Below are positions 1 through 64,000 of a DNA stretch of 64,000 bases, piece after piece; the stretch's first letter is position 1; every line of letters begins with the position of its first letter. The position numbers were made by a program, and so were the translations under genes. The notes beneath the pieces are model-generated. The model did no database searches. It saw nothing but the letters and a program-made list of their open reading frames with translations, and was not told the origin of the DNA. Source of the DNA: Chloracidobacterium thermophilum B. Lineage in GTDB: Bacteria > Acidobacteriota > Blastocatellia > Chloracidobacteriales > Chloracidobacteriaceae. The DNA lies in NCBI RefSeq assembly GCF_000226295.1, contig NC_016024.1:2277501-2341500 (forward strand), read 5' to 3'.

Positions 1-777
1 CACATTGCCGGTCAACAGTTCGTAGACCAGTGTCCCCAGGCTGTAGATGTCAGAGCGGGCATCGAGCGGTTTGCCCTCACACTGCTCCGGCGACATGTAG
101 TGGGGCGTGCCCATAACACTGCCGGTTTCGGTCGTGAAATCCGTGCCGACGGTGACGGCATCCATGAGTTTGGCAATCCCGAAGTCGAGCACCCGCGGGA
201 TTTCCTCGCCATCCACAACCTCAATCATCACGTTGTCCGGCTTGAGGTCACGGTGAATGATGCCCTTGCGGTGGGCGGCATGGACGGCCGAGCAAATCGG
301 TTTCAACCAGCCGACGAGCTTTTCCGGTGCCACCGTTCCCTGCGCATTGAGAATGCGACGCAGGCTCCTGCCCTCAATGAAATCCATAACGAGGTAGGCC
401 ACGCCGTCCGGCGTAAGGCCGAAGTCCGTTACGGAAACAATGTTGAAGTGCTTGAGGCGTCCGGCCATGGCGGCCTCGCGGCGGAAGCGGGCCAGCGCAT
501 CGTCATCCGAAACCAAGTCCAGGGACAGCACCTTGACGGCAACCGTACGGTGGATGAGCAGGTGACGCGCCCGATAGACCGTACCGGACCCGCCGCGGCC
601 GATCCGCTGCTCGATGCGGTATTTGCCATCCAGTGTCCGCCCCAGAAAGGGGTCGTTCTGGGAGGCTTCACGCGGGGCAGGGTCTGAAGTCACATCCAAT
701 GGCAGGCGCATTGTCAAGCCGGCCAGCAAAGCCGGTGGCACGGCCGACGCGCCGTGGGGAACAGAAGCGTCGCGCAT
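1..777 (-). CDS. Serine/threonine protein kinase (C-terminus outside window)
   Basis: N-terminal 259 codons of a eukaryotic-type (Hanks) protein kinase, cut by the window edge. The ATG at 777 precedes about 50 variable residues, then the glycine loop GRGGSGTVY near residues 60-68, the ATP-binding lysine in VAVKVL (about residue 82), the catalytic loop HRDLKPDN (175-182) and DFG (198-200), followed by an activation segment with GTPHYMSPE. All catalytic elements seen are intact. Bacterial kinases of this type often carry a C-terminal sensor, TPR or membrane domain; that part is not visible here. It is transcribed away from the DUF2752 gene, with about 160 bp between the two that show no recognisable site. 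The substrate cannot be inferred. Confidence 0.95.
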   Translation of the reverse strand, partial: MRDASVPHGASAVPPALLAGLTMRLPLDVTSDPAPREASQNDPFLGRTLDGKYRIEQRIGRGGSGTVYRARHLLIHRTVAVKVLSLDLVSDDDALARFRREAAMAGRLKHFNIVSVTDFGLTPDGVAYLVMDFIEGRSLRRILNAQGTVAPEKLVGWLKPICSAVHAAHRKGIIHRDLKPDNVMIEVVDGEEIPRVLDFGIAKLMDAVTVGTDFTTETGSVMGTPHYMSPEQCEGKPLDARSDIYSLGTLVYELLTGNV

Positions 778-936
778 GGCGAATCCTCAGAAGATGGGTC
801 GGGAAGAAGTCAACCTGGCTGAAACGAACGCCACGTCCGGGAAGGCGGTGAAACTTTCTCAGAAAAGGATTCCCAAACCTTGAGGAACCATAGGTTATAC
901 GCCCACAACCGCAAGTTCAACCCGGAATCCAGCCCC

Positions 937-1359
937 CTATTGGAGCCACAGTTTGAACAACCAACTGACGAGCACCCCCGCCACCACGACCAGCACCGTC
1001 AACAGCGGTGGAAACCAGGTCTCCACCCGGTTCACCCAGTTTCCCTTTCCCAGCAGATACAGCAGGGAACGCAGCCACCACCAGCCAAACAGGGCAAACA
1101 CCACCGGCGAGAGCGGATGAAAACGCAGGGCGCGCTGCCACTCCCCCTTGGCCAGCGCGCAGAAGGCGCGGGTCATACCGCAGGTCGGACAGTCCATTCC
1201 GGTGGTGGACTTCAGCGTGCAGAGCACCACCGTCGGCACATCTGGCGGGCGATACCAGAAGCTGACCAGAAAGACAAGCGTCGTAAAGACGAATCCCGAC
1301 AGATATGCCATGATGGCAATTTGGTCAGAAGCCTTGGATGTATCAGGTGTGGGACGCAT
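937..1359 (-). CDS. DUF2752 membrane protein
   Basis: Small integral membrane protein of 140 aa. The diagnostic DUF2752 motif CPTCGMTRAFCAL sits in the middle, followed by a hydrophobic stretch (SPVVFALFGWWWL) and a second C-terminal helix (LLTVLVVVAGVLVSWLF); another helix lies near the N-terminus (YLSGFVFTTLVFLVSF). The start at 1359 shares bases with the ATG of the divergent gene at 1358; an internal ATG at 1311 would leave more promoter space and is equally plausible. The family's function is unknown to me; the paired cysteines suggest metal or redox chemistry, but that is only a guess. Confidence 0.8.
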   Translation of the reverse strand: MRPTPDTSKASDQIAIMAYLSGFVFTTLVFLVSFWYRPPDVPTVVLCTLKSTTGMDCPTCGMTRAFCALAKGEWQRALRFHPLSPVVFALFGWWWLRSLLYLLGKGNWVNRVETWFPPLLTVLVVVAGVLVSWLFKLWLQ

Positions 1360-3352
1360 GTCCGAAAGCCATCAGATACGGGATGCCGGAATGCCACTTT
1401 CTCCCGGATTGGAAACCTCGTCAGCCACTTCGTCAACCCTGACGCCGGGGCTGGCGCAACGTACCGCCTGCCTTGTCATTGCCTTGGTGGTCACGATTGG
1501 CTACGCCAACAGCCTCAACTGCGGGTTTGCGCAGGATGATGTGTACGTCGTCACCGTCAACCGCGCCATTCGTGATTTGCCGCACATCTACCGCGCATTT
1601 GCCCAGCCCTACTGGGGAACGGGTTATGAAGAACTGGCCACCTACCGGCCGGTGGTCAACATCAGCCTGGCGCTCAACTACGCCGTTCACGGATTTCACC
1701 CCCTTGGTTATCACTTCGTCAACCTGGTGCTCCACGCCTTCAACTGTTGCCTGCTGTATGGTCTGGTTTACGCCTACACCCGCTGGAGCCAGCTCGCCCT
1801 GTTTACGGCGCTGCTGTTTGCCGCCCATCCGGTGCACGTCGAAGCCGTCACACAGGTGGTGGGGCGCACCGAGTTGCTGGCGGCCGGATTTGGTTTTCTA
1901 AGCTGGCATGCCTACCTGCGCATCGGCGAAGGACGGCACTGGCGCTGGCTGGCCTGGGCCGCCTTTGCCGGTGGGATGTACGCCAAGGAAAGCGCCCTGA
2001 CCCTCATCGGCGTCATCGGCTTGGCCGAACTGTGCGCCGGACGCCTGCGCACCCGGCAGGAGTGGCAACGCGCGGCACTCGATGCCACAGGGTATCTGGT
2101 TGTCGCGGCGAGCTACATCCTCATCCGCCGCCTCGTCAACGGGCAGTTCGGCGTCCACGGCGACCAGACCTTCTTTCACGGCGATCCGTGGCACACCCGC
2201 TTTCTGACCATGGCGCAGGGCATGGTGGAATACTTCCGCCTGCTGGTGTTTCCCTACAGGCTCTGTGCTTTCTACGACTTCAGCTTCTTCCCGAAAGTTT
2301 CGACGCTCACCCCCCGCGTGGCGGCGTCACTGCTGTTGGTGGCAGCGGTCATCGGGGTTGGTCTCCGGGCCTGGCGGCGGCAACCGCTCGTTGCATTTGC
2401 CATCCTGATGTTTTTTGTCTCGGTGTCGCTGGTCTCCAACATCGTTGTCCCAACGGGTCTCCTTATTGCCGAACGGGTGCTCTATGTGCCATCGGTTTCC
2501 ATCTGTCTTCTCGGTGGGCTTGGATTGGCAACGCTCTACCAGCAGTCACGGGGTGGACGCTACGCGGCCGTCGGGCTTTGCGTCATCATTCTGGGACTGA
2601 TGTCCTGGCGAACCATCACCCGCAACCCCGACTGGACAGACAATGAAGCCTACGGTCGGGCGCTGGTACGGGATGCCCCCGGCAACCCCAAAGGCTGGCT
2701 GGCTATGGCCAATGTCCATGAAGAGGCTGGTGACCTGGCGGCGGCGGAAGCGGCGCTTCAGCACGCCATTGCGATTGTTGCTCACCGTGCGGCCCCGCGT
2801 ACGGCCCTGGGACAGTTCTACCTGCGCCAGGGACGGCTGGCAGAAGCCGAGGCATTGTTCCGGGCGGCTATCGCCAGTAATCCCCTTGGCTGGAAAGCCT
2901 ACTATGCCCTCGCCAACCTGCTGGCCCGACAGGGGCGCACGGCAGAAGCCCTCCAGTGGTACGAAGCCGGGAAACGGCAGTATGTGCCTTCCGCCGAGGT
3001 TCTGGCCGGAACGGCCGCCAGTTTCTACCGGGGCGGTCAGTACCCGGAAGCCTGCCGTATTTACGAAGACGCCCTGCGCCGTGATCCTCTTCTGGCAGAA
3101 GCCTGGGCCGGATACGGCCTAACCCGGCTCCGCCTCCATCAACTGGATGAAGCGCGGATGGCACTGGAGCAGGCCGTTGCTCTTGATCCCAGCCTGGCCG
3201 ATGCCTGGATGAACCTGGGCAGTGTCTGTGGTGCACAGGGTGATTACCATGCTGCCCGGCGGGCCTTTGCTGAAGCCCTGAAACTGGACTCGGCCTCAGC
3301 AGAAGCCTATGCCAATCTTCGGTTGGCAACCAGCTTGGCCTTTTCTCAGTAG
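1358..3352 (+). CDS. TMTC-like multi-pass membrane protein with C-terminal TPR repeats
   Basis: About 664 aa. Residues about 30-450 form a polytopic membrane domain with hallmarks of the TMTC/DUF1736 O-mannosyltransferase-like family: an acidic pair in the first loop (FAQDD), TYRPVVNISLALNY, and HPVHVEAVTQVVGRTELLA, then ERVLYVPSVS. The remaining 200 residues are tetratricopeptide repeats (for example LADAWMNLGSVCGAQGDYHA). The ATG at 1358 is chosen because the reading frame upstream runs antisense through the DUF2752 gene. The likely role is glycosyl transfer from a lipid-linked sugar to an exported acceptor, with TPRs as acceptor-binding scaffold. This rests on family resemblance; donor and acceptor are unknown. 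The gene stands alone with about 136 bp before the PilZ-like gene. Confidence 0.8.
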   Translation: MSESHQIRDAGMPLSPGLETSSATSSTLTPGLAQRTACLVIALVVTIGYANSLNCGFAQDDVYVVTVNRAIRDLPHIYRAFAQPYWGTGYEELATYRPVVNISLALNYAVHGFHPLGYHFVNLVLHAFNCCLLYGLVYAYTRWSQLALFTALLFAAHPVHVEAVTQVVGRTELLAAGFGFLSWHAYLRIGEGRHWRWLAWAAFAGGMYAKESALTLIGVIGLAELCAGRLRTRQEWQRAALDATGYLVVAASYILIRRLVNGQFGVHGDQTFFHGDPWHTRFLTMAQGMVEYFRLLVFPYRLCAFYDFSFFPKVSTLTPRVAASLLLVAAVIGVGLRAWRRQPLVAFAILMFFVSVSLVSNIVVPTGLLIAERVLYVPSVSICLLGGLGLATLYQQSRGGRYAAVGLCVIILGLMSWRTITRNPDWTDNEAYGRALVRDAPGNPKGWLAMANVHEEAGDLAAAEAALQHAIAIVAHRAAPRTALGQFYLRQGRLAEAEALFRAAIASNPLGWKAYYALANLLARQGRTAEALQWYEAGKRQYVPSAEVLAGTAASFYRGGQYPEACRIYEDALRRDPLLAEAWAGYGLTRLRLHQLDEARMALEQAVALDPSLADAWMNLGSVCGAQGDYHAARRAFAEALKLDSASAEAYANLRLATSLAFSQ

Positions 3353-3488
3353 GCCGGACGGTGCACAATCGGGAACACCCGCACGGTCAGGCTTGGGGGG
3401 TGACTTGCATCGTCCAGACCCGCAGCACAACGTCATCTACACAGAAGCCAGAGCGCTGAACGTAAACCACCCTGGCAGTTGATGAGCG

Positions 3489-4112
3489 ATGACCACTTCA
3501 AACAATCTGGCTCAGAGCACATCTGCGACAAACCTTGAACTGGCACGGCAGGCCTTTCAGCAGGGCAAGTATGAGGAAGCCCTGATGCAAATCTATGCTG
3601 CGCTGTGGAGTGGCGTTCACGATCCAAACATCCACTTGCTTTTGTGGGATGTTCTCGAAGCCCAACGGCTGGAACGCAGTCGGGTCAAACTGCTGCGCAA
3701 AGCCATCGAGGAAGTGGCGTTCTCACGCAAGCCCAAAGCTCCTCTGCCGGTCATCGAACCCGATCCCGATCCGAACGGGAAGCGGCGGGCGCCGCGTTTT
3801 CCGGTCTCGCATCCGGTGATCCTCGTTGCGAATGATCCCCGGCGCAAGCTCTGGGCTGAGCTGGCCGTGGTCGAAGTCACAAGTCTGGTCGGTGCGCAAC
3901 TGCGTGTGGCTACAGAGTTTTTGGTGGGCGAACACATTCACCTGTTTGGCACCCGGGGCGACGCCCAGGAGTCCATTGAGGCTGTCATCCGCAACCTTCG
4001 CCCTGATGATGAGGAAGAAGGGCGTTTTCTCGCCGGCGTTGAATTCCTGACGCCCGCCGGCCACTGGCTGCTTCCCAACCAGAACCAGGCTGAAACCGCA
4101 GATGCTTCCTGA
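3489..4112 (+). CDS. PilZ-domain-like protein
   Basis: A 207-aa cytoplasmic protein. The N-terminal 70 residues look like a short helical (TPR-like) segment (ARQAFQQGKYEEALMQI). From about residue 97 a PilZ-type fold begins with KRRAPRFPVSHPVILVA, continues with a short LVGAQLRVATEFLVGEHI segment and ends with GRFLAGVEFL. The RRxxR-type start (KRRAPRF) resembles the cyclic-di-GMP binding arm, but the classical D/NxSxxG box is degenerate (VVEVTSLVGAQL), so nucleotide binding is uncertain. It may be a structural PilZ variant used in motility or exopolysaccharide control. No operon partner is visible. Confidence 0.7.
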   Translation: MTTSNNLAQSTSATNLELARQAFQQGKYEEALMQIYAALWSGVHDPNIHLLLWDVLEAQRLERSRVKLLRKAIEEVAFSRKPKAPLPVIEPDPDPNGKRRAPRFPVSHPVILVANDPRRKLWAELAVVEVTSLVGAQLRVATEFLVGEHIHLFGTRGDAQESIEAVIRNLRPDDEEEGRFLAGVEFLTPAGHWLLPNQNQAETADAS

Positions 4113-4165
4113 AAACTGAATTCCCTGTTCCACAGCAACCACAGCCGGTCAACCATTTCCGTCCA

Positions 4166-5320
4166 TCACCGTTGGGCCCGGCGGCCAGCACGCAGGAGTG
4201 GATGAGCGGTGTAGCTCGTCGAAAAGTTGTTCCCCAACTGAAAATGGCGCTTGATGGTGGCCGCCGGGTCGAAGTACCACTCACCGAGTGGGCGGTGTCG
4301 CTCGTTGCGGTCAAACCATCCCCACGGGGGACGCGCCATGTTGCGGCCGCCGTTGATCCCCAGGAACGCCGAACCCAGCACGCCCAACCAGACTGCCCGG
4401 CGCTTCCCGGCCACGGTGATATGGCGTGTGCCGTAGTTGAACTGCTCGCCGTAGGTTTCGTTGCGTCCCGCCTGCGCGCGTGCCCACAGGGTGGTCTCCA
4501 GCGGCACGAGGGCATAGCCCAGGCGGCGCGGCGGTTCGCCATCACCGGGCACATCCGCCTGTCCCGTGTACTCATAGCGCACGACGCCTTTGACTGCGGC
4601 GCGAAGCTGGCGCTGGCTGCCCCGGTATGCCTCGATGCCATGCCCGCGCGGCTCGATAAACAGCAAGGGCCGCTGCCCTTCAAGTCGGATTGAATTTGCG
4701 GACTGCCCGGTACCGGGGGTGTAACGGAGAAACTTGTTGTGCGCCAGCGACTCCACAAAGACGACCCGCTCCCTGCCCTGTCCGGTCCGGGACTTGGCCA
4801 CAACAACAAGACACCCTTCGAGGTCGTTTTCGTGGGCCAGCACCAGATCATCCACCGCGCCGGTGGGGTCGTACTTCCGCCCGTAGCGCGCCCCCAGACG
4901 CAGGAGATCACTCATCACCACGCCCCGGCGGTTGCCCCCCTTCCAGTCGCGGGGATGAAAGACGGCATAGTGGATGAAATAGTGGGTCGCCGTTTCGCAA
5001 ACCGAAAAATAGACCCACGCGGCCAGCGGAAAGCGCAGGTCGTCAGCATTTTGCCAGTTGTTGTCGCCGCGCCAGTCACCATCGAAATCAAAGTTGGTGA
5101 TGTAGTCAAAACGCGGCGTCTGCCCCAGCCCCTGGTAGAAAATCGGCGCATAGCGGGCAGCCAACGCCAGGTCGGCGTCAAAGCCCGGCGACTGGGCGTA
5201 GCCAAGAACAGACGACGCAGCCAACAGAACCCAAGTCAACCAGCAGAAGTCAACCAGCAGACCAGCCAGCCTGTTGCCCACCGAAGCCAACCTTGTGCAC
5301 TGCGGGTTGGCATGAAACAT
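4166..5320 (-). CDS. Secreted or membrane-anchored protein of unknown function
   Basis: 384 aa with a hydrophobic N-terminal segment (residues about 18-42, LLVDFCWLTWVLLAASSVLG) that should act as signal peptide or anchor. The mature part starts with ALAARYAPIFYQGLGQ and DYITNFDFDGDWRGDNNW, a pattern recalling VPS62-like/DUF946 surface proteins, then YFIHYAVFHPRDWKGG and an RWGxxGR-like C-terminal region. No catalytic motif was recognised. Its ATG overlaps the rpsT stop codon as TGATG, so translation is probably coupled to ribosomal protein S20, an unexpected partner. Family assignment is tentative. Confidence 0.7.
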   Translation of the reverse strand: MFHANPQCTRLASVGNRLAGLLVDFCWLTWVLLAASSVLGYAQSPGFDADLALAARYAPIFYQGLGQTPRFDYITNFDFDGDWRGDNNWQNADDLRFPLAAWVYFSVCETATHYFIHYAVFHPRDWKGGNRRGVVMSDLLRLGARYGRKYDPTGAVDDLVLAHENDLEGCLVVVAKSRTGQGRERVVFVESLAHNKFLRYTPGTGQSANSIRLEGQRPLLFIEPRGHGIEAYRGSQRQLRAAVKGVVRYEYTGQADVPGDGEPPRRLGYALVPLETTLWARAQAGRNETYGEQFNYGTRHITVAGKRRAVWLGVLGSAFLGINGGRNMARPPWGWFDRNERHRPLGEWYFDPAATIKRHFQLGNNFSTSYTAHPLLRAGRRAQR

Positions 5321-5685
5321 CAGGCACTGGGCGTTGACGAGGCCGTACCGCCGGCTTTGTGCTGGTTCAGTACGGTTGTGATCCGATGCCAGAGGCGGGA
5401 TTTGTACCGGGCCGCCGTGTTGCGGTGAATGATGCCTTTCTGCACCGACTTATCAATGACTGAAATGGCATCCAGATAGACTTTCTGAAGCCCCGTCGCC
5501 GTCTTCCGGTTGACGCCCGAAAGTTTCTTCGGTTCGACCAGCGCCAAGTCCTCAGCCGTTGGTTTTCTCAGGGCAGCGCGAAGCTTTTTGATAAAGGTGC
5601 GCAAGCGGCTGCGGTTGCGGCGATTGATGGCGTTGCGCCGCTCGGTCTGACGGACCCGTTTGATGGCAGAAGCCTTGTTCGGCAT
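5320..5685 (-). CDS. rpsT: 30S ribosomal protein S20
   Basis: 121 aa. Starts MPNKASAIKRVRQTERRN, the canonical S20 N-terminus that binds 16S rRNA in the small subunit, and contains GIIHRNTAARYKSRL, the conserved C-terminal signature. S20 is usually near 88 residues. The extra length comes from an insertion in the middle (about residues 42-66, PTAEDLALVEPKKLSGVNRK) and a 15-residue tail (after LNQHKAG) that overlaps the next gene. A good Shine-Dalgarno (GAAGGAGA) lies upstream. The gene is transcribed leftward from the 5686-5900 intergenic region. Confidence 0.95.
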   Translation of the reverse strand: MPNKASAIKRVRQTERRNAINRRNRSRLRTFIKKLRAALRKPTAEDLALVEPKKLSGVNRKTATGLQKVYLDAISVIDKSVQKGIIHRNTAARYKSRLWHRITTVLNQHKAGGTASSTPSA

Positions 5686-5900
5686 GTGGCTTGATTCGTC
5701 TCCTTCGTAAAACGCTGGCTCAAAGCAAGTCGCTTAGGATAAGGATTCAGCCTCTTTCCGTCAACGTTCACCGCATGACGGGCTGGCAAAAATTTTCCCT
5801 GACGGAAACGCCCACGGCGCTGACGCTTGCCAGGTGCATCGGCAGGCCGGTATGGTTGCTCCCACGATTCAAACAATAATTTTCCTTGATTGGATGCGCC

Positions 5901-6323
5901 ATGACCGAGCCGCACACCCCACTAACCGACACACCTTCCTGGATGGACCGGCTCAACTGGGTCGGAGCGACGGCCTCACTCATCTGTGCCGTTCACTGCC
6001 TGGCCATGCCGCTGCTCGTCGGTGTACTCCCGATTCTGGGGCTGAGCCTGCTCACGTCCCCATGGCTTGAATGGTCTCTGATTGGCTTTACGGGCGCAAT
6101 TGGTCTGCTCACGCTGCTGCCCAGCTACCATCGGAAACATCGCCGGTTACAGCCACTGGCCCTGTTCCTGCTGGGCTTCGGACTCATCCTTGGTACAAAG
6201 TTCCTGCTCGATGAAGGCTCCTCGCTGGAAACCTCCGGCATGGTCACGGGAGCGCTCTTCGTGGCCAGCGCCAATCTGACCAATCACCGCCTTACACACA
6301 CCTGCACTGTCTGTCGGCACTGA
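5901..6323 (+). CDS. MerC-family membrane protein
   Basis: About 140 aa, four predicted membrane segments. Typical MerC features are an early cysteine/histidine motif in the first helix (ASLICAVHCLAMPLL), followed by helices around LLVGVLPILGLSLL, LIGFTGAIGLLTLL and LALFLLGFGLILG, and a terminal metal-binding tail (HTCTVCRH). MerC proteins transport mercuric ions inward in mer operons, but many homologues sit alone on chromosomes, as here, with no merR, merA or merP nearby, so mercury resistance should not be assumed. The ATG at 5901 is preferred over 5886 because it places the hydrophilic leader seen in homologues first. Confidence 0.8.
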   Translation: MTEPHTPLTDTPSWMDRLNWVGATASLICAVHCLAMPLLVGVLPILGLSLLTSPWLEWSLIGFTGAIGLLTLLPSYHRKHRRLQPLALFLLGFGLILGTKFLLDEGSSLETSGMVTGALFVASANLTNHRLTHTCTVCRH

Positions 6324-6353
6324 CGGGCCACACCAGCAACAGTCACAGAGCAC

Positions 6354-7280
6354 TCACTTCCCGGAAGGCAGGGCTTCCAACGTGTCGCTCCGGCTGGGAA
6401 ACCGTGACAACTCGGCCTTGAACTCGCCGATCTCATTGCCGCCCGTGATCCGTACGGCATAGCGATAGGCATCATCCGTAATCCACAGTCGGATTCTGCG
6501 TTCATCGGAGGGCTTCCCGTTGGCGTCGAGTGGGCGCAGCGCAAGCTGTACGACCGGGACAGTCTGCCCAGCAACCTCCAGGGTCTCACGTCCAAGGCGC
6601 TCAATCTCGACCGTCACAAGGGTGCCGTTGCGTTCGTTCAGAGCCGACAACCTGATGGTCGTTGGCCCCTCGAAATCGAGGTTGCGCGTCGTCCAGAGCA
6701 AACCGGCCAGGTCATAGGTGTCGCCACTCAGCTTGATCAAACGGCCGCCGTTGACCTGCGCCGTTCGTCCCGACTGGTCAAAAACCGTCACCGTCCGCTC
6801 AACCCGCCCTCCTTCCTTGAGGTCAGCTTCGGCGCGGTAGGGCAGCCGCGTAACCGGATCGAGATAGGTTACAAAGCGGTCGTCGAGATCAAACAACGTT
6901 GCCTTGACAAACCCGATGGTTTCAGCGCGCACAAGCAGCCGCAACCCCTCCCGCCCGTGGAACATCCCCTGCTCCACGACTTCCGTCGAGAAACGCGCCA
7001 CTGGGGCATCGCGCAGGCCCAGGCTGGGCACTGTGACCCGCACGCCGTACACGAGTTTTTCCCCAACGACGAATTTGTGGCGGGCCACTGGCAGTGCCAC
7101 AACACGCCCGTTGGCAGCCGAGGATTCCCCTGGCCCGACGACCCGTGGCCGCTGCTGGGCCGCAGCCGACACGCCCGCAACCCATGACCAGCCAACCAGC
7201 AGCAGGATACCTATCCGCATCCCACACCGAATCCTGCGACAGCCTGGCCGTTCACTCTGTTCATCAATCTTCGTTCTCAT
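6354..7280 (-). CDS. DUF3108 domain protein, exported
   Basis: 308 aa with a signal peptide (MRIGILLLVGWSWVAGVSA at about residues 21-39). The mature part matches the DUF3108 beta-rich family: a start like KFVVGEKLVYGVRV, then repeated beta strands with FVTYLDPVTRLPYRAE, DLAGLLWTTRNLDF and a C-terminal IRLWITDDAYRYAVRI. Family members are periplasmic or outer-membrane-associated and of unknown function. The start at 7280 has an AGGTGA-type ribosome site at modest spacing; the internal ATG at 7220 begins directly at the signal peptide and is equally credible. Confidence 0.8.
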   Translation of the reverse strand: MRTKIDEQSERPGCRRIRCGMRIGILLLVGWSWVAGVSAAAQQRPRVVGPGESSAANGRVVALPVARHKFVVGEKLVYGVRVTVPSLGLRDAPVARFSTEVVEQGMFHGREGLRLLVRAETIGFVKATLFDLDDRFVTYLDPVTRLPYRAEADLKEGGRVERTVTVFDQSGRTAQVNGGRLIKLSGDTYDLAGLLWTTRNLDFEGPTTIRLSALNERNGTLVTVEIERLGRETLEVAGQTVPVVQLALRPLDANGKPSDERRIRLWITDDAYRYAVRITGGNEIGEFKAELSRFPSRSDTLEALPSGK

Positions 7281-7475
7281 GTCGGCAAGTCACCTTTCCT
7301 GTAGGACGAAGCCCTCTTTTTGGAACACACCCGATGTGCGGCATCGGATGCCGCCCCCGGGCCGGATGTTGGTTAGGGTACGGCGCGATGAAAGCCCAGG
7401 TTTGTATTCTGGTTCGCAAATACTACAGCAAGCAGGTGTCACCCCAGCCTGTATTTATCCCCGCGAGCCATTCTT

Positions 7476-8288
7476 ATGCTTCAGTTCAGGCTTCGACGTG
7501 GTCATTGGCGGAAACTGTCTTTCCTGGCCTGCCTGACCGTTCTTTTTGCACTGACGACAACTCACTCCCAAGGACAATATGTCCCCGTGCGCGCCATGGA
7601 CAGCGTGCCTTTCGTTCCTGACCAGGATCAGTCCGGTGGAGCAGCCAACCCAGCCGCTCAGGGAACCGGAGGGCCGCTCCAATCCGCAGACCAAACCAAA
7701 GATGTTGCGAGCAAGGACCGCACCGGCGTCAATTTTGCTTCTGGCAAGGGTACGGTTTCCGAAGATGACTACCATCCCCTCACCGGAAAAGAGCGGTGGG
7801 AGTATTACTTCCGGGCAACTTACTGGAGTCCGGCGGCGGTGTTCGGGGCGGCCGGCCCCGCGCTGGGCGCACAGATTGGCAACTCTCCGCCAGAATGGGG
7901 CGGCGGCATCAAAGGCTACAGCCGGCGGCTGGCTTCGGAGTTTGGCAACAACATCATCACCAACAGCATCCAGTCGGGCCTGGCGGCACTCATCAAACAT
8001 GAGCCACGCTATGTTCGGAGCGCCAAGAAGGGTTTCCTGCGACGAACCGGGCACGCCCTGGCCTTTGTTTTCGTCACCTACAACGACGAGGGCAAGGTCC
8101 GGCCCGCCGTCGCCAACCTGGTCGCCGACTACGGCGGCGCGTTTGCACAAATCGCATGGTACCCAAGTCGTTACACGGTACGTGGGGACGGCGTGCGGTT
8201 TGGCAACCTGGCGCTCGGCTTCAACTTCATTGCCAATCTCATCAATGAGTTCACGCCGGACATCAAACGGGTTTTCAAGCGCAAGTAG
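7476..8288 (+). CDS. Conserved exported protein, probably cell-envelope associated
   Basis: 270 aa with an N-terminal signal sequence (LSFLACLTVLFALTTTHSQG). After a proline/glutamine-rich linker to about residue 100, the protein is rich in glycine and aromatic residues: WEYYFRATYWSPAAVFGAAG, LASEFGNNIITNSIQSGLAA and FVFVTYNDEGKVRP. The alternation of short amphipathic stretches suggests an outer-membrane or membrane-associated fold. I do not recognise a named family. It stands alone between two oppositely oriented neighbours. Confidence 0.7.
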   Translation: MLQFRLRRGHWRKLSFLACLTVLFALTTTHSQGQYVPVRAMDSVPFVPDQDQSGGAANPAAQGTGGPLQSADQTKDVASKDRTGVNFASGKGTVSEDDYHPLTGKERWEYYFRATYWSPAAVFGAAGPALGAQIGNSPPEWGGGIKGYSRRLASEFGNNIITNSIQSGLAALIKHEPRYVRSAKKGFLRRTGHALAFVFVTYNDEGKVRPAVANLVADYGGAFAQIAWYPSRYTVRGDGVRFGNLALGFNFIANLINEFTPDIKRVFKRK

Positions 8289-8343
8289 GCTGCGCCACGT
8301 GCACGCAGATCACGGCTGACGCCTTCCGGTTTCCAACTGGACT

Positions 8344-9003
8344 ATGGCTCATGGACAGTACTTTGAAACCTCCCATGTCTCGCCGCGACAGTTGGACGTC
8401 CTGTGGGCCAACGGCTGGCGTCACTTCGGGACGTACTTTTACCGCTACTGGATCAATCTGACGGACGAGGGCGTACGGCACGTCCTCCCCCTGCGGATCA
8501 GACTGTCCGACTTTGCCCTTTCTGAGAGCCAACGCCGTATCCGCCGCCGCAACCGGGACCTGCGGGTGGTCATTCAACCCACGGTCATTGATACAGCGAC
8601 GCTTGTGCTTTTCGAGCGCCACAAACAGCGTTTCACGCACAACATCCCGGACTCCATCTACTCCTTCCTGTCGCAGGAGCCGGCGTCAGTGCCCTGCCGC
8701 AACGAGGAAATTGCGGTCTATGACGGAGAACGGCTCGTTGCCAAAAGCTTCCTGGACTTGGGCAAAGAGTCCACCTCCAGCGTCTATGGCATCTTCGACC
8801 CGGATTACGCCAAACGCAGCCTGGGCATTTTGACGATGCTGCTCGAAATTGCCTACTCGCAGGCGCGCGGAGACAAGTTTTATTACCCCGGCTACGCCTA
8901 CCACGAACCTTCCCACTACGACTACAAAAAGCGGTTCGTGGCGCTCGAATGGTTTGACTGGCAGGGCAACTGGCATCCCCTTCCCAACGGCCACCGTGGG
9001 TAG
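8344..9003 (+). CDS. Arginyl/leucyl-tRNA--protein transferase-like (ATE/Bpt family)
   Basis: 219 aa. The segment LPLRIRLSDFALSESQRRI plus RRRNRDLRV matches the N-terminal half of the ATE/Bpt fold, and IAVYDGERLVAKSFLDLG, SVYGIFDPD and SLGILTMLLEIAYSQARG match the GNAT-like C-terminal transferase domain. Such enzymes add an amino acid from aminoacyl-tRNA to N-terminal acidic residues to mark proteins for degradation (N-degron pathway). The usual N-terminal cysteine cluster (CxxC and CC-type) is missing; here the corresponding residues are GTYFYRYWINLTDEG. Whether it still transfers amino acids is therefore uncertain. Confidence 0.8.
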   Translation: MAHGQYFETSHVSPRQLDVLWANGWRHFGTYFYRYWINLTDEGVRHVLPLRIRLSDFALSESQRRIRRRNRDLRVVIQPTVIDTATLVLFERHKQRFTHNIPDSIYSFLSQEPASVPCRNEEIAVYDGERLVAKSFLDLGKESTSSVYGIFDPDYAKRSLGILTMLLEIAYSQARGDKFYYPGYAYHEPSHYDYKKRFVALEWFDWQGNWHPLPNGHRG

Positions 9004-9230
9004 TGTGGACAATCGTTCACACTACAGCGCCTCTTTGCGGACAGCCGGCCACACCAAACCACTCACCGAACCGGCGCGAACAGCCAATCAGCTCACGTAA
9101 CATCTTTTGTTTTCAGACACTTGAACATTCTGCCGCCCCTGCCCGGCGCGTGGCACGGAAACTGCCGCTTTGTTTCGGGTTGACATCATCCCTTTGGTTT
9201 CATCCTGTGACGACCTGAGCTTTCGTTTCC

Positions 9231-10172
9231 ATGACCTACCAAACGACGCTGCGCCGCGCGGTCTCCCTTCGCGGCATTGGACTTCATACGGGACAGGAAG
9301 TTGAACTCACCCTGTGTCCGGCCCCGGCAGACACCGGTTATGTTTTCCGCCGCACGGATTTGAACGGTTTTGAAGTGGCAGCCGTACCTCACCATGTCAC
9401 GCACGTCAGCTATGCCACGACGTTGATGCGCGCCGGTGTGATGGTGTCAACCGTTGAGCATGTCCTTTCAGCGCTCTACGGTTGCGGCATAGACAACGCC
9501 ATTCTCGATGTCACGAACTGCGAAGTGCCCATTCTGGACGGAAGCGCGCGCCCCTTCGTCGAGGCCATTGCTGAAGCTGGAATCCTCACGCTGGAAAGTC
9601 CCCGGCAGGTTTTACAGGTCGAGCAACGCATCGAAGTGGTCGAAGGAAACCGCCGGTTGGCCATCGAGCCGGATGACAGTTTCTTCATCGAAAGCACAAT
9701 TGACTTCGACCATCCGTGCATCGGGCGTCAGTCGTTTGCCTGCGAAGTGACTCCGGCAACGTACCGGCAGGAGATTGCTCCGGCGCGCACCTTTGGCTTT
9801 CTCGCCGAAGCCGAGACGCTGCGCCGGCACGGGCTGGTGCGCGGGGCAACGCTCGAAAATGCCATCGTCCTCGATGCCGATTCGATCCTCAGCCCGGAGC
9901 CGCTGCGCTTCCCGGATGAATTTGCGCGTCACAAGGTGCTGGACATCATTGGTGACTTCGCCCTGCTGGGGTTGTCCCTGCGGGGACGCATCATCGCCGA
10001 ACGCTCCGGGCACGGCCTGCATTCGGCGCTCATCGGGCGCCTGCTCCGCGAAGCCCGGGCCTGGACAGTCAACGGACTGCCCCACGGGAACGGGCGGCCC
10101 CCTGCAACTACAGCTTCGGCGGGGGCAGCGGCAGGGTCAGGAGCAACTGCTGCGCTTGCCGCTCCCGGATGA
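9231..10172 (+). CDS. lpxC: UDP-3-O-acyl-N-acetylglucosamine deacetylase
   Basis: 313 aa zinc amidase catalysing the committed step of lipid A biosynthesis in the cytoplasm. It contains GIGLHTGQ near residue 17, the zinc ligand region STVEHVLSAL (about residue 79), the second zinc motif HKVLDIIGD, the catalytic-loop region GHGLHSALI, and the RTFGFL motif. The ATG at 9231 fits family length. The last 25 residues are Gly/Ala-rich and variable, and the end overlaps the converging PDZ gene by 65 bp. It shows the organism has an outer membrane with lipid A-type lipids. Confidence 0.97.
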   Translation: MTYQTTLRRAVSLRGIGLHTGQEVELTLCPAPADTGYVFRRTDLNGFEVAAVPHHVTHVSYATTLMRAGVMVSTVEHVLSALYGCGIDNAILDVTNCEVPILDGSARPFVEAIAEAGILTLESPRQVLQVEQRIEVVEGNRRLAIEPDDSFFIESTIDFDHPCIGRQSFACEVTPATYRQEIAPARTFGFLAEAETLRRHGLVRGATLENAIVLDADSILSPEPLRFPDEFARHKVLDIIGDFALLGLSLRGRIIAERSGHGLHSALIGRLLREARAWTVNGLPHGNGRPPATTASAGAAAGSGATAALAAPG

Positions 10173-11580
10173 TTTCCACCGTCACCGGCGCTTCCCGCTG
10201 CTGACTCAGGGACTGAAGAATCACCGCCGAGAGGTCGTGGCTGCGCCGAACCGGTTGCCCATCTACCCGGACAATCACATCGCCCGAACGCAGCCCGGCC
10301 GCGGCGGCCGGGCTGTCGGACAAAACATGCGTCACCAGCAGACCGCCCGCCACACCAAAGAACTGCGCCAGTTGGGTGGTCAGGTCGGATGTCACCAACC
10401 CGATGGCCAGGTGTTCGGCGGCGGGGACTCTGGGCGTCGGCATATCTTCCGGTGAGCCAAGTGTGACCTCGCACACCCGCGGCTGACCGTCGCGCTCCAC
10501 CAACAGCGTGAGCGTCTCTCCGGCAGCGTGGCTGACAACGATTTCATTGAGTTCACGCCGGGACTCCAGCGGTTGGTCATTGGCGGACAGGATGACATCG
10601 CCTGGCACCAGGCCGGCTTCCTCAGCCGGACTTCCTGGTACCACGGCCGTGACCACCACCCCCTGGGTGGTAGAAGCCCCGAAACGCGCACGTTCTTCGG
10701 CCGGGAACGTCGCCAGGGTTTTCCCTTCAATGCCGAGCCAGCCGTGAGGGACACTCTTCCCGGCGGAAATGATGCGGTGCATCACCCGCTTGATGTCCGC
10801 AACGGGTAGCATGCGCAGTTGCTTGCCTTTTGGTTGCACAATCGCCACCAGCCGGTTCTGGCTGTCCACGGCGACGCCGCAGTTGGCTTCAACCGGCGGG
10901 GCCAGCGATGGGTCCACGGCCCAATCCGTCACCACCTCATCCCACACCAGGCGCGAAGTGGTCTCCTCCGCCCGGCCGGGTGTCACGTGCGCAGCGGGCG
11001 GCTGAAACATGGGCAGCATGATGCGTACGGTGACGGGTTTGGCCGAAGCGCGCGCGTCCCGAACAGTCAGTTTGTGCCGCGGCGCAGCCAGAGCGTGCAT
11101 GGTTGGCGGCGCGACCTGTAGCCCCGGAACCTGCAAAACACACAGCCCCGTTGCCCCGTCCCGGCCAATGAACCGGGCCTGAAACTCCTGACGGTCCTGG
11201 GTCTGAACCACAATGGTTGGATTGCCGGGGCCGGGTGGTACGTTGACAAGTTGGGTCAGCACATGCCCTTTGTCATCCACCACGATCCCTGTCGTGACAT
11301 TTGTCAGCACGACATCCGAGGGCGCACATGTACCGTCGAGGGCAGCCGTGGAGACATCTTCGGCAGCGGCCGTCAGTTCTCCCATCGTCACGTGATGGTT
11401 GACGATGACGAGCCAGCGCCCCACACCAGCGGCATCTGATTTACGAAGGTCAGGCCTGCGTGGCGCCGAGGCCGCGTCACGCGGGCGCTCGGCAATCTGG
11501 GCGTAGCCACTCACACCCAACAGGAGCGCACCCGCCAAAACCTTCATGGTCAATGCGCGCGCGCTGTGCGACAGCATCAT
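10108..11580 (-). CDS. HtrA/DegP-like protein with degenerate protease domain and two PDZ domains
   Basis: About 490 aa. Residues about 10-28 form a signal or anchor segment. The trypsin-like region can be aligned (GIVVDDKGHVLTQLVNV, DGATGLCVLQV, NCGVAVDSQNRLVAI) but lacks all three catalytic residues: the expected His is replaced (LTQLVN instead of TNxHV), the Asp is replaced (GATGLCVL) and the Ser motif GNSGGP reads EANCGVAV. Two PDZ domains follow (starting around VTAVVPGSPAEEAGLVPGD and VTHVLSDSPAAAAGLRSGD). It is encoded last in the sigma / anti-sigma operon, in the position of MucD/HtrA-type regulators of envelope-stress sigma factors. Likely a non-proteolytic PDZ sensor or chaperone of the periplasm. 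The ATG at 11580 gives the signal peptide. Confidence 0.85.
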   Translation of the reverse strand: MMLSHSARALTMKVLAGALLLGVSGYAQIAERPRDAASAPRRPDLRKSDAAGVGRWLVIVNHHVTMGELTAAAEDVSTAALDGTCAPSDVVLTNVTTGIVVDDKGHVLTQLVNVPPGPGNPTIVVQTQDRQEFQARFIGRDGATGLCVLQVPGLQVAPPTMHALAAPRHKLTVRDARASAKPVTVRIMLPMFQPPAAHVTPGRAEETTSRLVWDEVVTDWAVDPSLAPPVEANCGVAVDSQNRLVAIVQPKGKQLRMLPVADIKRVMHRIISAGKSVPHGWLGIEGKTLATFPAEERARFGASTTQGVVVTAVVPGSPAEEAGLVPGDVILSANDQPLESRRELNEIVVSHAAGETLTLLVERDGQPRVCEVTLGSPEDMPTPRVPAAEHLAIGLVTSDLTTQLAQFFGVAGGLLVTHVLSDSPAAAAGLRSGDVIVRVDGQPVRRSHDLSAVILQSLSQQREAPVTVEIIRERQAQQLLLTLPLPPPKL

Positions 11581-11590
11581 GGGTGTCACG

Positions 11591-12265
11591 TTAGAATATG
11601 GAGTCGTCAGATGACTCTCCCTCTGTGGATGGACGCCGGTCCACGATGGGCTGCGCGCCGTACACCACGGGGGGCAGGCGCAGGACCCGCTCACCAGAGC
11701 GTCCCCGCCACAAGACGACGACGCCATTGGCTTCCCGGGCCGGCAACGATGTCTGGCGCACGGCAGCCGGTGTCATGCGTCCGGGACGTGCAACGGCCAC
11801 TGCGGCCCGGGCCGGAGCCGGCCGCGAGCCTGGAAGACTTCCATCAAGCTGACGACTCAACGCCGTTACCAGCGTCCGCTCCGGCAGGGTGGGAAGCACC
11901 AGTGCCGCTGCCACCGTGGGCGCAGGATGGAGCACCATCTGCAGGGACGAACGGACGGCGAGGGCGCTGGTGACAACCACTGCCAACGCCACGGCAGCCA
12001 GTACGGGCGTGGGTACCCAGGCCAAGAAAGGTTCCCGGAAACGATGGGCATCGCGCCCCAAACGCAGGCGAAGTTCCGCATCGAAGGTGGCGGGCGGCAG
12101 AACGCGCGGCTGCCCGGACAGTAGGGCCCGCAGGGACTGCATTTGGGCCGCATAGGCCCGGCAATCCGCACAGGCCATCAGATGGGCGGCTGACTCTGGC
12201 AGCAAGGCTTCCGGGTCATACTCGACGGCTTCCAGTTGACGACGAATCGTGGAGCAGCTCACCAT
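11591..12265 (-). CDS. Anti-sigma factor, zinc-finger (ZAS) type
   Basis: About 224 aa. The N-terminus is cytoplasmic and carries the ZAS zinc motif HLMACADC (HxxxCxxC pattern) inside AAHLMACADCRAYAAQ, which binds the cognate sigma factor. A single membrane helix (LAAVALAVVVTSALAV, about residues 94-109) follows, then an Ala/Pro-rich, poorly conserved outer part. The start at 12265 has an AGGAG box 7 nt upstream, better than the upstream ATG at 12301. It lies between the ECF sigma gene (46 bp gap) and the PDZ gene (10 bp gap); the three form one leftward operon. The stimulus is unknown. Confidence 0.85.
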   Translation of the reverse strand: MVSCSTIRRQLEAVEYDPEALLPESAAHLMACADCRAYAAQMQSLRALLSGQPRVLPPATFDAELRLRLGRDAHRFREPFLAWVPTPVLAAVALAVVVTSALAVRSSLQMVLHPAPTVAAALVLPTLPERTLVTALSRQLDGSLPGSRPAPARAAVAVARPGRMTPAAVRQTSLPAREANGVVVLWRGRSGERVLRLPPVVYGAQPIVDRRPSTEGESSDDSIF

Positions 12266-12313
12266 AACGATCACTCCTGACACACCGCCCGGCAACGTCA
12301 CAGGACAGCAACA

Positions 12314-12958
12314 TCACAGGTAAGCGCGCAGCTTGTCGCGCAACAATCCACGGGCGCGGTTGATGCGCGATTTCACGGTTCCTTCCGAGATGTTCAGGAT
12401 GCTGGCAATTTCGTCATAGCTGAGACCTTCAACGTCACGGAGCACCAGCGCCGCCCGGTATTTCTCCGGCAGCGTCTGAATGGCGCGCCCCACGGCCGCC
12501 CGGCGCTCACGTTCAATCAGGTCTTCATCCTGGAGGGGGCGCTCGTCAGGAATATCCAGTGGGGTTTCTTCCTCATCCTCGTGACGTGCCCAGGGGGTGA
12601 ACAGCGAAACCAGTTTGCGGCGGCGACGCTGCCGTAGCTCGCTAATCGCCAGGTTCGTCGCAATCCGGTAGATGTAGGTCGAAAAATGAAACGTCGCCCG
12701 ATAGCGCGCCGCGTTGGCATAGACGCGCAGGAAGGTTTCCTGCGCCAGTTCCACGGCGCGGTCGTAATCATCGAGCATGCGAAAGATGAAGTTCGTAATG
12801 GGCGTGCGGTAGCGCCGGACAATCTCCTGAAAGGCCTGTTCATCGCCGGCCTGGACGGCGGCAATGAGTTCGTGGTCGCTGGCCGCATCCACCGTCACGA
12901 CACGGTGTATCTCGCCAGGTACGGGGTATGTCAGGGCGCTACTCATCAGATGCGACAT
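12314..12958 (-). CDS. ECF-type RNA polymerase sigma factor (RpoE-like)
   Basis: About 214 aa. Region 2 shows AVELAQETFLRVYANAARYR with the ECF-style helix for -10 recognition, and region 4 shows LSYDEIASILNISEGTVKS, a helix-turn-helix for the -35 element. The linker is rich in acidic residues (HEDEEETPLDIPDERP). The start at 12958 is an ATG preceded by a GAGGA box. The gene precedes an anti-sigma factor and a degenerate HtrA-like protein, the classical RpoE-type arrangement for envelope stress. The 245-bp upstream gap presumably holds its own promoter; no consensus was assigned. Confidence 0.93.
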   Translation of the reverse strand: MSHLMSSALTYPVPGEIHRVVTVDAASDHELIAAVQAGDEQAFQEIVRRYRTPITNFIFRMLDDYDRAVELAQETFLRVYANAARYRATFHFSTYIYRIATNLAISELRQRRRRKLVSLFTPWARHEDEEETPLDIPDERPLQDEDLIERERRAAVGRAIQTLPEKYRAALVLRDVEGLSYDEIASILNISEGTVKSRINRARGLLRDKLRAYL

Positions 12959-13205
12959 CAACGCTCATTCCTCGCTCACAAAGTCAACATTCCACACAAC
13001 CCGCAGTGACAGAGTTCGTTGGTGTTACACGCGCCAGGCAGCCCGAAGTTCCACGATCTCAAAACGTTCTGCCGAATCGTCGGCGGGCCGGCGCCACGGC
13101 GCGCGTGGATGCCGGCGCGTTTCATGGCTATAGCGTGTTCACACGGCGCGCACAAGTGTTACATTGGCAGACAGGTCTCCCCCGCGCCATCCTGAATCCG
13201 TCCGT

Positions 13206-14486
13206 ATGTCGCTTCATCCGATGACTGAATTTCCACGTCTCCGTCCGCTCCAGCTTTTTGCCGACGAAACTGCCCAGGTCATCATTGCCTATGATCCTCA
13301 AGGCTTCACGGAACCCATCGGTCTTGACATCCGCCTGGCGCCGCTGCTCCTGCTGTGCGATGGACAGCATTCCCTGTCCGAACTGCCGGCGCTGCTTCTG
13401 CACCGTTTCGGACAGCGGTGGTCGGCCGATGACCTGGCGGACATCATCCGCCGTCTCGACGAGTGGTTGCTGCTGGACAGCCCACGTTTTGCCGCCCTGG
13501 CAGCGCGTCAGATGGCGGAGTTTCGCGCGGCAACGGTACGGCCGGCAGCACATGCCGGCGTCAGTTACCCGGATGAGCCAGAGGCGCTCCGCCAGCGCCT
13601 TGATGCCATTCTGGCGCACACGCCGGCCTGTCCGCTTGGGGCAGCCCGGCCTGAGCAGCTTGTGGGCGTTGTGGCCCCGCACATTGATTTGCGGGTCGGG
13701 GAGCGGGCTTATGCTCCGGCCTACCGGCTCATCGAACAACTTGCCGCCACCCTGCCGGACGGCGAACCGGTGACGTTCGTCGTACTGGGCACGTCGCACT
13801 ACGGCGGCGACGGACTGTTCGTTGCCTCGCGCAAGGACTATGCCACGCCCCTGGGTGCAATGCCCTGTGACCGCGAATTCCTTGACCGGCTGGAGACCCG
13901 CCTGGGCGCTTCCATCAGCGCCGACGACACGCCCCATCGGCAGGAACATGCCATCGAGTTTCAGGCGGTGTTCCTGCGGCACATCTTTGACCGGCATCTG
14001 GAAGCCGGGCGGCCGGTACGCATGGTGCCCATCCTGTGCACTTCCCTGCACGAACTGTATGCCGCAGACGAGGCCTGCCGCGAGCGCACGCAGGCGGAGT
14101 ACCGGGCATTTATCGAGGCGTTACAGGCGACGCTGGCTGAACAAACCCACCGGACGCTGTTGCTGGTTGGCGGCGATCTGGCGCATGTGGGCCCCAAGTT
14201 TGGCGACCGCTTCGATGCCCAGACCAGGGCGGCGGAGCTGGAGCGCGCCGACACGGAACTGCTCGACTACGTTGCCGCCGGCGACAGCGCAGCGGTACTT
14301 GACCACATTGCCCGCGACGAAGATGCGCGGCGGGTCTGCGGTTTTCCGCCGCTGATGGCTTACCTGGACGCGCTGGCGGCGTTTGGCCCTACAGACGGGC
14401 AGGTTCTGCACTATGAACAGTGGCAGGAACGCCCGACCCGTTCGGCCGTCACCTACGGCGCAGCCGCCGCCTGGCGTAGCATTTGA
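13206..14486 (+). CDS. Memo family protein (AmmeMemoRadiSam system protein B)
   Basis: About 426 aa. The Memo domain begins near residue 115 with HAGVSYPDEPEALRQRL, then the metal-site motifs VVAPHIDLRVG, VLGTSHYGG and the late HQEHAIEFQAVFL-type segment (HRQEHAIEFQ). The first 110 residues form an extra N-terminal part resembling a winged-helix or PqqD-like region (LAPLLLLCDGQHSLSELPAL). Bacterial Memo proteins often accompany AMMECR1 and radical SAM proteins; neither partner is next door here. Biochemical function is not established. Start at 13206 is the best ATG. Confidence 0.85.
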   Translation: MSLHPMTEFPRLRPLQLFADETAQVIIAYDPQGFTEPIGLDIRLAPLLLLCDGQHSLSELPALLLHRFGQRWSADDLADIIRRLDEWLLLDSPRFAALAARQMAEFRAATVRPAAHAGVSYPDEPEALRQRLDAILAHTPACPLGAARPEQLVGVVAPHIDLRVGERAYAPAYRLIEQLAATLPDGEPVTFVVLGTSHYGGDGLFVASRKDYATPLGAMPCDREFLDRLETRLGASISADDTPHRQEHAIEFQAVFLRHIFDRHLEAGRPVRMVPILCTSLHELYAADEACRERTQAEYRAFIEALQATLAEQTHRTLLLVGGDLAHVGPKFGDRFDAQTRAAELERADTELLDYVAAGDSAAVLDHIARDEDARRVCGFPPLMAYLDALAAFGPTDGQVLHYEQWQERPTRSAVTYGAAAAWRSI

Positions 14487-14600
14487 TGGCGTGAAACATT
14501 GACCAGCAGGATGGCTAGTGCGCCAGTCGGATGCTTTACCCGTGGCGCTTTGGCATTACTTTCACCAGGCGGACGCACAGACTCTCTTTCTGCCCAGCCC

Positions 14601-17231
14601 TCACTCGCATTGCTCTTCCACGATCTCGGCATTGATTTGCCGGAGTGTCTCCTTGACTTTGTTTTCCCAAGTGGCTGGCTTGATGCCGCCAGATTCTGCA
14701 CGCGCCTGAACAAGTATTTCCACTTCCAGCTCCGCTCCATCGTTGCGCAGTGGCAGGATCACCCCCCGGACAACATCCGAGAGCTTGTCCCAAGGCACCT
14801 TGACACGCAGTGTTACGCAGCGCCTTTCCAGTGTGCTTCGATCTGGCGGCGGCGTACCTCCACCCGGCCTGGTTGTATCGGTGCCGTCCGGTTTTTGTGG
14901 CTCATCAACCCGCTTAACCTGCAGGCCAGCTTGTGGGATGAATTCCTTTCGGATCAGAACCCACCCGGCTTCCACCGAAACATGTAGATCATCTCCAAAG
15001 TACACTTCATCGCCGCTCTTTACGGCGAAGACACGCTCGCGTACCCCTTGGATGATGGCCTGCTCGATCACCGCCGGACTTTGAACCATCGGCAACTGTG
15101 GGTAGCACAAAAAGGCCTCTCGGATGGCAGAAACCGGTTTTTCCGGTTCATCTTCCCGAAGTGCCTTCCTGAGAAGATTGTGCGGCGAGATGCGCTCCAG
15201 CAGAAGTTCCTGGCTTTTCAGATACGCGAGCGTGCGTTTGGATAGTGAGCCTTTCTCGCCAACCGTGGGTAAACCCAAATCGCTCCACTCCAGACCGCCT
15301 TCGCCGAGCTTTGCCAGATGCCGGTACGCCGAGTGCAGACTGAAAGGTATGTCACTTTCCAAAGTTCTCAACTTGCTCTCCAGCGTCCTTCGGTTGTCCT
15401 CCGACAGTTGGCGCATGAACGCTTTGTCATCGTGGATGGCGCGCAAAGCGAGAAGCCGCTTGACCTTCTGCCGCAGAGAAGAAAGCTCGCCCTCGTCAGA
15501 AGCCAGCACAAGGAGTGTGTTCTGATAGGTGCGAAAGGTTACACCGCACTTCTTCAACAGCTCATCCACAAAGGCATTGGTTGCGCGGCTCTGCTTTGGG
15601 TGTTCAGGCGGGAGGATCGCCAATTTCAGGTCTTTTGTGTCAGGCACGTCCTGCGCCCCTTTGGGCCAGAGCGTCACGCGCAGCTCAGTACCGGCGAGCT
15701 TTTCAAGCCGAGCGCGAATCTCTTCAGCCATGTGCTCATCCCCAACCGCCTCCTCTTTCTCCACAATGACGCGGTTGAGGTTGGGCTGACTGGAGAAAGA
15801 ACAAATGCCCCCCTCCACGTGCAGATACCAGAGTTCCTCCTCAAGCCGGCGGAGCGCATCGCCGACCAGCGCCGGCGGGATGCCTTCGCGCAACACTGCC
15901 AGGCGCAAACGCTGAACGCCGAGGCCCTTCCTCTCACTTCCGCTAAAGGAGCCAAAAAAGATGGCGGTCGCCAATCCGCTGGCAATCCCGAAGCGGGTGT
16001 ATTCGGAGCCTACCTCACGATCGATCTTCTGGGCTTTGGCATTGCCGCCGGCGATGTCTGCTGCGATAACGCCCTCGTACTCATTCCCAATGTGCTTGAC
16101 CAGCTCCCGCCGCACCGTGGCATTGGCAAGGTTGAGGTGCGCCGGCTGAATGAGCGGCGCCGGGTGCTGGCGTTGGTAGAGGTCGGCCACCACCTCCGCC
16201 AGCAGCCGCAGCACGCCGCGCGTGCGTTGGAACGTGGAATATGTACTCCACCGCTCAAACAGAAGGTCAATCAGCTCCGGGTGGAACGGGTACGCCTTGC
16301 GCAGTTTGTCGCGATAGGAAGGCTCGCGCACTTCGCGTGGCACTTCATCGCCAAGCCGCTGATACATCTCCCAGTAGCCATTGGCGACCTTGCGCGCTTC
16401 GTCGGAAGGTTCGTGGGCCCACTCAAACAACCTGCAGCGGATGATCTCATACATTTCTTCGCCTTCGACCGGCGTGTAGATGGCTTCCACCCGCCCGAAG
16501 ACCTGCTGTAACTGATGCAGCACCCGCTCCCCATCTTCGCCGTAAGGCGCACTGGAAGGAAGCGTGACCACCAGCGCACACCGGGGCAGCACCTTCACCG
16601 CTTCGGTCAGCTCCTGAAAAAAGGCCACAATCTGCTCCCGGAAATCTTTGGCTTTCACGACATACTCGGCCACTTCGTCCATCAGGAGCAGTGTGGGCTT
16701 GTCGGCAAGGACCTTGTGGAGCAGGTCCTTGCCCGGAGCGCGCTGCTTCCGGTCATGCTCGGCAAGCAGGGTGTAGTGGCCCAACTGTTCGGCAATCTCC
16801 CCCCACGGCGTCCGGCCCAGCGGGTCGGCCGCCGTGCCGGTAAAGGTCACCACCCGGACGGCAGGGACACTATCCAGTTGCGCCTTCTCCAGTACCTGCG
16901 AGACCGGCCCGGCGGGGCGGCCTGCCTGGGAATTGGTAAAGAGGTGATACAACGCAATCAGGCTGTGGGTCTTGCCGCCACCAAAGGGCGTCTGGATTTG
17001 AATGACCGCATTGCCGGCTTTCTGACCGGACAGGCGTGAGGCAATCACGGCGAGCAGGTTCACCAGGCCCTGCGTCGGATAGGTTTTGCGGAAGAAGGTC
17101 TCCGCATCGCCGTATTCCAGCGGGCCGCGGCCGGCAACAACATCGGAGAGATCGGCCGCAAAAACGGATTCGTCAAACTTGCCCGCCCGGATGTCCGGGT
17201 GCGGGACGGCGATTTCATGCCACGGCTTCAT
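14601..17231 (-). CDS. DUF499 ATPase of an Hma-type (helicase-methylase-ATPase) defence locus
   Basis: 876 aa, P-loop protein with Walker A TPFGGGKTHS (residues 81-90) and Walker B LLLMDEVAEY (181-190). N-terminal KPWHEIAVPHPDI and ESVFAADLSDVVAG are typical of DUF499. The remainder is helical with regions such as YPFHPELIDLLFERWSTY. DUF499 ATPases occur next to DUF1156 methylases and SNF2 helicases in defence islands; the likely role is ATP-driven action on DNA or protein partners. It is transcribed leftward, last in the island. An IS605-type element begins just upstream of its start, leaving GGAGG as ribosome site but separating it from the methylase gene's promoter. Confidence 0.88.
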   Translation of the reverse strand: MKPWHEIAVPHPDIRAGKFDESVFAADLSDVVAGRGPLEYGDAETFFRKTYPTQGLVNLLAVIASRLSGQKAGNAVIQIQTPFGGGKTHSLIALYHLFTNSQAGRPAGPVSQVLEKAQLDSVPAVRVVTFTGTAADPLGRTPWGEIAEQLGHYTLLAEHDRKQRAPGKDLLHKVLADKPTLLLMDEVAEYVVKAKDFREQIVAFFQELTEAVKVLPRCALVVTLPSSAPYGEDGERVLHQLQQVFGRVEAIYTPVEGEEMYEIIRCRLFEWAHEPSDEARKVANGYWEMYQRLGDEVPREVREPSYRDKLRKAYPFHPELIDLLFERWSTYSTFQRTRGVLRLLAEVVADLYQRQHPAPLIQPAHLNLANATVRRELVKHIGNEYEGVIAADIAGGNAKAQKIDREVGSEYTRFGIASGLATAIFFGSFSGSERKGLGVQRLRLAVLREGIPPALVGDALRRLEEELWYLHVEGGICSFSSQPNLNRVIVEKEEAVGDEHMAEEIRARLEKLAGTELRVTLWPKGAQDVPDTKDLKLAILPPEHPKQSRATNAFVDELLKKCGVTFRTYQNTLLVLASDEGELSSLRQKVKRLLALRAIHDDKAFMRQLSEDNRRTLESKLRTLESDIPFSLHSAYRHLAKLGEGGLEWSDLGLPTVGEKGSLSKRTLAYLKSQELLLERISPHNLLRKALREDEPEKPVSAIREAFLCYPQLPMVQSPAVIEQAIIQGVRERVFAVKSGDEVYFGDDLHVSVEAGWVLIRKEFIPQAGLQVKRVDEPQKPDGTDTTRPGGGTPPPDRSTLERRCVTLRVKVPWDKLSDVVRGVILPLRNDGAELEVEILVQARAESGGIKPATWENKVKETLRQINAEIVEEQCE

Positions 17232-17246
17232 AGAACCTCCGCCAGG

Positions 17247-17260
17247 AAACCTGCGACTTT
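17247..17260 (+). repeat. Left-end subterminal hairpin of the IS200/IS605 element
   Basis: Palindromic GCGACTTTAGTCGC forming a 5-bp stem with the loop TTTA. It matches the layout of the right-end hairpin and is the probable TnpA binding site. Confidence 0.75.
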
Positions 17261-17317
17261 AGTCGCGGGAGGAATGGCGCTTGCGCGGTGCGCACCCTGT
17301 GGTGTGTAATACAGCCT

Positions 17318-17731
17318 ATGGTTGACATCGCCAGCAACAGGAACTGCGTCTATCAAACCGCATACCATGTGGTTTGGTGTCCGAAGTATCGGCGAGATGT
17401 ACTGACAGGGCCGGCGGCAGAGGAAATGGCGGTGATGCTGGATGCGATATGTGCAGAGCGTGGCTGGCCGGTGATCTCCAAAGAGATTCAGCCCGACCAC
17501 ATCCACCTGTTCGTCAGCATTCCGCCTGCCATGGCTGTGGCCGATGCCGTAAAAATCCTGAAAGGAACAACGGCGCGCAAGCTGTTTCAGCGGCATCCCC
17601 GGCTCAAGAGCCGACTGTGGGGCGGAAATCTCTGGTCGCCCTCCTACTATGTCGGCACAGCCGGCAACGTCAGCGCCGGGACGATCCAGCGCTGTATCGA
17701 ACGATCCGAACACGTCACCAGGCGGCGATAA
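17318..17731 (+). CDS. tnpA: IS200/IS605 Y1 transposase TnpA
   Basis: About 137 aa HUH-type single-strand transposase. The metal-binding HUH pair is visible in QPDHIHLFVSIP, and the catalytic tyrosine region in WSPSYYVGTAGNVS. The start YQTAYHVVWCPKYRRDVL is the classical Y1 opening. The protein is full length, with no frameshift, so the element could still be mobile. ATG at 17318 is selected because the conserved domain starts immediately behind it. It ends 3 bp before tnpB. Confidence 0.95.
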   Translation: MVDIASNRNCVYQTAYHVVWCPKYRRDVLTGPAAEEMAVMLDAICAERGWPVISKEIQPDHIHLFVSIPPAMAVADAVKILKGTTARKLFQRHPRLKSRLWGGNLWSPSYYVGTAGNVSAGTIQRCIERSEHVTRRR

Positions 17732-17734
17732 CCC

Positions 17735-18877
17735 ATGTTGCGCACGGCCTCGATTCGCCTGAATGTTGGCCCCGACCAGGCAGCGGCCCTGGCGGCGCTG
17801 CAAGCGGCTTATGCCGATGCCTGCAACCGCCTGGTGCCGACGGTGGTGGAGCATCGCTGCTGGAACCGCGTGGCCCTGCACCACCTGGCCTACGCCCGGC
17901 TGCGCAAGGAAACGCCGCTGGGCGCCCAAATGGTCTGCAACGCCATCTTTTCGGTCTGCAAAGCCTACAAAGCACAAAAGGAACTCGGCCGCATCAGGAA
18001 GGACGCCCCCGTACCCGCAGTGCACTTCAACCGCGCCAGCGTCCATTTCGACAAGCGAACCTACGCCATAAAGGGGGAGTGCCTGAGCCTTTACACCCTT
18101 TCTGGCCGCATCGCCGTCCCGATGGTGCTGGGCGAGCACCAGCGTCGCATCCTGGCGTCGGGCAAGGCCAAAGAGGCCGAGTTGGTTTGTCGCAAGGGGC
18201 GCTGGTACTTCAATCTCGTCGTCGAATCTGAAGATTCGGATCCAATCGCATCCGGCCGCGTCATGGGCGTGGATGTCGGAGAGAACCATCTCGCTGCCAC
18301 CAGCACGGGCAAGGTATGGGGCGGCGGGCAACTGCGCCACAAGCGCAACGGCTACCTTGCTCTTCGTCGTCGTTTGCAGTCCAACGGCAGCCAAAGCGCC
18401 AAACAGAAGCTGCGGCAGGTCTCTGGCAAAGAGCGGCGACGCATTACCCACATCAACCACGAAACGAGCAAAGCGATCGTTGCCGAAGCGCTGCGCTTCG
18501 GGGCGTCCAAGATCGTGATGGAGGACCTCACCCACATCCGCGACCGCATCCAGGCCGGCAAGCGCATGAGGGCGAGACTGCACGGCTGGGCATTCCGGCA
18601 GCTTCAGAGCTTTGTCGAATACAAGGCCAAGGCGGCAGGGATCGCGGTCGAGTACGTCGATCCCGCCTACACCAGCCAGACGTGCTCTTGCTGTGGAGCG
18701 CTGGGACGGCGCATCAAGCATCGTTTTGTGTGCAACAAGTGTGGTCTCCGGGCGCACGCCGACGGCAACGCCAGTCGAAACCTTGCCCGGATTGGCAGTG
18801 GTGCCCCGCTGCCAAGGGCGGCCGTAAACACGCCTGATGTTGGGGATGTCAGCCATAATTGCTGCGTCTCACAATAA
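17735..18877 (+). CDS. tnpB: TnpB, RNA-guided RuvC-like endonuclease
   Basis: 380 aa. RuvC acidic residues are all present: D180 in VMGVDVGENHL, E263 in KIVMEDLTHIRD and D343 in RAHADGNASRN. A four-cysteine zinc knuckle (TCSCCG and CNKCGLRA) lies between the last two. TnpB proteins of IS200/IS605 elements are guided by an RNA from the right end of the element and cut near a short TAM, helping the element persist. The sequence appears intact. The long opposite-strand frame across this gene is not a real gene. Confidence 0.95.
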   Translation: MLRTASIRLNVGPDQAAALAALQAAYADACNRLVPTVVEHRCWNRVALHHLAYARLRKETPLGAQMVCNAIFSVCKAYKAQKELGRIRKDAPVPAVHFNRASVHFDKRTYAIKGECLSLYTLSGRIAVPMVLGEHQRRILASGKAKEAELVCRKGRWYFNLVVESEDSDPIASGRVMGVDVGENHLAATSTGKVWGGGQLRHKRNGYLALRRRLQSNGSQSAKQKLRQVSGKERRRITHINHETSKAIVAEALRFGASKIVMEDLTHIRDRIQAGKRMRARLHGWAFRQLQSFVEYKAKAAGIAVEYVDPAYTSQTCSCCGALGRRIKHRFVCNKCGLRAHADGNASRNLARIGSGAPLPRAAVNTPDVGDVSHNCCVSQ

Positions 18878-18905
18878 AGCCTTCGACTTTAGTCGAGGGT
18901 TGTTT
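18740..18905 (+). ncRNA. Putative right-end guide RNA (reRNA/omega RNA) of TnpB
   Basis: Inferred from position only. In known elements the guide RNA overlaps the 3' end of tnpB and runs to the right end, with the guide taken from the flank. Here the right-end hairpin TCGACTTTAGTCGA sits just before position 18900 and the flank starts with TTGTTTACTG. No independent structural signature was verified. Confidence 0.35.
18885..18898 (+). repeat. Right-end subterminal hairpin of the IS200/IS605 element
   Basis: Palindrome TCGACTTTAGTCGA, sharing the CGACTTTAGTCG core with the left-end hairpin. The stop codon of the neighbouring HEPN gene lies only a few bases to the right, so the element inserted right behind that gene. 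Confidence 0.75.
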
Positions 18906-19327
18906 ACTGTTTTCCTTCCCGCGCGATGATTTCCTGGGTCAAGTTGACGGCTTTTTCAGCCAGTTCGAAGAGTGCGGAGGCTTTTGCCTGGTCAAAAAGC
19001 TCCCATGGCGTTCGCCAACGCGCTTCGTCGCCATAGTCGCTTTCAAAATGCACGTCGGGACCCAACACACTCGGCCACCTGCCGTACTCTGTCCCCTGTT
19101 GTCCAAGGGAAGCAACCCTCCTCCAGCGCCTTGAGTAACATTTCCCCAGGGTTGTGGGTACGACCAACAGGACCTATGAGCGCCAGCAGGGCTTTTGCAG
19201 CATTCTCGGCCGCAAGTTGACTGTTATCGGCACAGGAGCGCCAGCGTCCGAGCTGCAGGTCGTGGCGCGCTTCCTCCAGAAAGCCCTGGGCCAATTTCAG
19301 TCGGTACTGGACTTCGGGATTGCTCAT
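18904..19327 (-). pseudogene. HEPN-domain gene with one-base frameshift (MNT-HEPN pair 1)
   Basis: Reading from 19327, the first frame encodes a HEPN start (EVQYRLKLAQGFLEEARHDL, then AAENAAKALLAL and GRTHNPGEMLL) and breaks into a stop near 19043. Adding back one reading-frame shift at about 19068-19071 restores the expected end, VLGPDVHFESDYGDEARW and ELAEKAVNLTQEIIAREG, giving about 140 aa with a stop at 18904. So a single extra base interrupts an otherwise full-length gene. It overlaps its nucleotidyltransferase partner by 4 bp (ATGA). HEPN proteins are often RNA-targeting toxins or antitoxin-controlled effectors. A sequencing error is the main alternative. Confidence 0.75.
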
Positions 19328-19815
19328 GCTTCACCTATTTTTTCCCACGACATCATCCAACGGCCGCGAGGTGGAACCTTCCAACGCCAAAGGTCGCCTG
19401 CCGGAGTTCTTTCTCTGAAAAGCCCGGCCTCCTCGATCAATCGCTGCAAAGTAGCCAGGCGCTTTGCTGCATAGCCTTTGGGGTCGTCAAGGATTTGACC
19501 ATCAACGGCAATGTCCAGATACAGGGAAGAAACGTGAGCCTCAAACTCTTGCGGCGTCCTGGCAAGGAAGGATACGCCAAGCCGGCACCGTATGGGGAGA
19601 AACTGCCTGAGAAAACGCCCTCGTTCCAGCGGGTCATCGGGCAACGCCTCGGCAATCACCAGCACGTCCCAGTCGCTGTCCTCCCGTGCCTCCCCGCGCG
19701 CCCGAGAGCCGAAGAGAACAACAGCCACCAGACGGTCTCCGAGCGCCGTCCGCAAGGCGGCCACTACCCGGTCAAGAAGCTCCTTCTTGTGATTTGCAGG
19801 CAATGTCATTCCCAT
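19324..19815 (-). CDS. MNT-type minimal nucleotidyltransferase (pair 1)
   Basis: 163 aa. Contains the nucleotidyltransferase signature VVLFGSRARGEAREDSDWDV, i.e. GS followed by a spaced DxD pair that binds metal and nucleotide. Such MNT proteins are paired with HEPN genes in toxin-antitoxin modules, where the MNT partner may modify or AMPylate the HEPN protein. It overlaps the following HEPN gene by 4 bp and lies between the methylase gene and the DUF499 gene. ATG at 19815 or 19809 are both possible starts; no strong ribosome site favours either. Confidence 0.85.
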   Translation of the reverse strand: MGMTLPANHKKELLDRVVAALRTALGDRLVAVVLFGSRARGEAREDSDWDVLVIAEALPDDPLERGRFLRQFLPIRCRLGVSFLARTPQEFEAHVSSLYLDIAVDGQILDDPKGYAAKRLATLQRLIEEAGLFRERTPAGDLWRWKVPPRGRWMMSWEKIGEA

Positions 19816-19818
19816 CTG

Positions 19819-19878
19819 TCAAACCGGCCCCTGCGGGATGTCCCCGTAAGAAACGGCAACCTGATGCCACGGTTTCAG
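19819..19878 (-). pseudogene. Remnant of the 5' end of a second DUF499 gene
   Basis: A short frame directly behind the methylase stop codon reads LKPWHQVAVSYGDIPQG and then a stop. It aligns with the N-terminus of the intact DUF499 protein, MKPWHEIAVPHPDIRAG, sharing KPWH, AV, DI and G. The copy is diverged rather than identical, so it is a paralogous relic, not a recent duplication. It marks where a DUF499 gene once followed the methylase, before MNT-HEPN pair 1 and the insertion sequence were placed there. Confidence 0.7.
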
Positions 19879-19884
19879 GACGCT

Positions 19885-22800
19885 TCAGGAGGTAAACAGA
19901 CCTGCCTGATACGTCCCCTGTTTCTGGTAGCTTTTCCGCCCGTAGAGCAGGCCCTGCAGAAGTTGCTTTTCCTTGTCGCCATCGGGCAAGACCTCGGCAA
20001 TCGCCTGCGCCACCTGCCAGAAGACTTCGTTGTCACCGTACGTCAGCCCCAGGTGTTCCTTCAGCCTCTTCGGCTCATTCTGCTCCCACAACCAGACCGC
20101 GTAGTGCATGGCGTCAATCAGGGTGTCGAATCCTGTCTTGCCGGCAAAGTTCCGGCTGCGGGCGCGTTCCAGCGGCAGCGGGAGGCGGATGTATTCTTTC
20201 TGCTTCTCCACCAGCCCGCCCTCGCCCCAGAGCGTGGCAAGTTCCACACCGATGCCCTGGGCCAGCTTGCGTACCTCGTCAAAAGGGACGCGGGCATGGT
20301 TGTACGTCCAGCGATACAGCAGGTAAAAGCGGGTCGGAGCGTCCAGACCGCCCAGTTGCGCCGATTGCAGGATGCGCTTCAGGGCAAACTCGCTCACCAC
20401 TTTGCGGACATATTCCAGCAACTCGGCCACCGTGACCGGCTCGCCGGAGAGCTTTTCCACGCGCTGATACTTGCCGAAGACCTCAACGGCCGGACCGATG
20501 GCGCTCATAAAAAAGTCTGCCCCGCGAATTCCCGCGTCCCAGAACTGCGCCAGCCGGCGGCCGATCCGCTCCTCGATCTCACGGCGGACTTTGCCGAATT
20601 CGCCCGTCTGGTCGGTAGTACGTTTGCGACAGACCATGTAGATGGAGGAAGCCAGCGATGCGGTTTCTTGTGCGTTCAGCCGCGCCTGCATCTCGGTGTG
20701 AATGGGCCAGGAAGCGGTCATATACAGGCCGGCATCCAGCAGGGCGTTGATGACGGTTTCCCATGCCGCCGTGGTCTTGTGGGCAAAAACGATAACAGCC
20801 ACACCATCAGGTTTGAGCACGCGGCGGATTTCGCTAAAAGCCTGGGTGAGCATCTGCTCGAACCGCCGCATGGCGTTCTCCATGCCGCCCGCTTTGCTGG
20901 CATCGGCCACCATCTCTTCGGACTTGGGCGTAAGCGGCGTGGCGAAAAGGTCGGGGTAAAGGTCGCCGATGGTGCGCTTGAGCCAGACGTAGAAGAAATC
21001 CGAGAGGGCTGAGTAGTTCACATTGTCGTAATACGGCGGATCGGTCAGCACCGCGTCAAAATGGTCGTCGGGCCAAGGAAGCGCCGTGGCGGATGCGTGA
21101 TGAGCACTGCCAAGCGGGTTTGTGTGCGAGATGCTCGAGAAGTGAGCAAGGTTGCCCGTCGAATCGCCAATCAGGCTTTGCCAGCCGCTCGCATGCTGGA
21201 CTGGGTTCATCTCGATATAGTCCCACAACATCGGCAAGGCCTGCCTCGTGAAAGTAAAGCCAATGGCTTGCGTTTGCGGAATGACACGGCACAGGGCAGA
21301 GTTGCGATCAGATAAGCGGCCTACAGCCAACGCCAAATACGTCGCCACGGCTTTGGCGAACTCGGGGTCGGTGCGGGCGGCGGTCATGCGGGCGTGGGCT
21401 TGGCGGACTTTGTCGGCGAAGGTGATGAGCGCTAACTTCTGCCGCACGTTGAACAGGTCGCCCCATGTCGGCATTCCATACATCGGAGGACGATCAACTT
21501 CGTGACAGGGAGTTATAATTTCCTCATCCGGCACGGGTTCGATGCCCCATTCTTCGCGGAGGCGGGCGCGTTTGTGTTCCAGTGCGGTTTCGGCGGCGCG
21601 GTAGGCTTCCAGGTCGCGCTCGGTGGGCAGGCGGTAGGTCTTGCCCGTGCGCTTCGGATGGTGGAGCACGACCGCCATCAGGCGCTGGCCCGATTTGCCC
21701 TCGCGGAAAAGGCGGCGGGTGGTCTTGTCGTCTATCGTTCCGCCGCAGAGCGGGCAGCGGACATGGGCACGCGAAACGGTGCCCTCCTCGGGGTCGAAGT
21801 CGAGCGGCTGTCCATCCGCCCCGACAATCTGGGCATCTATGCGCCGGGTTTCGCGGTTCGGGATAAGGCGCAGGGCAATTTTCTTGTTGTCTTTTTTGGC
21901 CAGCCAGGTCTGGCGCATAAGGGGGATTTCAGCGCCGCAGGCGGGGTTCTGGCAGGGCAGCGTGCGCGCCCAGAGGTAGCCGACGGGAATGGAACCATCG
22001 GGGTCCTTCGGGTAGAATTGCTCTAATTCCTTACGGGCTTCTTCGACTATCCACTTGCCCCAGGCGGAGACAGCCTGGAGAAGAGGACTTTCGGCGCGCT
22101 CGGCGGATACTTCCAGCAGCTCTAAATTGGACTGAGAGTGCTCTTCAGATCGCGGCGGAAGTGGCACATTGCTGACGCTGTCGGGCTGACCGAACTTGTG
22201 CGGGTATTCCAGCACAGCTTTGTTGAGGAGCACGGCGACGGGGTTGTAGTCGAGCGCGTAGGTTTCGCAGCCCAGGCGCAGAGCTTCGAGGGGAATGGCT
22301 CCGCCACCGGCGAAGGGGTCGAGCACGCGCGGGGCGCGTCCGCCGAAGGCCTCGCGGATACGCTCGCGGGCTTTTTCGATCTGCGGGGCGTTGCCGTTCG
22401 AGACCACCTCCCACGGCGCAATGTCGCGCACAAGTGCCAGCAGTTCCTCGCGCTGTCCCGATTCATCGGGCAGAAGCGCTGCCAGCGCCGTTGCACGCGA
22501 GGCCGCCAGCGGACGCCGCGCCCACCAGATGTGGAGCGTGGAGATATGCCCGTGGCGGATGGTTTTCTCGTGTACCGATGCCTCGGAGACCCGGCGTAGA
22601 GGGAAATCCACTTCGATCAAACGCTGGTTATTCACAGCAGACCTCGATGCCTGAGATATTCTTCGGTCCACAACACAAATTGCTCCGCATGGGGTTGTAG
22701 AACCCTCTATATCTTCTTCTTCCAGTCCACTAATGGTTTCATAGTCACCCGCCTGGCATTTCTCGAAGGCATCAATCAACCAGCGGTGCATCTCGACAGG

Positions 22801-23016
22801 CATTTCGTTGGTTTTAGCAAAATGTTGACCAAAGGCAGAAATGACAGCCTGGTGATTTGAAAAGGTCAAGCCTTTGGAGAACAGAAGAGCTTCCGCACAA
22901 TAAAACATGGCATAGTACAACCTTGAGGCCGATGAGTCATAACCCCGCACATCCTTGAGGAGCTTTGCGGACTTCAGGAATTGCCGTGCTTTCTGGATAG
23001 CGGGCTGGAATTCCAT
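19885..23016 (-). CDS. HEPN domain fused to DUF1156 DNA methyltransferase
   Basis: About 1043 aa from the ATG at 23016. Residues 1-105 form a HEPN domain ([40 protein letters not shown]). A linker leads into the DUF1156 methylase: [39 protein letters not shown] (about 157-175), motif [18 protein letters not shown] (about 233) and motif [22 protein letters not shown] (about 658), with Cys pairs (CQNPACG, CPLCGG) probably binding zinc. An in-frame GTG at 22635 with a GAGGT box 5 nt upstream could start a methylase-only product of about 916 aa, so both forms may be made. This is probably the modification and recognition subunit of the Hma set. It directly follows the nucleotidyltransferase gene. 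Confidence 0.88.
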
Positions 23017-23017
23017 T

Positions 23018-23354
23018 TCATACCCCGATCTGTTCCCTTCTGACATTGACCATAAAGGGTGACTGACGCGCTTTGTGCTTCTCGGCTGAAACCGGGAAAA
23101 CAGAAAGAAGAAGCCCATGGCGCAGACATATTTCTGAAAGAAGCGGACTCAGCCTGGTCATCTCGGTTCCCGGTTTCACTTCACCCTTGAGAACGATGAG
23201 CACATCAATGTCTGAATCTTCGGTGAAATCGCTGCGCGCGTACGAGCCGTAGAGATAGACGCCCCCCCAACCGCTCGCCGTAGAGATTGATCAGCGCGGC
23301 TTTGAGTTCCTGCAGGGCCAGGCGTACCGACTGGGGCAGCTCATCGGTCTTCAT
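23018..23354 (-). pseudogene. MNT nucleotidyltransferase with G7 frameshift (pair 2)
   Basis: Start ATG at 23354 overlaps the helicase stop by 14 bp. The first frame reads KTDELPQSVRLALQELKAAL and then meets a run of seven C on the plus strand (23262-23268, G7 in the mRNA), after which the proper sequence continues one frame away: VYLYGSYARSDFTEDSDID, then VLIVLKGEVKPGTEM to a stop at 23018. With six G the gene would be open and would end 1 nt before the HEPN ATG at 23016. This can be phase variation by slippage, decay or a base-calling error in the homopolymer. Confidence 0.8.
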
Positions 23355-26300
23355 CGCTTGCCTCCTGCCAGTTTTTCACCACGTACCGCACGATTTCGGC
23401 CTGCTCTTCGGGTTGCAGTCTAGCAGCGGGGTTCTGGATGGTGTGGAGCCGTGGCTGGCTTGCCGCATGCTCGACAACGTAGAGCCAGTAGTCGTTACCC
23501 AGACGCTGCGCCATCAGCCATTCGTTGGGGGTGAGCACGATGGCGCCGGTCGTGGCGCGGGCTTTGACCTCAATGTAGCGCACACTTTCCGCCTGTTTCT
23601 CTTCCGTAGGTGGCGTCCTTGAGCGGATGTCATAGCCAAGATTTTGCGTTGAGACATCTTCCGGCACACGCCCGTGCTCCCGTTCGTACGCCATGGCCAC
23701 CTGCATACCGATGGCTTCAATCTGCGCATCAGACCGCATGGCTCCATTGGCCGCCGGTTGGGGGGTAACCCGCGCCACACCCAACACCTTTGGGGTTGAG
23801 GGCAGCAGGCTGGTTTCGCGGCGGATGGCTTCTTCAAGCGCCCGTTTACGTCCCTCCAGTTCTTCCCTTCGCCGCTGTTCGTTGAGCACTTCCATGTCGG
23901 GAAGGTTGTCGCCCTTTGCGCGGCGGGTCTCGTAGTCAATCAGTTTTGCGTCGGATTCCACAATCATCTGCTCCAGCGAACGCAGCCCGTATTTGCGTTT
24001 GATAGCCGCACGGCGCTGACGCTCTTCGAGCAGTTCCGCGCGATAGGATTCCAGGACCTTTTCAATGGCGAAGGCCAAGGCCTCGTTTTCGTCCGGGATG
24101 GTCCCTATCTCCGATGGGAGCTGCGCGGGTTTCAAATCCCAGAGAATGGAGGGATGGACAGAGGTCAATGCTCCCTGGATGGGATGGTAGATGACAAAGA
24201 TGCGCTTTCCGGCTACCTGATTGGCGCCATCGCAGATTTCCCCCTCCAGGAAGAAAAGCCAGCCGTCCATCCGTCCATCTGGGTCAGCAAAGACGGCCCC
24301 ACGGCGCACATCTTCGGCGCACCCGCTCAGCAGGCGGTCCAGCAGCGCTTCGAGCAGGGGGTGACCGGGCGCAACAAATTCTGCCTCCTGACGACGAGCC
24401 GTCTGTTTGTCGAAGGCCAGTTTGCCGTACTTCCGGAAGACCTCGCCGAAACGATCCTTGAATTCCTGTGAGACGTGGTGAATTTCGTAAGGCACGTTGG
24501 GCAGGCGCCACAGGCCATCGCGGCGGCGTTCGAGGTGGATGTTGAGAAAATGGCAGGCGCGCTCGAAGAAACGTTCGATGTATTCCGGCACCAGGCGGTT
24601 TTCACGGGCGCGCCGATCCTCGCCCAGGACGCGCTGCAGGTCAATGTGGCGTGTCGCCAAACCTTCCAGGGCGGCTTTCCGGGCTCGGTCCACGGCCTCC
24701 TGGTCGGGCAGGGCTTCGATCTCGGCAATGATGTCCTCCAGCGTGCGCCGGTTGGTAATGGCTTCGACGATGAGCTCCTTGAGGCTGCGGCCCGGGATGA
24801 CTTCGCCGATGACATCAAAAACGCGGTCACTTCCCAGTGCGGTCTGAACCTGCTCAAGCTTGTGGAAGAGCGCCGTCAGCACCTTGCCTTCGCGGGTATC
24901 GGCGGCGACCAGGTTGTAGATATGCACCTCTTTTTGCTGACCATAGCGGTGGATGCGCCCCATGCGCTGTTCGAGACGGTTAGGATTCCAGGGGATGTCG
25001 TAGTTGACCATCAGGGAGCAGAATTGCAGGTTGATGCCCTCTCCGCCTGCCTCGGTGGAGACCATCACCTGTGCCTGCTCACGGAACTCATGCTCGGTGC
25101 GAATGCGCGCTTCCAGGTTCAGGCCGCCATGCAGGGCGACGACGGTATAGCCCCAGTCGGTGAGTTTCTCCTTGAGATATTCCAGCGTCTCCCGCGATTC
25201 GGTGAAGATCAGAAGCTTCTCGCCCGTTTGCCGGATGTGCTCGGCTTCCATGACGTTCCGCAGCTCGTTGAGCTTGGTTTCTATCTCGTACCGTTCGGCT
25301 TCGCGGGCCAGGCGGATGAGATCGTCCAGGGTGGCGATTTCGGCTTGCAACTCCTCGCGAGTTTCGGCGGCGGTGAGTCGTTCCAGCAGCTCTTCTTCGT
25401 GCCTGAGGCGCTCGGCTTCGGGAACATCTTCCAGCATGTCCTCATCCACCGTGCCGCGTTCGGCGAGCCAACTGCCCAGCCGGAGAAGTTCTTCCAGCCG
25501 CTCCCGGCGGCGTTCAAGCGAGCGGCGCACGGCCCGAACGCTGGAGGCCAATCGTCGCTGCAGGATCAGCAGGGCAAAGGCCACGTTCCGCTTATCCGCA
25601 ACCAGGGCTTTGTTGTAAGACTTCTCCACATATTCGGTGACGGCGTTGTAGAGGCGTTTTTCCTGGTCGTTGAGCTGATAAGTCTTTGTGGCCACCCGGC
25701 GCGGCGGGAAGAGGAGTCGCCCCTCAAAGTCTTTCAGGTCTTCCTTCAGGCGGCGCAGGAAGAGCGGATTGTCGGCGTTCTGCACCGCTTCGCGGAGCTG
25801 CTCGGGATTGGCGAAGAACCCGGGCTGGAGAAGCTCCAGAAAAAGGTGAAAGTTCTCCGGGTCGCCGCGATGGGGAGTGGCGGTCAGAAACAGCAAAAAG
25901 TTGCTTTTGCGCGAGAGAAGTTCACCCAGGCGATAGCGCCCGGTACGGGTTGTCTTTTCGCCATAGCGGTAGGCGGCCATTTTGTGGGCTTCGTCAACCA
26001 CCACCAGGTCCCAGTGCGCCTCGCCCAGGCTCGCCAGCACGTCGTCCTGTTTGGCAAAGTCCATCGAGGTGACAATCTGGGCGTTCTCCTGCCAGATGTT
26101 GCGGCCCCAGGAGGCATCCATGACGCTGCGGTCAACCACGGTGAAGGTTTCGCCAAAGCGTTCTTTCATCTCCCGCCGCCACTGGTCTTTGAGGTGGCCC
26201 GGCACAACAATCAGCGTACGCTGCACCAGCCCGCGATACTTCAGCTCCTTGAGCAGCAGGCCGGTCATGATCGTCTTCCCCGCACCAGGGTCATCGGCCA

Positions 26301-26673
26301 GCAGAAAGCGGATGCGCGGGTTGGGCAGAATGTAGTGGTAAACAGCCTCGATCTGATGTGGCAGCGGATCGACCTGCGAGACATTGACCGCAAGCAGTGG
26401 GTCAAACTGCTGCGCATAACGGATACGGTGCGCTTCCATGGCGAGGAAGAAGGCTTCGCCGCGTCCACCAAAGTCGCGCCCTGTCTCGGTCGTTGCACTT
26501 ACATGCGCCAGGTCAGACGCACTGAGGATATGCGAATAAAATCGCTCGGTCTTCGTACCAACGGCTTTAATCCTGATACGGCTTCCAAGCTGCTCGTGCG
26601 TGAGCAGGCGCAACGGCTCAGGCCAAAAATCCCCTTCAAGTAAAGCACCAACTTTCAGCGCACTGTCGCCCAT
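23341..26673 (-). CDS. SNF2-like DNA helicase with DUF3883 C-terminus (Hma-type)
   Basis: 1110 aa. Motif [21 protein letters not shown] with Walker A at residues 127-134, DEAH box at 227-230 (VVVDEAHKMA), motif III LTATPHRGDPENF and helicase C-terminal motifs V/VI (STEAGGEGINLQF, RMGRIHRYGQ). A DUF3883-type nuclease-like or nucleic-acid-binding tail follows near residues 1020-1090 (ESVRYIEVKARATTGAIVLT). The start at 26673 has an AAGGAG box 11 nt upstream. It is transcribed before the methylase and its stop overlaps the nucleotidyltransferase start, so they are translationally coupled. The helicase-methylase-DUF499 set resembles the Hma defence type as I recall it. Confidence 0.9.
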   Translation of the reverse strand: MGDSALKVGALLEGDFWPEPLRLLTHEQLGSRIRIKAVGTKTERFYSHILSASDLAHVSATTETGRDFGGRGEAFFLAMEAHRIRYAQQFDPLLAVNVSQVDPLPHQIEAVYHYILPNPRIRFLLADDPGAGKTIMTGLLLKELKYRGLVQRTLIVVPGHLKDQWRREMKERFGETFTVVDRSVMDASWGRNIWQENAQIVTSMDFAKQDDVLASLGEAHWDLVVVDEAHKMAAYRYGEKTTRTGRYRLGELLSRKSNFLLFLTATPHRGDPENFHLFLELLQPGFFANPEQLREAVQNADNPLFLRRLKEDLKDFEGRLLFPPRRVATKTYQLNDQEKRLYNAVTEYVEKSYNKALVADKRNVAFALLILQRRLASSVRAVRRSLERRRERLEELLRLGSWLAERGTVDEDMLEDVPEAERLRHEEELLERLTAAETREELQAEIATLDDLIRLAREAERYEIETKLNELRNVMEAEHIRQTGEKLLIFTESRETLEYLKEKLTDWGYTVVALHGGLNLEARIRTEHEFREQAQVMVSTEAGGEGINLQFCSLMVNYDIPWNPNRLEQRMGRIHRYGQQKEVHIYNLVAADTREGKVLTALFHKLEQVQTALGSDRVFDVIGEVIPGRSLKELIVEAITNRRTLEDIIAEIEALPDQEAVDRARKAALEGLATRHIDLQRVLGEDRRARENRLVPEYIERFFERACHFLNIHLERRRDGLWRLPNVPYEIHHVSQEFKDRFGEVFRKYGKLAFDKQTARRQEAEFVAPGHPLLEALLDRLLSGCAEDVRRGAVFADPDGRMDGWLFFLEGEICDGANQVAGKRIFVIYHPIQGALTSVHPSILWDLKPAQLPSEIGTIPDENEALAFAIEKVLESYRAELLEERQRRAAIKRKYGLRSLEQMIVESDAKLIDYETRRAKGDNLPDMEVLNEQRRREELEGRKRALEEAIRRETSLLPSTPKVLGVARVTPQPAANGAMRSDAQIEAIGMQVAMAYEREHGRVPEDVSTQNLGYDIRSRTPPTEEKQAESVRYIEVKARATTGAIVLTPNEWLMAQRLGNDYWLYVVEHAASQPRLHTIQNPAARLQPEEQAEIVRYVVKNWQEASDEDR

Positions 26674-26995
26674 CTGCTCTGTGACTCCTTCAGGGGAATG
26701 GTTCGGGTTCGCAGGTCAGGTTTTTGTCTTCAATCTTGCAGCGCACAAAGCGCGTCCGAAAGTTGGAGACACGCTGCAAGGCAGGTCAACCTAAATCGCT
26801 TGTACTTTGCCCACCAGGCTTGCTCTAAATCAATCTGGCAGACAGATACCTGGCTTGAAAGGGGCAAACACCGATAAAACCTAGCTATCTCAGCGTTGCA
26901 GGTGTACCCGTGTTTGCTACGTACGGCATATCTGCTTCCGGCTAAACGGTTCAAATCCTCGCCGGCGAATACAGGCGGCCTGTTGACCAAGACTA

Positions 26996-27140
26996 CGCTT
27001 GAGCCAGACGTAGAACCAAGTCAGAGAGGTCAGCGTAGGTTCACGTTGCCGTAGTACGGCGGGTCGGTCAGCACAGCGTTGAAAGAGTTGTCGGGATAGG
27101 GAAGTTGCGTCGCTGCCCCCAGTGAACCTGTGGGATGCTC
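26996..27140 (-). pseudogene. Methylase fragment A (DPPY region)
   Basis: On the minus strand the sequence reads LGAATQLPYPDNSFNAVLTD then PPYYGNVN, aligning with [20 protein letters not shown] of the intact DUF1156 methylase, then two frame changes before FYVWLKR. Only about 48 codons survive and the catalytic motif IV is inside. The 517-bp stretch from 26674 to 27190 otherwise shows no gene. It is a relic of another methylase copy, just 3' of a HepT gene. Confidence 0.85.
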
Positions 27141-27190
27141 AAAACTTTCATTATGCTCTTCCTTGCTGGCTGAACCTCGTCGAAGAACTC

Positions 27191-27545
27191 TCACTGCAAG
27201 GTCTCTCTGGCCAACCGCTCCAGTACCGGAAGCAAGGGCGGAATATCCTGAGAAACTGTTTTCCAGATAATCTGCAAGTCAACACCGTGATATTCGTGAA
27301 TGAGTTTATCGCGCATCCCTGCGATTTCCTTCCAGGGAACTTCGGGATACCTGCTCCGGGTATCTTCCGGTATCTTCCGGTATCTTCTTTGCTGCCTCGC
27401 CCATGACCTCCAGCGAACGAATCACTGCATTGGCGGTCTTCCGATCATGGATGAATTCTTCGGGCCTCATCCCCTCCACAAACTCCAAAGCCTCTTCGGC
27501 CGCGTTCCACATGTCCTCCAGATAGTCCTTCAAGGTTCGGCTCAT
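27191..27545 (-). pseudogene. HepT-type HEPN toxin gene disrupted by 10-bp tandem duplication (pair 3)
   Basis: The frame from 27545 begins as a normal HepT (MSRTLKDYLEDMWNAAEEAL, NAVIRSLEVMGEAAKKIPED) but then shifts and ends 79 aa in. On the plus strand the decamer CGGTATCTTC is repeated at 27368-27377 and 27378-27387, after a near copy at 27357-27367. Removing one 10-bp unit restores TRSRYPEVPWKEIAGMRDKL and IHEYHGVDLQIIWKTV to a stop at 27191, a 114-aa protein, the same length as the intact neighbour. The lost part carries the RNase motif RDKLIHEY (Rx4HxY). It overlaps the mntA-like gene by 4 bp. Confidence 0.85.
27357..27387 (+). repeat. 10-bp tandem repeat causing the HepT frameshift
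   Basis: Three consecutive units: an 11-base variant CGGGTATCTTC region at 27357-27367, then two perfect CGGTATCTTC units. The copy number decides the frame of HepT of pair 3. Confidence 0.85.
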
Positions 27546-27835
27546 ATTGGCAACGCCTCTTGGAGGATGTACTTGCCGATGTGGGGTTTGAGGGCCTGGC
27601 GCGTCACCAGTTCCACCCGCACGCCCAAGAGATCGCTTAGGTACTGCTCCAGTTGAAGGAACCGAAAGAAGCCGGGGGGATCGTCAAACTCCACCAGGAT
27701 GTCCAGGTCACTTTCTGCCGTCGCCTCTCCCCGCGCATGGGAGCCGAAGATGGCAAGCTCCCGAACCCCGTAGCTTTGCGCCAGCTCTTCTTTGTGCTGC
27801 CGGAGAATCTGTATAAGCTGCTCAAGGTTTTCCAT
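27542..27835 (-). CDS. MntA-type nucleotidyltransferase antitoxin (pair 3)
   Basis: 97 aa. Carries AIFGSHARGEATAESDLDIL, the GS...DxD nucleotidyltransferase motif, and ends with the usual ALKPHIGKYILQEALPI. MntA proteins neutralise HepT RNase toxins by polyadenylylating a tyrosine near the Rx4HxY active site. The gene is intact and overlaps the start of its HepT partner by 4 bp. It sits between helicase fragment C and the disrupted hepT-like gene. Because the toxin is broken, this antitoxin may survive without its original partner, or act on HepT of pair 4. Confidence 0.88.
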   Translation of the reverse strand: MENLEQLIQILRQHKEELAQSYGVRELAIFGSHARGEATAESDLDILVEFDDPPGFFRFLQLEQYLSDLLGVRVELVTRQALKPHIGKYILQEALPI

Positions 27836-27836
27836 T

Positions 27837-27950
27837 TTACTTTCCTCCCAGCGTGCGTTGTACCGGCCCGCGATACTTCAGCTCTTTGAGCAGCAGGCCC
27901 GTCATGATCGTTTTCCCTGCGCTGGGGTCATCGGCCAGCAGAAATTCGGG
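27837..27950 (-). pseudogene. Helicase fragment C (Walker A region)
   Basis: Minus-strand reading [20 protein letters not shown] then LKELKYRGPVQRTLGGK and stop, nearly identical to helicase residues about 122-153 (Walker A here DDPSAGKT instead of DDPGAGKT). It begins directly after methylase fragment B and ends 1 nt before the MntA ATG at 27835. It is therefore a rearranged piece of another helicase copy. Confidence 0.85.
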
Positions 27951-27977
27951 CTTCTGAAACAGCTTTGCAGCATCATA

Positions 27978-28098
27978 CGCTTGAGCCAGACGTAGAAAAA
28001 GTCCGAGAGGTCGCTATAAAGCACATTGTCGTAACAGGGTGGGTCGGTCAGCACGCATCAAAGAAGTTATCCGGGTATGGAAGGGCAGTAGCAAAGCC
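27978..28098 (-). pseudogene. Methylase fragment B (DPPY region)
   Basis: Reads [15 protein letters not shown], then one missing base, then [19 protein letters not shown] and YVWLKR. It matches the intact methylase around motif IV, but the DPPY motif is mutated to DPPC and the frame is lost. It starts about 20 bases after the stop codon of the intact HepT of pair 4 and ends directly against helicase fragment C. Confidence 0.85.
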
Positions 28099-28118
28099 TT
28101 GCTGAACATGCAGAAACT

Positions 28119-28463
28119 TCATAGCCCTTGCAATTGTTCTAAAATTTGCTTCAGCTTGGGCTTAAGCCTGGGCAATTCCCTTTGAATCGTTTCCCAGAGC
28201 AGATCATTCTTGATGCCAAAGTAAAAGTGAATAAGCCGATCCCGAAATCCAGCCATGGCTTTCCAGGGAATGTCGGGGTATTGGTGCTTGATAGGGTCGG
28301 GAATATGCTTTGCGGCCTCGCCAATGATTTCAAACTTTCGTATGACGGCGCTGGAGCGCATGTCATCCCGGCAAAAGGTCTCAACGTCTATGCCTTCTGT
28401 GAATCGCTCTATGGCCTCCATAGCCTCCAGGATGTCTTTCAGGTAAAGGGTGGGGTCTCTCAT
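28119..28463 (-). CDS. hepT: HepT-type HEPN toxin (pair 4, intact)
   Basis: 114 aa, DUF86/HepT family. RSSAVIRKFEIIGEAAKHIP is the typical central helix and RDRLIHFYFG carries the Rx4HxY RNase motif. All elements are present. HepT proteins cleave or target RNA (tRNA in known cases) and are held inactive by MntA. The gene overlaps its antitoxin gene by 4 bp. It is placed exactly where a methylase gene has been broken apart (fragments D before and B after). Confidence 0.9.
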   Translation of the reverse strand: MRDPTLYLKDILEAMEAIERFTEGIDVETFCRDDMRSSAVIRKFEIIGEAAKHIPDPIKHQYPDIPWKAMAGFRDRLIHFYFGIKNDLLWETIQRELPRLKPKLKQILEQLQGL

Positions 28464-28756
28464 AAGTACACGGCCTCTTGCAGAACCCGATCGCGGATTT
28501 CTTCCCGGAGAGCATCCACTGGAACGATATCCACGCGGATGCCCAGCCTTTCTTCAAGGAAGTCGGCCAAGCCGACCAGGTCAAAGAGGGTAGCTCCTGG
28601 AGTAAACCTGACCAGCACATCCAGGTCGCTGGTCTCGCGCTGCTCTCCGCGCACATAAGAGCCGAAGATACCCACTATCTCGGCCCGGTAGCGACGCCGT
28701 ATCTCTTCCGCAACCCCCTCCAACTGACGAAGCAAGCTCTGCACGTCCCCAGCCAT
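28460..28756 (-). CDS. mntA: MntA-type nucleotidyltransferase antitoxin (pair 4, intact)
   Basis: About 98 aa from the ATG at 28756. IVGIFGSYVRGEQRETSDLD is the nucleotidyltransferase motif. The C-terminus (ALREEIRDRVLQEAVYL) is typical. It overlaps hepT by 4 bp. The longer frame back to 28858 runs through methylase relic D and should not be counted as part of this protein. Confidence 0.9.
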   Translation of the reverse strand: MAGDVQSLLRQLEGVAEEIRRRYRAEIVGIFGSYVRGEQRETSDLDVLVRFTPGATLFDLVGLADFLEERLGIRVDIVPVDALREEIRDRVLQEAVYL

Positions 28757-28803
28757 CGCTACCACCTTCCCCCGACGGAATGTTGCCAAGGTGAGCAAGA
28801 ACC

Positions 28804-28884
28804 TCAAGCACAACTGCCTCGCGCTTCGCTGAACGGGTTTACTTCTCCGTAATCCCATACCATTGGCAGCGCTTGGCGCTCAAA
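28804..28884 (-). pseudogene. Methylase fragment D
   Basis: Reads FERQALPMVWDYGEVNPFSE then ARGSCA and stop, matching [17 protein letters not shown] of the intact DUF1156 methylase. In an unbroken gene this segment would precede the DPPY region (fragment B) by roughly 45 residues. Here the complete MntA-HepT pair 4 sits between them. The rest of the 28757-29071 gap shows nothing else recognisable. Confidence 0.75.
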
Positions 28885-29071
28885 ACTGCGCTCAAAAGAG
28901 AGCACATCGGAGCGCCATCGTGTCAAAACGCATAGGCAGGATGTGTCCTCTACGTCTCCGCGCGCCGACTGATGACTGATTCTGTCTGGCTTTCAACAGC
29001 CCCCCACGTTCCGAGTACAGCTTGGCCCGGTGGGAAGGACTGAATCCACTGGCTGTGCAGGAAAGCTGGAG

Positions 29072-29145
<74 letters not shown>

Positions 29146-29252
29146 CCGCAACGAAGGCCCCAGACCCTAACAAACTCTTGCGCCAACGTCAATTCAACCG
29201 ATACAAACCAGCGCACAGGCACGCCATCCCACCACTGCATACATAACCCTTT

Positions 29253-30314
29253 ATGCAAACACGAACCCTGCGCTGCATCCTGACCGGACTGGGCAACATC
29301 GGGCGTACCTTTCTGGAAATGCTCCCCAGCCGCACCACGCTCCTGCGCGAACGCTACGGACTGACCCTTCAGTTCGTCGCCGTGGCCGATACTTCAGGCT
29401 GCCTCGTCAGTGAACAGGGGCTGGACCCCGCCGCCATTGTGGAAGCCAAACGCCGCCGCCAGGGCGTCGTCACACTGGCCGGCGGCAACCTCCACGTCAC
29501 GGACATGCTGACTGCCGTCCGGCAACTGCCCGCCGACCTGCTACTGGAAGCCACCCCAACCGACATCCAGACCGGACAGCCGGGACTCGACCTCGTGCGC
29601 GCGGCCCTCCAACGCGGGATGCACGTCGTCATGGCAAGCAAAGGCGCGCTCGTCGTCGCCTTCGATGAACTGGCCCGACTTAGCGACTGGTCCGGCAACC
29701 GCCGTGCGCCACGGTTGCGTTTCAGCGGTGCAGTGGCCGGAGCGCTCCCCAGTGTCAACGTTGGCTGGCGCGACCTGGCCGGCGGCGAAATCACCACACT
29801 TGAAGCCGTCCTCAACGGCACAACCCAGGTCATGCTGACCATGATGGGGGAAGGAAAAACCTACGCCGAAGCCTTGGCGGAAGCGCAGCGCATCGGCATT
29901 GCCGAACCCGATCCGACCCTCGATGTCGAGGGCTGGGATGCCGCCAACAAGCTGCTCATTCTGGCCAATGCCGTCCTGCGCCAACCCACGCGCCTTTCCG
30001 ACATTGCTGTGGAAGGCATCACGCACATCACCCCGGATGACATCCGGCAGGCCCGGCATAACGGCGGCAATCTCATTCTTCTGGCCCGGGCCGAACGCGG
30101 AGCCGATGGCCGCTATGCCCTGAGCGTCCGCCCAACGGCTGTTCCAGCCCACCACCCGCTGGCGCGTCTGGGTATGCAGGAAGCCGGCATCGTCTATCAC
30201 AGCGATATTTTCGGACGGACGGCAGCCTTCAGCATGGAAGACGGCCCCCTTGGAACCGCCGCCGCCATGCTGCGCGATATTCTCTCTATCGCACCTGACG
30301 TCCTGCCCGAATAA
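29253..30314 (+). CDS. hom: Homoserine dehydrogenase
   Basis: 353 aa NAD(P)-dependent oxidoreductase of threonine/methionine synthesis (aspartate semialdehyde to homoserine). GLGNIGRTFLEML is the Rossmann loop, HVVMASKGALVV contains the conserved lysine, and LNGTTQVMLTMMGEGKTYAE plus EPDPTLDVEGWDAANKLLIL is the homoserine dehydrogenase signature including the catalytic lysine. There is no C-terminal ACT domain, so threonine feedback control is probably absent or different. The gene starts right after the tRNA region. Confidence 0.93.
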   Translation: MQTRTLRCILTGLGNIGRTFLEMLPSRTTLLRERYGLTLQFVAVADTSGCLVSEQGLDPAAIVEAKRRRQGVVTLAGGNLHVTDMLTAVRQLPADLLLEATPTDIQTGQPGLDLVRAALQRGMHVVMASKGALVVAFDELARLSDWSGNRRAPRLRFSGAVAGALPSVNVGWRDLAGGEITTLEAVLNGTTQVMLTMMGEGKTYAEALAEAQRIGIAEPDPTLDVEGWDAANKLLILANAVLRQPTRLSDIAVEGITHITPDDIRQARHNGGNLILLARAERGADGRYALSVRPTAVPAHHPLARLGMQEAGIVYHSDIFGRTAAFSMEDGPLGTAAAMLRDILSIAPDVLPE

Positions 30315-30511
30315 TCCCGGTCCAATGCCGTGCAAGGTACGCTTTCCAGCCAAAGCGTATGGCTGCTGCCAGGCAACGTTCGCGGATGGCTTCGCTTCGT
30401 AAGCTTACGTTCACTGCCCGAACGTCGGCTTTCGCTATGTTTTTGCCGTGGATTCAACCCATTATTCGGGCAAGACAGGATTCCAGACGTAGAGGAGGAC
30501 TGACTTCCACG

Positions 30512-31036
30512 ATGGTTCGCAAGGCAGCGGCTTGGCTTTTACTGGCAGCACTTCTTAGCTTCATACCGAGCCGGACGGCACACGCTGGCGTTCCTACCGC
30601 TGACAACCTCATTGGCGGACAATCCCAGTCCTTTACGCTCACCGACCAGTACAACCGTCCCCGTACAATTGCTTTCCCAACGGACAAACCGCTGGTGCTT
30701 ATGCTTGGCGACCGTGGCGGTTCGGAACAAATTGAACCCTGGGTGCGGGAACTGTACCAACGCTACGGCGACAGCATCGAGATTCAGGGCATCGCCATCC
30801 TGCGCGGCGTGCCGGCGCCGATCCGTCCCATCATTCGGAGCCAACTGCGCAGCCGCGCGCCCAAAAGCGTCCTTCTCGACTGGGGCGGCGCGATTGCCGA
30901 CATGTACCGTTGCCAAAGCGAAGTCTGTAACGTAGTGGTCATTGACCGCCAGGGGCGCATTTCCACCATCGTACGCGGCGGCGTCTCACCCGAACGTGCC
31001 CGGCTCGTCTGCCAGGCCCTTGACCGCATACGCTAA
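30512..31036 (+). CDS. Exported thioredoxin-fold (redoxin-like) protein
   Basis: About 174 aa with a signal peptide (AAAWLLLAALLSFIPSRTAHA). The mature domain resembles peroxiredoxin/SCO-like folds (QSQSFTLTDQYNRPRTI, KPLVLMLGDRGGSEQIEP), but the CxxC or peroxidatic cysteine motif is missing at the usual spot (GDRGGS). Two cysteines occur only later, in YRCQSEVCNVVV. A purine-rich AGGAGG ribosome site precedes the ATG at 30512. Function is unclear; perhaps a structural relative without redox activity at the standard site. Confidence 0.7.
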   Translation: MVRKAAAWLLLAALLSFIPSRTAHAGVPTADNLIGGQSQSFTLTDQYNRPRTIAFPTDKPLVLMLGDRGGSEQIEPWVRELYQRYGDSIEIQGIAILRGVPAPIRPIIRSQLRSRAPKSVLLDWGGAIADMYRCQSEVCNVVVIDRQGRISTIVRGGVSPERARLVCQALDRIR

Positions 31037-31108
31037 CCTCACGGCTTCGCTCCTTGGACATCACCGGCCGGGCGCAACGCGCTGACCGGCAATGACCAAA
31101 TCCCATCA

Positions 31109-31651
31109 TCAAACAGCGATAACTGTTATCTCCGGGTTAAACTCATCCCGCAGGATGCTCTGAATGCCATACAGCGTGCCGGAAATCGAACTCGGACAAC
31201 TGCCACATGCTCCCTGGTAACGGACGGCCAGCGTGTTGTCTTTGTAACTGATGACCTCCAGGCCGCCACCATCCCCTGCCAGCCCCGGACGAATCCGGGC
31301 GTCCAGAATGTCGTTGATTCGGTCAAGGTCGGGATTTTCCCCCCGCTTGATGTTCGGCGCAGCCGGCGCACTCACACTGACCGGCTCCGCCGCACGGATG
31401 GGAATCGCCACCTGACGCAACAACTCATCCCACTCCACTTCATTGTCTTTGGTGATGGTGATGAAGCGGTCCATCATAAAGACGCTCTTTACGTGGGGAA
31501 TAGCCAGCAACGCCTCGGCCAAAGGATGGGCTGCCGCATCCTGAAGGTTGGAAAAACTAAGCGAAACGCCCGGCGCAGTAATGGGTTCCTTGAGTACGAT
31601 TTTCCGGGCTGCCGGATTGGGCGTGTACTCAATGTCATAAATCTTTGGCAT
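31109..31651 (-). CDS. Nfu-type iron-sulfur cluster scaffold
   Basis: About 180 aa. The N-terminal Nfu_N domain (YDIEYTPNPAARKIVLKEPI, FMMDRFITITKD) is followed by the NifU-like C-terminal domain with the cluster-binding CxxC in YQGACGSCPSSISGTLYGI (about residue 148). Nfu proteins carry 4Fe-4S clusters to acceptor enzymes. The start at 31651 is chosen because the Nfu_N domain begins there; the upstream extension is unlike the family. Relevant to the SufR/Mrp pair further right. Confidence 0.93.
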   Translation of the reverse strand: MPKIYDIEYTPNPAARKIVLKEPITAPGVSLSFSNLQDAAAHPLAEALLAIPHVKSVFMMDRFITITKDNEVEWDELLRQVAIPIRAAEPVSVSAPAAPNIKRGENPDLDRINDILDARIRPGLAGDGGGLEVISYKDNTLAVRYQGACGSCPSSISGTLYGIQSILRDEFNPEITVIAV

Positions 31652-31808
31652 AGCAACACAGTCCTGAACAACAAGGTCTGACCACTGGGCCAGACAGAAC
31701 ATATCTGCCCGACAACGCGCGTGGTCTCTGCCAGCATCATAAGCAACCCGCCCGCCTTCGGTAGGCCGAATTTCCGTCACGGGCGCATACGTACCTTGCT
31801 GATAGTCT

Positions 31809-32417
31809 ATGCAACGCTACCTCATCACTGACCGCCGCCGTCTGTTCCGGGAAGGCGAACCCTACACCGAAGCGATAGCTGTACGGCGCCTCGTGGCGCT
31901 GGCCCGCTTCGCCGCCAGGGAAGGCATAGACTACCTTCAGTTGCGGGAAAAGGACTGGCCGGTGCGCCAGCTCACCGAAGTGGCAGCGGCGATGGCCGCC
32001 GCTCTGGCTGAAACCCGAACCAGACTGTTGGTCAATGATCGCTTCGATGTCGCCCTGGCTGCCCGGGCCCATGGTGTTCACCTCACCACGCAGTCGCTGC
32101 CGGCAAGGGTTGTCCGGCAGTGTGTTCCGTCGGGCTTTCTTATCGCCGTCTCAACCCACAGCCGCTGCGAAATTGCGGAAGCGGAAGGCTTCGCCGACTT
32201 TGCCGTGTGCGGCCCCGTTTTTCCGTCGGGAGACAAACCGGTTCTGGGGCTGGAAGCCTTTGCCGAACTGGCACGGACGACTTCCCTGCCGCTCTTCGCA
32301 CTGGGCGGGATCGGCCCCGACCAGGCAGCACACGTACGGCAGGCCGGCGCTGCCGGCATCGCCGCCATTCGCGCCTTTGCCAATGATTTTCTCGCCAGCT
32401 CCAGTCCTGACACTTGA
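31809..32417 (+). CDS. thiE: Thiamine-phosphate synthase
   Basis: 202 aa TIM barrel joining HMP-PP and HET-P to thiamine phosphate. Opens with MQRYLITDRRRLF; shows DYLQLREKDWPVRQL (phosphate/pyrophosphate binding), LLVNDRFDVALAARAHGVHL and ALGGIGPDQAAHVRQAGA. The protein could also be a TenI-type paralogue, but the conserved residues fit ThiE. No TPP-riboswitch motif was found in the short space between it and the divergent nfu gene. Confidence 0.88.
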   Translation: MQRYLITDRRRLFREGEPYTEAIAVRRLVALARFAAREGIDYLQLREKDWPVRQLTEVAAAMAAALAETRTRLLVNDRFDVALAARAHGVHLTTQSLPARVVRQCVPSGFLIAVSTHSRCEIAEAEGFADFAVCGPVFPSGDKPVLGLEAFAELARTTSLPLFALGGIGPDQAAHVRQAGAAGIAAIRAFANDFLASSSPDT

Positions 32418-32473
32418 CGGGACAACAATTGTGATGACATTTCATCCACATCTCATCCAAGGAGAAAATAACC

Positions 32474-33109
32474 ATGGCATTCCGTCTGTTCAGTTTTGTG
32501 GTGTGGTTGGCATTTTCCCTGATGGTGGCGACGCCCGTCGGTGCCCAGGAGGGTGAGCGTACCGGTAGCGCCACGCCCTCACAAACCGGCTCGGTCATGC
32601 CTGTGCCGGATACCTTGACCGGCAGTGGTCAGGCAGCCGTGCGCGTCTGGGGGGTGGCACAGACGGCCCAACCCTACGCGGCGGCTTTTCTTGTAACCCA
32701 CAACCGCACCGGGAAGTACATTTCAACCCTGCAACTCAAATGGCTGCTCTTTGACCTTCAGACGGACAGGCTGCTGGAAGAAGGGCGCGCAACAGCCCGC
32801 CGGCTGCCGGTCAGCATCGTTGAATCACTGCAGGAGAAGTCGCGCCTTGAGGACTTTGTCAACCTTCTCGGAACGTCCGACTACGGACTGCCACTTGAGC
32901 CTTTCTGCAAGAAGTATCCAGACAGGGAGCTGAAGCTGGTTTTCGTCGTTGAGCAGGCCCAGCTTCTGGGGGGCGAAACTTGGTCACGGGAAATCGTCCC
33001 GACGTTTGCCGGCGAATCGGAAGGTGGAGTCAGCCACCCGAAGTATCCGCTCTGTGACACCCAGGGCAAACCTTCGTTTTGCGAAGACTGGTGGGCCATT
33101 TTCCCCTGA
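32474..33109 (+). CDS. Exported protein of unknown function
   Basis: 211 aa with a signal peptide (FVVWLAFSLMVATPVGAQ) and an AAGGAGA ribosome site. The mature part is a compact, beta-rich sequence (AAFLVTHNRTGKYISTLQL, then ELKLVFVVEQAQLLGG). There are two cysteines near the end (PLCDTQGKPSFCEDW) that could form a disulfide. No family was recognised. It is followed by a convergent acyl-CoA dehydrogenase gene with a strong palindrome between them. Confidence 0.65.
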   Translation: MAFRLFSFVVWLAFSLMVATPVGAQEGERTGSATPSQTGSVMPVPDTLTGSGQAAVRVWGVAQTAQPYAAAFLVTHNRTGKYISTLQLKWLLFDLQTDRLLEEGRATARRLPVSIVESLQEKSRLEDFVNLLGTSDYGLPLEPFCKKYPDRELKLVFVVEQAQLLGGETWSREIVPTFAGESEGGVSHPKYPLCDTQGKPSFCEDWWAIFP

Positions 33110-33119
33110 ATGCCAAAAC

Positions 33120-33147
33120 GTAGGGGCGGTTGGCCAACCGCCCCTAC
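33120..33147. repeat. 28-bp perfect palindrome between convergent genes
   Basis: GTAGGGGCGGTTGG followed immediately by its exact reverse complement CCAACCGCCCCTAC. It lies between the ends of the exported-protein gene (+) and the acyl-CoA dehydrogenase gene (-), suggesting a bidirectional terminator or a dispersed palindromic repeat element. Confidence 0.75.
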
Positions 33148-33203
33148 TCCCACGGCCAACTGTCCCCACGGACACCGGCCCTACGGGCCCGGTCCGGTCC
33201 TGG

Positions 33204-34358
33204 TTACGGCTGCCGCAGTATCTCACGCGCAATGACGAGGCGCTGAATTTCAGATGTTCCCTCGCCAATCGTGCAGAGTTTGGCATCGCGCCAGAACTTC
33301 TCGGCCGGATAGTCTTTCGTGTAGCCGTAGCCGCCGTGAATCTGGATGGCTTCTTCCGCCACTTTGACAGCCATTTCTGAAGCGTACATCTTGGCCATGG
33401 CGGATTCTTTCGTCGTACGCCTGCCGGCATCCTTCATTGCCGCCGCTTTCCAGGTCAGCAGGCGGGCGGCCTCAATCTGGGTCGCCATATCGGCCAGCTT
33501 CCACTGAATGGCCTGAAACTCGGCAATCGGACGCCCGAAGGCATAGCGTTCCCGGGCATAGCGCAGGGCCGCCTCATACGCCCCCTGAGCAATGCCAACC
33601 GACAGGGCAGCAATGGAGATGCGCCCGCCGTCGAGAATCCTGAGCGCATCCACGAAACCTTCGTTTTCCCTGCCGAGCAGGTTTTCGGCCGGCACTTTCA
33701 TATCCACAAAAGCCAGGCTGGCCGTGTCGGAAGCGCGCATGCCGAGCTTGTTTTCCTTTTTGCCCCGCACAAAGCCCGGCGTGTCCGTCGGGACAATGAA
33801 GGCTGAAATCCCATGCGTCCCCTTTGACCGGTCCGTGCTTGCCAACACAACGCACGTGTCGGCATAGCTTGCGTGAGTGATGAAGTTTTTGTTGCCGTTG
33901 AGAACAAAATGCCCGTTCTGCCGCACGGCCGTGGTGGATAATCCGGCGGCGTCACTGCCGGAACCGGGTTCGGTCAACGCCCATGCGCCCAGCTTTTCAC
34001 CACGCGCCAGCGGCGTGACGAACGTCTCCCGCTGCGCTTCTGTGCCGGCCATGAAAATGTGATTCGTCCCTAGCGAGTTGTGGGCAGCAACCCCCAGCGC
34101 CACGGACGGGTCCACCCGTGCCAGCTCCTCGATAATGGTGGCATACTCGATGTAACCCAAACCTGCCCCGCCATAAGCTTCAGGGATGATGATGCCCATC
34201 AGCCCCATTTCCGCCAGCTTTGGCTGGAGTTCCAAAGGGAACTGCTGCGGCTCATCCCACGCCATCACGTGGGGGGCAATTTCGGCTTCCGCAAATTCCC
34301 GAACGGAAAACTTGATCCGGGACTGTTCTTCGGTGAGGTCCAGATGCATAACGCCCAT
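33204..34358 (-). CDS. Acyl-CoA dehydrogenase
   Basis: About 384 aa FAD flavoenzyme that oxidises an acyl-CoA to its trans-2-enoyl form. Typical signatures are present: [49 protein letters not shown] and the C-terminal [20 protein letters not shown] with the catalytic-base region just before. The start at 34358 is a better ATG than 34424, with AAGGAGTC upstream. Substrate chain length cannot be predicted; the nearby E1 alpha/beta fusion would fit branched-chain acyl-CoA use. Confidence 0.93.
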
Positions 34359-34523
34359 GGTCTGACTCCTTGTTGCCGACGACCGGCGGAAAGAAACGAA
34401 CACCCAGCCGAAGCCACCCCACACGGCTTCGGCTCTATAAAAAAACCTTATTCAACGATAAGCTAAAACACCATCCAGAACAACCCCGGCCGAGCCGGAA
34501 GCAGAAGCGGACACCAGAGGTTC

Positions 34524-35990
34524 ATGACGCAGCCTGCCCCCGATTCCCAACGTCCGGCGCGCTGGTGGCGCTGGCTGGCAACCCTTGGCGTCGGAAGTCT
34601 GGCGTGGGCGTTGACTCCGACCGATCTCGCCCCGAACACCCGTCCTCTGGCCGCGGTTTTCGCCGCCGTCATCACGGGACTCATCGTGCAGCCGGCCCCG
34701 GGCGGACTCGTTGTGCTGCTGGGCGTGATGGCAGTGGCCGTCACTGGCGCGCTACCGCCCAAGTCGGCGCTGGCCGGTTACGGCGATCCCACGGTCTGGC
34801 TCGTGCTGGCGGCGTGTCTGATGGCGCGTGCCATGACGCGCACCGGCTTCGGGCGGCGGCTGGCCTTCTGGTTCATTCGGGCCATGGGCCGCCGGACGCT
34901 GGGCCTGGGCTACGCGCTCGTCGCCACGGATGTCACGTTGGCAGCCGTCATTCCATCGAATGGCGCGCGCGCTGGCGGCGTGCTGTTTCCCATCGTCAAG
35001 AGCGTCGCTGAAGCGTACGACTCGCACCCCGGACCCACGGCGCGTCGCCTGGGCGCTTTCCTGGTGATGATGGTCTATCAGTGCGAAGTCATTGCCTGCG
35101 CCCTGTTCCTGACCGGGCAGGCCTCGAACATCCTCATCGCCCGGCTGGCCAAAACGACCGCCAATGTGGATTTGACCTACGGTGGCTGGTTTGTCGGCGG
35201 CAGCGTCCCGGCGCTCATTTCGCTGGCGGTGGTGCCGCTGTTGCTCTACCGCCTGTTTCCGCCGGAGATCACCCACACGCCGGATGCCACCCGCCTGGCA
35301 CAGGACGAACTGGCACACCTCGGGCCCATGAGCCGCGCCGAATGGATACTCGCCGGCATATTCGTGATCGTCATCGGGTTGTGGCTGGTGCCGACAGTCC
35401 CCGTTTTTGCGGCCCTGCTGCGCAGTCTCGGACTCGAAGGCTTGCTCAACTACACCAGCGTGGCGCTGATCGGCGTCGGAACGCTGCTGCTGACCGGCGT
35501 CCTCACTTGGGAAGATGTAACCGGCGAACGCTTCGCCTGGGATGTCTTCCTGTGGTACGGCGGGCTGGTCCGGCTCGCTGAAGCCTTGGGCGAAACCGGG
35601 CTGACCGACCGCTTCGCGCAGGTTGTCGCCGGCAGTGCGGCGGGATGGGCGTGGCCGCTGGCCGGACTAATGCTTCTCGCTGCCTACTTCTATGCCCACT
35701 ATGCCTTCGCCAGCATTACCGCCCACGCCACGGCCATGTATGTGCCGTTCCTGGTGGTTCTGACGGCCGCTGGCACACCGCCGCTCCTGGCCGCTTTCGC
35801 ACTGGCCTATGCCTCAAACCTGTGCGCCGGACTGACCCACTATGGAACAACGCCCGCCCCCATCTACTTTGCGGCCGGCTATGTCTCGCAGCGTACGTGG
35901 TGGCGGCTGGGACTGGTGGCCTCAGTGGTCAATCTGACCATCTGGCTGACCGTGGGACTGCTCTGGTGGCGCTTCCTTGGCTACTGGTGA
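34524..35990 (+). CDS. DASS-family (SLC13) sodium/anion symporter
   Basis: 488 aa with about 12 membrane helices. Conserved elements include VIPSNGARAGGVLFPIVKS in one re-entrant loop and LTGQASNILIARLAKT; the C-terminal part has ASNLCAGLTHYGTTPAPIYF. These sites in DASS transporters bind sodium and dicarboxylate or related anions. The closest types are plastid-like 2-oxoglutarate/malate translocators and SodiT symporters. Substrate specificity is not shown. The gene is divergent from the acyl-CoA dehydrogenase with a 165-bp gap. Confidence 0.88.
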   Translation: MTQPAPDSQRPARWWRWLATLGVGSLAWALTPTDLAPNTRPLAAVFAAVITGLIVQPAPGGLVVLLGVMAVAVTGALPPKSALAGYGDPTVWLVLAACLMARAMTRTGFGRRLAFWFIRAMGRRTLGLGYALVATDVTLAAVIPSNGARAGGVLFPIVKSVAEAYDSHPGPTARRLGAFLVMMVYQCEVIACALFLTGQASNILIARLAKTTANVDLTYGGWFVGGSVPALISLAVVPLLLYRLFPPEITHTPDATRLAQDELAHLGPMSRAEWILAGIFVIVIGLWLVPTVPVFAALLRSLGLEGLLNYTSVALIGVGTLLLTGVLTWEDVTGERFAWDVFLWYGGLVRLAEALGETGLTDRFAQVVAGSAAGWAWPLAGLMLLAAYFYAHYAFASITAHATAMYVPFLVVLTAAGTPPLLAAFALAYASNLCAGLTHYGTTPAPIYFAAGYVSQRTWWRLGLVASVVNLTIWLTVGLLWWRFLGYW

Positions 35991-36151
35991 CGGCAGGCCG
36001 GGGAAGGAAAAGTACCAAAACGTACACTTTACATTTTTGGGCTTGAAAAACGACGCGCAACCAACGACAAACAGCATTTTACGCTCCGTCGTCCGGCGGC
36101 GCGGCGTGCTTCCCCGACACGCCCGGATTTCTTTCCAAAGGAGATTGTCTC

Positions 36152-38275
36152 GTGCAGCCCCAACCTGTCCTTCATCCGACCTACGCCGGACTCGAACCGG
36201 CCGACCTGATGGCGATGTACCGTACGATGGTGCTGTCGCGCCGTCTCGACGACAAGGAAATCCAGCTCAAGGGCCAGAACAAGGTCTTTTTCCAGATCAG
36301 CGGTGCCGGCCATGAGGCCATTCTCGTCGCGGCCGGACGGGTTCTGCGCCCCGGCTACGACTGGTTTTATGCCTACTACCGCGACCGCGCGCTGTGCCTC
36401 GAACTCGGCATGACGCCGCTGGAGATGCTGCTTGCAGCCGTCGGCGCGGCGGCTGATCCCAACTCCGGCGGGCGTCAGATGCCCTCCCACTGGGGACACA
36501 AGGACCTCAACATCGTCTCGAAATCAAGTTGCACGGGAACGCAGTTTCTGCAGGCTGTCGGCTGTGCCGAAGCCATGTACCGGCAAGCCCGATTGCAGCT
36601 TGATGAAAGGACGTTGGGGCGTACATTCCCACCTGATGCCGTCGTCTATTGTTCGGCCGGTGAAGGGACGACGAGTGAAGGCGAGTTTTTTGAATCCCTC
36701 AACACGGCCTGCAACCTCAAGCTGCCCGTCGTCTATGTAATTGAAGACAACGGCTATGCCATTTCCGTGCCGGTCGAAGTGCAAACGGCCGGCGGCAGCA
36801 TCTCCCAACTTGTGCGCAACTACCCCGACCTGTTGGTGCTGGAAGTGGATGGCACCGACCTGCTGGCCAGCTACCAGACCATGCGGACGGCCGTGGACTA
36901 CGCCCGCGCGCGGCGCGGCCCGGCGCTCGTGCACGCGCATGTCATCCGCCCCTATTCCCATTCCCTGTCGGACGATGAGCGGCTGTACCGCACACCAACC
37001 GAACGGGAAAGTGATGCCCGGCGCGATCCGCTCGTAACCTTTGCTCACTTCCTGCTGCGTGAGGGCATTGCCACCGAACAGGACCTCGAAGCGCTCCGGG
37101 CCGATGTCGAACGGGAAGTCAATGCGGCGGCCGATGCGGCACTGGCCAGCCCGCAGCCAGCGCCGGAAACGGCCACCCGGTATGTCTATTCGCCGGATGT
37201 GGACCCGACTTCACCCGCCTTTGACAGCCCGCGTACCAACACAGAAGGGACGCCGGGCACGATGGTGGACCTGCTCAACGCCTGCCTCCGTGACGAAATG
37301 GCGCGCGACCCACGGATTCTCATCTTTGGCGAAGATGTGGCCGACGCAAGCCGCGAGGAAAACCTCAAGGAAGTCAAAGGCAAGGGCGGCGTCTTCAAGG
37401 TGACGCACAACCTGCAACGGCTCTACGGCAGCGACCGCGTGTACAACTCGCCGCTGGCCGAAGCCAATATCATCGGACGGGCCATCGGGCTGGCCACGGC
37501 CGGCTTCAAGCCGGTCGTCGAAATCCAGTTTTTCGACTACATCTGGCCAGCCTACATGCAGCTTCGCAACGAGCTGGCGCTGCTGCGCTGGCGCTCCAAC
37601 GGAGCGTTCAAGTGTCCGGTTGTCGTACGTGTGCCGATTGGCGGCTACCTCAAGGGCGGAGCGATTTACCACAGCCAATCCGGTGAAGTGCTCTTTACCC
37701 ACATTCCCGGCTTGCGGGTGGTGTTTCCCTCAACAGCCGAAGACGCCAACGGCCTGCTGCGGACGGCCATCCGCGCCGACGACCCGGTGATCTTTCTCGA
37801 ACACAAGCACCTGTACCGCCAGGCCTACAACAAGGGCATCTACCCCGGACCGGACTACATGATTCCATTTGGCAAAGCCAAGGTCGTCCGGGAAGGCGAT
37901 GACCTGACCGTTGTGACCTACGGCGCGCTTGTCCAGCAGGCGCTCGTGGCCGCCCGGGAAGTTGAACGCGACCATGACATTTCCGTGGAAGTCATTGACC
38001 TGCGGACGCTTTCGCCCTACGACTGGGAAGCGATCGTGGCTTCGGTGAGAAAGACCAACCGCGTCATCGTAGCCCACGAGGAACCGCTTTCCTGGGGCTA
38101 CGGAGCCGAAATTGCCGCGCGCATCGGCGAAGAACTCTTTGACGACCTTGACGCTCCGGTGCGGCGGATTGGGGCGCTGGATACCTTCGTCGGCTATGCG
38201 CCGCAGCTTGAAGACTACATCCTGCCCCAGATTCCCGACCTCATCGGGGCCATAGTGGCGCTGGCCGAATACTGA
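36152..38275 (+). CDS. Fused E1 alpha-beta subunit of a 2-oxoacid dehydrogenase
   Basis: 707 aa. The alpha half carries [46 protein letters not shown] and the TPP/Mg loop [16 protein letters not shown]. The beta half starts around residue 370 ([15 protein letters not shown]), with [33 protein letters not shown] and [19 protein letters not shown]. Two subunits that are usually separate genes are joined in one chain, as in some branched-chain 2-oxoacid dehydrogenases. It decarboxylates 2-oxoacids with TPP and passes the acyl group to E2. The start is GTG at 36152 with an AAAGGAGA box. Confidence 0.92.
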
Positions 38276-38287
38276 GGCCGTTCCGTG

Positions 38288-39049
38288 ATGAACCCCATGT
38301 CACAGGATTTTGAAGTCATCCCGGCGATTGATTTACGCCACGGCAGATGTGTCCGTCTGCGGCAGGGAGAAAAAACCAACGTTACGGTCTATGCCGATGA
38401 TCCTCTGGCTGTTGCCCGGCAGTGGCAGGAAGAAGGCGCCACGTGGCTTCACGTCGTCAATCTGGACGGCGCTTTTGAAGACAGCGACGCTGAAAACCTT
38501 ACGGCCACGGCGCGGCTGGCGCAGCACATTGACCTTCCGATCCAGTTCGGCGGTGGCATCCGCCACCCGGCCGACGCCGAACGGCTCTTTGATCTCGGCG
38601 TGAAGCGCATCATCCTTGGCACGGTGGCTGTCGAGCAGCCGGAGGTGCTCGATCAGTTTCTGGCGCGGTTTGGCCCGGCGGCGGTCGTCGTCGGGATTGA
38701 CGCCCGTCACAACCGCGTGGTCACCCATGGGTGGCAGACTGACAGCCAGCACACGCCCATCGAGCTGGCGCTTCAGGTCAAGGCGCAAGGCGTCGGGCGT
38801 GTCATCTACACGGACGTTGCCCGGGACGGCATGCTCAGCGGCGTCAATGTCGCGGCCACGGCGGAACTGGCGCGGGCAACCGGGCTTCAGGTCATCGCTT
38901 CAGGGGGCGTGGCCGAACTGGCAGATATTCAGGCGCTGGCCGCCACCGGTGTGATTGAAGGGTGTATCGTCGGCAAGGCGCTGTATGAGCAGCGTTTCAC
39001 CCTGGGTGAAGCCCGGCAGGCCGCGCAGCGTGGGATTTTGGAAAAATAA
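38288..39049 (+). CDS. hisA: Phosphoribosylformimino-5-aminoimidazole carboxamide ribotide isomerase
   Basis: About 253 aa beta-alpha barrel of histidine synthesis (ProFAR to PRFAR). Signatures: FEVIPAIDLRHGRCVRLRQG with the catalytic Asp, VNLDGAF, IQFGGGIRHPADAERLFDLG, GWQTDSQHTPIELAL, YTDVARDGMLSGVN with the second Asp, and IASGGVAELADIQAL. Possible starts are GTG 38285, ATG 38288 and ATG 38297; the third gives the shortest family-like N-terminus. It begins 12 bp after the E1 gene and may be cotranscribed with it. Other his genes are not in this window. Confidence 0.95.
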   Translation: MNPMSQDFEVIPAIDLRHGRCVRLRQGEKTNVTVYADDPLAVARQWQEEGATWLHVVNLDGAFEDSDAENLTATARLAQHIDLPIQFGGGIRHPADAERLFDLGVKRIILGTVAVEQPEVLDQFLARFGPAAVVVGIDARHNRVVTHGWQTDSQHTPIELALQVKAQGVGRVIYTDVARDGMLSGVNVAATAELARATGLQVIASGGVAELADIQALAATGVIEGCIVGKALYEQRFTLGEARQAAQRGILEK

Positions 39050-39061
39050 AAGTTTTTTATT
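39045..39061 (+). terminator. AT-rich hairpin at the hisA end
   Basis: AATAAAA paired with TTTTATT around a 3-nt loop, directly at the hisA stop codon and followed by more A/T. A plausible weak intrinsic terminator, active in either direction. Confidence 0.45.
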
Positions 39062-39081
39062 GACAAAAATCCCCCTTCTAC

Positions 39082-39099
39082 GGCATGCTCCGGCATGCC
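39082..39099. promoter_or_regulatory. Inverted repeat abutting the SufR-like start codon
   Basis: GGCATGC, a 4-nt spacer TCCG, then GCATGCC, a perfect 7-bp dyad ending directly before the ATG at 39100. A TTGACA hexamer at 39060-39065 lies about 17 bases upstream of the dyad. The position fits an autoregulatory operator for the encoded helix-turn-helix protein. This is an inference from position and symmetry. Confidence 0.5.
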
Positions 39100-39786
39100 A
39101 TGACAACGTTTTCGGCGCTTCTCAAAGAACATCGCAGTGACATCATCCGGCTGCTCAAGCAGCACGGTGAAATGACGAACGAGGCACTGGCGGCTGCCTT
39201 GGGGTTGACCCGTGTCAGCACGCGCCGTCACCTCGAAATCCTGGAGCGCCAGGGGTATGTGACCTACCGCGCTGTTGCCCACGGGCGCGGGCGACCAAGT
39301 TACTACTACTCCCTGACGGCGCAGGCCGCGGAGCTTTTTCCCCGCAGTTATGACGTTCTGGCGTGTGAACTGCTCCAGATGACCCACGAGTGTTTTGGCC
39401 GGGAGGGCATGCTGCGGGTCATCAGCGCCCGCGCCGAACAGGTGCTGCGGCATCTGGCGCCGCAGTTGGCACCGCTGGATTTTGCCGCGCGTGTAGCAAA
39501 ACTCGCAGAGTTTCTCATCGAGCGGGGGTATCTTGCCGAGTACGAAGCTCTCCCCGATGGTTCGTTCCGGCTCATCGAGCGTAACTGCCCAACCATTAAC
39601 GTCGCCACGGCTTTTTCGGAGTTGTGTACGCAGGAACGCCAACTGTACGAAGCGTTATTAGGGGGAGAGGTCGTTCGTGAGCAACGGCTTGCGGACGGCG
39701 ACAGGGCCTGCGCCTACCGTATCTTTCCACCTTCACAGCAACCCACGACCAATCCACAGGAACGATCCCGTCATGCGAATTCTTGA
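39100..39786 (+). CDS. SufR-like iron-sulfur transcriptional regulator
   Basis: About 228 aa. An N-terminal winged helix-turn-helix (MTNEALAAALGLTRVSTRRH, YVTYRAVAHGRGRPSYYY) is followed by a dimer/cluster domain. Cysteines near the end (RNCPTINVATAFSELC and RACAYRI) have spacing CX12CX27C, consistent with the 4Fe-4S site of SufR. SufR represses Suf cluster assembly genes. The downstream gene is an Mrp/ApbC cluster-carrier overlapping by 14 bp, supporting an iron-sulfur role. ATG at 39100 is preferred over 39085, because the latter lies inside the dyad. Confidence 0.82.
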   Translation: MTTFSALLKEHRSDIIRLLKQHGEMTNEALAAALGLTRVSTRRHLEILERQGYVTYRAVAHGRGRPSYYYSLTAQAAELFPRSYDVLACELLQMTHECFGREGMLRVISARAEQVLRHLAPQLAPLDFAARVAKLAEFLIERGYLAEYEALPDGSFRLIERNCPTINVATAFSELCTQERQLYEALLGGEVVREQRLADGDRACAYRIFPPSQQPTTNPQERSRHANS

Positions 39787-40852
39787 ACAGCAAGTCCTCG
39801 ACGCACTCCGGGCGGTCCACGACCCCGACTTACACCGGGATGTCGTCTCACTGGGGATGATTCGGGACGTGACGATTGACAACGGGGCCGTGTCCTTTCG
39901 CTTTGTCCTGACGACCCCGGCCTGTCCGGTCAAGGAGCAGCTCGAACATCAGGCGCGGGAGGTCGTGGCGGCCATTCCCGGCGTCAAACAGGTGACAGTC
40001 AAAATGGAAGCCCAGGTTCCGCAGGGACGTGGCATCCCGGAAAAGGCCGGCATCCCCGGCGTGCGCAACATCATTGCTGTCAGCTCCGGTAAAGGCGGCG
40101 TCGGCAAGTCCACGGTCGCCGTCAACCTGGCCGTGGCGCTGGCCCAGACCGGCGCGCGTGTGGGATTGCTCGACACGGACGTATATGGCCCGAACGTTCC
40201 CATCATGATGGGCGTTATTGAAGAGCCACGGGTACGGGGCAACAAGATCATCCCCCGCGAAGCCCACGGCGTGAAGTTTATGTCCATTGGGTTGATCAAT
40301 CGCGGCGACAAGCCGGTCATCATGCGCGGGCCGATGCTCCACGGCGTGGTGCAGCAGTTTCTGCGGGATGTCGAGTGGGGCGAACTGGATTACCTGGTGG
40401 TGGACATGCCGCCGGGCACTGGTGACGTACAGCTTTCCCTGGCGCAGCTTGTGCCGGTTTCCGGTGCCGTACTGGTGACGACCCCGCAGGAAGTGGCGCT
40501 GGCCGACGTACGCAAGGCTTTCAACATGTTCAAACAGGTTGGCATCCCGGTTTTCGGGATTGTCGAAAATATGAGCTACTTCACCCACCCCAACATCCCC
40601 GAACCGATCTACATCTTCGGGCAGGGTGGGGGCGAGAAAATGGCCAAACAGTTTGAGACAGTTTTTCTCGGCGAAATCCCCCTGAGTATCGAAGTCCGGG
40701 AAGGCGGCGACAGTGGCGTGCCGGTCGTCGTTGGTTACCCCCAGAGCACGCAAGCCAAAGCCTTTCAGGCCATTGCCGAACGACTGGCCGCCCAGGTTTC
40801 CGTGGCGGCGATGGCTTCCCCTGAACTTCCTGAACTGAACCTTGGAGGGTAA
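39773..40852 (+). CDS. Mrp/ApbC family iron-sulfur carrier ATPase
   Basis: About 359 aa. The N-terminal DUF59/MIP18 domain (LDALRAVHDPDLHRDVVSLG) is followed by the deviant Walker A GKGGVGKSTVAVNLAVALA, switch regions LLDTDVYGPNVPIMMG and DYLVVDMPPGTGDVQLSLAQ, then IFGQGGGEKMAKQF. The ENMSYF segment continues as THPNIPEP rather than the CPxC pair that holds the bridging cluster in many homologues; such CxxC-less forms also exist in other phyla. Starts at 39773, overlapping the SufR-like gene, so the two are translationally coupled. Confidence 0.93.
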   Translation: MRILEQQVLDALRAVHDPDLHRDVVSLGMIRDVTIDNGAVSFRFVLTTPACPVKEQLEHQAREVVAAIPGVKQVTVKMEAQVPQGRGIPEKAGIPGVRNIIAVSSGKGGVGKSTVAVNLAVALAQTGARVGLLDTDVYGPNVPIMMGVIEEPRVRGNKIIPREAHGVKFMSIGLINRGDKPVIMRGPMLHGVVQQFLRDVEWGELDYLVVDMPPGTGDVQLSLAQLVPVSGAVLVTTPQEVALADVRKAFNMFKQVGIPVFGIVENMSYFTHPNIPEPIYIFGQGGGEKMAKQFETVFLGEIPLSIEVREGGDSGVPVVVGYPQSTQAKAFQAIAERLAAQVSVAAMASPELPELNLGG

Positions 40853-40856
40853 AGAC

Positions 40857-41078
40857 ATGGGACAGATGGTCAAAATTTGTGAAGAAAACCGCTTTTCCAC
40901 CTTTGTCAAGAGCAAGAAGTCCGAAGGTTATCGTGACTTGGAGCGTTGGCAGCGGTGGTTTGCCGAACGTGGCATTCCATCCATCATCGCCAGTACCGCC
41001 AGTGGTTATGCCCTGTACCGCAACGGACTCATCCAGGTGGACATCCACGACGATAGTCCGGCGCGGGCAGCAGCCTGA
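40857..41078 (+). CDS. Small hypothetical protein
   Basis: About 73 aa starting MGQMVKICEENRFSTFVKSK. No membrane segment; basic and aromatic (ERWQRWFAERGIPSIIASTA). It is 4 bp behind mrp with a GGAGGGT box inside the mrp end, so is likely cotranslated in the same operon. No known family was recognised. A role with the iron-sulfur genes is only suggested by position. Confidence 0.6.
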   Translation: MGQMVKICEENRFSTFVKSKKSEGYRDLERWQRWFAERGIPSIIASTASGYALYRNGLIQVDIHDDSPARAAA

Positions 41079-41094
41079 CCTCGTCTGAACCATT

Positions 41095-41144
41095 CTTCCC
41101 CACAATGGGGAAGAAGCCCCCTTCCCGATTGGGAAGGGGGCTTC
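41095..41144 (+). terminator. Double hairpin terminator after the SufR-Mrp operon
   Basis: A first hairpin (CTTCCCCA-CAA-TGGGGAAG at 41095-41113) runs into a second, perfect 14-bp stem (GAAGCCCCCTTCCC, loop GATT, its complement) at 41113-41144. The strong GC stem lies 35 bp behind the last gene. No long T-run follows, so the termination is inferred. Confidence 0.6.
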
Positions 41145-41181
41145 CGATTCACAGCGCGTTGTGATCGAGGCGGGTTGACGG

Positions 41182-41250
41182 ATTTCGTTTCGTGGCAGGA
41201 AACGAAATTTGCTGGGTTTTTGACGACCCATGCCCTGCCGTCACAGGGCA
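41182..41250 (+). promoter_or_regulatory. Three consecutive hairpins upstream of the GDPD gene
   Basis: Stem 1: ATTTCGTTTC (41182-41191) with GAAACGAAAT (41199-41208). Stem 2: TGGGT (41213-41217) with ACCCA (41226-41230). Stem 3: TGCCCTG (41231-41237) with CAGGGCA (41244-41250). They follow each other in 70 bp, about 80 bp before the GDPD start. A structured leader or terminator is possible; it does not match a riboswitch class I know. Confidence 0.5.
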
Positions 41251-41330
41251 ACTGAACTAACGCAGTTATACACCTCTTGGTTCCAACTGGCAACCCGGTT
41301 TCCTCCTTTTTACGCAGGTTTTCCCCTTTT

Positions 41331-42095
41331 ATGTCTTCCGTGCCCCGGCGCCCACTGGTTTTTGGACACCGTGGCGCGGCCGGCACCTGCCCGGAGAACA
41401 CTCACGCGGGTTTTCAGCAGGCGTTTGCTGAAAGGGCCGATGGGATTGAACTCGATGTGCGCTGCTGTGCGTCGGGTGAGGCCGTCGTCATCCACGATGA
41501 GACGGTTGACCGCACCTCGGATGGCACCGGGCGGATTGCCCATCTCTCCCTGTCTGACCTGCGCGGCTTTGACTTTGGGCGGGGGACAGGCTTTGGGCGT
41601 GAAACCATCCCTACGCTCGAAGAGGTCTTTGCCCGGCTTCCGGCGGACAAACTCATCAACGTCGAAATCAAAAACGACGACCTGCACAGCCACGGGGAAG
41701 AGCGCGCCGTGGCACAGCTTGTCGCCCGGTTCGGTCTGCACGGGCGCTGTCTGGTGTCCTCATTCAATCCTCTGGTGCTGTGGCGGCTTCAGCAGGCTGA
41801 TGCCCGTCTGTCCCTGGCCTATCTGTACCGCCCGCAGTCGCGCTGGTATTTGCGCCATCTCCCGGTCACCTGGTGGCTCCGGTTACGGGCGCTGCATCCA
41901 CACCACAGGCTGGTTACGGCGCACGGGGTGGCGCAGGCGCACCGCCGGGGGCTTCAGGTCAACACCTGGACGGTCAATGATGAAGCCGACCTGGAGCGCG
42001 TGGTGGCCTGTGGCGTGGATGGCATCGTGACCGATTACCCGGCGCGGGTCGTGGCCTGGCTGGATGCCCGGATGGAACGGCTCACGGCAGCGTGA
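41331..42095 (+). CDS. Glycerophosphodiester phosphodiesterase
   Basis: About 254 aa TIM-barrel enzyme hydrolysing glycerophosphodiesters to glycerol-3-phosphate and an alcohol. Conserved parts: FGHRGAAGTCPENTHAGFQ (catalytic His/Arg/Glu), DGIELDVRCCASGEAVVIHD, TVDRTSDGTGRI and the C-terminal NTWTVNDEADLERVVACGVD. No signal peptide, so cytoplasmic. ATG at 41331 is preferred over 41277. Its end overlaps the converging htrA gene by 14 bp. Confidence 0.92.
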   Translation: MSSVPRRPLVFGHRGAAGTCPENTHAGFQQAFAERADGIELDVRCCASGEAVVIHDETVDRTSDGTGRIAHLSLSDLRGFDFGRGTGFGRETIPTLEEVFARLPADKLINVEIKNDDLHSHGEERAVAQLVARFGLHGRCLVSSFNPLVLWRLQQADARLSLAYLYRPQSRWYLRHLPVTWWLRLRALHPHHRLVTAHGVAQAHRRGLQVNTWTVNDEADLERVVACGVDGIVTDYPARVVAWLDARMERLTAA

Positions 42096-43599
42096 ACGAA
42101 AAGAAGTTGGTGACGGCGCGGCGTTCGCCCTGTGGCGTCCTTCCGAGCGGACGGCTCACGGCCAGCACCAAGTCATCGCCCGGACGCAGCGTGCCCAACC
42201 GCGCCAGAAACTCATCCACCGTCCGCACCGTGTGCCGATTCACTGCTGTAATCAGCATCCCTTCCTGCAAACCGTTTTCGGCCGCCAAGCCCACCGGACT
42301 GACTTCCGTGATCAGGACGCCTGCCTGCCCGGCATACAGGTCCTTGACGCCAAGCTGCATGAGCTTGAGCGGCGAGGCATCCGCCACACTCAGCCCCAAG
42401 CGGCGCAGAGCTGTCTCCGGTTCCTCCGGCAACGCATCGCTGGAGGGCCCACCTCGCCGCTCGAAACGCGGGCGCATGGTACGCACCGCTGGCGATACAC
42501 GCTCTTCCGTTCGGAGCATCACCGAGGTTGGCTTGCCATCCCGGAAGTAACGGACTTCCACCGTAGTATCGCCGGGGGTTGCTGCCAGTTCACGGATGAG
42601 GTCCCGTTCGCTGGTAATGGGTCGTCCGGCATACGCCACCACGACATCCCCACTGCGCAGCCCGGCAGCATAGGCCGCACCACCTTCTTCGACGTGCTGG
42701 ATGAGCGCCCCGTGGTCATTGGGCAGGCCGTACACCCGCGCGAATTGCGGTGTGACGCGATCCACCTGCACGCCCAGCAAACTGCGTGAAACCTGTCCCC
42801 GCTCAATCAACTGGCGGACAACTTCGCGCACCGTCGCCGACGGCAGGGCAAACCCAATGCCGCTGTAGCTCCCGTCGCGTGAAGCTATCTGCGTGTTGAC
42901 GCCGATGACTTCACCGGCGAGGTTGAGCAGTGGGCCGCCGGAGTTGCCAAAGTTGATGGCAGCATCGGTCTGGAGAAACTGTTGCAGCGTATTCCGCCGG
43001 TCGGTCACACGGTCTTTGGCGCTGATGACACCCGTGGTCACGGTCTGATCCAAACCAAAGGGACTGCCAATGGCCACGACCCACTCGCCGACGCGCAGAG
43101 CGTCGGAATCTCCGAAAGTCAGCGGCTGAATGTCGGCGCGTCCGATGAGCTTGAGAACGGCGATGTCCGTTTCAGCGTCGCCGGCCACCAGGCGCGCCGG
43201 GAGCTGCGTGCCGTCGGCCAGGCGTACGGTCAGGCGTGTGGCCTGCTGGACGACGTGGAGGTTTGTCACGATGTGACCTTCGCGGTCAATCACAAAGCCC
43301 GAACCGGTTGCCCCGCCCATGCCACGCGCCAGGCTGGGTCCGGCGGCACGGATGTTGACCACGGCCGTCCGCGCCTGCTGGGCAACACGGCTGAAGGCCA
43401 GACTGAGGGCATCAGCCGTCGGGTTGGGCATTGCCCGGGAAACCGGCCACCGGGCAGGAGGCCATCCCCACAGCAACCCCACGCCGGCAACGGCCAGGAC
43501 AAAGCCGACGCCCATCCAACGGATGCGCTGCCACCTCGTCGCCATCCTCTTTGCCCTCCCCGGTGAGACTGGTTGTGACGGCTGTTCAGAAGTCGGCAC
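42082..43599 (-). CDS. HtrA/DegP-type serine protease, membrane anchored, two PDZ domains
   Basis: 505 aa. N-terminal membrane helix (VGFVLAVAGVGLLWGW). The catalytic triad is intact: H115 in HIVTNLHVV, D145 in AETDIAVLKL and S220 in NFGNSGGPLL. PDZ 1 around VEEGGAAYAAGLRSGDVVVA and PDZ 2 around EVSPVGLAAENGLQEGMLI. This is a periplasmic quality-control protease, contrasting with the triad-less HtrA-like protein at 10.1-11.6 kb. A start at the internal ATG (43545) is also possible. Confidence 0.95.
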   Translation of the reverse strand: MPTSEQPSQPVSPGRAKRMATRWQRIRWMGVGFVLAVAGVGLLWGWPPARWPVSRAMPNPTADALSLAFSRVAQQARTAVVNIRAAGPSLARGMGGATGSGFVIDREGHIVTNLHVVQQATRLTVRLADGTQLPARLVAGDAETDIAVLKLIGRADIQPLTFGDSDALRVGEWVVAIGSPFGLDQTVTTGVISAKDRVTDRRNTLQQFLQTDAAINFGNSGGPLLNLAGEVIGVNTQIASRDGSYSGIGFALPSATVREVVRQLIERGQVSRSLLGVQVDRVTPQFARVYGLPNDHGALIQHVEEGGAAYAAGLRSGDVVVAYAGRPITSERDLIRELAATPGDTTVEVRYFRDGKPTSVMLRTEERVSPAVRTMRPRFERRGGPSSDALPEEPETALRRLGLSVADASPLKLMQLGVKDLYAGQAGVLITEVSPVGLAAENGLQEGMLITAVNRHTVRTVDEFLARLGTLRPGDDLVLAVSRPLGRTPQGERRAVTNFFSFTLP

Positions 43600-43687
43600 G
43601 TTGCGTTACCGAACAGACTTGCATCATGGCAGTAAGCGCCCCATGGTGCAGCGTCGCATTCCATCCGCGCAAGTGAGAAACGCCCGC

Positions 43688-45031
43688 ATGTCCACGGTTC
43701 ACGCCCGTCACCTTCACTTCGATACGTTTGCCGGTGCCAGCGGCGACATGATCATCGGCGCCCTGCTGGATGCCGGCGCTTCCTTTGACCGCCTCCAGTC
43801 TGACCTGGAACAACTCGGACTCGGCGGCTATACGCTTTCCCTGCGCCGCGTCCGGCGTGCCGCCATTGACTGCGCCAAATTCGATGTACGCCTCACGGAT
43901 ACTTCTGATGCCGAAGCCATCCCGCACCGGCACCCGCACGAAGGCCACCATGAGCATCATCACCCTCACCCGGAACCGCATCACCACGAACCACACCCAC
44001 AGGAACTACACCGTCACGACCATCACCACGGGCGCGGCATCCGTGAAATTCTGGCCCTTCTCGATGCCGCCGATCTGAACGCGCGGGTCAGAGCCAGGGC
44101 CAAGGCAATCTTCTGGCGACTGGCTGAAGTCGAAGGGCGCGTCCACGGCATTTCCCCGGAGGACGTTCACTTCCACGAAGTCGGTGCAGTGGACGCCATC
44201 GTGGACATCGTGGGCGCATGTCTTTGCCTTGAGCAGTTGGGCGTCGAACACATCACCTCCGCGCCGTTGCGCGTTGGCTTTGGCTTTGTCGCCTGTGCGC
44301 ATGGACGCTATCCGATTCCGGCCCCGGGCACGGCGGAACTGCTCAAAGGCGTGCCGTTTTATGCCGGCGACGTGGAAGGCGAATTCACAACGCCGACCGG
44401 CGCCGCCATCATCACCACCCTGTGCCGGAGCTACACCCGGACGCCGCCGTTTACCGTCACCCACACCGGCTACGGCGCCGGCACGCGCGACACACCGGGA
44501 TTTCCCAATGCCCTGCGGGTGTTTCTCGGCACGGACGGGCAGCCGGCCGACCGCCCGGATGAAGAAACGCCGTCCCTCCAGCGCATTTCCACCCTTGAAG
44601 CCAACCTGGATGACCAGTCACCGCAGGAACTGGGCTACGTTCTGGAGCGGCTGCTCGCCGCCGGTGCGCTCGATGTCTTTTTCACGCCCGTCTATATGAA
44701 AAAAAACCGGCCAGCGGTGCTGCTGAGCGTCCTCTGCCGTCCCACAGACGAAGAGCGGCTGGCACAGCTCATCTTCCGTGAAACCACGACTCTGGGCGTC
44801 CGGGTACGTCCTGCGCTGCGCCACATCCTGCCGCGCCGGCAGGTTCGCGTCGTCACGCCAGACGGCGAAGTGGAGGTCAAGGTAGCGACACTGGCGGACG
44901 GCACGGAAAAGGTCAGCCCGGAATATGAAGCTTGCCGCCGTCTGGCGGAAGCGACGGGACGCCCGCTGCAGCAGGTCTATGCTGCGGCGCGTGAAGCGTA
45001 CGAAAAGCAACGAACTGCCAGTGCAGAATAA
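43688..45031 (+). CDS. larC: LarC-type nickel insertion protein with His-rich loop
   Basis: 447 aa. Opens with LHFDTFAGASGDMIIGALLD, the LarC signature, and shows VHFHEVGAVDAIVDIVG, TPTGAAIITTLC and VYMKKNRPAVLLSVLC. LarC builds the nickel-pincer cofactor of lactate racemase by inserting nickel. Residues 80-114 carry about 18 histidines in 35 positions (HPHEGHHEHHHPHPEPHHH), probably for nickel storage or binding. In some bacteria LarC is split and joined by frameshifting; here it is a single frame, with a run of eight A at the MKKN motif. larA, larB and larE are not adjacent. Confidence 0.92.
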   Translation: MSTVHARHLHFDTFAGASGDMIIGALLDAGASFDRLQSDLEQLGLGGYTLSLRRVRRAAIDCAKFDVRLTDTSDAEAIPHRHPHEGHHEHHHPHPEPHHHEPHPQELHRHDHHHGRGIREILALLDAADLNARVRARAKAIFWRLAEVEGRVHGISPEDVHFHEVGAVDAIVDIVGACLCLEQLGVEHITSAPLRVGFGFVACAHGRYPIPAPGTAELLKGVPFYAGDVEGEFTTPTGAAIITTLCRSYTRTPPFTVTHTGYGAGTRDTPGFPNALRVFLGTDGQPADRPDEETPSLQRISTLEANLDDQSPQELGYVLERLLAAGALDVFFTPVYMKKNRPAVLLSVLCRPTDEERLAQLIFRETTTLGVRVRPALRHILPRRQVRVVTPDGEVEVKVATLADGTEKVSPEYEACRRLAEATGRPLQQVYAAAREAYEKQRTASAE

Positions 45032-45147
45032 GCACGAAACCCACAGCCGCACCGGCCGGAGGAGCCACCCACCGCGTCACGGTTCATCATCCGTGCGATG
45101 TCCCCCGCTGTGCGGACAAATGTTTGAGGAGACTGGATATAGCCGTC

Positions 45148-45861
45148 ATGGACAAAACCCTGGAAGCCATTTTGTGGAAGATGATGCGGACCCTGTTCAA
45201 AGCCCACCCGTGGCATGGCGTCTCCATCGGCGAGCAGGCCCCCGCGCAGGTTACGGCCTACATTGAAATCGTGCCGACGGACGCCATCAAATACGAACTC
45301 GACAAGATGACCGGGCACCTCAAGGTTGACCGTCCGCAGAAGTATTCCAACCACTGCCCGACGCTCTACGGTCTCATTCCGCAGACCTACTGTGGCAGGC
45401 GGATTGGAGCATTCTGTGCTGAACGCACCGGGCGGACAGACATGGCGGGCGACGGCGACCCCCTCGACATCTGTGTGCTGACCGAAAAGCCAATTCACCA
45501 CAGCGACATTCTCGTGCAGGCCATCCCGATTGGCGGGTTGCGGATGATTGACGGCAACGAAGCCGACGACAAAATCATTGCCGTGCTCCGCAACGATGAA
45601 GTCTATGGGGAATGGCGCGACATTTCAGAGTGCCCGAAGAATCTGGTCGAGCGGCTGCGGCACTACTTTCTGACCTACAAGGAAATTCCCGGCGCCACCG
45701 AGCGGCGTACGGAAATCACCCACATCTATGACGCCGCCGAAGCGCAACACATCATCCAGTTGAGCCGGGAGGATTACCTGGAGTCGTACGGTGAGTTTGA
45801 AACCCTGCTCAACCGGGCGCTGGCCGGCGGAGAAGCTGAAGCGCAGGCGATGCGCGCCTGA
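45148..45861 (+). CDS. ppa: Inorganic pyrophosphatase (family I)
   Basis: About 237 aa. The signature DMAGDGDPLDICVL gives the Asp residues that bind magnesium, with KVDRPQKYSNHCPTLYGLIP and DKIIAVLRNDEVYGEW nearby. It splits PPi and pulls biosynthetic reactions forward. The protein is longer than the usual 175 aa E. coli-type, with a C-terminal helical extension (AEAQHIIQLSREDYLESYGE), as in some other bacterial forms. ATG 45148 follows a GAGGAGA box about 15 nt upstream. Confidence 0.92.
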   Translation: MDKTLEAILWKMMRTLFKAHPWHGVSIGEQAPAQVTAYIEIVPTDAIKYELDKMTGHLKVDRPQKYSNHCPTLYGLIPQTYCGRRIGAFCAERTGRTDMAGDGDPLDICVLTEKPIHHSDILVQAIPIGGLRMIDGNEADDKIIAVLRNDEVYGEWRDISECPKNLVERLRHYFLTYKEIPGATERRTEITHIYDAAEAQHIIQLSREDYLESYGEFETLLNRALAGGEAEAQAMRA

Positions 45862-45940
45862 CCGGCCAGCCCGGCTCCCCACGAAGCGATTCCCTTGGCT
45901 CCCTTACGTACAACGCCCGGTTGGGGGGCATCAGTGCTAC

Positions 45941-46663
45941 TTATTTGTTGGTAGCCATTCTCATGTAGTTCAGCATCACGGTTGTCTTCTTCAGCTCTTT
46001 GTTGGGCATCGCCGAAACCATGACCACCTCACCGGATTGACGGCGGGCGCTGACGGCCTGGGTCTCACCGGAACCCGTGCGGACGACGGTGAATTCGCTG
46101 TCCTTGAGCAGCTTCTCATAGAAATTGGCCACGGTTTCCGGTGCATCATCCGAGGCCATGATGAGGCGCCCGGCCAGTGTGTTCGGATTTTCAGCCTGAA
46201 GGTTGTTCTTGATTTCCGCGTTGGGGTAGATCACCACCCACGGCGGCAGGTCTTCCGGCTTGACCTCCTTGATGCCGGGCTGAAGCTGCGGCTGGGCCTT
46301 TTGCGCGCGCGCCTTCTCCCGCTCGCTGGCACGTTTGTAAAACTCGTCCATCGGGAGCGTTTCGGTCTTCCCGGTCTTTTTGTCGCGGAAGGTGATGGTT
46401 TTCTTCTTTTTGTCGGTCGAGATGATCTCCAGTTCATCCTCGGCCGGCGCAGCCTCGGCTGGCGGCGCTGGTGATTGCTCGGTCGGGGCCGCCTGCGCAG
46501 CGGGCTGCTGGTCGGGCGGCTTGGGGGTGTCCTTGGTGTCGCACCCGACAAGCACCAGCGCAACGGCGCTGAAACTGAGAGCCAGCAGCCCGCGTCGCAG
46601 GCCCGGTTCTGAAGGAACGGAAGAAAATGCAGCAACAGGTGAGAACAAAGGTGCAGACGGCAC
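45941..46663 (-). CDS. Lipoprotein of unknown function
   Basis: 240 aa starting with GTG at 46663 behind a GGAGAGG box. Lipobox VALVLVGC in LLALSFSAVALVLVGCDTK. A Pro/Ala/Gln-rich linker is followed by a charged helical region (EFYKRASEREKARAQKAQ) and a C-terminal domain (PWVVIYPNAEIKNNLQAENP, TVANFYEKLLKDSEFTVV) typical of small periplasmic lipoproteins. I do not know a function. It runs in the same direction as the SUMF-type lipoprotein gene 163 bp upstream. Confidence 0.75.
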   Translation of the reverse strand: MPSAPLFSPVAAFSSVPSEPGLRRGLLALSFSAVALVLVGCDTKDTPKPPDQQPAAQAAPTEQSPAPPAEAAPAEDELEIISTDKKKKTITFRDKKTGKTETLPMDEFYKRASEREKARAQKAQPQLQPGIKEVKPEDLPPWVVIYPNAEIKNNLQAENPNTLAGRLIMASDDAPETVANFYEKLLKDSEFTVVRTGSGETQAVSARRQSGEVVMVSAMPNKELKKTTVMLNYMRMATNK

Positions 46664-46826
46664 GGTGACAATTCCTCTCCTCTGAAAAAATCAAGCCGTC
46701 TTTTTTACCAGCCAACACGATTTTTAGAAAGAGGGTAAGGGCCCGCCTGATACACAGGGGGCCGGAAGCCAGCATATCGCCCTTTTGCCAACACTGGCCA
46801 AAAGCCCACTCGGCCGAATGCCGGAG

Positions 46827-47681
46827 CTAGCGAACACTGGCCGCAACCCGAAAGCCAACCGAATCGAGCTTGAGTTCGGGGTCGAGTTTGTAGCGTACGG
46901 CTGATCGGCAGGCAGCAGCATTGGCAAAGTAGGAGCCACCGCGAATCGCCCGCCAGGTGCCGTTCGTCGGCCCGGTCGGGTCCTCACCGGGCGTCTTTTT
47001 GTAGTAGAGGTCATCGTACCAGTCCTGGCACCACTCCCGGACGTTCCCGTGCATGTCGTGCAGGCCAAAGGCGTTGGGTTCTTTCCGCCCCACCGGGTGC
47101 GTCCGGCCGGCGGCGTTGTCGAAGTACCAGGCCATGGCATCGAGATTGCCCGCATATTTGCCGCTTCCTCCGGCGCGGCAGGCATATTCCCATTCGGCTT
47201 CCGTCGGCAGGCGGTAGAAGAACGGGTCGTCCGCATCATTCAGACGCTGAAGAAAGGTTTGCACGTCCTTCCAGGAAACGCTGTCCACGGGCAGGTCGTC
47301 GCCGACGAACTTGCTCGGGTTGTTGCCCATAATCTGCTTCCACTGGGCCTGGGTGACTTCGTATTTGCCAAGGTAGAAAGGCTGGCTGATCTTGACCCGG
47401 TGCGCCGGCTGCTCATCCGGTTCACCACCGGCTTCCCCCATGGTGAACTCGCCGGCCGGAATGAGTACCAGTTCAATGCCGGCCACGCCCGCCATGGTCT
47501 TGGGCAGGTTGTTGAGGTCGAGCGGTTGGGCTTTGCTTTTCGCCCGCGCCGGGGTGCCAGGTGTACTGTTGGCGGCCGGCGTCGCCTCCCGGTCACAACC
47601 GGAGGCAAGGAAGCAACTCATCCACACGACACACCAACCGATCAGGATTGGTGACCGCTTTTCCGACAAAGCACTCCACAT
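46827..47681 (-). CDS. SUMF1/FGE-fold lipoprotein
   Basis: About 284 aa. Lipobox in MSCFLASGCDRE. The C-terminal fold matches the formylglycine-generating enzyme superfamily: IPAGEFTMGEAGGEPDEQPA, YEVTQAQWKQIMGNNPSKF, YRLPTEAEWEYACRAGG, LHDMHGNVREWCQDWYDDL and AIRGGSYFANAAACRSAVRY. The last block has one cysteine instead of the Cys pair used for formylglycine formation, so a sulfatase-activating role is unlikely. Many such proteins are structural or ligand-binding. Start at 47681 is preferred over 47765 because it has a GAGGAGA box. Confidence 0.88.
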   Translation of the reverse strand: MWSALSEKRSPILIGWCVVWMSCFLASGCDREATPAANSTPGTPARAKSKAQPLDLNNLPKTMAGVAGIELVLIPAGEFTMGEAGGEPDEQPAHRVKISQPFYLGKYEVTQAQWKQIMGNNPSKFVGDDLPVDSVSWKDVQTFLQRLNDADDPFFYRLPTEAEWEYACRAGGSGKYAGNLDAMAWYFDNAAGRTHPVGRKEPNAFGLHDMHGNVREWCQDWYDDLYYKKTPGEDPTGPTNGTWRAIRGGSYFANAAACRSAVRYKLDPELKLDSVGFRVAASVR

Positions 47682-47905
47682 TTTTCTGTCTCCTCGTTCT
47701 TGCGCAACTCTGCCTGCTTGGGCGACAGCATCAACACTGTTCATCGTTGCAGTTTTGGAAAGCAACGCATGGGGTGAACTCTTGAGGGTGAACTTTCATT
47801 CGTATCAAACAGGAAAAAGCTTAATACCGTGTTACGAATCAGCTTCCGGGCGGAATTTGGGTGCAACCCCGGTGCAGGAACGGCCAGGGACAGCAGCTTT
47901 CAATC

Positions 47906-47937
47906 TTGACAACCTTATAAATTAGATTTAGTCTAAT
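47906..47937 (+). promoter_or_regulatory. Putative promoter with overlapping 17-bp dyad upstream of katB
   Basis: TTGACA at 47906-47911, a 17-nt spacer, and TAGTCT at 47929-47934 as a weak -10. ATTAGA-TTTAG-TCTAAT (47921-47937) is a perfect inverted repeat covering the -10. It lies 324 bp before the katB start and would suit a peroxide or iron-type repressor, but the spacing (6-5-6) is not a classical PerR box. The remaining 47682-48260 gap shows no gene. Confidence 0.5.
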
Positions 47938-48260
47938 CAGTGTCGTCACTGGTCCCCGCCACCAACCAACCGGGCGTGACGGGAGGTGGTGTTACCGACG
48001 GACAGTACAGCCGCAGGAAGACCGGGCGTGGGCCTGCCGCGCTTGGGGCAAAGAGCACAGAGGTCTGCCCTATGATCTGGATGAGATTCAAATCAAGAGA
48101 AAGTCTAAGAATTTTCTGCGAACTGACCTGAACGCCATGGGTTCCCGGCCAGATCGGTGACTGACAACCACCGGGTGACGACACCCGGAGACCACCGGCA
48201 GGGGCGTAGGTCTCCAGCCTGACGTTTCAACCAGCCTGACATCCCAAGGAGGTTCTTCCG

Positions 48261-49802
48261 ATGACACAACTCAAACGCCTTCACTTCTGTGGCGCGGCGC
48301 TTGTGACGGTCGCCCTGGCAACGACGACGTGGGCACAACAACCCCTCACCCTCAACAACGGCGCACCCGTTGGCGACAACAAAAACTCCCAAACCGCCGG
48401 TGAACACGGGCCTGTACTGCTTCAGGACATTCACCTGATTGAAAAACTGGCGGCTTTTGACCGGGAACGCATCCCGGAACGTGTCGTCCACGCGCGTGGG
48501 GCCGGGGCGTACGGCGAGTTTGTCAGTTATGGCGACTACTCTGCCCTGACACGCGCCGCCTTTCTCAGCGAAAAGGGCAGGAAAACACCCGTTTTTGTCC
48601 GCTTCTCGACGGTCATCCACCCCAGCGGTTCACCCGAAACGCTGCGTGACCCGCGTGGCTTTGCCGTGAAGTTCTACACGGAAGAGGGCAACTACGACAT
48701 CGTGGGGAACAACCTGCCGGTCTTTTTCATCCGGGACGCCATCCAGTTCCCCGACATGGTGCATTCGCTCAAACCGTCTCCCATCACCAACAGGCAGGAC
48801 CCCAACCGCTTCTTCGAGTTTTTTGCCCACACGCCGGAATCCACCCACATGCTGACGTTTCTTTTTTCAGACTATGGCATTCCGGCCAACTACCGTGAGA
48901 TGAACGGCTTCGGCGTCCACGCCTTCAAGTGGGTCAATGCCCGTGGCGAGGTCAGATATGTCAAGTACACGTGGAAGTCCCTGCAGGGCGTCCGCAACCT
49001 GACGGCCGAAGAAGCCCGCCGCATCCAGGCGGATGAGTTTTCCCACGCCACGATTGATCTCTACGAAAACATCCGAAAGGGCAACTTCCCGTCCTGGGAA
49101 CTGCGGGTTCAAATCCTTGACCCAAAGGATGTTGACCGCTTCGACTTCAATCCGCTGGACGCCACCAAGATTTGGCCCGAAAACCTTGTGCCATCCATGG
49201 CGATTGGCAGGATGACACTCAACCGCATCCCCGACAACTTCTTTGAAGCGTCGGAACAGTCGGCATTTTCACCGGGCAATCTCGTTCCCGGCATTGAGCC
49301 GAGTGAAGACCGGCTGCTCCAAGGGCGGCTGTTTTCCTACTTCGACACGCAACGGCATCGTCTGGGCCCCAACTTTCAGCAGTTGGAAGTCAACCGTCCG
49401 GTGGTGCGCGTCAACAACTTCAATCAGGACGGCGCACTGAGCGCCCGGCGCATGGCTTCCGACGTCAACTTTCACGCCAGCGATGCAGTTGCACCCTACC
49501 GCACCCATCCCGGCTACAAGGCAACTCCCGTCCCGCTGTCCGGCACAACCCAGCAGCGGCCCATCCAGAAACGTCAGGACTTTGCGCAGGCCGGCGAACT
49601 CTACCGCTCTTTCAGCGAGCAGGAACGCGCCAACCTGATTGCCAATCTGGCCAGCGACCTCAAACAGGTTCGCAACCGCGCCGTCCAAGTCAGGATGGTC
49701 AGCCACTTCTACAAAGCCGACGCTGACTATGGTTCCCGGCTCGCCCAAGTGCTGGGACTGTCCATGGATGAAGTCAAAGCCGCTGCCGCACAACTTGAAT
49801 AA
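48261..49802 (+). CDS. katB: Exported haem catalase
   Basis: 513 aa with a signal peptide (ALVTVALATTTWAQ) for export to the periplasm. Catalytic histidine H77 in ERVVHARGAGAYGEF, Asn region YDIVGNNLPVFFIRDAIQFP and the haem-ligand tyrosine in RLFSYFDTQRHRLGPN. It breaks hydrogen peroxide into water and oxygen. An ankyrin-repeat gene follows, like the KatB-AnkB pair of Pseudomonas, where AnkB is required for full catalase activity. An AGGAGG box precedes the ATG. Confidence 0.95.
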   Translation: MTQLKRLHFCGAALVTVALATTTWAQQPLTLNNGAPVGDNKNSQTAGEHGPVLLQDIHLIEKLAAFDRERIPERVVHARGAGAYGEFVSYGDYSALTRAAFLSEKGRKTPVFVRFSTVIHPSGSPETLRDPRGFAVKFYTEEGNYDIVGNNLPVFFIRDAIQFPDMVHSLKPSPITNRQDPNRFFEFFAHTPESTHMLTFLFSDYGIPANYREMNGFGVHAFKWVNARGEVRYVKYTWKSLQGVRNLTAEEARRIQADEFSHATIDLYENIRKGNFPSWELRVQILDPKDVDRFDFNPLDATKIWPENLVPSMAIGRMTLNRIPDNFFEASEQSAFSPGNLVPGIEPSEDRLLQGRLFSYFDTQRHRLGPNFQQLEVNRPVVRVNNFNQDGALSARRMASDVNFHASDAVAPYRTHPGYKATPVPLSGTTQQRPIQKRQDFAQAGELYRSFSEQERANLIANLASDLKQVRNRAVQVRMVSHFYKADADYGSRLAQVLGLSMDEVKAAAAQLE

Positions 49803-49813
49803 TTCCCTTCGCG

Positions 49814-49846
49814 GCGGCCTTTGGGCAGAACAGGCCCAAAGGCCGC
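49814..49846 (+). terminator. Hairpin between katB and ankB
   Basis: Perfect 13-bp stem GCGGCCTTTGGGC (49814-49826) with its complement (49834-49846), loop of 7 nt. Located just behind the katB stop and before the ankB ribosome site, it could act as partial terminator or an mRNA-processing hairpin that sets the relative levels. Confidence 0.55.
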
Positions 49847-49879
49847 GCCCAACTGGCCTGCATCCCCGGAGGTTACATC

Positions 49880-50449
49880 ATGACTGCTCTGCGCTCTGTC
49901 GTTCTGCTATCACTCTGGTTGTTGGGGACCCTGGCCGGAATGACGCCGGCCCAGACATCCCACCAGCAATCCACGCCGATGAACCTGCTCGATGCCGCCC
50001 GGGCTGGCGATCTGCCGGCCGTCGCGGCACAGCTCCAAGCTGGCGCCGACATCGAACAAACCGACGCCCGTGGCTCGACAGCGCTCATTCTGGCCGCATA
50101 CTACGGTCATGTAGACCTGGTGACGTTTCTGCTCGAACACAAGGCCAACCCCAATGCCCACGACAAACTTGGCAACAGTGCGCTCATGGCGGCCTGCTTC
50201 AAGGGACACATCGGCATTGCCAGGGCCCTTGTGGACCACGGTGCCAAGGTCAATGCCGTCAATGCCAATGGAGCCACGGCCCTTATGTTTGCTGCTCTAT
50301 TCAACCGGCTGCCAATTGCCGAACTGCTCATCGAATGCGGCGCTGACGTCAATGCCGTGGACGACAACGGTCAGACGGCGCTCAGCCTCGCCCGTGGGCA
50401 GGGACACGAGGACATGGCGGCGCTGCTGCAACGCCACGGCGCACAGTAA
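49880..50449 (+). CDS. Exported ankyrin-repeat protein (AnkB-like)
   Basis: 189 aa with a signal peptide (VVLLSLWLLGTLAGMTPAQ). The mature region is made of about four to five ankyrin repeats (DARGSTALILAAYYGHVDLV, DKLGNSALMAACFKGHIGIA, NANGATALMFAALFNRLPIA, DDNGQTALSLARGQGHED). It lies 77 bp behind katB and is likely cotranscribed. In Pseudomonas AnkB supports periplasmic catalase KatB, probably by protecting it; the same role is inferred here. Confidence 0.88.
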   Translation: MTALRSVVLLSLWLLGTLAGMTPAQTSHQQSTPMNLLDAARAGDLPAVAAQLQAGADIEQTDARGSTALILAAYYGHVDLVTFLLEHKANPNAHDKLGNSALMAACFKGHIGIARALVDHGAKVNAVNANGATALMFAALFNRLPIAELLIECGADVNAVDDNGQTALSLARGQGHEDMAALLQRHGAQ

Positions 50450-50558
50450 GCCGGGCACAGTAAACGGCCGTCCCGTTTGCCGGGTGCGTTTGCCAGCCCA
50501 CACCCTTTCGGCCTAGAACTTCCGCATCACGCTTTGCGCACAAGGGAGGCACTCATCC

Positions 50559-51137
50559 ATGGCCTTGACGCCATCCACCATGCTCGCGCTGGGAACGCCG
50601 CTGCCGGATTTCACGCTGGCGGATGTCACCACCGGACGCCCTCTGTCACCAGCCACCTTTGCCGACTGCCCGGCGCTGCTCGTGATGTTCATCTGCCGCC
50701 ATTGTCCTTACGTCAAGCACGTCCAGCGGGAACTCACGGCGCTGGCCAACGAGTATGTCGCCAAAGGCGTTGGCGTCCTCGCCATCAGCTCGAATGACGC
50801 CGCCACCTATCCCGAAGACGCGCCGGAATCGCTGAAAGCCATGGCGCAGGAACTCGGTTTCCAGTTTCCCTACGCCTACGATGAAACCCAGGAAGTAGCC
50901 AAAGCTTTCCAGGCAGCCTGCACCCCGGATTTCTTTGTCTATGACCGGACACGCAAACTCGTCTATCGTGGGCAGATGGATGACAGCCGCCCCGGCAACG
51001 GCCTTCCGGTTACGGGGCAAGACCTGCGCCGGGCACTGGATGCGGTGCTGGCCGGTGAGCCGCCGCTGGACGGACAAAAGCCCAGCGTCGGCTGCAACAT
51101 CAAGTGGCGGCCGGGCAATGCGCCGTCCTATGCCTGA
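50559..51137 (+). CDS. Thioredoxin-family protein (AhpC/TSA-redoxin fold)
   Basis: 192 aa, no signal peptide. Redox motif CRHC in VMFICRHCPYVKHVQRELT, the cis-proline region ACTPDFFVYDRTRKLVYRGQ, and VGVLAISSNDAATYPEDAPE. This type of thioredoxin-like protein is widespread downstream of oxidative stress genes. It may reduce disulfides or act as thiol peroxidase in the cytoplasm. Its position after katB-ankB supports an oxidative-stress link. Confidence 0.88.
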   Translation: MALTPSTMLALGTPLPDFTLADVTTGRPLSPATFADCPALLVMFICRHCPYVKHVQRELTALANEYVAKGVGVLAISSNDAATYPEDAPESLKAMAQELGFQFPYAYDETQEVAKAFQAACTPDFFVYDRTRKLVYRGQMDDSRPGNGLPVTGQDLRRALDAVLAGEPPLDGQKPSVGCNIKWRPGNAPSYA

Positions 51138-51208
51138 TCCGGTGTTTGAACAAGGGTGTACCTGACGAAGGCAGGCCTGAACAAAGGCAGGCCTGAACGA
51201 GGGCGAGT

Positions 51209-51865
51209 ATGTTTACCGGCATCATCGAGGAAGTCGGCCATCTGGAACAGCTCCGGCGGCGCTCTACCGGCGGCGTTCTGTCCATTGCCGCCAGAACCGT
51301 TCTGGAGGGCACGCACATCGGCGACAGCATTGCTGTCAACGGCGTCTGCCTGACAGTGACTTCCCTGACCGGCGCCGGCTTTACGGCCGACGCCTCCGAA
51401 GAAACCCTGCGGGTGTCCAACCTGGGCCAGCTCACCCCCGGCGCAGGCGTCAATCTGGAGCGGGCCGTTGCCGTCGGCGCGCGCCTGGGCGGACACATCG
51501 TGCAGGGCCACGTGGACGCCATCGGCCGCTTTCTTTCGCGCCGTCCCAGTGGAAACGCCGTCACGATGCGCTTTGGTTTTCCGCCGGACATCGGACGCTA
51601 CCTCGTGCACAAGGGCAGCATTGCGGTGGATGGCATCAGCCTGACGATTGCCGCGCTCGGCGAGGACTGGTTTGAAATTGCCGTCATCCCGACGACGCTC
51701 GCCTGGACGACACTGCCCCACCTTACGCCCGGGGCACCCGTCAACCTCGAAGCCGATGTGCTCGCCAAGTACGTCGAACGCCTTTTGCAGTATTCATCGT
51801 CTTCGTCATCACCTTCGTCGGCGTCCCGGCTGACGGCCGAGCACCTGCGCGCGCTGGGTTACTAG
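51209..51865 (+). CDS. ribE: Riboflavin synthase alpha chain
   Basis: 218 aa. Two tandem lumazine-binding barrels: the first starts MFTGIIEEVGHLEQ with GDSIAVNGVCLTVTSL and FTADASEETLRVSNLG; the second has GGHIVQGHVDAIG and KGSIAVDGISLTIAAL. It dismutates two 6,7-dimethyl-8-ribityllumazine to riboflavin and a pyrimidinedione. A Ser-rich C-terminal tail (SSSSSSPSSASRLT) is unusual. No FMN riboswitch was seen in front. Confidence 0.95.
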   Translation: MFTGIIEEVGHLEQLRRRSTGGVLSIAARTVLEGTHIGDSIAVNGVCLTVTSLTGAGFTADASEETLRVSNLGQLTPGAGVNLERAVAVGARLGGHIVQGHVDAIGRFLSRRPSGNAVTMRFGFPPDIGRYLVHKGSIAVDGISLTIAALGEDWFEIAVIPTTLAWTTLPHLTPGAPVNLEADVLAKYVERLLQYSSSSSSPSSASRLTAEHLRALGY

Positions 51866-51882
51866 GCAGCCGGGCAAAACGG

Positions 51883-53331
51883 TCAATGCGCCGTAGCCAA
51901 GGCCCGTTGCTCACCAACGAGTTCGGCTTCGGTCAGCTTCAGACTGGAAGCTGCTTCGGGCGACATCAGGGCAACAGCGACGTGAGGCTGCCCCAGAATG
52001 TAGCGGCGAAGGTAACGCTGAATGTCGGCCCGCGAGGTTTTCCGCAGGGTTGGCAGGTAGCCGCGAAAGTAGTCCAGTCCGGTTGAAGCCCACCAGAAAC
52101 TCAGCGAGTGAACGTGCTCGCTGACCTTCTCCCGCGAAAACAGGTCTTCGGCCTCAAGCAGGGTTTTGGCCACGCTGAGTTCTTCATCCGTGAAGTAGTC
52201 GGCGTCGGCAAAATGTTCGATTTCGGCATAGATGGCGCGCAGGGCGGCGCGGGCTTTCTCCGGTGTGGTTTGCAGCGTGAGGGTAATCGGGCCGACGTTG
52301 CGCTGGGTCAGGTAGATCAAATCCACGCCGGTAGCGAGACCGCTGTCCACGAGCGCCCGCTGGAAACGGCTGTTTGGCTGCCGCAGGATGAACGAGAACA
52401 CATCTGCCGCGTAGGTGGCTGCATCGTCCTTGCCAATCGAAGGGCCGTGCCAGCCGATCTGAATGGTGACGTTCTGCACGGGCTGCGTCACCACGACGCC
52501 TTCACTTGCTTTCAGCGGCGGATGTTCCACCAACGGGTACTTTTTGAACGGGTCTTCACCACGCGGCCAGTCTCCGAAATACGTTGCCACGAGGCGAAAG
52601 GCCTCTTCGGGTTCGACATCGCCGGCAACGAGGACGGCGGCGTTGTTCGGCACATAGTACCGCTGCTGGATGAGCCGCATCTGATCGGTTGTTGCCGCAG
52701 CCACGGTTTCGCGCGTCCCAAGGGGATTTTTGCGGCTGGTATAGGTGGCAAACAGCCGCCGCGTCATTTCGGTTGAAAGGTAGTAGTAGGGATTTGACTC
52801 ATTGCGGTCTATTTCGCCTAGTACGACTTCTTTTTCGCGGGCAAATTCCTCCTCGTCGAAAGCCGGGTACAGGGCGGCATCCCGCATGAAGCGCAGCGCC
52901 GTGGGCAGATGCCGGCTGAGCGTGGTGAAGTAGTAGTTGACCAGCTCGGTGTTTGTTGTGCCGTTGTAAATGATGCCCAGTTCGCCAATGGTGCGCAGGT
53001 AGGTTTCCTGATTTTTCACGGCCCGGTTGGCCTTGAAGAACATGTGCTCGTAAAGGTGCGACAGGCCGTTGAGTTCGGGCGGCTCGGTGAAGGAACCGTT
53101 GCGGCAGGCAAGTTCAATCGTCACCAGCGGTACGGCGTGGTCTTCATAGACGATGACTTCGAGGCCGTTTGGCAGTTGGCGGTTGAAAAGCTGGGCGTAC
53201 TCCGGGGCCGAAGCATCAGGCGCTTTGGCGGGAGCGGGCCGTTGGGCAGCGCGCTGGATGCTGCCCGGCGGCAGGGCGGTTCCTACAGTTGAAAACCAGA
53301 GCGTCAGGCAGATGAGAAACCAAAGGCGCAT
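51883..53331 (-). CDS. M16-family zinc metalloprotease, exported
   Basis: About 482 aa with signal peptide (WFLICLTLWFSTVGTAL). The inverted zinc motif HLYEH (HxxEH, residues 92-96) and the downstream Glu region REKEVVLGEID are present. A C-terminal non-catalytic half (VQNVTIQIGWHGPSIGKDDA, FSFILRQPNSRFQRALVDSG) completes the single-chain form. Such pitrilysin-type peptidases degrade peptides in the periplasm. The start at 53331 is preferred over the upstream frame to 53676, which has no signal peptide. The 390-bp gap to the next gene shows nothing. Confidence 0.92.
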   Translation of the reverse strand: MRLWFLICLTLWFSTVGTALPPGSIQRAAQRPAPAKAPDASAPEYAQLFNRQLPNGLEVIVYEDHAVPLVTIELACRNGSFTEPPELNGLSHLYEHMFFKANRAVKNQETYLRTIGELGIIYNGTTNTELVNYYFTTLSRHLPTALRFMRDAALYPAFDEEEFAREKEVVLGEIDRNESNPYYYLSTEMTRRLFATYTSRKNPLGTRETVAAATTDQMRLIQQRYYVPNNAAVLVAGDVEPEEAFRLVATYFGDWPRGEDPFKKYPLVEHPPLKASEGVVVTQPVQNVTIQIGWHGPSIGKDDAATYAADVFSFILRQPNSRFQRALVDSGLATGVDLIYLTQRNVGPITLTLQTTPEKARAALRAIYAEIEHFADADYFTDEELSVAKTLLEAEDLFSREKVSEHVHSLSFWWASTGLDYFRGYLPTLRKTSRADIQRYLRRYILGQPHVAVALMSPEAASSLKLTEAELVGEQRALATAH

Positions 53332-53721
53332 GGTGCAGGTATTTCCGGTGTGGGAGCGTGGAGTACGGCGGCGGCAGGGGCTGGCCCGGAGGGCATCTTG
53401 GCGGGACGCGGCCGGGGCGTCAATGTCGTCGGCGGCTGTGGCGACCCCGCCGCAGGTTGACCATCCCGACTCAGGCACGCTGGGAAGTCCCTTCGTCGGA
53501 CTCGTGATCCAGAACCCGCAAAGACAACAACGCGCAAGGTGTACACTGGAACCGGAAAACAACCTGCCGGGGCTGGATGTGCAGAAGCGGCGCGTTGGTG
53601 ACGATGAAGGGCGTGTTCTCCGGTCTGTCGCAAGCTTACGGCAACAGCGGTTCGCACATCTCTGGTGCACGATCAATGGATCGGCTACTCAAAGAACACC
53701 GGTTCGCAACGTTGGAGGTGC

Positions 53722-54030
53722 ATGATGCACGAGCGGATACGATTCCCCAAAGACCAGGTTGCTGAGTTCTGCCGCCTTCACCACATCCGGCGTCTGGCAG
53801 TATTCGGTTCCGCCTTGCGTTCCGATTTCAACGAGAACAGTGACATTGACATTCTGGTTGAGTTCGAGCCGGAGCACATCCCTGGACTGTTTGGCATAGC
53901 GCGTATGGAGCGCGAACTTTCAAATCTTCTCGGCGGGCGCAAGGTTGATGTACGCACGCCGGAAGACCTGAGCCGGTATTTTCGTCAGGACGTGCTGAAT
54001 GAAGCGGAGGTGCAGTATGCGCAGGAATGA
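53722..54030 (+). CDS. mntA: MntA-type nucleotidyltransferase antitoxin (pair 5)
   Basis: About 102 aa. Motif [20 protein letters not shown] with GS and DxD. C-terminal [20 protein letters not shown] typical. ATG 53722 or 53725. Overlaps the hepT start by 14 bp. Intact. The pair is outside the Hma island and unlike the island modules it has no relics next to it. It probably keeps HepT inactive by nucleotidylation. Confidence 0.9.
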
Positions 54031-54355
54031 CCGTATCCGCTTGCAGCACATGCTCGATGCCGCCCGGGAAGCTATCGAATTTGCTCAAAACAGCCGCCGT
54101 CAGGATTTGGACAGCGATCGCAAGCTGACGCTTGCCTTGGTCAAGGATATTGAAATCATTGGCGAAGCGGCTTATCGAATCACGGAGGATACACGACGCA
54201 CTCTGCCAGAGATTCCATGGGAAGATATTGTCGGCATGCGCCACCGGCTGGTTCATGCCTACTTCGACATCAACCTGGATATTCTTTGGAAGACCGTGCA
54301 AGAAGACCTTCCCCCACTTACGCGGATTCTTTCCGAGTTATTGGGCGAGAAATAA
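54017..54355 (+). CDS. hepT: HepT-type HEPN toxin (pair 5)
   Basis: About 112 aa. [20 protein letters not shown] is the central helix, [12 protein letters not shown] carries Rx4HxY. Starts at ATG 54017, inside mntA. All motifs are intact, suggesting a working toxin-antitoxin pair. The 54356-54674 gap behind it contains no recognisable gene or repeat. Confidence 0.9.
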
Positions 54356-54674
54356 GCAAGCCCAATAGCATCCAGCAATGCGTCAAGCTGAAAAATCACC
54401 TCGTTCGGCTGACGTGACTGAACAGCCTGCTGGGTTATAAAAGCCATTATGAATCGCTCGGGAACACATAAAAACGCTGTCTTACTGCACGGCGCAGAGT
54501 GATGTTTCCGGGGCATCGTAACACTATCTGCCGCAACCGCTTTTCAGCAACATGAGTGATGAAAACTGGCGGGGGCGCATGTCATGCCAGCCAGTTCCCG
54601 GCTATAAAGACGCTTCCGCGCCGGGCGCGACCACGGCGCACCGAAACCGGCAGACGGCTTCAGCCCTGTAAACC

Positions 54675-56516
54675 ATGAGTTCTTCTCCCACAGCCTCACT
54701 CGCCTCGCCCGTTGCTTCAGCGCCAACCGCTGCATCTTCAGCCCAACCTTCCAGCCCCACGCTCACCCCGTGGCAGCGCCTGCTCCGCTTCTGCGCGCCC
54801 TACTGGCCCAGCTTTCTGCTCGGCGGGCTGTGCATTCTGGCCAGCGCCTATATCAACCTGCTGTCGCCACAGGTGATTCGTACGGCTGTGGATGACCTTG
54901 GCAGGGGCGTCACGCAGTCCAAGATCGCACGCTATGCCGGGCTGGTTGTCGGCATCGCCGCCATCCGGGGGCTGTTTTTGTTCTGGCAGCGGCGCATCCT
55001 CATCAACCGCTCGCGCGACATCGAATACGACCTGCGTCAGGCCTTCTACGCCCATCTCCAGCAGCAACCGCCGTCCTTTTTCCATCGCCAGCGGATTGGC
55101 GATCTGATGTCGCGTGCCACGAACGACATCGGCGCCGTACGCATGCTCATCGGCCCGGCCGTACTCTACGGCCTCAACACACTGTTCACCGTCCTGCTCG
55201 TTCTGCCCGCCATGGTGGCCGTCAACGTCACCCTCACCGCCTTCGCCCTCATCACCCTGCCGCTGGCGGCGGCCGCCACGAAATACTTTGGGGCGCGCAT
55301 CCACGACCAGTCGGAGCGCATTCAGGAATACTTCGGACTGGTGACGGCCAAGGCGCAGGAAAACTTTTCCGGCGTCCGTGTCGTGCGCGCCTTCGCCCAG
55401 GAAGCCGCTGAAGAAGCCGCCTTCGACGCCATGAACCGGGAGTTCGTCCGACGCAACCTGCAACTCATCCGCCTGTCAGCCCTGTTTCGTCCGGTTCTCG
55501 ACATCCTGTTCGGACTCGGCCCGGCCATTGTGCTGTGGTACGGCGGGCGGCTCGTTCTGCGCGGCGAGCTGACCCTGGGGCAGTTCGTGGAATTCAACCT
55601 CTACCTGACCATGCTCGTCTGGCCGATGATTGCGCTGGGCTGGGTTGTCAACCTCACCCAGCGCGGACTGGCCAGCATGGGACGATTGTCCAAAATTTTC
55701 GATGAAGCTCCGGCCATTCATGACGCAGCCGCCGTTCCCAACCTGCCGCCCGTTGCCGGCGACATCGAGTTCCGACACCTGACCTTCGCCTACCCGGGCC
55801 CTGACGGCATGCCGGGTCCGCCTGTGCTGCGCGACATTTCGCTCACCATCCCACGCGGTGCGACCCTGGCGATAGTTGGCTCCACCGGCGCCGGCAAAAG
55901 CACCCTCGCCAATCTCATTCCCCGGCTGCTCGATGCGCCACCTGGGACGCTGTTTATTGACGGGCGGCCCATCCACGATTATCCCCTGCATCAACTCCGG
56001 GCAGCCATCGGCTACGCGCCCCAGGAAGCCTTCCTCTTCAGCGATACCATTGCCGCCAACATTGCCTTTGGCGTTGAGCAGGCAACGCCCGAAGCCATCG
56101 CCCAGGCGGCCGAACAGGCCGGACTGCGCGAAGACGTGGAACGCTTCCCAAAGGGCTTTGAAACTGTCATCGGTGAACGCGGCATCACCCTTTCCGGCGG
56201 ACAGAAACAACGCACGGCGCTGGCCCGCGCCATCCTGCGCAATCCCCGCATCCTCATCCTCGACGATGCCCTTTCGGCCGTGGATACCGACACCGAAGCG
56301 CGCATTCTGGGGCATCTCCGGCAGGTGATGCGCGGACGGACCACCATCCTCATCGCCCACCGGATTTCAACCGTCAAGGATGCCGACCACATCGTGTTTC
56401 TCGAAGACGGGCAGATTGTCGAACAGGGAACGCATGACCAGCTCGTGGCCCTTGGCGGCTGCTACGCGGCGCTGTATGAACGGCAAAAACTCGAAGCCGA
56501 ACTCGCGGCGCTCTGA
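54675..56516 (+). CDS. ABC exporter, MsbA-like half-transporter
   Basis: 613 aa. Transmembrane domain with six helices in the first 330 residues (FLLGGLCILASAYINLL and others), then the nucleotide-binding domain: Walker A VGSTGAGKSTLANLIPRLL, signature LSGGQKQRTALARAILRNPR, Walker B ILILDDALSAVDTDTEARIL and the H-loop LIAHRISTVKDADHIVFLED. A Ser/Ala/Pro-rich N-terminal extension. Probably a lipid flippase or multidrug exporter; MsbA is a candidate because murJ and lpxC point to a lipid A envelope. Directly followed by murJ. Confidence 0.92.
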   Translation: MSSSPTASLASPVASAPTAASSAQPSSPTLTPWQRLLRFCAPYWPSFLLGGLCILASAYINLLSPQVIRTAVDDLGRGVTQSKIARYAGLVVGIAAIRGLFLFWQRRILINRSRDIEYDLRQAFYAHLQQQPPSFFHRQRIGDLMSRATNDIGAVRMLIGPAVLYGLNTLFTVLLVLPAMVAVNVTLTAFALITLPLAAAATKYFGARIHDQSERIQEYFGLVTAKAQENFSGVRVVRAFAQEAAEEAAFDAMNREFVRRNLQLIRLSALFRPVLDILFGLGPAIVLWYGGRLVLRGELTLGQFVEFNLYLTMLVWPMIALGWVVNLTQRGLASMGRLSKIFDEAPAIHDAAAVPNLPPVAGDIEFRHLTFAYPGPDGMPGPPVLRDISLTIPRGATLAIVGSTGAGKSTLANLIPRLLDAPPGTLFIDGRPIHDYPLHQLRAAIGYAPQEAFLFSDTIAANIAFGVEQATPEAIAQAAEQAGLREDVERFPKGFETVIGERGITLSGGQKQRTALARAILRNPRILILDDALSAVDTDTEARILGHLRQVMRGRTTILIAHRISTVKDADHIVFLEDGQIVEQGTHDQLVALGGCYAALYERQKLEAELAAL

Positions 56517-56563
56517 ACGATGGCGGGGCCACCCGGCGGCGGCCCCTTTCAGGTAATCCCTGC

Positions 56564-58174
56564 ATGCCGACGTTTCCCAAGCTTCCGGCGGCGCTTCTGG
56601 TTGGAATGGGCATTCTGGCCAGCCGGGTGTCGGGACTCATCCGCAACAAGGTTTTTGCCTACTACTTCGGCGACACCGATCTGGCCGGGGTCTATCGCGC
56701 AGCGCAGCGCATTCCGAACGTGCTGCAAAACCTGCTCGGCGAAGGCGCGCTCTCGGCCTCGTTCATTCCAGCCTATGCGCGGCTGCTGGCCGAAGGCCGG
56801 ACCGACGAAGCCGGACGCCTCGCCGGGGCCATCTTCAGTCTGCTGGCCGTCGTCGTGGCCGGACTCGTGGCCGCCGGCATGGCGCTTGCGCCCTGGCTGA
56901 CGCGCCTCATTGCGCCCGGCTTTACCGGTGAAAACTACGCCCTGACGGTCACACTGGTACGGATTTTCTTCCCCGGCATCGGCCTGCTGGTGCTGTCGGC
57001 CTGGTGTCTGGGTGTTCTCAACAGCCACCGGCGGTTTCTGCTGCCTTACGCTGCGCCCGTGGCGCTCAATCTCGTCGTCATCCTGACGCTGCTGGTGTTT
57101 GGCGGACAACCGCTCGAACACCTCGTCGTCTGGACGACCTGGGGCAATGTCGTGGGAAGCGCCGTCATGCTGGCCATACAGCTTCCGACGGTCTGGCGCA
57201 TGGCACCGCCGCTCCAGTTGGGTTTTCAGCTCGACGGTGCGCCCACCCGCGAGGTCATCGGTAACTTCTTTCCGGCGCTCGTCAGCCGGGGCGTCGCACA
57301 GATCAGCGGCTATCTGGACAACATCCTGGCCAGCCTCATTTCACCAGGCGCCGTCGGCATTCTGGGCTACGCGCAGGACGTGTACATGCTGCCCGTCAGC
57401 CTGTTCGGGCTGGCGATTTCGGCAGCCGAACTTCCAGCCCTGTCCAGCGCCACCGGCACGCCGGAAGCTGTGGCCGCCCAGATGCGCGAACGCCTGAAGC
57501 AGGCCGTACGACAGATGTCGTTTTTCGTCATTCCCTCAAGTGTGGCTTTTGTCGTGTTGGGCGGCAGTATTGTCGGCGTGCTCTACCGGGGCGGACGTTT
57601 CGATGACAACGCCACGGCGGCCGTCTGGCTGACACTCGCGGCGGCAGCGATTGGCTTGCGCGCGGCGACGCAGGCCCGGCTCTACGCCTCTGGATTTTAT
57701 GCCCTGGGCGACACCCGCACGCCACTGCGCTACGCACTGGCACGGGTTGGGTTGGGCGCAGGAGGCGGTGCGGTCGCGGCGCTGTACCTGCCAGGCCGGT
57801 GGGGCCTGCCGTCGGCGTGGGGCGTCGCCGGACTGGCCGCGGCTTCGGGGCTTGCCGCCTGGGTGGAGTTCGTTCTGCTGCGCCGCAGCCTGCACGGACG
57901 CATCGGGCCGCTGGCTGACAACCGCCTCGAACGTGCCGGACTGTGGCTGTGCGCGCTGCTGGCGGCCGGAAGCGCCTGGGCGGTCATCTCGCTCGTCGCT
58001 CCGGCGGTCAGTTCAGGTGCATCGTGGCGCTGGCTGGCTGATCTCGGCGGGCTGGCGCTGTACGGCGGTGTGTACCTGACAGCCGCCGTCGTCCTGCGAC
58101 TGACGCCGTTCGATCTTCAGGCACGGTTGCGCCGCCTGGCCGGAAGGGATGAGGGAGTGGCGAATAGGGAATAG
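56564..58174 (+). CDS. murJ: Lipid II flippase MurJ
   Basis: 536 aa, about 14 membrane helices, MOP superfamily. Typical starting motif GILASRVSGLIRNKVFAYYF, QRIPNVLQNLLGEGALSASF, then FFPALVSRGVAQISGYLDNI and AISAAELPALSSATGTPEAV. MurJ moves lipid II across the cytoplasmic membrane for peptidoglycan synthesis. It begins 47 bp after the ABC exporter gene and is probably cotranscribed. The start at 56564 matches the family. Confidence 0.95.
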   Translation: MPTFPKLPAALLVGMGILASRVSGLIRNKVFAYYFGDTDLAGVYRAAQRIPNVLQNLLGEGALSASFIPAYARLLAEGRTDEAGRLAGAIFSLLAVVVAGLVAAGMALAPWLTRLIAPGFTGENYALTVTLVRIFFPGIGLLVLSAWCLGVLNSHRRFLLPYAAPVALNLVVILTLLVFGGQPLEHLVVWTTWGNVVGSAVMLAIQLPTVWRMAPPLQLGFQLDGAPTREVIGNFFPALVSRGVAQISGYLDNILASLISPGAVGILGYAQDVYMLPVSLFGLAISAAELPALSSATGTPEAVAAQMRERLKQAVRQMSFFVIPSSVAFVVLGGSIVGVLYRGGRFDDNATAAVWLTLAAAAIGLRAATQARLYASGFYALGDTRTPLRYALARVGLGAGGGAVAALYLPGRWGLPSAWGVAGLAAASGLAAWVEFVLLRRSLHGRIGPLADNRLERAGLWLCALLAAGSAWAVISLVAPAVSSGASWRWLADLGGLALYGGVYLTAAVVLRLTPFDLQARLRRLAGRDEGVANRE

Positions 58175-58335
58175 GAAGTAGTGAATAGGGAATGGTGAAT
58201 AGAAAACAGGAAAGTGAAAAGCAGGAAACGCAAAACAGATAGCCATCAATCCTCAATTTTCCATTTTCCATTTTCCATTTCCCATTCTCTATTTCCTATT
58301 TCCTATTCTCTGTTTTCCATTTTTTTCATTTCGGG
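58159..58335 (+). repeat. Low-complexity repeat tract with inverted purine and pyrimidine arms
   Basis: A purine-rich tract of degenerate GGGAATAGGGAATAGG-type repeats (about 58159-58235) is followed by a pyrimidine-rich tract of TTTCCATTTTCCATT and ATTTCCTATTTCCTATT repeats (about 58250-58335). The arms are partly complementary and could form a long imperfect hairpin between murJ and fhs. Confidence 0.7.
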
Positions 58336-58343
58336 AAAATTCC

Positions 58344-60011
58344 ATGTCTGACCTTGCCATTGCACGCTCTGTCAAACTGCAACCGATTGCCGCCATTGCC
58401 GAACGTCTCGGTGTGGCCGCCGACCAACTGGAACCATACGGGCGGTATGCCGCCAAACTGCCACTTGCCTTCAGTGCGCCGGAGAGTTCCCGACAAGGCA
58501 AACTCATCCTTGTTTCCGCCATGACACCAACCCCGGCCGGAGAAGGAAAAACCACGGTCACAATTGGTCTGACCGATGCCCTCAACCGGATCGGGCGGCA
58601 GGCCGTTGCCGTCCTGCGGGAGCCATCCCTTGGGCCGGTGTTCGGCCTCAAGGGCGGCGCCACCGGCGGCGGACGGTCGCAGGTAGCGCCTATGGACATG
58701 ATCAACCTGCACTTCACGGGTGATTTTGCCGCCGTGACCGCCGCCCACAACCTGCTGGCCGCCATCGTGGACAACGCGCTCCACCAGCGGCGAAACCCCG
58801 GCGGAATTGATCTCACCAGTGTGCGCTGGAAGCGCGTTCTCGATACCAACGACCGGGCGCTGCGCCAGATCATCGTCGGCCTCGGCGGCCGCGCCAACGG
58901 CCTGCCCCGTGAGGCCGGTTTTGACATCACGGCGGCTTCGGAAGTCATGGCCGCCATGTGTCTGTGCGATTCGCTGCACCACCTGAAGGAAAAACTCGGC
59001 GGCATCTTCGTCGCCCTCACCCACGACAAACAACCCCTGTATGCCCGCGACTTCAAAGCCAACGGTGCCATGGCCGCCCTGCTGAAGGACGCCATCAAGC
59101 CCAATCTGGTGCAGACGCTTGAAGGCAGTCCCGCCCTCATTCACCTGGGGCCGTTCGCCAACATTGCGCAGGGGACAAACTCGATCATTGCGACCCGCAC
59201 CGGACTGCACCTGAGCGAATACGTCGTCACCGAAGCCGGATTCGGCTTCGATCTGGGTGGCGAGAAGTTTCTGCACATCAAATGCCGAACCGCCGGCCTG
59301 TCGCCGGCCGTGGTGGTTGTGGTGGCTACGGTGCGGGGCTTGAAATACCAAGGCGGCGCTGCGCTCGAAACCCTGTCCACCCCGGATATGGCAGCCCTGG
59401 AACGGGGTTTTGGCAACCTTGAAAAGCACCTGGAAAACGTCCGTCAGTTCGGACTTGAACCCGTCGTGGCCATCAACCGCTTCACCAGTGATACCGCCGA
59501 AGAAATGGCGTGGATTCAGGCGCGCTGCGCGGCACTGCACGTGGCGGCAGCCGTGTCCGAAACCTGGGCCCACGGTGGGGCCGGAGCCGAAGCCCTCGCC
59601 CACGAAGTCCTGGCTGCGGTCGGGCGTTCCACGTCGTCGTGGCAGCCGCTCTACGACCTGACGGACTCCATCGAGCGCAAAATCGAGACGGTGGCCACGC
59701 GAGTCTATGGTGCCGGCGAAGTGCAGTGGTTCCCCAGGGCCCGGCGCGATCTCCGCCTGATTGCCGAACTGGGACTGGAGCAGCTTCCGGTGTGCATCGC
59801 CAAAACCCAGAAGTCGTTTTCCGACGACCCAACCCGGCTCGGACGCCCCACCGGCTTTACGCTGACCATTCGTGAAATCGAAATTGCCGCCGGCGCTGGT
59901 TTTGTCATTCCAATTGCCGGCGACCTGGTGCGCATGCCGGGACTGCCGGCTGTCCCGGCTTCCGAGCGGATTGACATTGACGCCGAAGGAAACATCATCG
60001 GTCTGTCGTAG
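58344..60011 (+). CDS. fhs: Formate--tetrahydrofolate ligase
   Basis: 555 aa. Binds formate, ATP and THF to make 10-formyl-THF. Conserved: TPTPAGEGKTTVTIGLTDAL (P-loop), LREPSLGPVFGLKGGATGGG, DMINLHFTGDFAAVTAAHNL and VTEAGFGFDLGGEKFLHIK. The start at 58344 lies right behind the repeat tract. It takes part in one-carbon metabolism. The end overlaps the converging gene by 17 bp. Confidence 0.97.
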   Translation: MSDLAIARSVKLQPIAAIAERLGVAADQLEPYGRYAAKLPLAFSAPESSRQGKLILVSAMTPTPAGEGKTTVTIGLTDALNRIGRQAVAVLREPSLGPVFGLKGGATGGGRSQVAPMDMINLHFTGDFAAVTAAHNLLAAIVDNALHQRRNPGGIDLTSVRWKRVLDTNDRALRQIIVGLGGRANGLPREAGFDITAASEVMAAMCLCDSLHHLKEKLGGIFVALTHDKQPLYARDFKANGAMAALLKDAIKPNLVQTLEGSPALIHLGPFANIAQGTNSIIATRTGLHLSEYVVTEAGFGFDLGGEKFLHIKCRTAGLSPAVVVVVATVRGLKYQGGAALETLSTPDMAALERGFGNLEKHLENVRQFGLEPVVAINRFTSDTAEEMAWIQARCAALHVAAAVSETWAHGGAGAEALAHEVLAAVGRSTSSWQPLYDLTDSIERKIETVATRVYGAGEVQWFPRARRDLRLIAELGLEQLPVCIAKTQKSFSDDPTRLGRPTGFTLTIREIEIAAGAGFVIPIAGDLVRMPGLPAVPASERIDIDAEGNIIGLS

Positions 60012-60888
60012 GGCTGCCGGTTTCGGGCAGCCACAGCAGCCCTTTGCGCAGGACGGTGATCTGGCCCGGCTGGAGACCGATTTCAAACGGGTCACAGGCG
60101 GCGGCCGTCTCCAGGCAGCGGGTACACAGGGCGTTCAACTGCCGGCGGACATCCGCCTCGATGTGAAGCAGCGTTTCGTGCAGGTCCGGGTCGCTCACCA
60201 CGCTGTTGAGCGGCTGGTTGTCTTCGGCCGCCACGATGAGACGCTCCCCACTCGAAAAGAGCGCTTCAAGACGGGTAATGGACGAAAAAAATTCCTGCCG
60301 CCGCTCGGTCAGGATTTCATTGAGCTTGGCTTCCGGCAGGTTCTGCCCAAGGCCCTTGCGCTCGGCGGCAGACTGCACCTGCATGAGCTTCAGGTTGACG
60401 CGCGCCGTGAGTGCCGCCAGCTCGTCCTCGATGGTTTCGGCCGCCGATTCCGCCAGCCGTTGGACGAAGCTTTCGCGGCTCTCCCCAACTTCGGAAAACG
60501 CATCAAACTGCTGATTGAACCACAGGCGCAGCTTCTCCCGCCGTGAAAGCCGCGCCACCAGCTCCTCGACGTGGCGCGTCAGCGCCGTCTGTGTAAGCAG
60601 GTAGCCTTGTTGCCGGTGGGGCAGATCGCGTGGCGGAGACTTCCACAACTGGTTGACCTGCACCGTGGACGGCTCGCGTGGGGGCGCATCCCAGTCCGGC
60701 TCGCCTTCTCCCCGTGGCACCCAGGCCAGAAACAGCCGCTCATCCGTATGCTTGAGCCGCGCCCGCAGGCTGTGAAACTTCAGGCTGCACTCCGCAAACC
60801 ACGCCGGCCGGTAAGCCTGTGCGGTGTCCGGCACATCCGCCAGCCAGTATTGCGGCACGTCGAGCGTCGGTGGTGGTGAAGTCGTCAT
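59995..60888 (-). CDS. Hypothetical cytoplasmic protein
   Basis: About 297 aa, no signal or membrane segment. Long helical stretches, with possible coiled coils (DELAALTARVNLKLMQVQSA, LNEILTERRQEFFSSITRL). I recognise no family. Conserved-looking opening SLKFHSLRARLKHTDERLFL. Starts at 60888 because the longer frame adds an unlikely extension. It lies 72 bp behind argS and may be cotranscribed with it. Confidence 0.65.
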   Translation of the reverse strand: MTTSPPPTLDVPQYWLADVPDTAQAYRPAWFAECSLKFHSLRARLKHTDERLFLAWVPRGEGEPDWDAPPREPSTVQVNQLWKSPPRDLPHRQQGYLLTQTALTRHVEELVARLSRREKLRLWFNQQFDAFSEVGESRESFVQRLAESAAETIEDELAALTARVNLKLMQVQSAAERKGLGQNLPEAKLNEILTERRQEFFSSITRLEALFSSGERLIVAAEDNQPLNSVVSDPDLHETLLHIEADVRRQLNALCTRCLETAAACDPFEIGLQPGQITVLRKGLLWLPETGSPTTDR

Positions 60889-60960
60889 GGCAGCCAACCT
60901 CGCAGGGACACAAAGGAAAAGCTGACCGTAGGGGGACACGGCCCGGGCAGCTACATACGC

Positions 60961-62970
60961 TTACATGCGCTCTGGAGCGTCAATCCCAAGGACATCCAGC
61001 GCCGCCCGCAGGCGGCTTTCCACCAGGCTGACCAGCGCCAGCAGAAATGCCCGCCGAACCTCATCCGGTTCATGCCGGATGTTGTGCCGGTTGTAAAACC
61101 CGCTGAACGCCTGGGCGAGTTGGAAAGCATACTTGGCGATGACAGAAGGTTCCAGCGTTTCGCTGGCTTCCACGAGCACGGTGTCATAGCGCAGCACCAA
61201 CCCGATGAGCGTCCAGAACTCATTGGCGGTTTTCCCTTCGTCCCGCAGCCAGGCTTCGAGCTGTGTGTGGTTCCCGGCAAGCACGGCCGCCGGGTTGGGG
61301 CAATCCAGACCGGCCTCGCGCAGCTTGCGGCGGATGCCGGCCACGCGCACCAGGGAATAGAGCAGATACACCCCTGTTTCGCCCTGCTCGGCCATGGCGT
61401 CGGCAAAATCGAAGGCAATGAGTGTCGTCCGGGCAAATTTGAGCAAAAAGTACCGTACCGCCGCCACAGCGATTTTATGGGCAATGGTGCGCTGTTCGGT
61501 TTCGGACAGCGTGGGCTGGTGCGCCTGGACGTGCGCCAGGGCCTTGCTTTCCAGCCGGTCCAGCAGGTCATCGGCTTTGACGCCCAGCCCCTTGCGTCCG
61601 CTCATGGAAATGAACGGGCGCTGACGGTCAGCTTCGGACAGCTCGAAACCCAACTCCAGGCAGCTTGCCGGCGTCAGCGCCACCTTCTCGTAGGCGACAT
61701 GGGCGCTGGCGGCAACGGCGTCCCGCAGCGCATCCGGCGCCAACGACATGACGCCCCGCCGGACGAACTCCTGGGCATAGCTCTGCCCCACGTCAATGAC
61801 ATTCAGGTAGGCCGCGCCACGTCCGAACGTCGGCGGCGCAGAAGCGTCATCCGCTTCAGCAGCCGTTCCCATCCACACGGTGTGGCCGTCGGCGTAGCGG
61901 TGAAACGCCCGGTAGTGGAAATCCCGCTCCAGAATGCCCAGTTTCCACAGGTGATAGGCAATGTCCTTGCCGGTGTAGTTGACCGTGCCGTTTGAGCGCA
62001 CAAGTATCTTGTCGGCGTCGTGTTCGTCGTCGGTCGTGGCCGCTTCCTGCCCGGCCCGCATCACCCAGCAGCCGGCGCGCCGCCCTTCGGCTTCATAGAC
62101 AATCGCCCCGGCCGCCTTGAGGCGCTCAAACGCCTCGGCCCAGAAATCAAGCCGCAAAATGGCGCTTTCACAGGGAAGTACGTCGTAGCGGATGCCCAGC
62201 CGTTCCATTGTGGCCAGATGACAGTGCACGATGCGTTCGGCAATATGGGCACCCAAGGCGGCCAGTTCCCCTTCGTGGCGTTCAATGGCGTGGAGTGTCT
62301 CCGTCCGCCAGCGCAGGCGCGACTCATCTTCGGCATACCACGTACCGACGCGGGCATAGAGGTCCCAGCAGTAGTCATCGAACTTCCCGTCAATGGCCGC
62401 CACCTCGCCCAGTGACCTGCCTTCGATGTGCACGAACCCCACCACCACATCGGCCACCTGAACCCCGGTGTCGTCAATGTAGTTGTGGACTTCAACCGTC
62501 TCGCCGGTCGCGCGCAGAAGGCGCACCAGGGCATCGCCCAGCACGGCATTGCGCAGGTGGCCGATGTGGGCGGCTTTGTTCGGGTTGACGCTCGTGTGCT
62601 CGACGATGACCTTTCCCCTGAAACGTGGCGCATGCACGCCGGGCGGGGCATTGAGCGCCCGCAGCAGGGTTTCGGCGCGGTTCAGAAACAGGTTGATATA
62701 GCCGGCGCCGGCAACTTCGATCCGCTCGAAATCGGGCAGCACCGTCCGCAACCCATCGGCCAGTGTCTGGGCGATGTCACGTGGTGCGTGTTTTTCGCCG
62801 GTGATAGCCTTGCGGCGTTTGGCTACCTCAAAAGCGACCGGCGTTGCCAGATCGCCCAGGGTCGCGTTGGGGGGAAATTCGACGGCAACATCCGGCAGGA
62901 CAATGCCAAACTGTCGCTCAACCAGAGTTTTGACCGCCTGGCGAACGGTTTCTCGCAACGGGTGTAACAT
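60961..62970 (-). CDS. argS: Arginyl-tRNA synthetase
   Basis: About 669 aa class I synthetase charging tRNA-Arg. HIGH motif in NPNKAAHIGHLRNAVLGDAL, YIDDTGVQVADVVVGF, the KMSKS-like segment SMSGRKGLGVKADDLLDRL, and the C-terminal anticodon-binding DALR domain (LAQAFSGFYNRHNI). Longer than usual (550-590 aa), with internal insertions around HAIERHEGELAALGAHIAER and AEADDASAPPTFGRGA. The ATG at 62970 is the family-like start. Confidence 0.95.
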   Translation of the reverse strand: MLHPLRETVRQAVKTLVERQFGIVLPDVAVEFPPNATLGDLATPVAFEVAKRRKAITGEKHAPRDIAQTLADGLRTVLPDFERIEVAGAGYINLFLNRAETLLRALNAPPGVHAPRFRGKVIVEHTSVNPNKAAHIGHLRNAVLGDALVRLLRATGETVEVHNYIDDTGVQVADVVVGFVHIEGRSLGEVAAIDGKFDDYCWDLYARVGTWYAEDESRLRWRTETLHAIERHEGELAALGAHIAERIVHCHLATMERLGIRYDVLPCESAILRLDFWAEAFERLKAAGAIVYEAEGRRAGCWVMRAGQEAATTDDEHDADKILVRSNGTVNYTGKDIAYHLWKLGILERDFHYRAFHRYADGHTVWMGTAAEADDASAPPTFGRGAAYLNVIDVGQSYAQEFVRRGVMSLAPDALRDAVAASAHVAYEKVALTPASCLELGFELSEADRQRPFISMSGRKGLGVKADDLLDRLESKALAHVQAHQPTLSETEQRTIAHKIAVAAVRYFLLKFARTTLIAFDFADAMAEQGETGVYLLYSLVRVAGIRRKLREAGLDCPNPAAVLAGNHTQLEAWLRDEGKTANEFWTLIGLVLRYDTVLVEASETLEPSVIAKYAFQLAQAFSGFYNRHNIRHEPDEVRRAFLLALVSLVESRLRAALDVLGIDAPERM

Positions 62971-63117
62971 AGCGCCATGTTTAGCATGAAATGCGGCCGG
63001 GCAGTACGGGCGTTTGTCCTCCGACCTTCCCGGCTGTGCTATCTTCAGCCGCAACAACCTTCACAAAATGCAGTCATCAGGCACGATTCACGGCAGTGTG
63101 CAGGGAGGATGCCAGCC

Positions 63118-63816
63118 ATGGTGTGGCGAGTCGCAGGATGGATGTTGATTCTTGGCAGCCTGTTGGTGTTTGGCGAGCAGGCCATCGCGCAGCAGCGGCG
63201 TCCGGCCGCGCGTCCGGCGCCCACACGCCCGACCGTTCCCCCTGAGCCGGCTGCCCCGAAACCCAGCCGGGCCGAAAAGCTCTCCGTCGAAGAACTCAAA
63301 CAGGTACGCGCCGTCATCGAATCTTCAGCCGGCAACATCGTCCTGGAGTTTTTCCCCGAAGTCGCCCCCAACCACGTGCGCAACTTTCTGCGCCTCGCGG
63401 AACAGGGTTTTTACGACCGCACGGAGTTCAACCGCATTGCCAGGGATTTCGTCATTCAGGGAGGCGACCCGGCCAAGTGGCCGGCTGACAGCCCCAACCG
63501 CCGTCTGCGCTTTGACACTTCACCGCTCAAGGCGGAATTCAACGAAATGCCCCACGACAAGGGCATCCTCTCCATGGCACACGGCAGCAATCCCGACAGT
63601 GCCACAACCCACTACTTCATCTGCCTGCGGCGGCTGGAGTCGCTCGATGGCAAGTACACGGTCTTTGGGCGGGTTGTCGAAGGTCTCGATGTCGTGGACA
63701 AAATTGCCGAGACCCCCATCGAGCCGGGCACGGCCGACAAACCTGCCGAGCGGGTTGAAGTGCGCACAATTCGGGTCATCTATCCGTCAACCGTGACCAA
63801 CGCCGCCAAACCGTAA
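63118..63816 (+). CDS. Secreted cyclophilin-type peptidyl-prolyl isomerase
   Basis: About 232 aa. Signal peptide (VAGWMLILGSLLVFGEQAIA), a Pro/Arg-rich linker, then a cyclophilin domain: LEFFPEVAPNHVRNFLRLAE, FNRIARDFVIQGGDP, GILSMAHGSNPDSATTHYFI and YTVFGRVVEGLDVVDKI. Speeds proline isomerisation in periplasmic proteins. GGGAGG at 63103-63108 supports the ATG at 63118; the ATG at 63109 is too close to it. Confidence 0.93.
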   Translation: MVWRVAGWMLILGSLLVFGEQAIAQQRRPAARPAPTRPTVPPEPAAPKPSRAEKLSVEELKQVRAVIESSAGNIVLEFFPEVAPNHVRNFLRLAEQGFYDRTEFNRIARDFVIQGGDPAKWPADSPNRRLRFDTSPLKAEFNEMPHDKGILSMAHGSNPDSATTHYFICLRRLESLDGKYTVFGRVVEGLDVVDKIAETPIEPGTADKPAERVEVRTIRVIYPSTVTNAAKP

Positions 63817-63838
63817 CCAAAGCTCCGTCAGGCTTCCG

Positions 63839-64000
63839 TCAGACCTCCGGCTGCCAGCCATACTCGGCCAGATCGAGCGTCCCGTCAGCGCGGAACACGA
63901 CGCCTTCGCCTTCCAGCCGCGCCCGTTGCTCTGCGGCGAGATGAAGCGATAGCCTGCCCGTGCTGATGCCGCCACGGGCATTGACCACCCGGTGCCAGGG
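63839..64000 (-). CDS. Alkyltransferase-like/MGMT-type protein (C-terminal fragment)
   Basis: The last 53 codons of a gene entering from the right edge. PWHRVVNARGGIST at the start matches the region just behind the catalytic motif of O6-alkylguanine DNA alkyltransferase, followed by QRARLEGEGVVFRADGTLDL and a C-terminal AEYGWQPEV. The catalytic motif (PCHRV in MGMT) reads PWHRV, as in alkyltransferase-like (ATL) proteins that bind damage and recruit repair. The first part of the protein is outside the window. Confidence 0.8.
   Translation of the reverse strand, partial: PWHRVVNARGGISTGRLSLHLAAEQRARLEGEGVVFRADGTLDLAEYGWQPEV

Follow-up and report, generated by a model that had tools for sequence, protein, structure and literature searches.

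The operon lies on the minus strand of Chloracidobacterium thermophilum B (GCF_000226295.1, NC_016024.1 2,277,501-2,341,500; this whole stretch of 64,000 nt is the window) and carries the genes for an ECF sigma factor, for an anti-sigma factor that crosses the membrane once and for an exported protein of the HtrA fold, termed pseudo-HtrA here. The features are listed with their coordinates in the window.

13028..13052, minus strand: promoter-like motif GGAAC-N16-CGTG, 70 nt upstream of the ATG of the sigma gene, aligned in Chloracidobacterium species
12314..12958, minus strand: ECF sigma factor (domain matches; relatives across the class)
11591..12301, minus strand: membrane anti-sigma factor with HX3CX2C, one TM helix, an outer hairpin and a disordered C-terminal tail (AlphaFold2 model)
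11594..11608, minus strand: codons of the anti-sigma C-terminus DDSIF, the proposed PDZ1 ligand, its hydrophobic last residue conserved
10108..11589, minus strand: pseudo-HtrA (signal peptide, dead trypsin-like domain, PDZ1, PDZ2)
10759..11433, minus strand: degenerate protease domain, about residues 53-277 of the 493-aa form
11245..11247, minus strand: Val115 codon at the catalytic His position (alignments)
11146..11148, minus strand: Gly148 codon at the catalytic Asp position (alignments)
10441..10755, minus strand: PDZ1 with the carboxylate-binding loop GWLGI, about residues 279-383
10135..10434, minus strand: PDZ2, about residues 386-485
42082..43599, minus strand: separate HtrA for comparison, aligned with H, D and S and the motif GNSGGP

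The sigma factor matches PF08281 (E 1.6e-21) and PF04542 (E 1.5e-14), i.e. sigma regions 2 and 4, and scores above the cut-offs of both as well as of NCBIfam sigma70-ECF (TIGR02937). Its start is likely the ATG at 12958, with an upstream TTG at 12961 also possible. The anti-sigma factor shows the features of a ZAS protein: its H-X3-C-X2-C motif reads HLMACADC, and a single hydrophobic segment forms the TM helix. It scores under the curated cut-offs (12.7 vs 22.2 bits for PF13490, 24 vs 50 for NF052368). For the pseudo-HtrA the start codon is the GTG at 11589 or the ATG at 11580 and not the first ATG of the open reading frame at 11727. Its signal-peptide-like N-terminus and its place behind the two regulators suggest an exported operon partner, a trait resembling RseB and MucB.

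The two PDZ domains of the pseudo-HtrA were matched, and its trypsin-like part reaches 22.7 bits, under the cut-off of 27.6. The protein also stays far under the cut-off of NCBIfam degP_htrA_DO (149 vs 416 bits). Residues 145-526 of the long open reading frame align with DegP/DegQ in phmmer, and the AlphaFold2 model (pLDDT 82) matches DegP, DegQ and DegS over residues 46-485, the best structural chains being DegP/DegQ with Z 19-21. RseB is absent among the structural matches listed for this model, which carries no weight against an RseB-like fold. Judged by the model, the HtrA layout of a trypsin-like domain followed by PDZ domains is present. A loop of HtrA PDZ domains is known as the carboxylate-binding element, as described in a portion of PMC11642142. 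In PDZ1 this loop is kept in 68 out of 68 readable rows as [W/L/Y/F][L/I/F]G or a close form, mostly GWLG or PWLG.

To describe the family across the class we distinguish group A, comprising 73 loci with an adjoining pseudo-HtrA, from group B, comprising 24 loci without it. None of the 73 adjacent proteins has an intact triad. The Asp position is occupied by Gly in all 68 readable orthologue rows. The Ser column of the pseudo-HtrA contains Asn in the multiple alignment or Ala in the pairwise alignment, and never Ser; among the 73 proteins four (L129, L134, L144, L145) do align a Ser there, all without His and Asp. An alternative catalytic set was rejected, as the GxSGG motif occurs in 2 out of 75 proteins (group A plus two from Pyrinomonas), at residue 477 of 563 and residue 507 of 590, inside PDZ2 and off the active site; no other Ser/His/Asp set is in position. 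The first-pass annotation, which had described the operon protein as an HtrA lacking His, Asp and Ser and had named a second HtrA at 42.1-43.6 kb with all three, is thus borne out, in the former case by alignments, domain matches and the AlphaFold2 model. His and Asp are also gone in 43 out of 43 loci of related pseudo-HtrAs elsewhere in the phylum. A tree of 53 proteins falls into three blocks, namely family 1, families 2 and 3, and seven active HtrAs, whose joining cannot be rooted and fits a single as well as a repeated origin of pseudo-HtrAs.

The missing catalytic residues, together with the absence of the gene from one clade, might be read as the decay of an HtrA whose role is gone and which is heading for loss. 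This reading is contradicted by purifying selection, with a dN/dS of 0.08-0.18 in the dead domain for those pairs for which it was computable, and by the Gly fixed at the Asp position as well as by open frames and a gene order that persist in many families. Because dN/dS is this low, the triad is gone in 73 out of 73 proteins and the PDZ1 carboxylate loop is kept, we do not regard the protein as decaying, and a mere remnant is highly improbable.

A hint towards its function arises from the C-terminal tail of the anti-sigma factor, which is predicted to be disordered (AlphaFold2, pLDDT about 40-50). The last residue is F, W, Y, L or I in 73 out of 73 group A loci (W 34, F 27, L 8, Y 3, I 1), while positions -3 to -7 are hydrophobic in merely 6-10 of the 73. 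On the tree the last residue changes at least eight times, every time within the hydrophobic set. The same kind of end is found in 30 out of 30 family-2 loci (Y 28, F 2) and in 9 out of 9 family-3 loci with a sigma gene, leading to 112 out of 112 for group A and the related families together; the other 4 of the 13 family-3 loci (L297, L299, L308, L309) have no adjoining sigma gene. As a control, other ECF-linked membrane anti-sigma factors of the class were counted, and 1 out of 17 has a hydrophobic last residue. One must keep in mind that a conserved hydrophobic end may arise for other reasons; the sigma factor too ends hydrophobic in 64 out of 73 loci, there within a conserved C-terminal segment.

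Two natural losses provide a further argument. The third protein of Pyrinomonas matches the family profile from 6 to 275 and then from 427 to 527, and the gap between 275 and 427 means that PDZ1 is missing. The Pyrinomonas anti-sigma factors end in H and Q, so that the hydrophobic tail was lost along with PDZ1. In group B, a clade of 24 members in which the pseudo-HtrA was lost, the anti-sigma end is polar in 22 out of 24 and F or Y in the other two. Here the PDZ portion at the C-terminal end of the family profile has a match in 21 out of 24 anti-sigma factors and none in the other three. Pfam PDZ matches were found in 5 out of 5 sampled group B anti-sigma factors (four of these slightly under the Pfam cut-off) vs 0 out of 3 from group A. 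Since group B and Pyrinomonas each form a single clade, the evidence from losing tail and PDZ1 together comes down to one or two evolutionary events.

These losses bear on the possibility that the pseudo-HtrA serves as a holdase, taking care of unfolded periplasmic proteins without contacting the anti-sigma factor. The need for a holdase in the sigma response would then explain the place of the gene in the operon, and the tail would be the ligand of another PDZ or tail-specific protease (site-2 or Ctp). The DegP-like fold with two PDZ domains and the two M50 site-2 protease candidates in the genome agree with this. Against it, the tail is gone precisely in clades without PDZ1 or without the whole pseudo-HtrA, most group B anti-sigma factors bear a PDZ-like domain themselves, and other anti-sigma factors of the same class have no such tail, which makes a pure chaperone unlikely. 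The first-pass annotation had proposed a non-catalytic sensor acting on the active protease, by recruitment or regulation, or else on the anti-sigma factor, by binding its outer part. The comparative evidence, i.e. the 73 hydrophobic ends, the double loss in Pyrinomonas and the PDZ of group B, favours the binding to the outer part, with PDZ1 and the anti-sigma C-terminus as the candidate site.

The ends of outer-membrane proteins were compared as well. The Omp85 reading frames end in F in 45 out of the 48 loci read and in V in three, for which the longest frame may not be that of Omp85, and F-, W- and L-tailed clades are alike in this. A clade-matched mimicry of outer-membrane proteins is therefore not supported, as Omp85 ends do not track the W, L or Y ends of the anti-sigma factors; with F in every clade read, mimicry in general is left without specific support. 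The sensing of misfolded outer-membrane proteins, which the first-pass annotation mentioned for RpoE-type systems, stays hypothetical here.

The promoter-like motif before the sigma gene is likely to reflect autoregulation. It also precedes an active membrane-anchored HtrA in 5 out of 5 Chloracidobacterium genomes, which may tie the sigma factor to this protease. Genome-wide counts of the motif were not above the control (4-6 matches per genome vs 3-11 for the reversed pattern). A regulon defined by the motif alone was rejected on these counts, and only the repeated place before the orthologous active HtrA is of importance.

Five triad-intact HtrAs in the same genome, the membrane-anchored one bearing the motif, are also an argument that the tail-bound pseudo-HtrA could act as an adaptor and not as a shield, promoting cleavage by joining mixed assemblies with an active HtrA or by activating it allosterically. 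MamO sets a precedent, as in the relevant part of PMC4794232 it promotes MamE-dependent proteolysis without catalysis of its own. Mixed oligomers have no sequence evidence, however, and group B would need a different adaptor; we consider this role rather unlikely.

The authors therefore propose, with about even confidence, that the operon is an envelope-stress switch and that its HtrA has become a non-catalytic clamp in the periplasm, gripping the anti-sigma tail by PDZ1 and gating the cleavage of the anti-sigma factor, a job like that of RseB. The membrane anti-sigma factor would hold the sigma factor, and PDZ1 of the exported pseudo-HtrA would bind the free C-terminal tail (here ...DDSIF-COOH). 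Thus bound, it could protect the anti-sigma factor's outer part against the first cut, as RseB and MucB do for RseA and MucA. Accumulating unfolded outer-membrane proteins with hydrophobic C-termini would compete for PDZ1 and release the tail, a separate active protease would cut the released anti-sigma factor, and the freed sigma factor would transcribe its own operon and the active membrane-anchored HtrA. We infer the binding of the tail by PDZ1, shielding rather than delivery, the competition by outer-membrane proteins and the identity of the cleaving protease. More tentatively, at somewhat less than even probability, this may represent a phylum-wide class of switch in Acidobacteriota, in which the anti-sigma factor bears its own PDZ ligand and a dedicated pseudo-HtrA reads whether this tail or that of an unfolded outer-membrane protein fills the groove; the PDZ on the anti-sigma factor of one clade could be a one-protein version.

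If true, the proposal would provide a defined envelope-stress switch for Acidobacteriota and show a protease family put to use as a regulatory clamp in circuits of the very kind in which its active members cleave. A peptide of the last anti-sigma residues and the PDZ1 domain would be its testable parts, and the natural deletion variants (Pyrinomonas and the clade with PDZ-bearing anti-sigma factors) should behave differently. Searches of open-access literature yielded no description of envelope-stress control in Acidobacteriota, and those on a pseudoprotease with an anti-sigma factor and on Acidobacteria with ECF, anti-sigma and PDZ proteins gave nothing about the present system. New here is the conserved hydrophobic anti-sigma end beside a pseudo-HtrA, with matching losses.

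The systems most like this operon are RpoE-RseA-RseB with DegS in E. coli and AlgU-MucA-MucB with AlgW in Pseudomonas, in which an ECF sigma factor, its single-pass anti-sigma factor and an exported protein are likewise encoded together in one operon; a PDZ-bearing HtrA is involved there as well as here. According to passages of PMC8103513 and PMC8545111, PDZ domains in these systems bind the C-termini of unfolded outer-membrane proteins, the shielding proteins RseB and MucB are not HtrAs, and it is an active protease that bears the PDZ domain. In the present operon, by contrast, a dead HtrA takes the partner's place, and the anti-sigma factor itself is proposed to supply the PDZ ligand with its C-terminus. 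The order of sigma factor, anti-sigma factor and HtrA is shared with Mycobacterium tuberculosis, where sigE and rseA-htrA-tatB lie in a row; the HtrA there is described as an essential serine protease (both from part of PMC10027907), whereas the triad is missing throughout the family reported here. MamO of magnetotactic bacteria is likewise an HtrA-derived pseudoprotease with a non-catalytic job. In the text drawn on from PMC4794232 it binds metal, carries a transporter-like domain at its C-terminus and is encoded in the magnetosome gene island, while the pseudo-HtrA keeps two C-terminal PDZ domains, has no transporter-like domain and is encoded behind a sigma and an anti-sigma factor. With DegP/DegQ it shares the fold and the domain order (protease-like, PDZ1, PDZ2) but not the catalytic residues.

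The pseudo-HtrA is the third product of an ECF sigma/anti-sigma operon, in a genome of 3.70 Mb on two contigs; among named genomes, those of Chloracidobacterium are its closest relatives. The relevant genes are:

12314-12958, minus strand: ECF sigma factor
11591-12301, minus strand: membrane anti-sigma factor
10108-11589, minus strand: pseudo-HtrA
42082-43599: HtrA with intact His, Asp and Ser, for comparison

The convergent lpxC gene (9231-10172, plus strand) overlaps the 3' end of the pseudo-HtrA gene by 65 bp (10108-10172); a comparable overlap occurs in other Chloracidobacterium loci (L127-L131). A Memo/AmmeMemoRadiSam-B family gene (13164-14486, plus strand) is divergent from the operon, so that both have a promoter region in common.

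Behind an N-terminus that resembles a signal peptide, the pseudo-HtrA has a stretch weakly similar to trypsin-like proteases and then two PDZ domains. A Gln just past the likely cleavage site (..AQ, residue 31 in the window) is nearly invariant in the family. The HtrA layout proposed in the first-pass annotation is borne out by an AlphaFold2 model built on 54 relatives taken from named genomes (pLDDT 82), to which DegP and DegQ are the closest solved structures (Z about 21, spanning the protease domain and PDZ1). The same annotation had regarded the catalytic triad as missing here and complete in the second HtrA. Alignment agrees on both counts: the pseudo-HtrA carries Val for His, Gly for Asp and Asn for Ser (Ala by pairwise alignment), while all three residues are present in the second protein.

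To judge by its sequences, the pseudo-HtrA is a conserved pseudoprotease rather than a product of decay. The sigma factor was matched at E up to 1e-20 in 58 of 58 genomes of the sample of the class Blastocatellia, the best match being merely a paralogue in two of them (G013, G030). Of 138 loci gathered (57 from class genomes, 80 from a named-genome scan, plus the window itself), we set aside two for want of a sigma match and 31 as duplicates, judged by the C-terminal part of the anti-sigma factor. The remaining 105 comprise 73 with an adjoining pseudo-HtrA (group A), 24 in which it is absent (group B), two from Pyrinomonas, and six in which the contig runs out before the anti-sigma gene is complete, a pair of them probably representing one genome. 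A contig end also cuts 9 of the 73 pseudo-HtrA genes of group A. None of the 73 aligned with an intact triad: His occurs in 0 of 71 readable rows, Gly occupies the Asp column in 68 of 68 readable positions, and Ser is found in 4 of 68. Between Chloracidobacterium species the dN/dS of the dead domain is 0.08-0.18 (three of four pairs with computable dS). The PDZ1 loop is kept in group A, mostly as GWLG or PWLG; excerpts of PMC11642142 ascribe carboxylate binding by HtrA PDZ domains to this loop.

We searched 396 genomes of the phylum Acidobacteriota with a profile built from the dead domain. The pseudo-HtrAs of the class scored 74-133 bits, with the exception of a divergent Pyrinomonas protein (44.7 bits), and nothing else exceeded 48 bits. 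Among the weaker matches were members of a second kind of sigma/anti-sigma/pseudo-HtrA operon, and a profile made from these reached E 1e-20 or better in 45 of the 396 genomes. Of the 45 loci read (30 from the profile search, 15 fetched), two encode ordinary HtrAs whose triad is complete (H, D, S); they were set aside. His and Asp are lost in all 43 others, and triad loss is thus spread over the phylum; family 2 retains the catalytic Ser throughout (30 of 30), family 3 in 6 of 13 members. By the tree, the loss may have had one origin or several. Four family-3 pseudo-HtrAs (L297, L299, L308, L309) had no sigma or anti-sigma gene beside them, and the dead HtrA may therefore also serve elsewhere.

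The last residue of the anti-sigma factor (window: ...DDSIF) changes at least eight times on the sigma tree, always within the hydrophobic set. In group A, 40 of 73 tails are hydrophobic at position -2, and between 6 and 10 of 73 at each position from -3 to -7. Family 2 ends in Tyr (28/30) or Phe (2/30), and the nine family-3 loci having a sigma gene all end hydrophobic. As controls, the last residue is hydrophobic in 7 of 64 complete pseudo-HtrAs, in 64 of 73 sigma factors, where it lies within a conserved C-terminal segment, and in 1 of 17 other membrane anti-sigma factors of the class, which are encoded next to ECF sigma paralogues (20 loci fetched, three without a downstream ORF). Ten of these 17 end in Gly, all from one family; in that ECF-linked family (L390, L398-L400, L403-L408) the conserved ...DVRG-type tail is a possible recognition signal. 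The model of the window anti-sigma factor has a well-defined cytoplasmic part and membrane helix, a hairpin at 194-209, and a tail with pLDDT near 40-50 from about residue 211. These counts and the model place a conserved last residue within an otherwise variable, unstructured tail, which looks like a PDZ ligand. About 20 residues before the C-terminus lies the motif [SV][FY]G[AS][QR] (alignment A6; window residue G215), holding one of just three invariant columns of the family; it is a possible second contact or cleavage site.

By sequence and by analogy, we give an even chance to the pseudo-HtrA being a clamp on the anti-sigma factor. PDZ1 would grip the tail and so protect the outer part from cutting; stalled outer-membrane proteins would end this protection by competing for PDZ1 with their hydrophobic C-termini. 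That outer-membrane proteins are the signal is proposed by analogy with DegS and AlgW; in 45 of 48 loci Omp85 ends in Phe, whatever the anti-sigma tail type. An adaptor of opposite sign, which would hand the anti-sigma factor over to an active HtrA, has MamO as a precedent (excerpts of PMC4794232) and seems to us rather unlikely.

A promoter-like motif, GGAAC-N16-CGT, is common to Chloracidobacterium species upstream of the sigma gene. At fixed spacing it has 4-6 matches per genome versus 3-11 for the reversed control (five genomes). In all five, one match stands 61-142 nt upstream of an active HtrA, the same one each time, counted to its first open start; the N-terminus of this protein resembles a membrane anchor. 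The matches at the sigma gene are there by construction, since the pattern was derived from them; those at the active HtrA are independent of pattern building.

Natural variants bear on the clamp reading. In Pyrinomonas (L107/L265, L266) the family profile matches the third protein at 6-275 and 427-527, and this break indicates that PDZ1 is missing; the anti-sigma factors end in H and Q. Of the 24 group B anti-sigma factors, 22 have a polar last residue and 21 are matched by the family profile in its C-terminal PDZ part. Pfam PDZ models matched all five that were submitted, one of them above the cut-off of two models and the other four just under it, and none of three from group A. Group B thus includes proteins (e.g. 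L106, L110, L119, L249) that bear a PDZ-like domain at their own C-terminus; these lack the zinc motif. Group B and Pyrinomonas form one clade each (support 100/99 and 100/98), hence at most two independent losses occurred. The joint variation takes the predicted direction but comprises few events, and is suggestive.

In the open-access literature searched, we found neither a sigma factor operon encoding a pseudo-HtrA nor an anti-sigma factor carrying a PDZ ligand at its C-terminus described. HtrA pseudoproteases as such are already known from magnetosome formation (excerpts of PMC4794232). The gene row sigma/anti-sigma/HtrA resembles the sigE locus of M. tuberculosis, whose HtrA is, however, described as a serine protease in excerpts of PMC10027907, in contrast to the dead HtrA here. 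Set beside the RseB and DegS system (excerpts of PMC8103513), one non-catalytic protein would here combine the RseB function with the DegS sensor.

Follow-up and report, generated by a model that had tools for sequence, protein, structure and literature searches.

The window analysed here, a stretch of 64,000 nucleotides of the Chloracidobacterium thermophilum B genome (3,695,372 bases, two contigs), is probably best explained as harbouring an Hma operon whose intergenic gaps act as cargo slots and whose MNT/HEPN arm has decayed in this strain. The minus-strand gene order is HmaA, MNT1, HEPN1, HmaB, MNT2, HEPN2 and HmaC, the last two being separated by an IS200/IS605 element that lies on the plus strand. 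The reading frames of all four small genes were checked against their orthologues in L132, the locus of a distant relative.

23341..26673, minus strand: HmaA, SNF2 helicase with a C-terminal NOV_C/DUF3883 nuclease-like domain; 1110 aa, open (Pfam and PADLOC)
23018..23354, minus strand: MNT1, with a frameshift in the G7 tract near 23265; L132 MNT1 is matched in two frames
22632..23016, minus strand: HEPN1, PF05168 Class II; frameshift between 22717 and 22706; two-frame match to L132 HEPN1
19885..22635, minus strand: HmaB, DUF1156 N6-adenine methylase, 916 aa from the GTG at 22635, open (Pfam and PADLOC)
19324..19815, minus strand: MNT2, intact, 163 aa; PF01909 3.3e-8
18904..19327, minus strand: HEPN2, PF05168 Class II; frameshift at 19067/19065; two-frame match to L132 HEPN2
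17735..18877, plus strand: TnpB (IS605 OrfB), between HEPN2 and HmaC; PF07282 6.7e-24, PF01385 2.3e-9
17288..17731, plus strand: IS200-type transposase TnpA; Y1_Tnp 4.1e-37
14601..17231, minus strand: HmaC, DUF499 AAA+ ATPase, 876 aa, open (Pfam and PADLOC)

The three core genes lie in one locus, on a single strand and in the order A-B-C. HmaA matches its PADLOC profile at 5.7e-221, and its NOV_C/DUF3883 domain (4.8e-24, residues 985-1079, with GYD...YIEVKA visible in the sequence) gives it the predicted C-terminal PD-(D/E)XK nuclease domain expected of the helicase in Hma or Type-1 BR systems. HmaB matches Pfam DUF1156 (1.4e-20) and PADLOC HmaB (8.4e-138), and HmaC matches DUF499 (1.3e-44) and PADLOC HmaC (2.3e-153). 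The initial annotation had placed an SNF2-DUF3883 helicase, a DUF1156 methylase and a DUF499 ATPase in one leftward block of the Hma type; Pfam and PADLOC bear out the block, and the profile matches and gene order bear out the type. Judged from these matches, the core is an Hma system, that is, a Type-1 DUF499-centred BREX-related system, as such systems are named in PMC12839542. It shares with that type the SNF2 helicase with a C-terminal nuclease-like domain, the DUF1156 N6-methylase and the DUF499 ATPase. An N-terminal HEPN fusion on the DUF499 ATPase has been reported in 1370 of 2446 taxa (PMC12839542), whereas HmaC of the window has no fused HEPN, and HEPN is present as separate MNT/HEPN cargo. 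The locus resembles Hma (PADLOC HmaA-HmaB-HmaC; PMC8565338) in its three core genes, their order and their arrangement in a single operon, but differs in having frameshifted MNT/HEPN genes in both gaps and IS200/IS605 ahead of HmaC. The IS200/IS605 element (17288-18877, plus strand), which separates HEPN2 from the ATPase gene, was absent from the initial annotation.

Each gap holds one MNT/HEPN module. The ATG of MNT1 (23354) lies inside the end of the helicase gene, and its TGA (23020-23018) precedes the HEPN1 ATG at 23016, in agreement with the earlier observation of a nucleotidyltransferase that overlaps the helicase stop and is followed 1 nt later by a HEPN start. MNT1 is read in one frame up to the G7 tract (about 23262-23268) and in another past it; the downstream half matches PF01909 (1.1e-9) and contains GSX10DXD. 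HEPN1 has a HEPN-domain match of 2e-11, and its C terminus and ancestral stop (22634-22632) lie in a second frame, the stop overlapping the GTG start of HmaB. A second MNT-HEPN pair, as had been proposed, is found past the methylase (19815-18904): MNT2 matches PDC-S09 (2.7e-15, PADLOC) and is 61% identical to L132 MNT2, and the first part of HEPN2 matches PF05168 (4.5e-9). PADLOC labels the window MNTs PDC-S09. On motif inspection, the RX4HXY RNase motif is absent from HEPN1 and HEPN2. With a PF05168 HEPN lacking RX4HXY beside a GSX10DXD MNT, both pairs belong to Class II as defined in PMC7641770, a source to which no Class II biochemistry was known. An RNase role for HEPN1 and HEPN2, even as intact copies, is therefore only putative; for certain HEPNs of the PF05168 family, other active sites have been suggested (PMC3710099).

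The small genes of the operon are FRAMESHIFTED: MNT1, HEPN1 and HEPN2 are frameshifted and MNT2 is intact, so that neither pair has fully intact frames as assembled, 454 error being possible. The sequence of C. thermophilum strain B (2011) was obtained on the Roche 454 platform, and the culture behind it was neither clonal nor axenic (PMC8245765); the frameshifts, above all the one in the G7 tract of MNT1, may therefore be errors. Because 454 data contain homopolymer errors, we compared the window with the sister species G001 over ~41 kb of neighbouring coding sequence, judging partly by eye. This revealed 0-1 true frameshifts, the one possible case lying at window position 60112, a background rate that applies to this one window; with that exception, the listed non-triplet indels relative to G001 were assigned by eye to antisense ORFs, extensions of ORFs or the remnant region. 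No frameshift was found in the 8.7 kb of the three core genes. Three lesions in the ~1.15 kb of MNT1, HEPN1 and HEPN2 are far above the local rate, and those of HEPN1 and HEPN2 lie outside long homopolymers. Given 0-1 frameshifts in 41 kb, sequencing error is unlikely for all three lesions together; the MNT1 lesion alone could still stem from 454 sequencing or from phase variation of the tract. Since both HEPN genes are frameshifted, an acting HEPN RNase is doubtful in this strain. With the HEPN toxins and MNT1 frameshifted and the core and MNT2 open, the MNT/HEPN genes are probably a dead effector arm here, which would leave restriction to the core only.

The operon belongs to a strain-variable island inserted beside tRNA-Val. 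The island, which comprises the operon and broken Hma pieces upstream of it, spans the interval from a Memo-family gene (ending at 14486) to the tRNA. In genomes G003, G004 and G005, the Memo-family gene adjoins tRNA-Val, representing the empty site, and G001 retains only ~1.6 kb, consisting of an N-terminal helicase fragment, MNT4, HEPN4 and a methylase fragment. No direct repeat of the tRNA region of at least 9 bases was found at the far island boundary. The following features lie upstream of the operon.

27191..27545, minus strand: HEPN4, HepT-like, RX4HXY; frameshifted by a 10-base insertion, open in G001
27542..27835, minus strand: MNT4, open; PF01909 2.5e-17
27837..28013, minus strand: HmaA fragment, Walker A region (from translation)
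27971..28161, minus strand: HmaB fragment, DPP(Y/C)Y motif region
28119..28463, minus strand: HEPN3, HepT-like, RX4HXY, open; PF01934 1.1e-29
28460..28858, minus strand: MNT3, open; PF01909 3.9e-14
28807..28929, minus strand: HmaB fragment
29071..29145, minus strand: tRNA-Val, the island insertion site

In the window too, MNT4/HEPN4 is bordered by a helicase piece on one side and a methylase piece on the other, whereas MNT3/HEPN3 is flanked by methylase fragments. Both remnant pairs, MNT3-HEPN3 and MNT4-HEPN4, combine a PF01934 HEPN carrying RX4HXY (RDRLIHFY in HEPN3; RDKLIHEY in HEPN4, as read from G001) with a GSX10DXD MNT and belong to Class I. Relative to HepT/MntA pairs (PMC7641770), GSX10DXD is thus shared by all four MNTs (MNT1-MNT4) and RX4HXY by HEPN3 and HEPN4, whereas HEPN1 and HEPN2 of the operon are PF05168 Class II proteins, devoid of RX4HXY and frameshifted. 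The genome has 15 PF01909 domains, and four of them fall within ~9 kb of its 3.7 Mb, which is more than chance.

The comparison covered 40 loci of the phylum and 80 close methylase relatives (drawn from 84,980 species, each represented by a single genome), many of the relatives being metagenome bins with contig edges. The A-B-C order is kept in nearly all loci where it is visible. With one duplicate and rearranged loci left out of the gap counts, inserts of at least 250 bases occupy 57/98 A|B gaps and 44/92 B|C gaps. MNTs were detected by motif and by profiles seeded from the window, and their frequencies are therefore lower bounds: 7/98 A|B and 10/92 B|C gaps hold one, so MNT/HEPN is not found at this position in most homologous loci. 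MNTs reach 0.095 per kb in the gaps, 13 times the flank value of 0.0071 per kb in related loci; 18 MNTs were seen in gaps where about 1.3 are expected at the flank rate. MNT/HEPN genes thus show the recurrent insertion between core genes, above local background, that defines embedded cargo. An MNT sits in at least one gap in about 16 of the 80 close relatives, and the distribution on the methylase tree implies about 10-11 changes (gains or losses). A one-off insertion, the outcome on which the initial annotation had staked its functional link, is ruled out by this recurrence of same-gap modules. L132, L179 and L201 have an MNT in each of the two gaps, as does, apparently, L133, a short contig (Fisher p = 0.006, kinship ignored). 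Orthologues of both window modules are found in L132, each in the corresponding gap, with 53-64% identity for most pieces, and the tree (SH-aLRT 90) makes the L132 methylase sister to that of the window. In the Poribacteria loci L184, L186 and L195, dN/dS is 0.08-0.13 for the embedded MNTs, 0.23-0.29 for the HEPNs and 0.09-0.16 for the core, indicating that the embedded pairs are under purifying selection there. A search of viral contigs with a HEPN2 24-mer turned up no further copy of the locus, a single-protein scan of these contigs gave no match, and an alignment scan returned 24 Hma-like loci, 0 of them with the MNT motif; a search of plasmids with MNT2 gave one weak match.

The initial annotation had viewed MNT/HEPN as a built-in effector arm. 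Recurrence in Hma gaps agrees with part of that view, but 'built-in' or obligatory is too strong because most relatives (~80% of the close ones) lack the modules and unrelated cargo occupies the same gaps: AAA_21/OLD-like, Schlafen, DarT/macro (DarTG), Fic, AbiEii (AbiE) and other genes. In the three other intact Hma loci read from the genus (L029, L030, L031), the A-B-C genes follow one another without inserts and thus lack MNT/HEPN modules; their HmaC proteins instead have a ~167-residue N-terminal extension with a HEPN-like RN(R/K)WAH motif. Mutual exclusion of HEPN-fused HmaC and gap MNTs was considered and is not significant (0/11 versus 16/84 with MNT, p = 0.20). HEPN, alone or with MNT, has been noted near BREX and BR loci (PMC12839542). 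As far as sequence comparison can tell, MNT/HEPN pairs are recurrent embedded toxin-antitoxin cargo in Hma gaps.

Family knowledge suggests how such an operon might function. HmaB would methylate adenine in host DNA, and the HmaA helicase-nuclease and HmaC ATPase would attack unmodified DNA. In the reading preferred here, the A|B and B|C gaps are slots for repeated insertion of toxin-antitoxin or other defence genes, the cargo being co-directional and often start-stop overlapping, with MNT/HEPN pairs among its commonest kinds. In intact relatives, these pairs would most likely form a second line or an addiction lock: MNT would adenylylate and silence HEPN during normal running of the operon, and HEPN would arrest the cell once the operon or the cell is disturbed. 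HEPN adenylylation by MNT has been shown for Class I only (PMC7641770). In C. thermophilum B, the HEPN layer has probably been lost, and the core alone would restrict.

It is possible, if not our preferred reading, that the pairs are selfish passengers that stabilise their host locus, add nothing to Hma defence, gather where insertion is harmless and then decay. The diverse, unrelated MNT families at the gaps, the decay in this strain and the remnant pairs in the upstream graveyard are all in line with this, as is the occurrence of MNT2-like genes elsewhere in other genomes, in the phylum also on contigs other than those with a detected methylase. The 13-fold enrichment in gaps over flanks, however, fits selection on the combination, as does the low dN/dS, though addiction alone could give the latter too. 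A working, built-in arm, in which Hma senses foreign DNA and frees an RNA-cutting HEPN, is unlikely. It would require the frameshifts to be 454 errors, and while the platform, the non-clonal culture and the G7 site of the MNT1 lesion allow for this, the near-absence of frameshifts in the neighbouring 41 kb and the 8.7 kb core, and the position of the HEPN1 and HEPN2 lesions outside long homopolymers, argue against it. Likewise, the orthologous modules at matching places in L132 and the fact that embedded pairs evolve under purifying selection in other lineages speak for such an arm, but most relatives do without the modules and neither HEPN1 nor HEPN2 has RX4HXY. We consider it decidedly doubtful that the locus represents an Hma subgroup in which two different MNT/HEPN modules, one per gap, form a selected, paired integrity lock with Class II HEPN effectors. 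Finally, a true HEPN1-methylase fusion protein with a new function is highly improbable: the system family does include HEPN-fused DUF499 ATPases (PMC12839542), and one open frame of 1077 codons does span both domains, which the initial annotation had read as HEPN running in frame into the methylase, but that frame exists because HEPN1 is frameshifted, its C-terminal part and stop lying in the other frame, where they match L132, and no HEPN-methylase fusion was seen among the 80 relatives.

Earlier descriptions exist of Hma, of genes embedded in it and of the MNT or MNT/HEPN candidates PDC-S09 and PDC-M05 (PMC8565338; PMC12988326). With the PADLOC HEC, PDC-S09 and PDC-M05 candidates cited in PMC12988326, the window has in common a nucleotidyltransferase and HEPN between core genes, its MNTs matching PDC-S09; it differs from these Hma-embedded candidates in having two modules of different types, one per gap, with three of the four genes frameshifted. 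No description of the two-gap MNT/HEPN arrangement was found in the literature searched.

The apparent HEPN-methylase fusion is a warning, being a frameshift product in a 454 genome. For the family, the findings indicate that the gaps of one restriction-like operon have taken up toxin-antitoxin pairs again and again and that selection maintains such pairs in some lineages, whereas in C. thermophilum B they appear to be decaying while the core stays open. Whether embedded toxin-antitoxin genes act as effector, lock or passenger thus becomes testable on defined operons.

In the window's genome, another intact Hma operon, without inserts, lies on contig C1 at 1413000-1432000 (L029), and an additional HmaB locus is found on the same contig at 2624000-2643000 (L028), where no clear HmaC was found. 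Within the window, an additional PF01909 nucleotidyltransferase domain is encoded at 53761-54006 on the forward strand, apart from the Hma island. Outside the window, on contig C2 at 511115-511436, a HEPN match extends across two overlapping frames and adjoins an MNT; this is possibly another frameshifted HEPN of the genome.

Two loci from Calidithermus and Meiothermus (L188 and L198) represent an altered core order with different cargo: HmaC is located upstream of HmaA, and the HmaA-HmaB interval holds DarT/macro-type genes. The Hma operon L094 contains a pair of near-identical GIY-YIG-like genes (4151-4432 and 7248-7547), one in each gap. With the family assigned from translation, these putative GIY-YIG genes provide a further example of both gaps carrying same-family cargo. 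In the sister operon L132, a HicB/HicA-like pair at 12790-13451, recognized solely from its translated products, precedes MNT2. A single gap can therefore stack toxin-antitoxin pairs.
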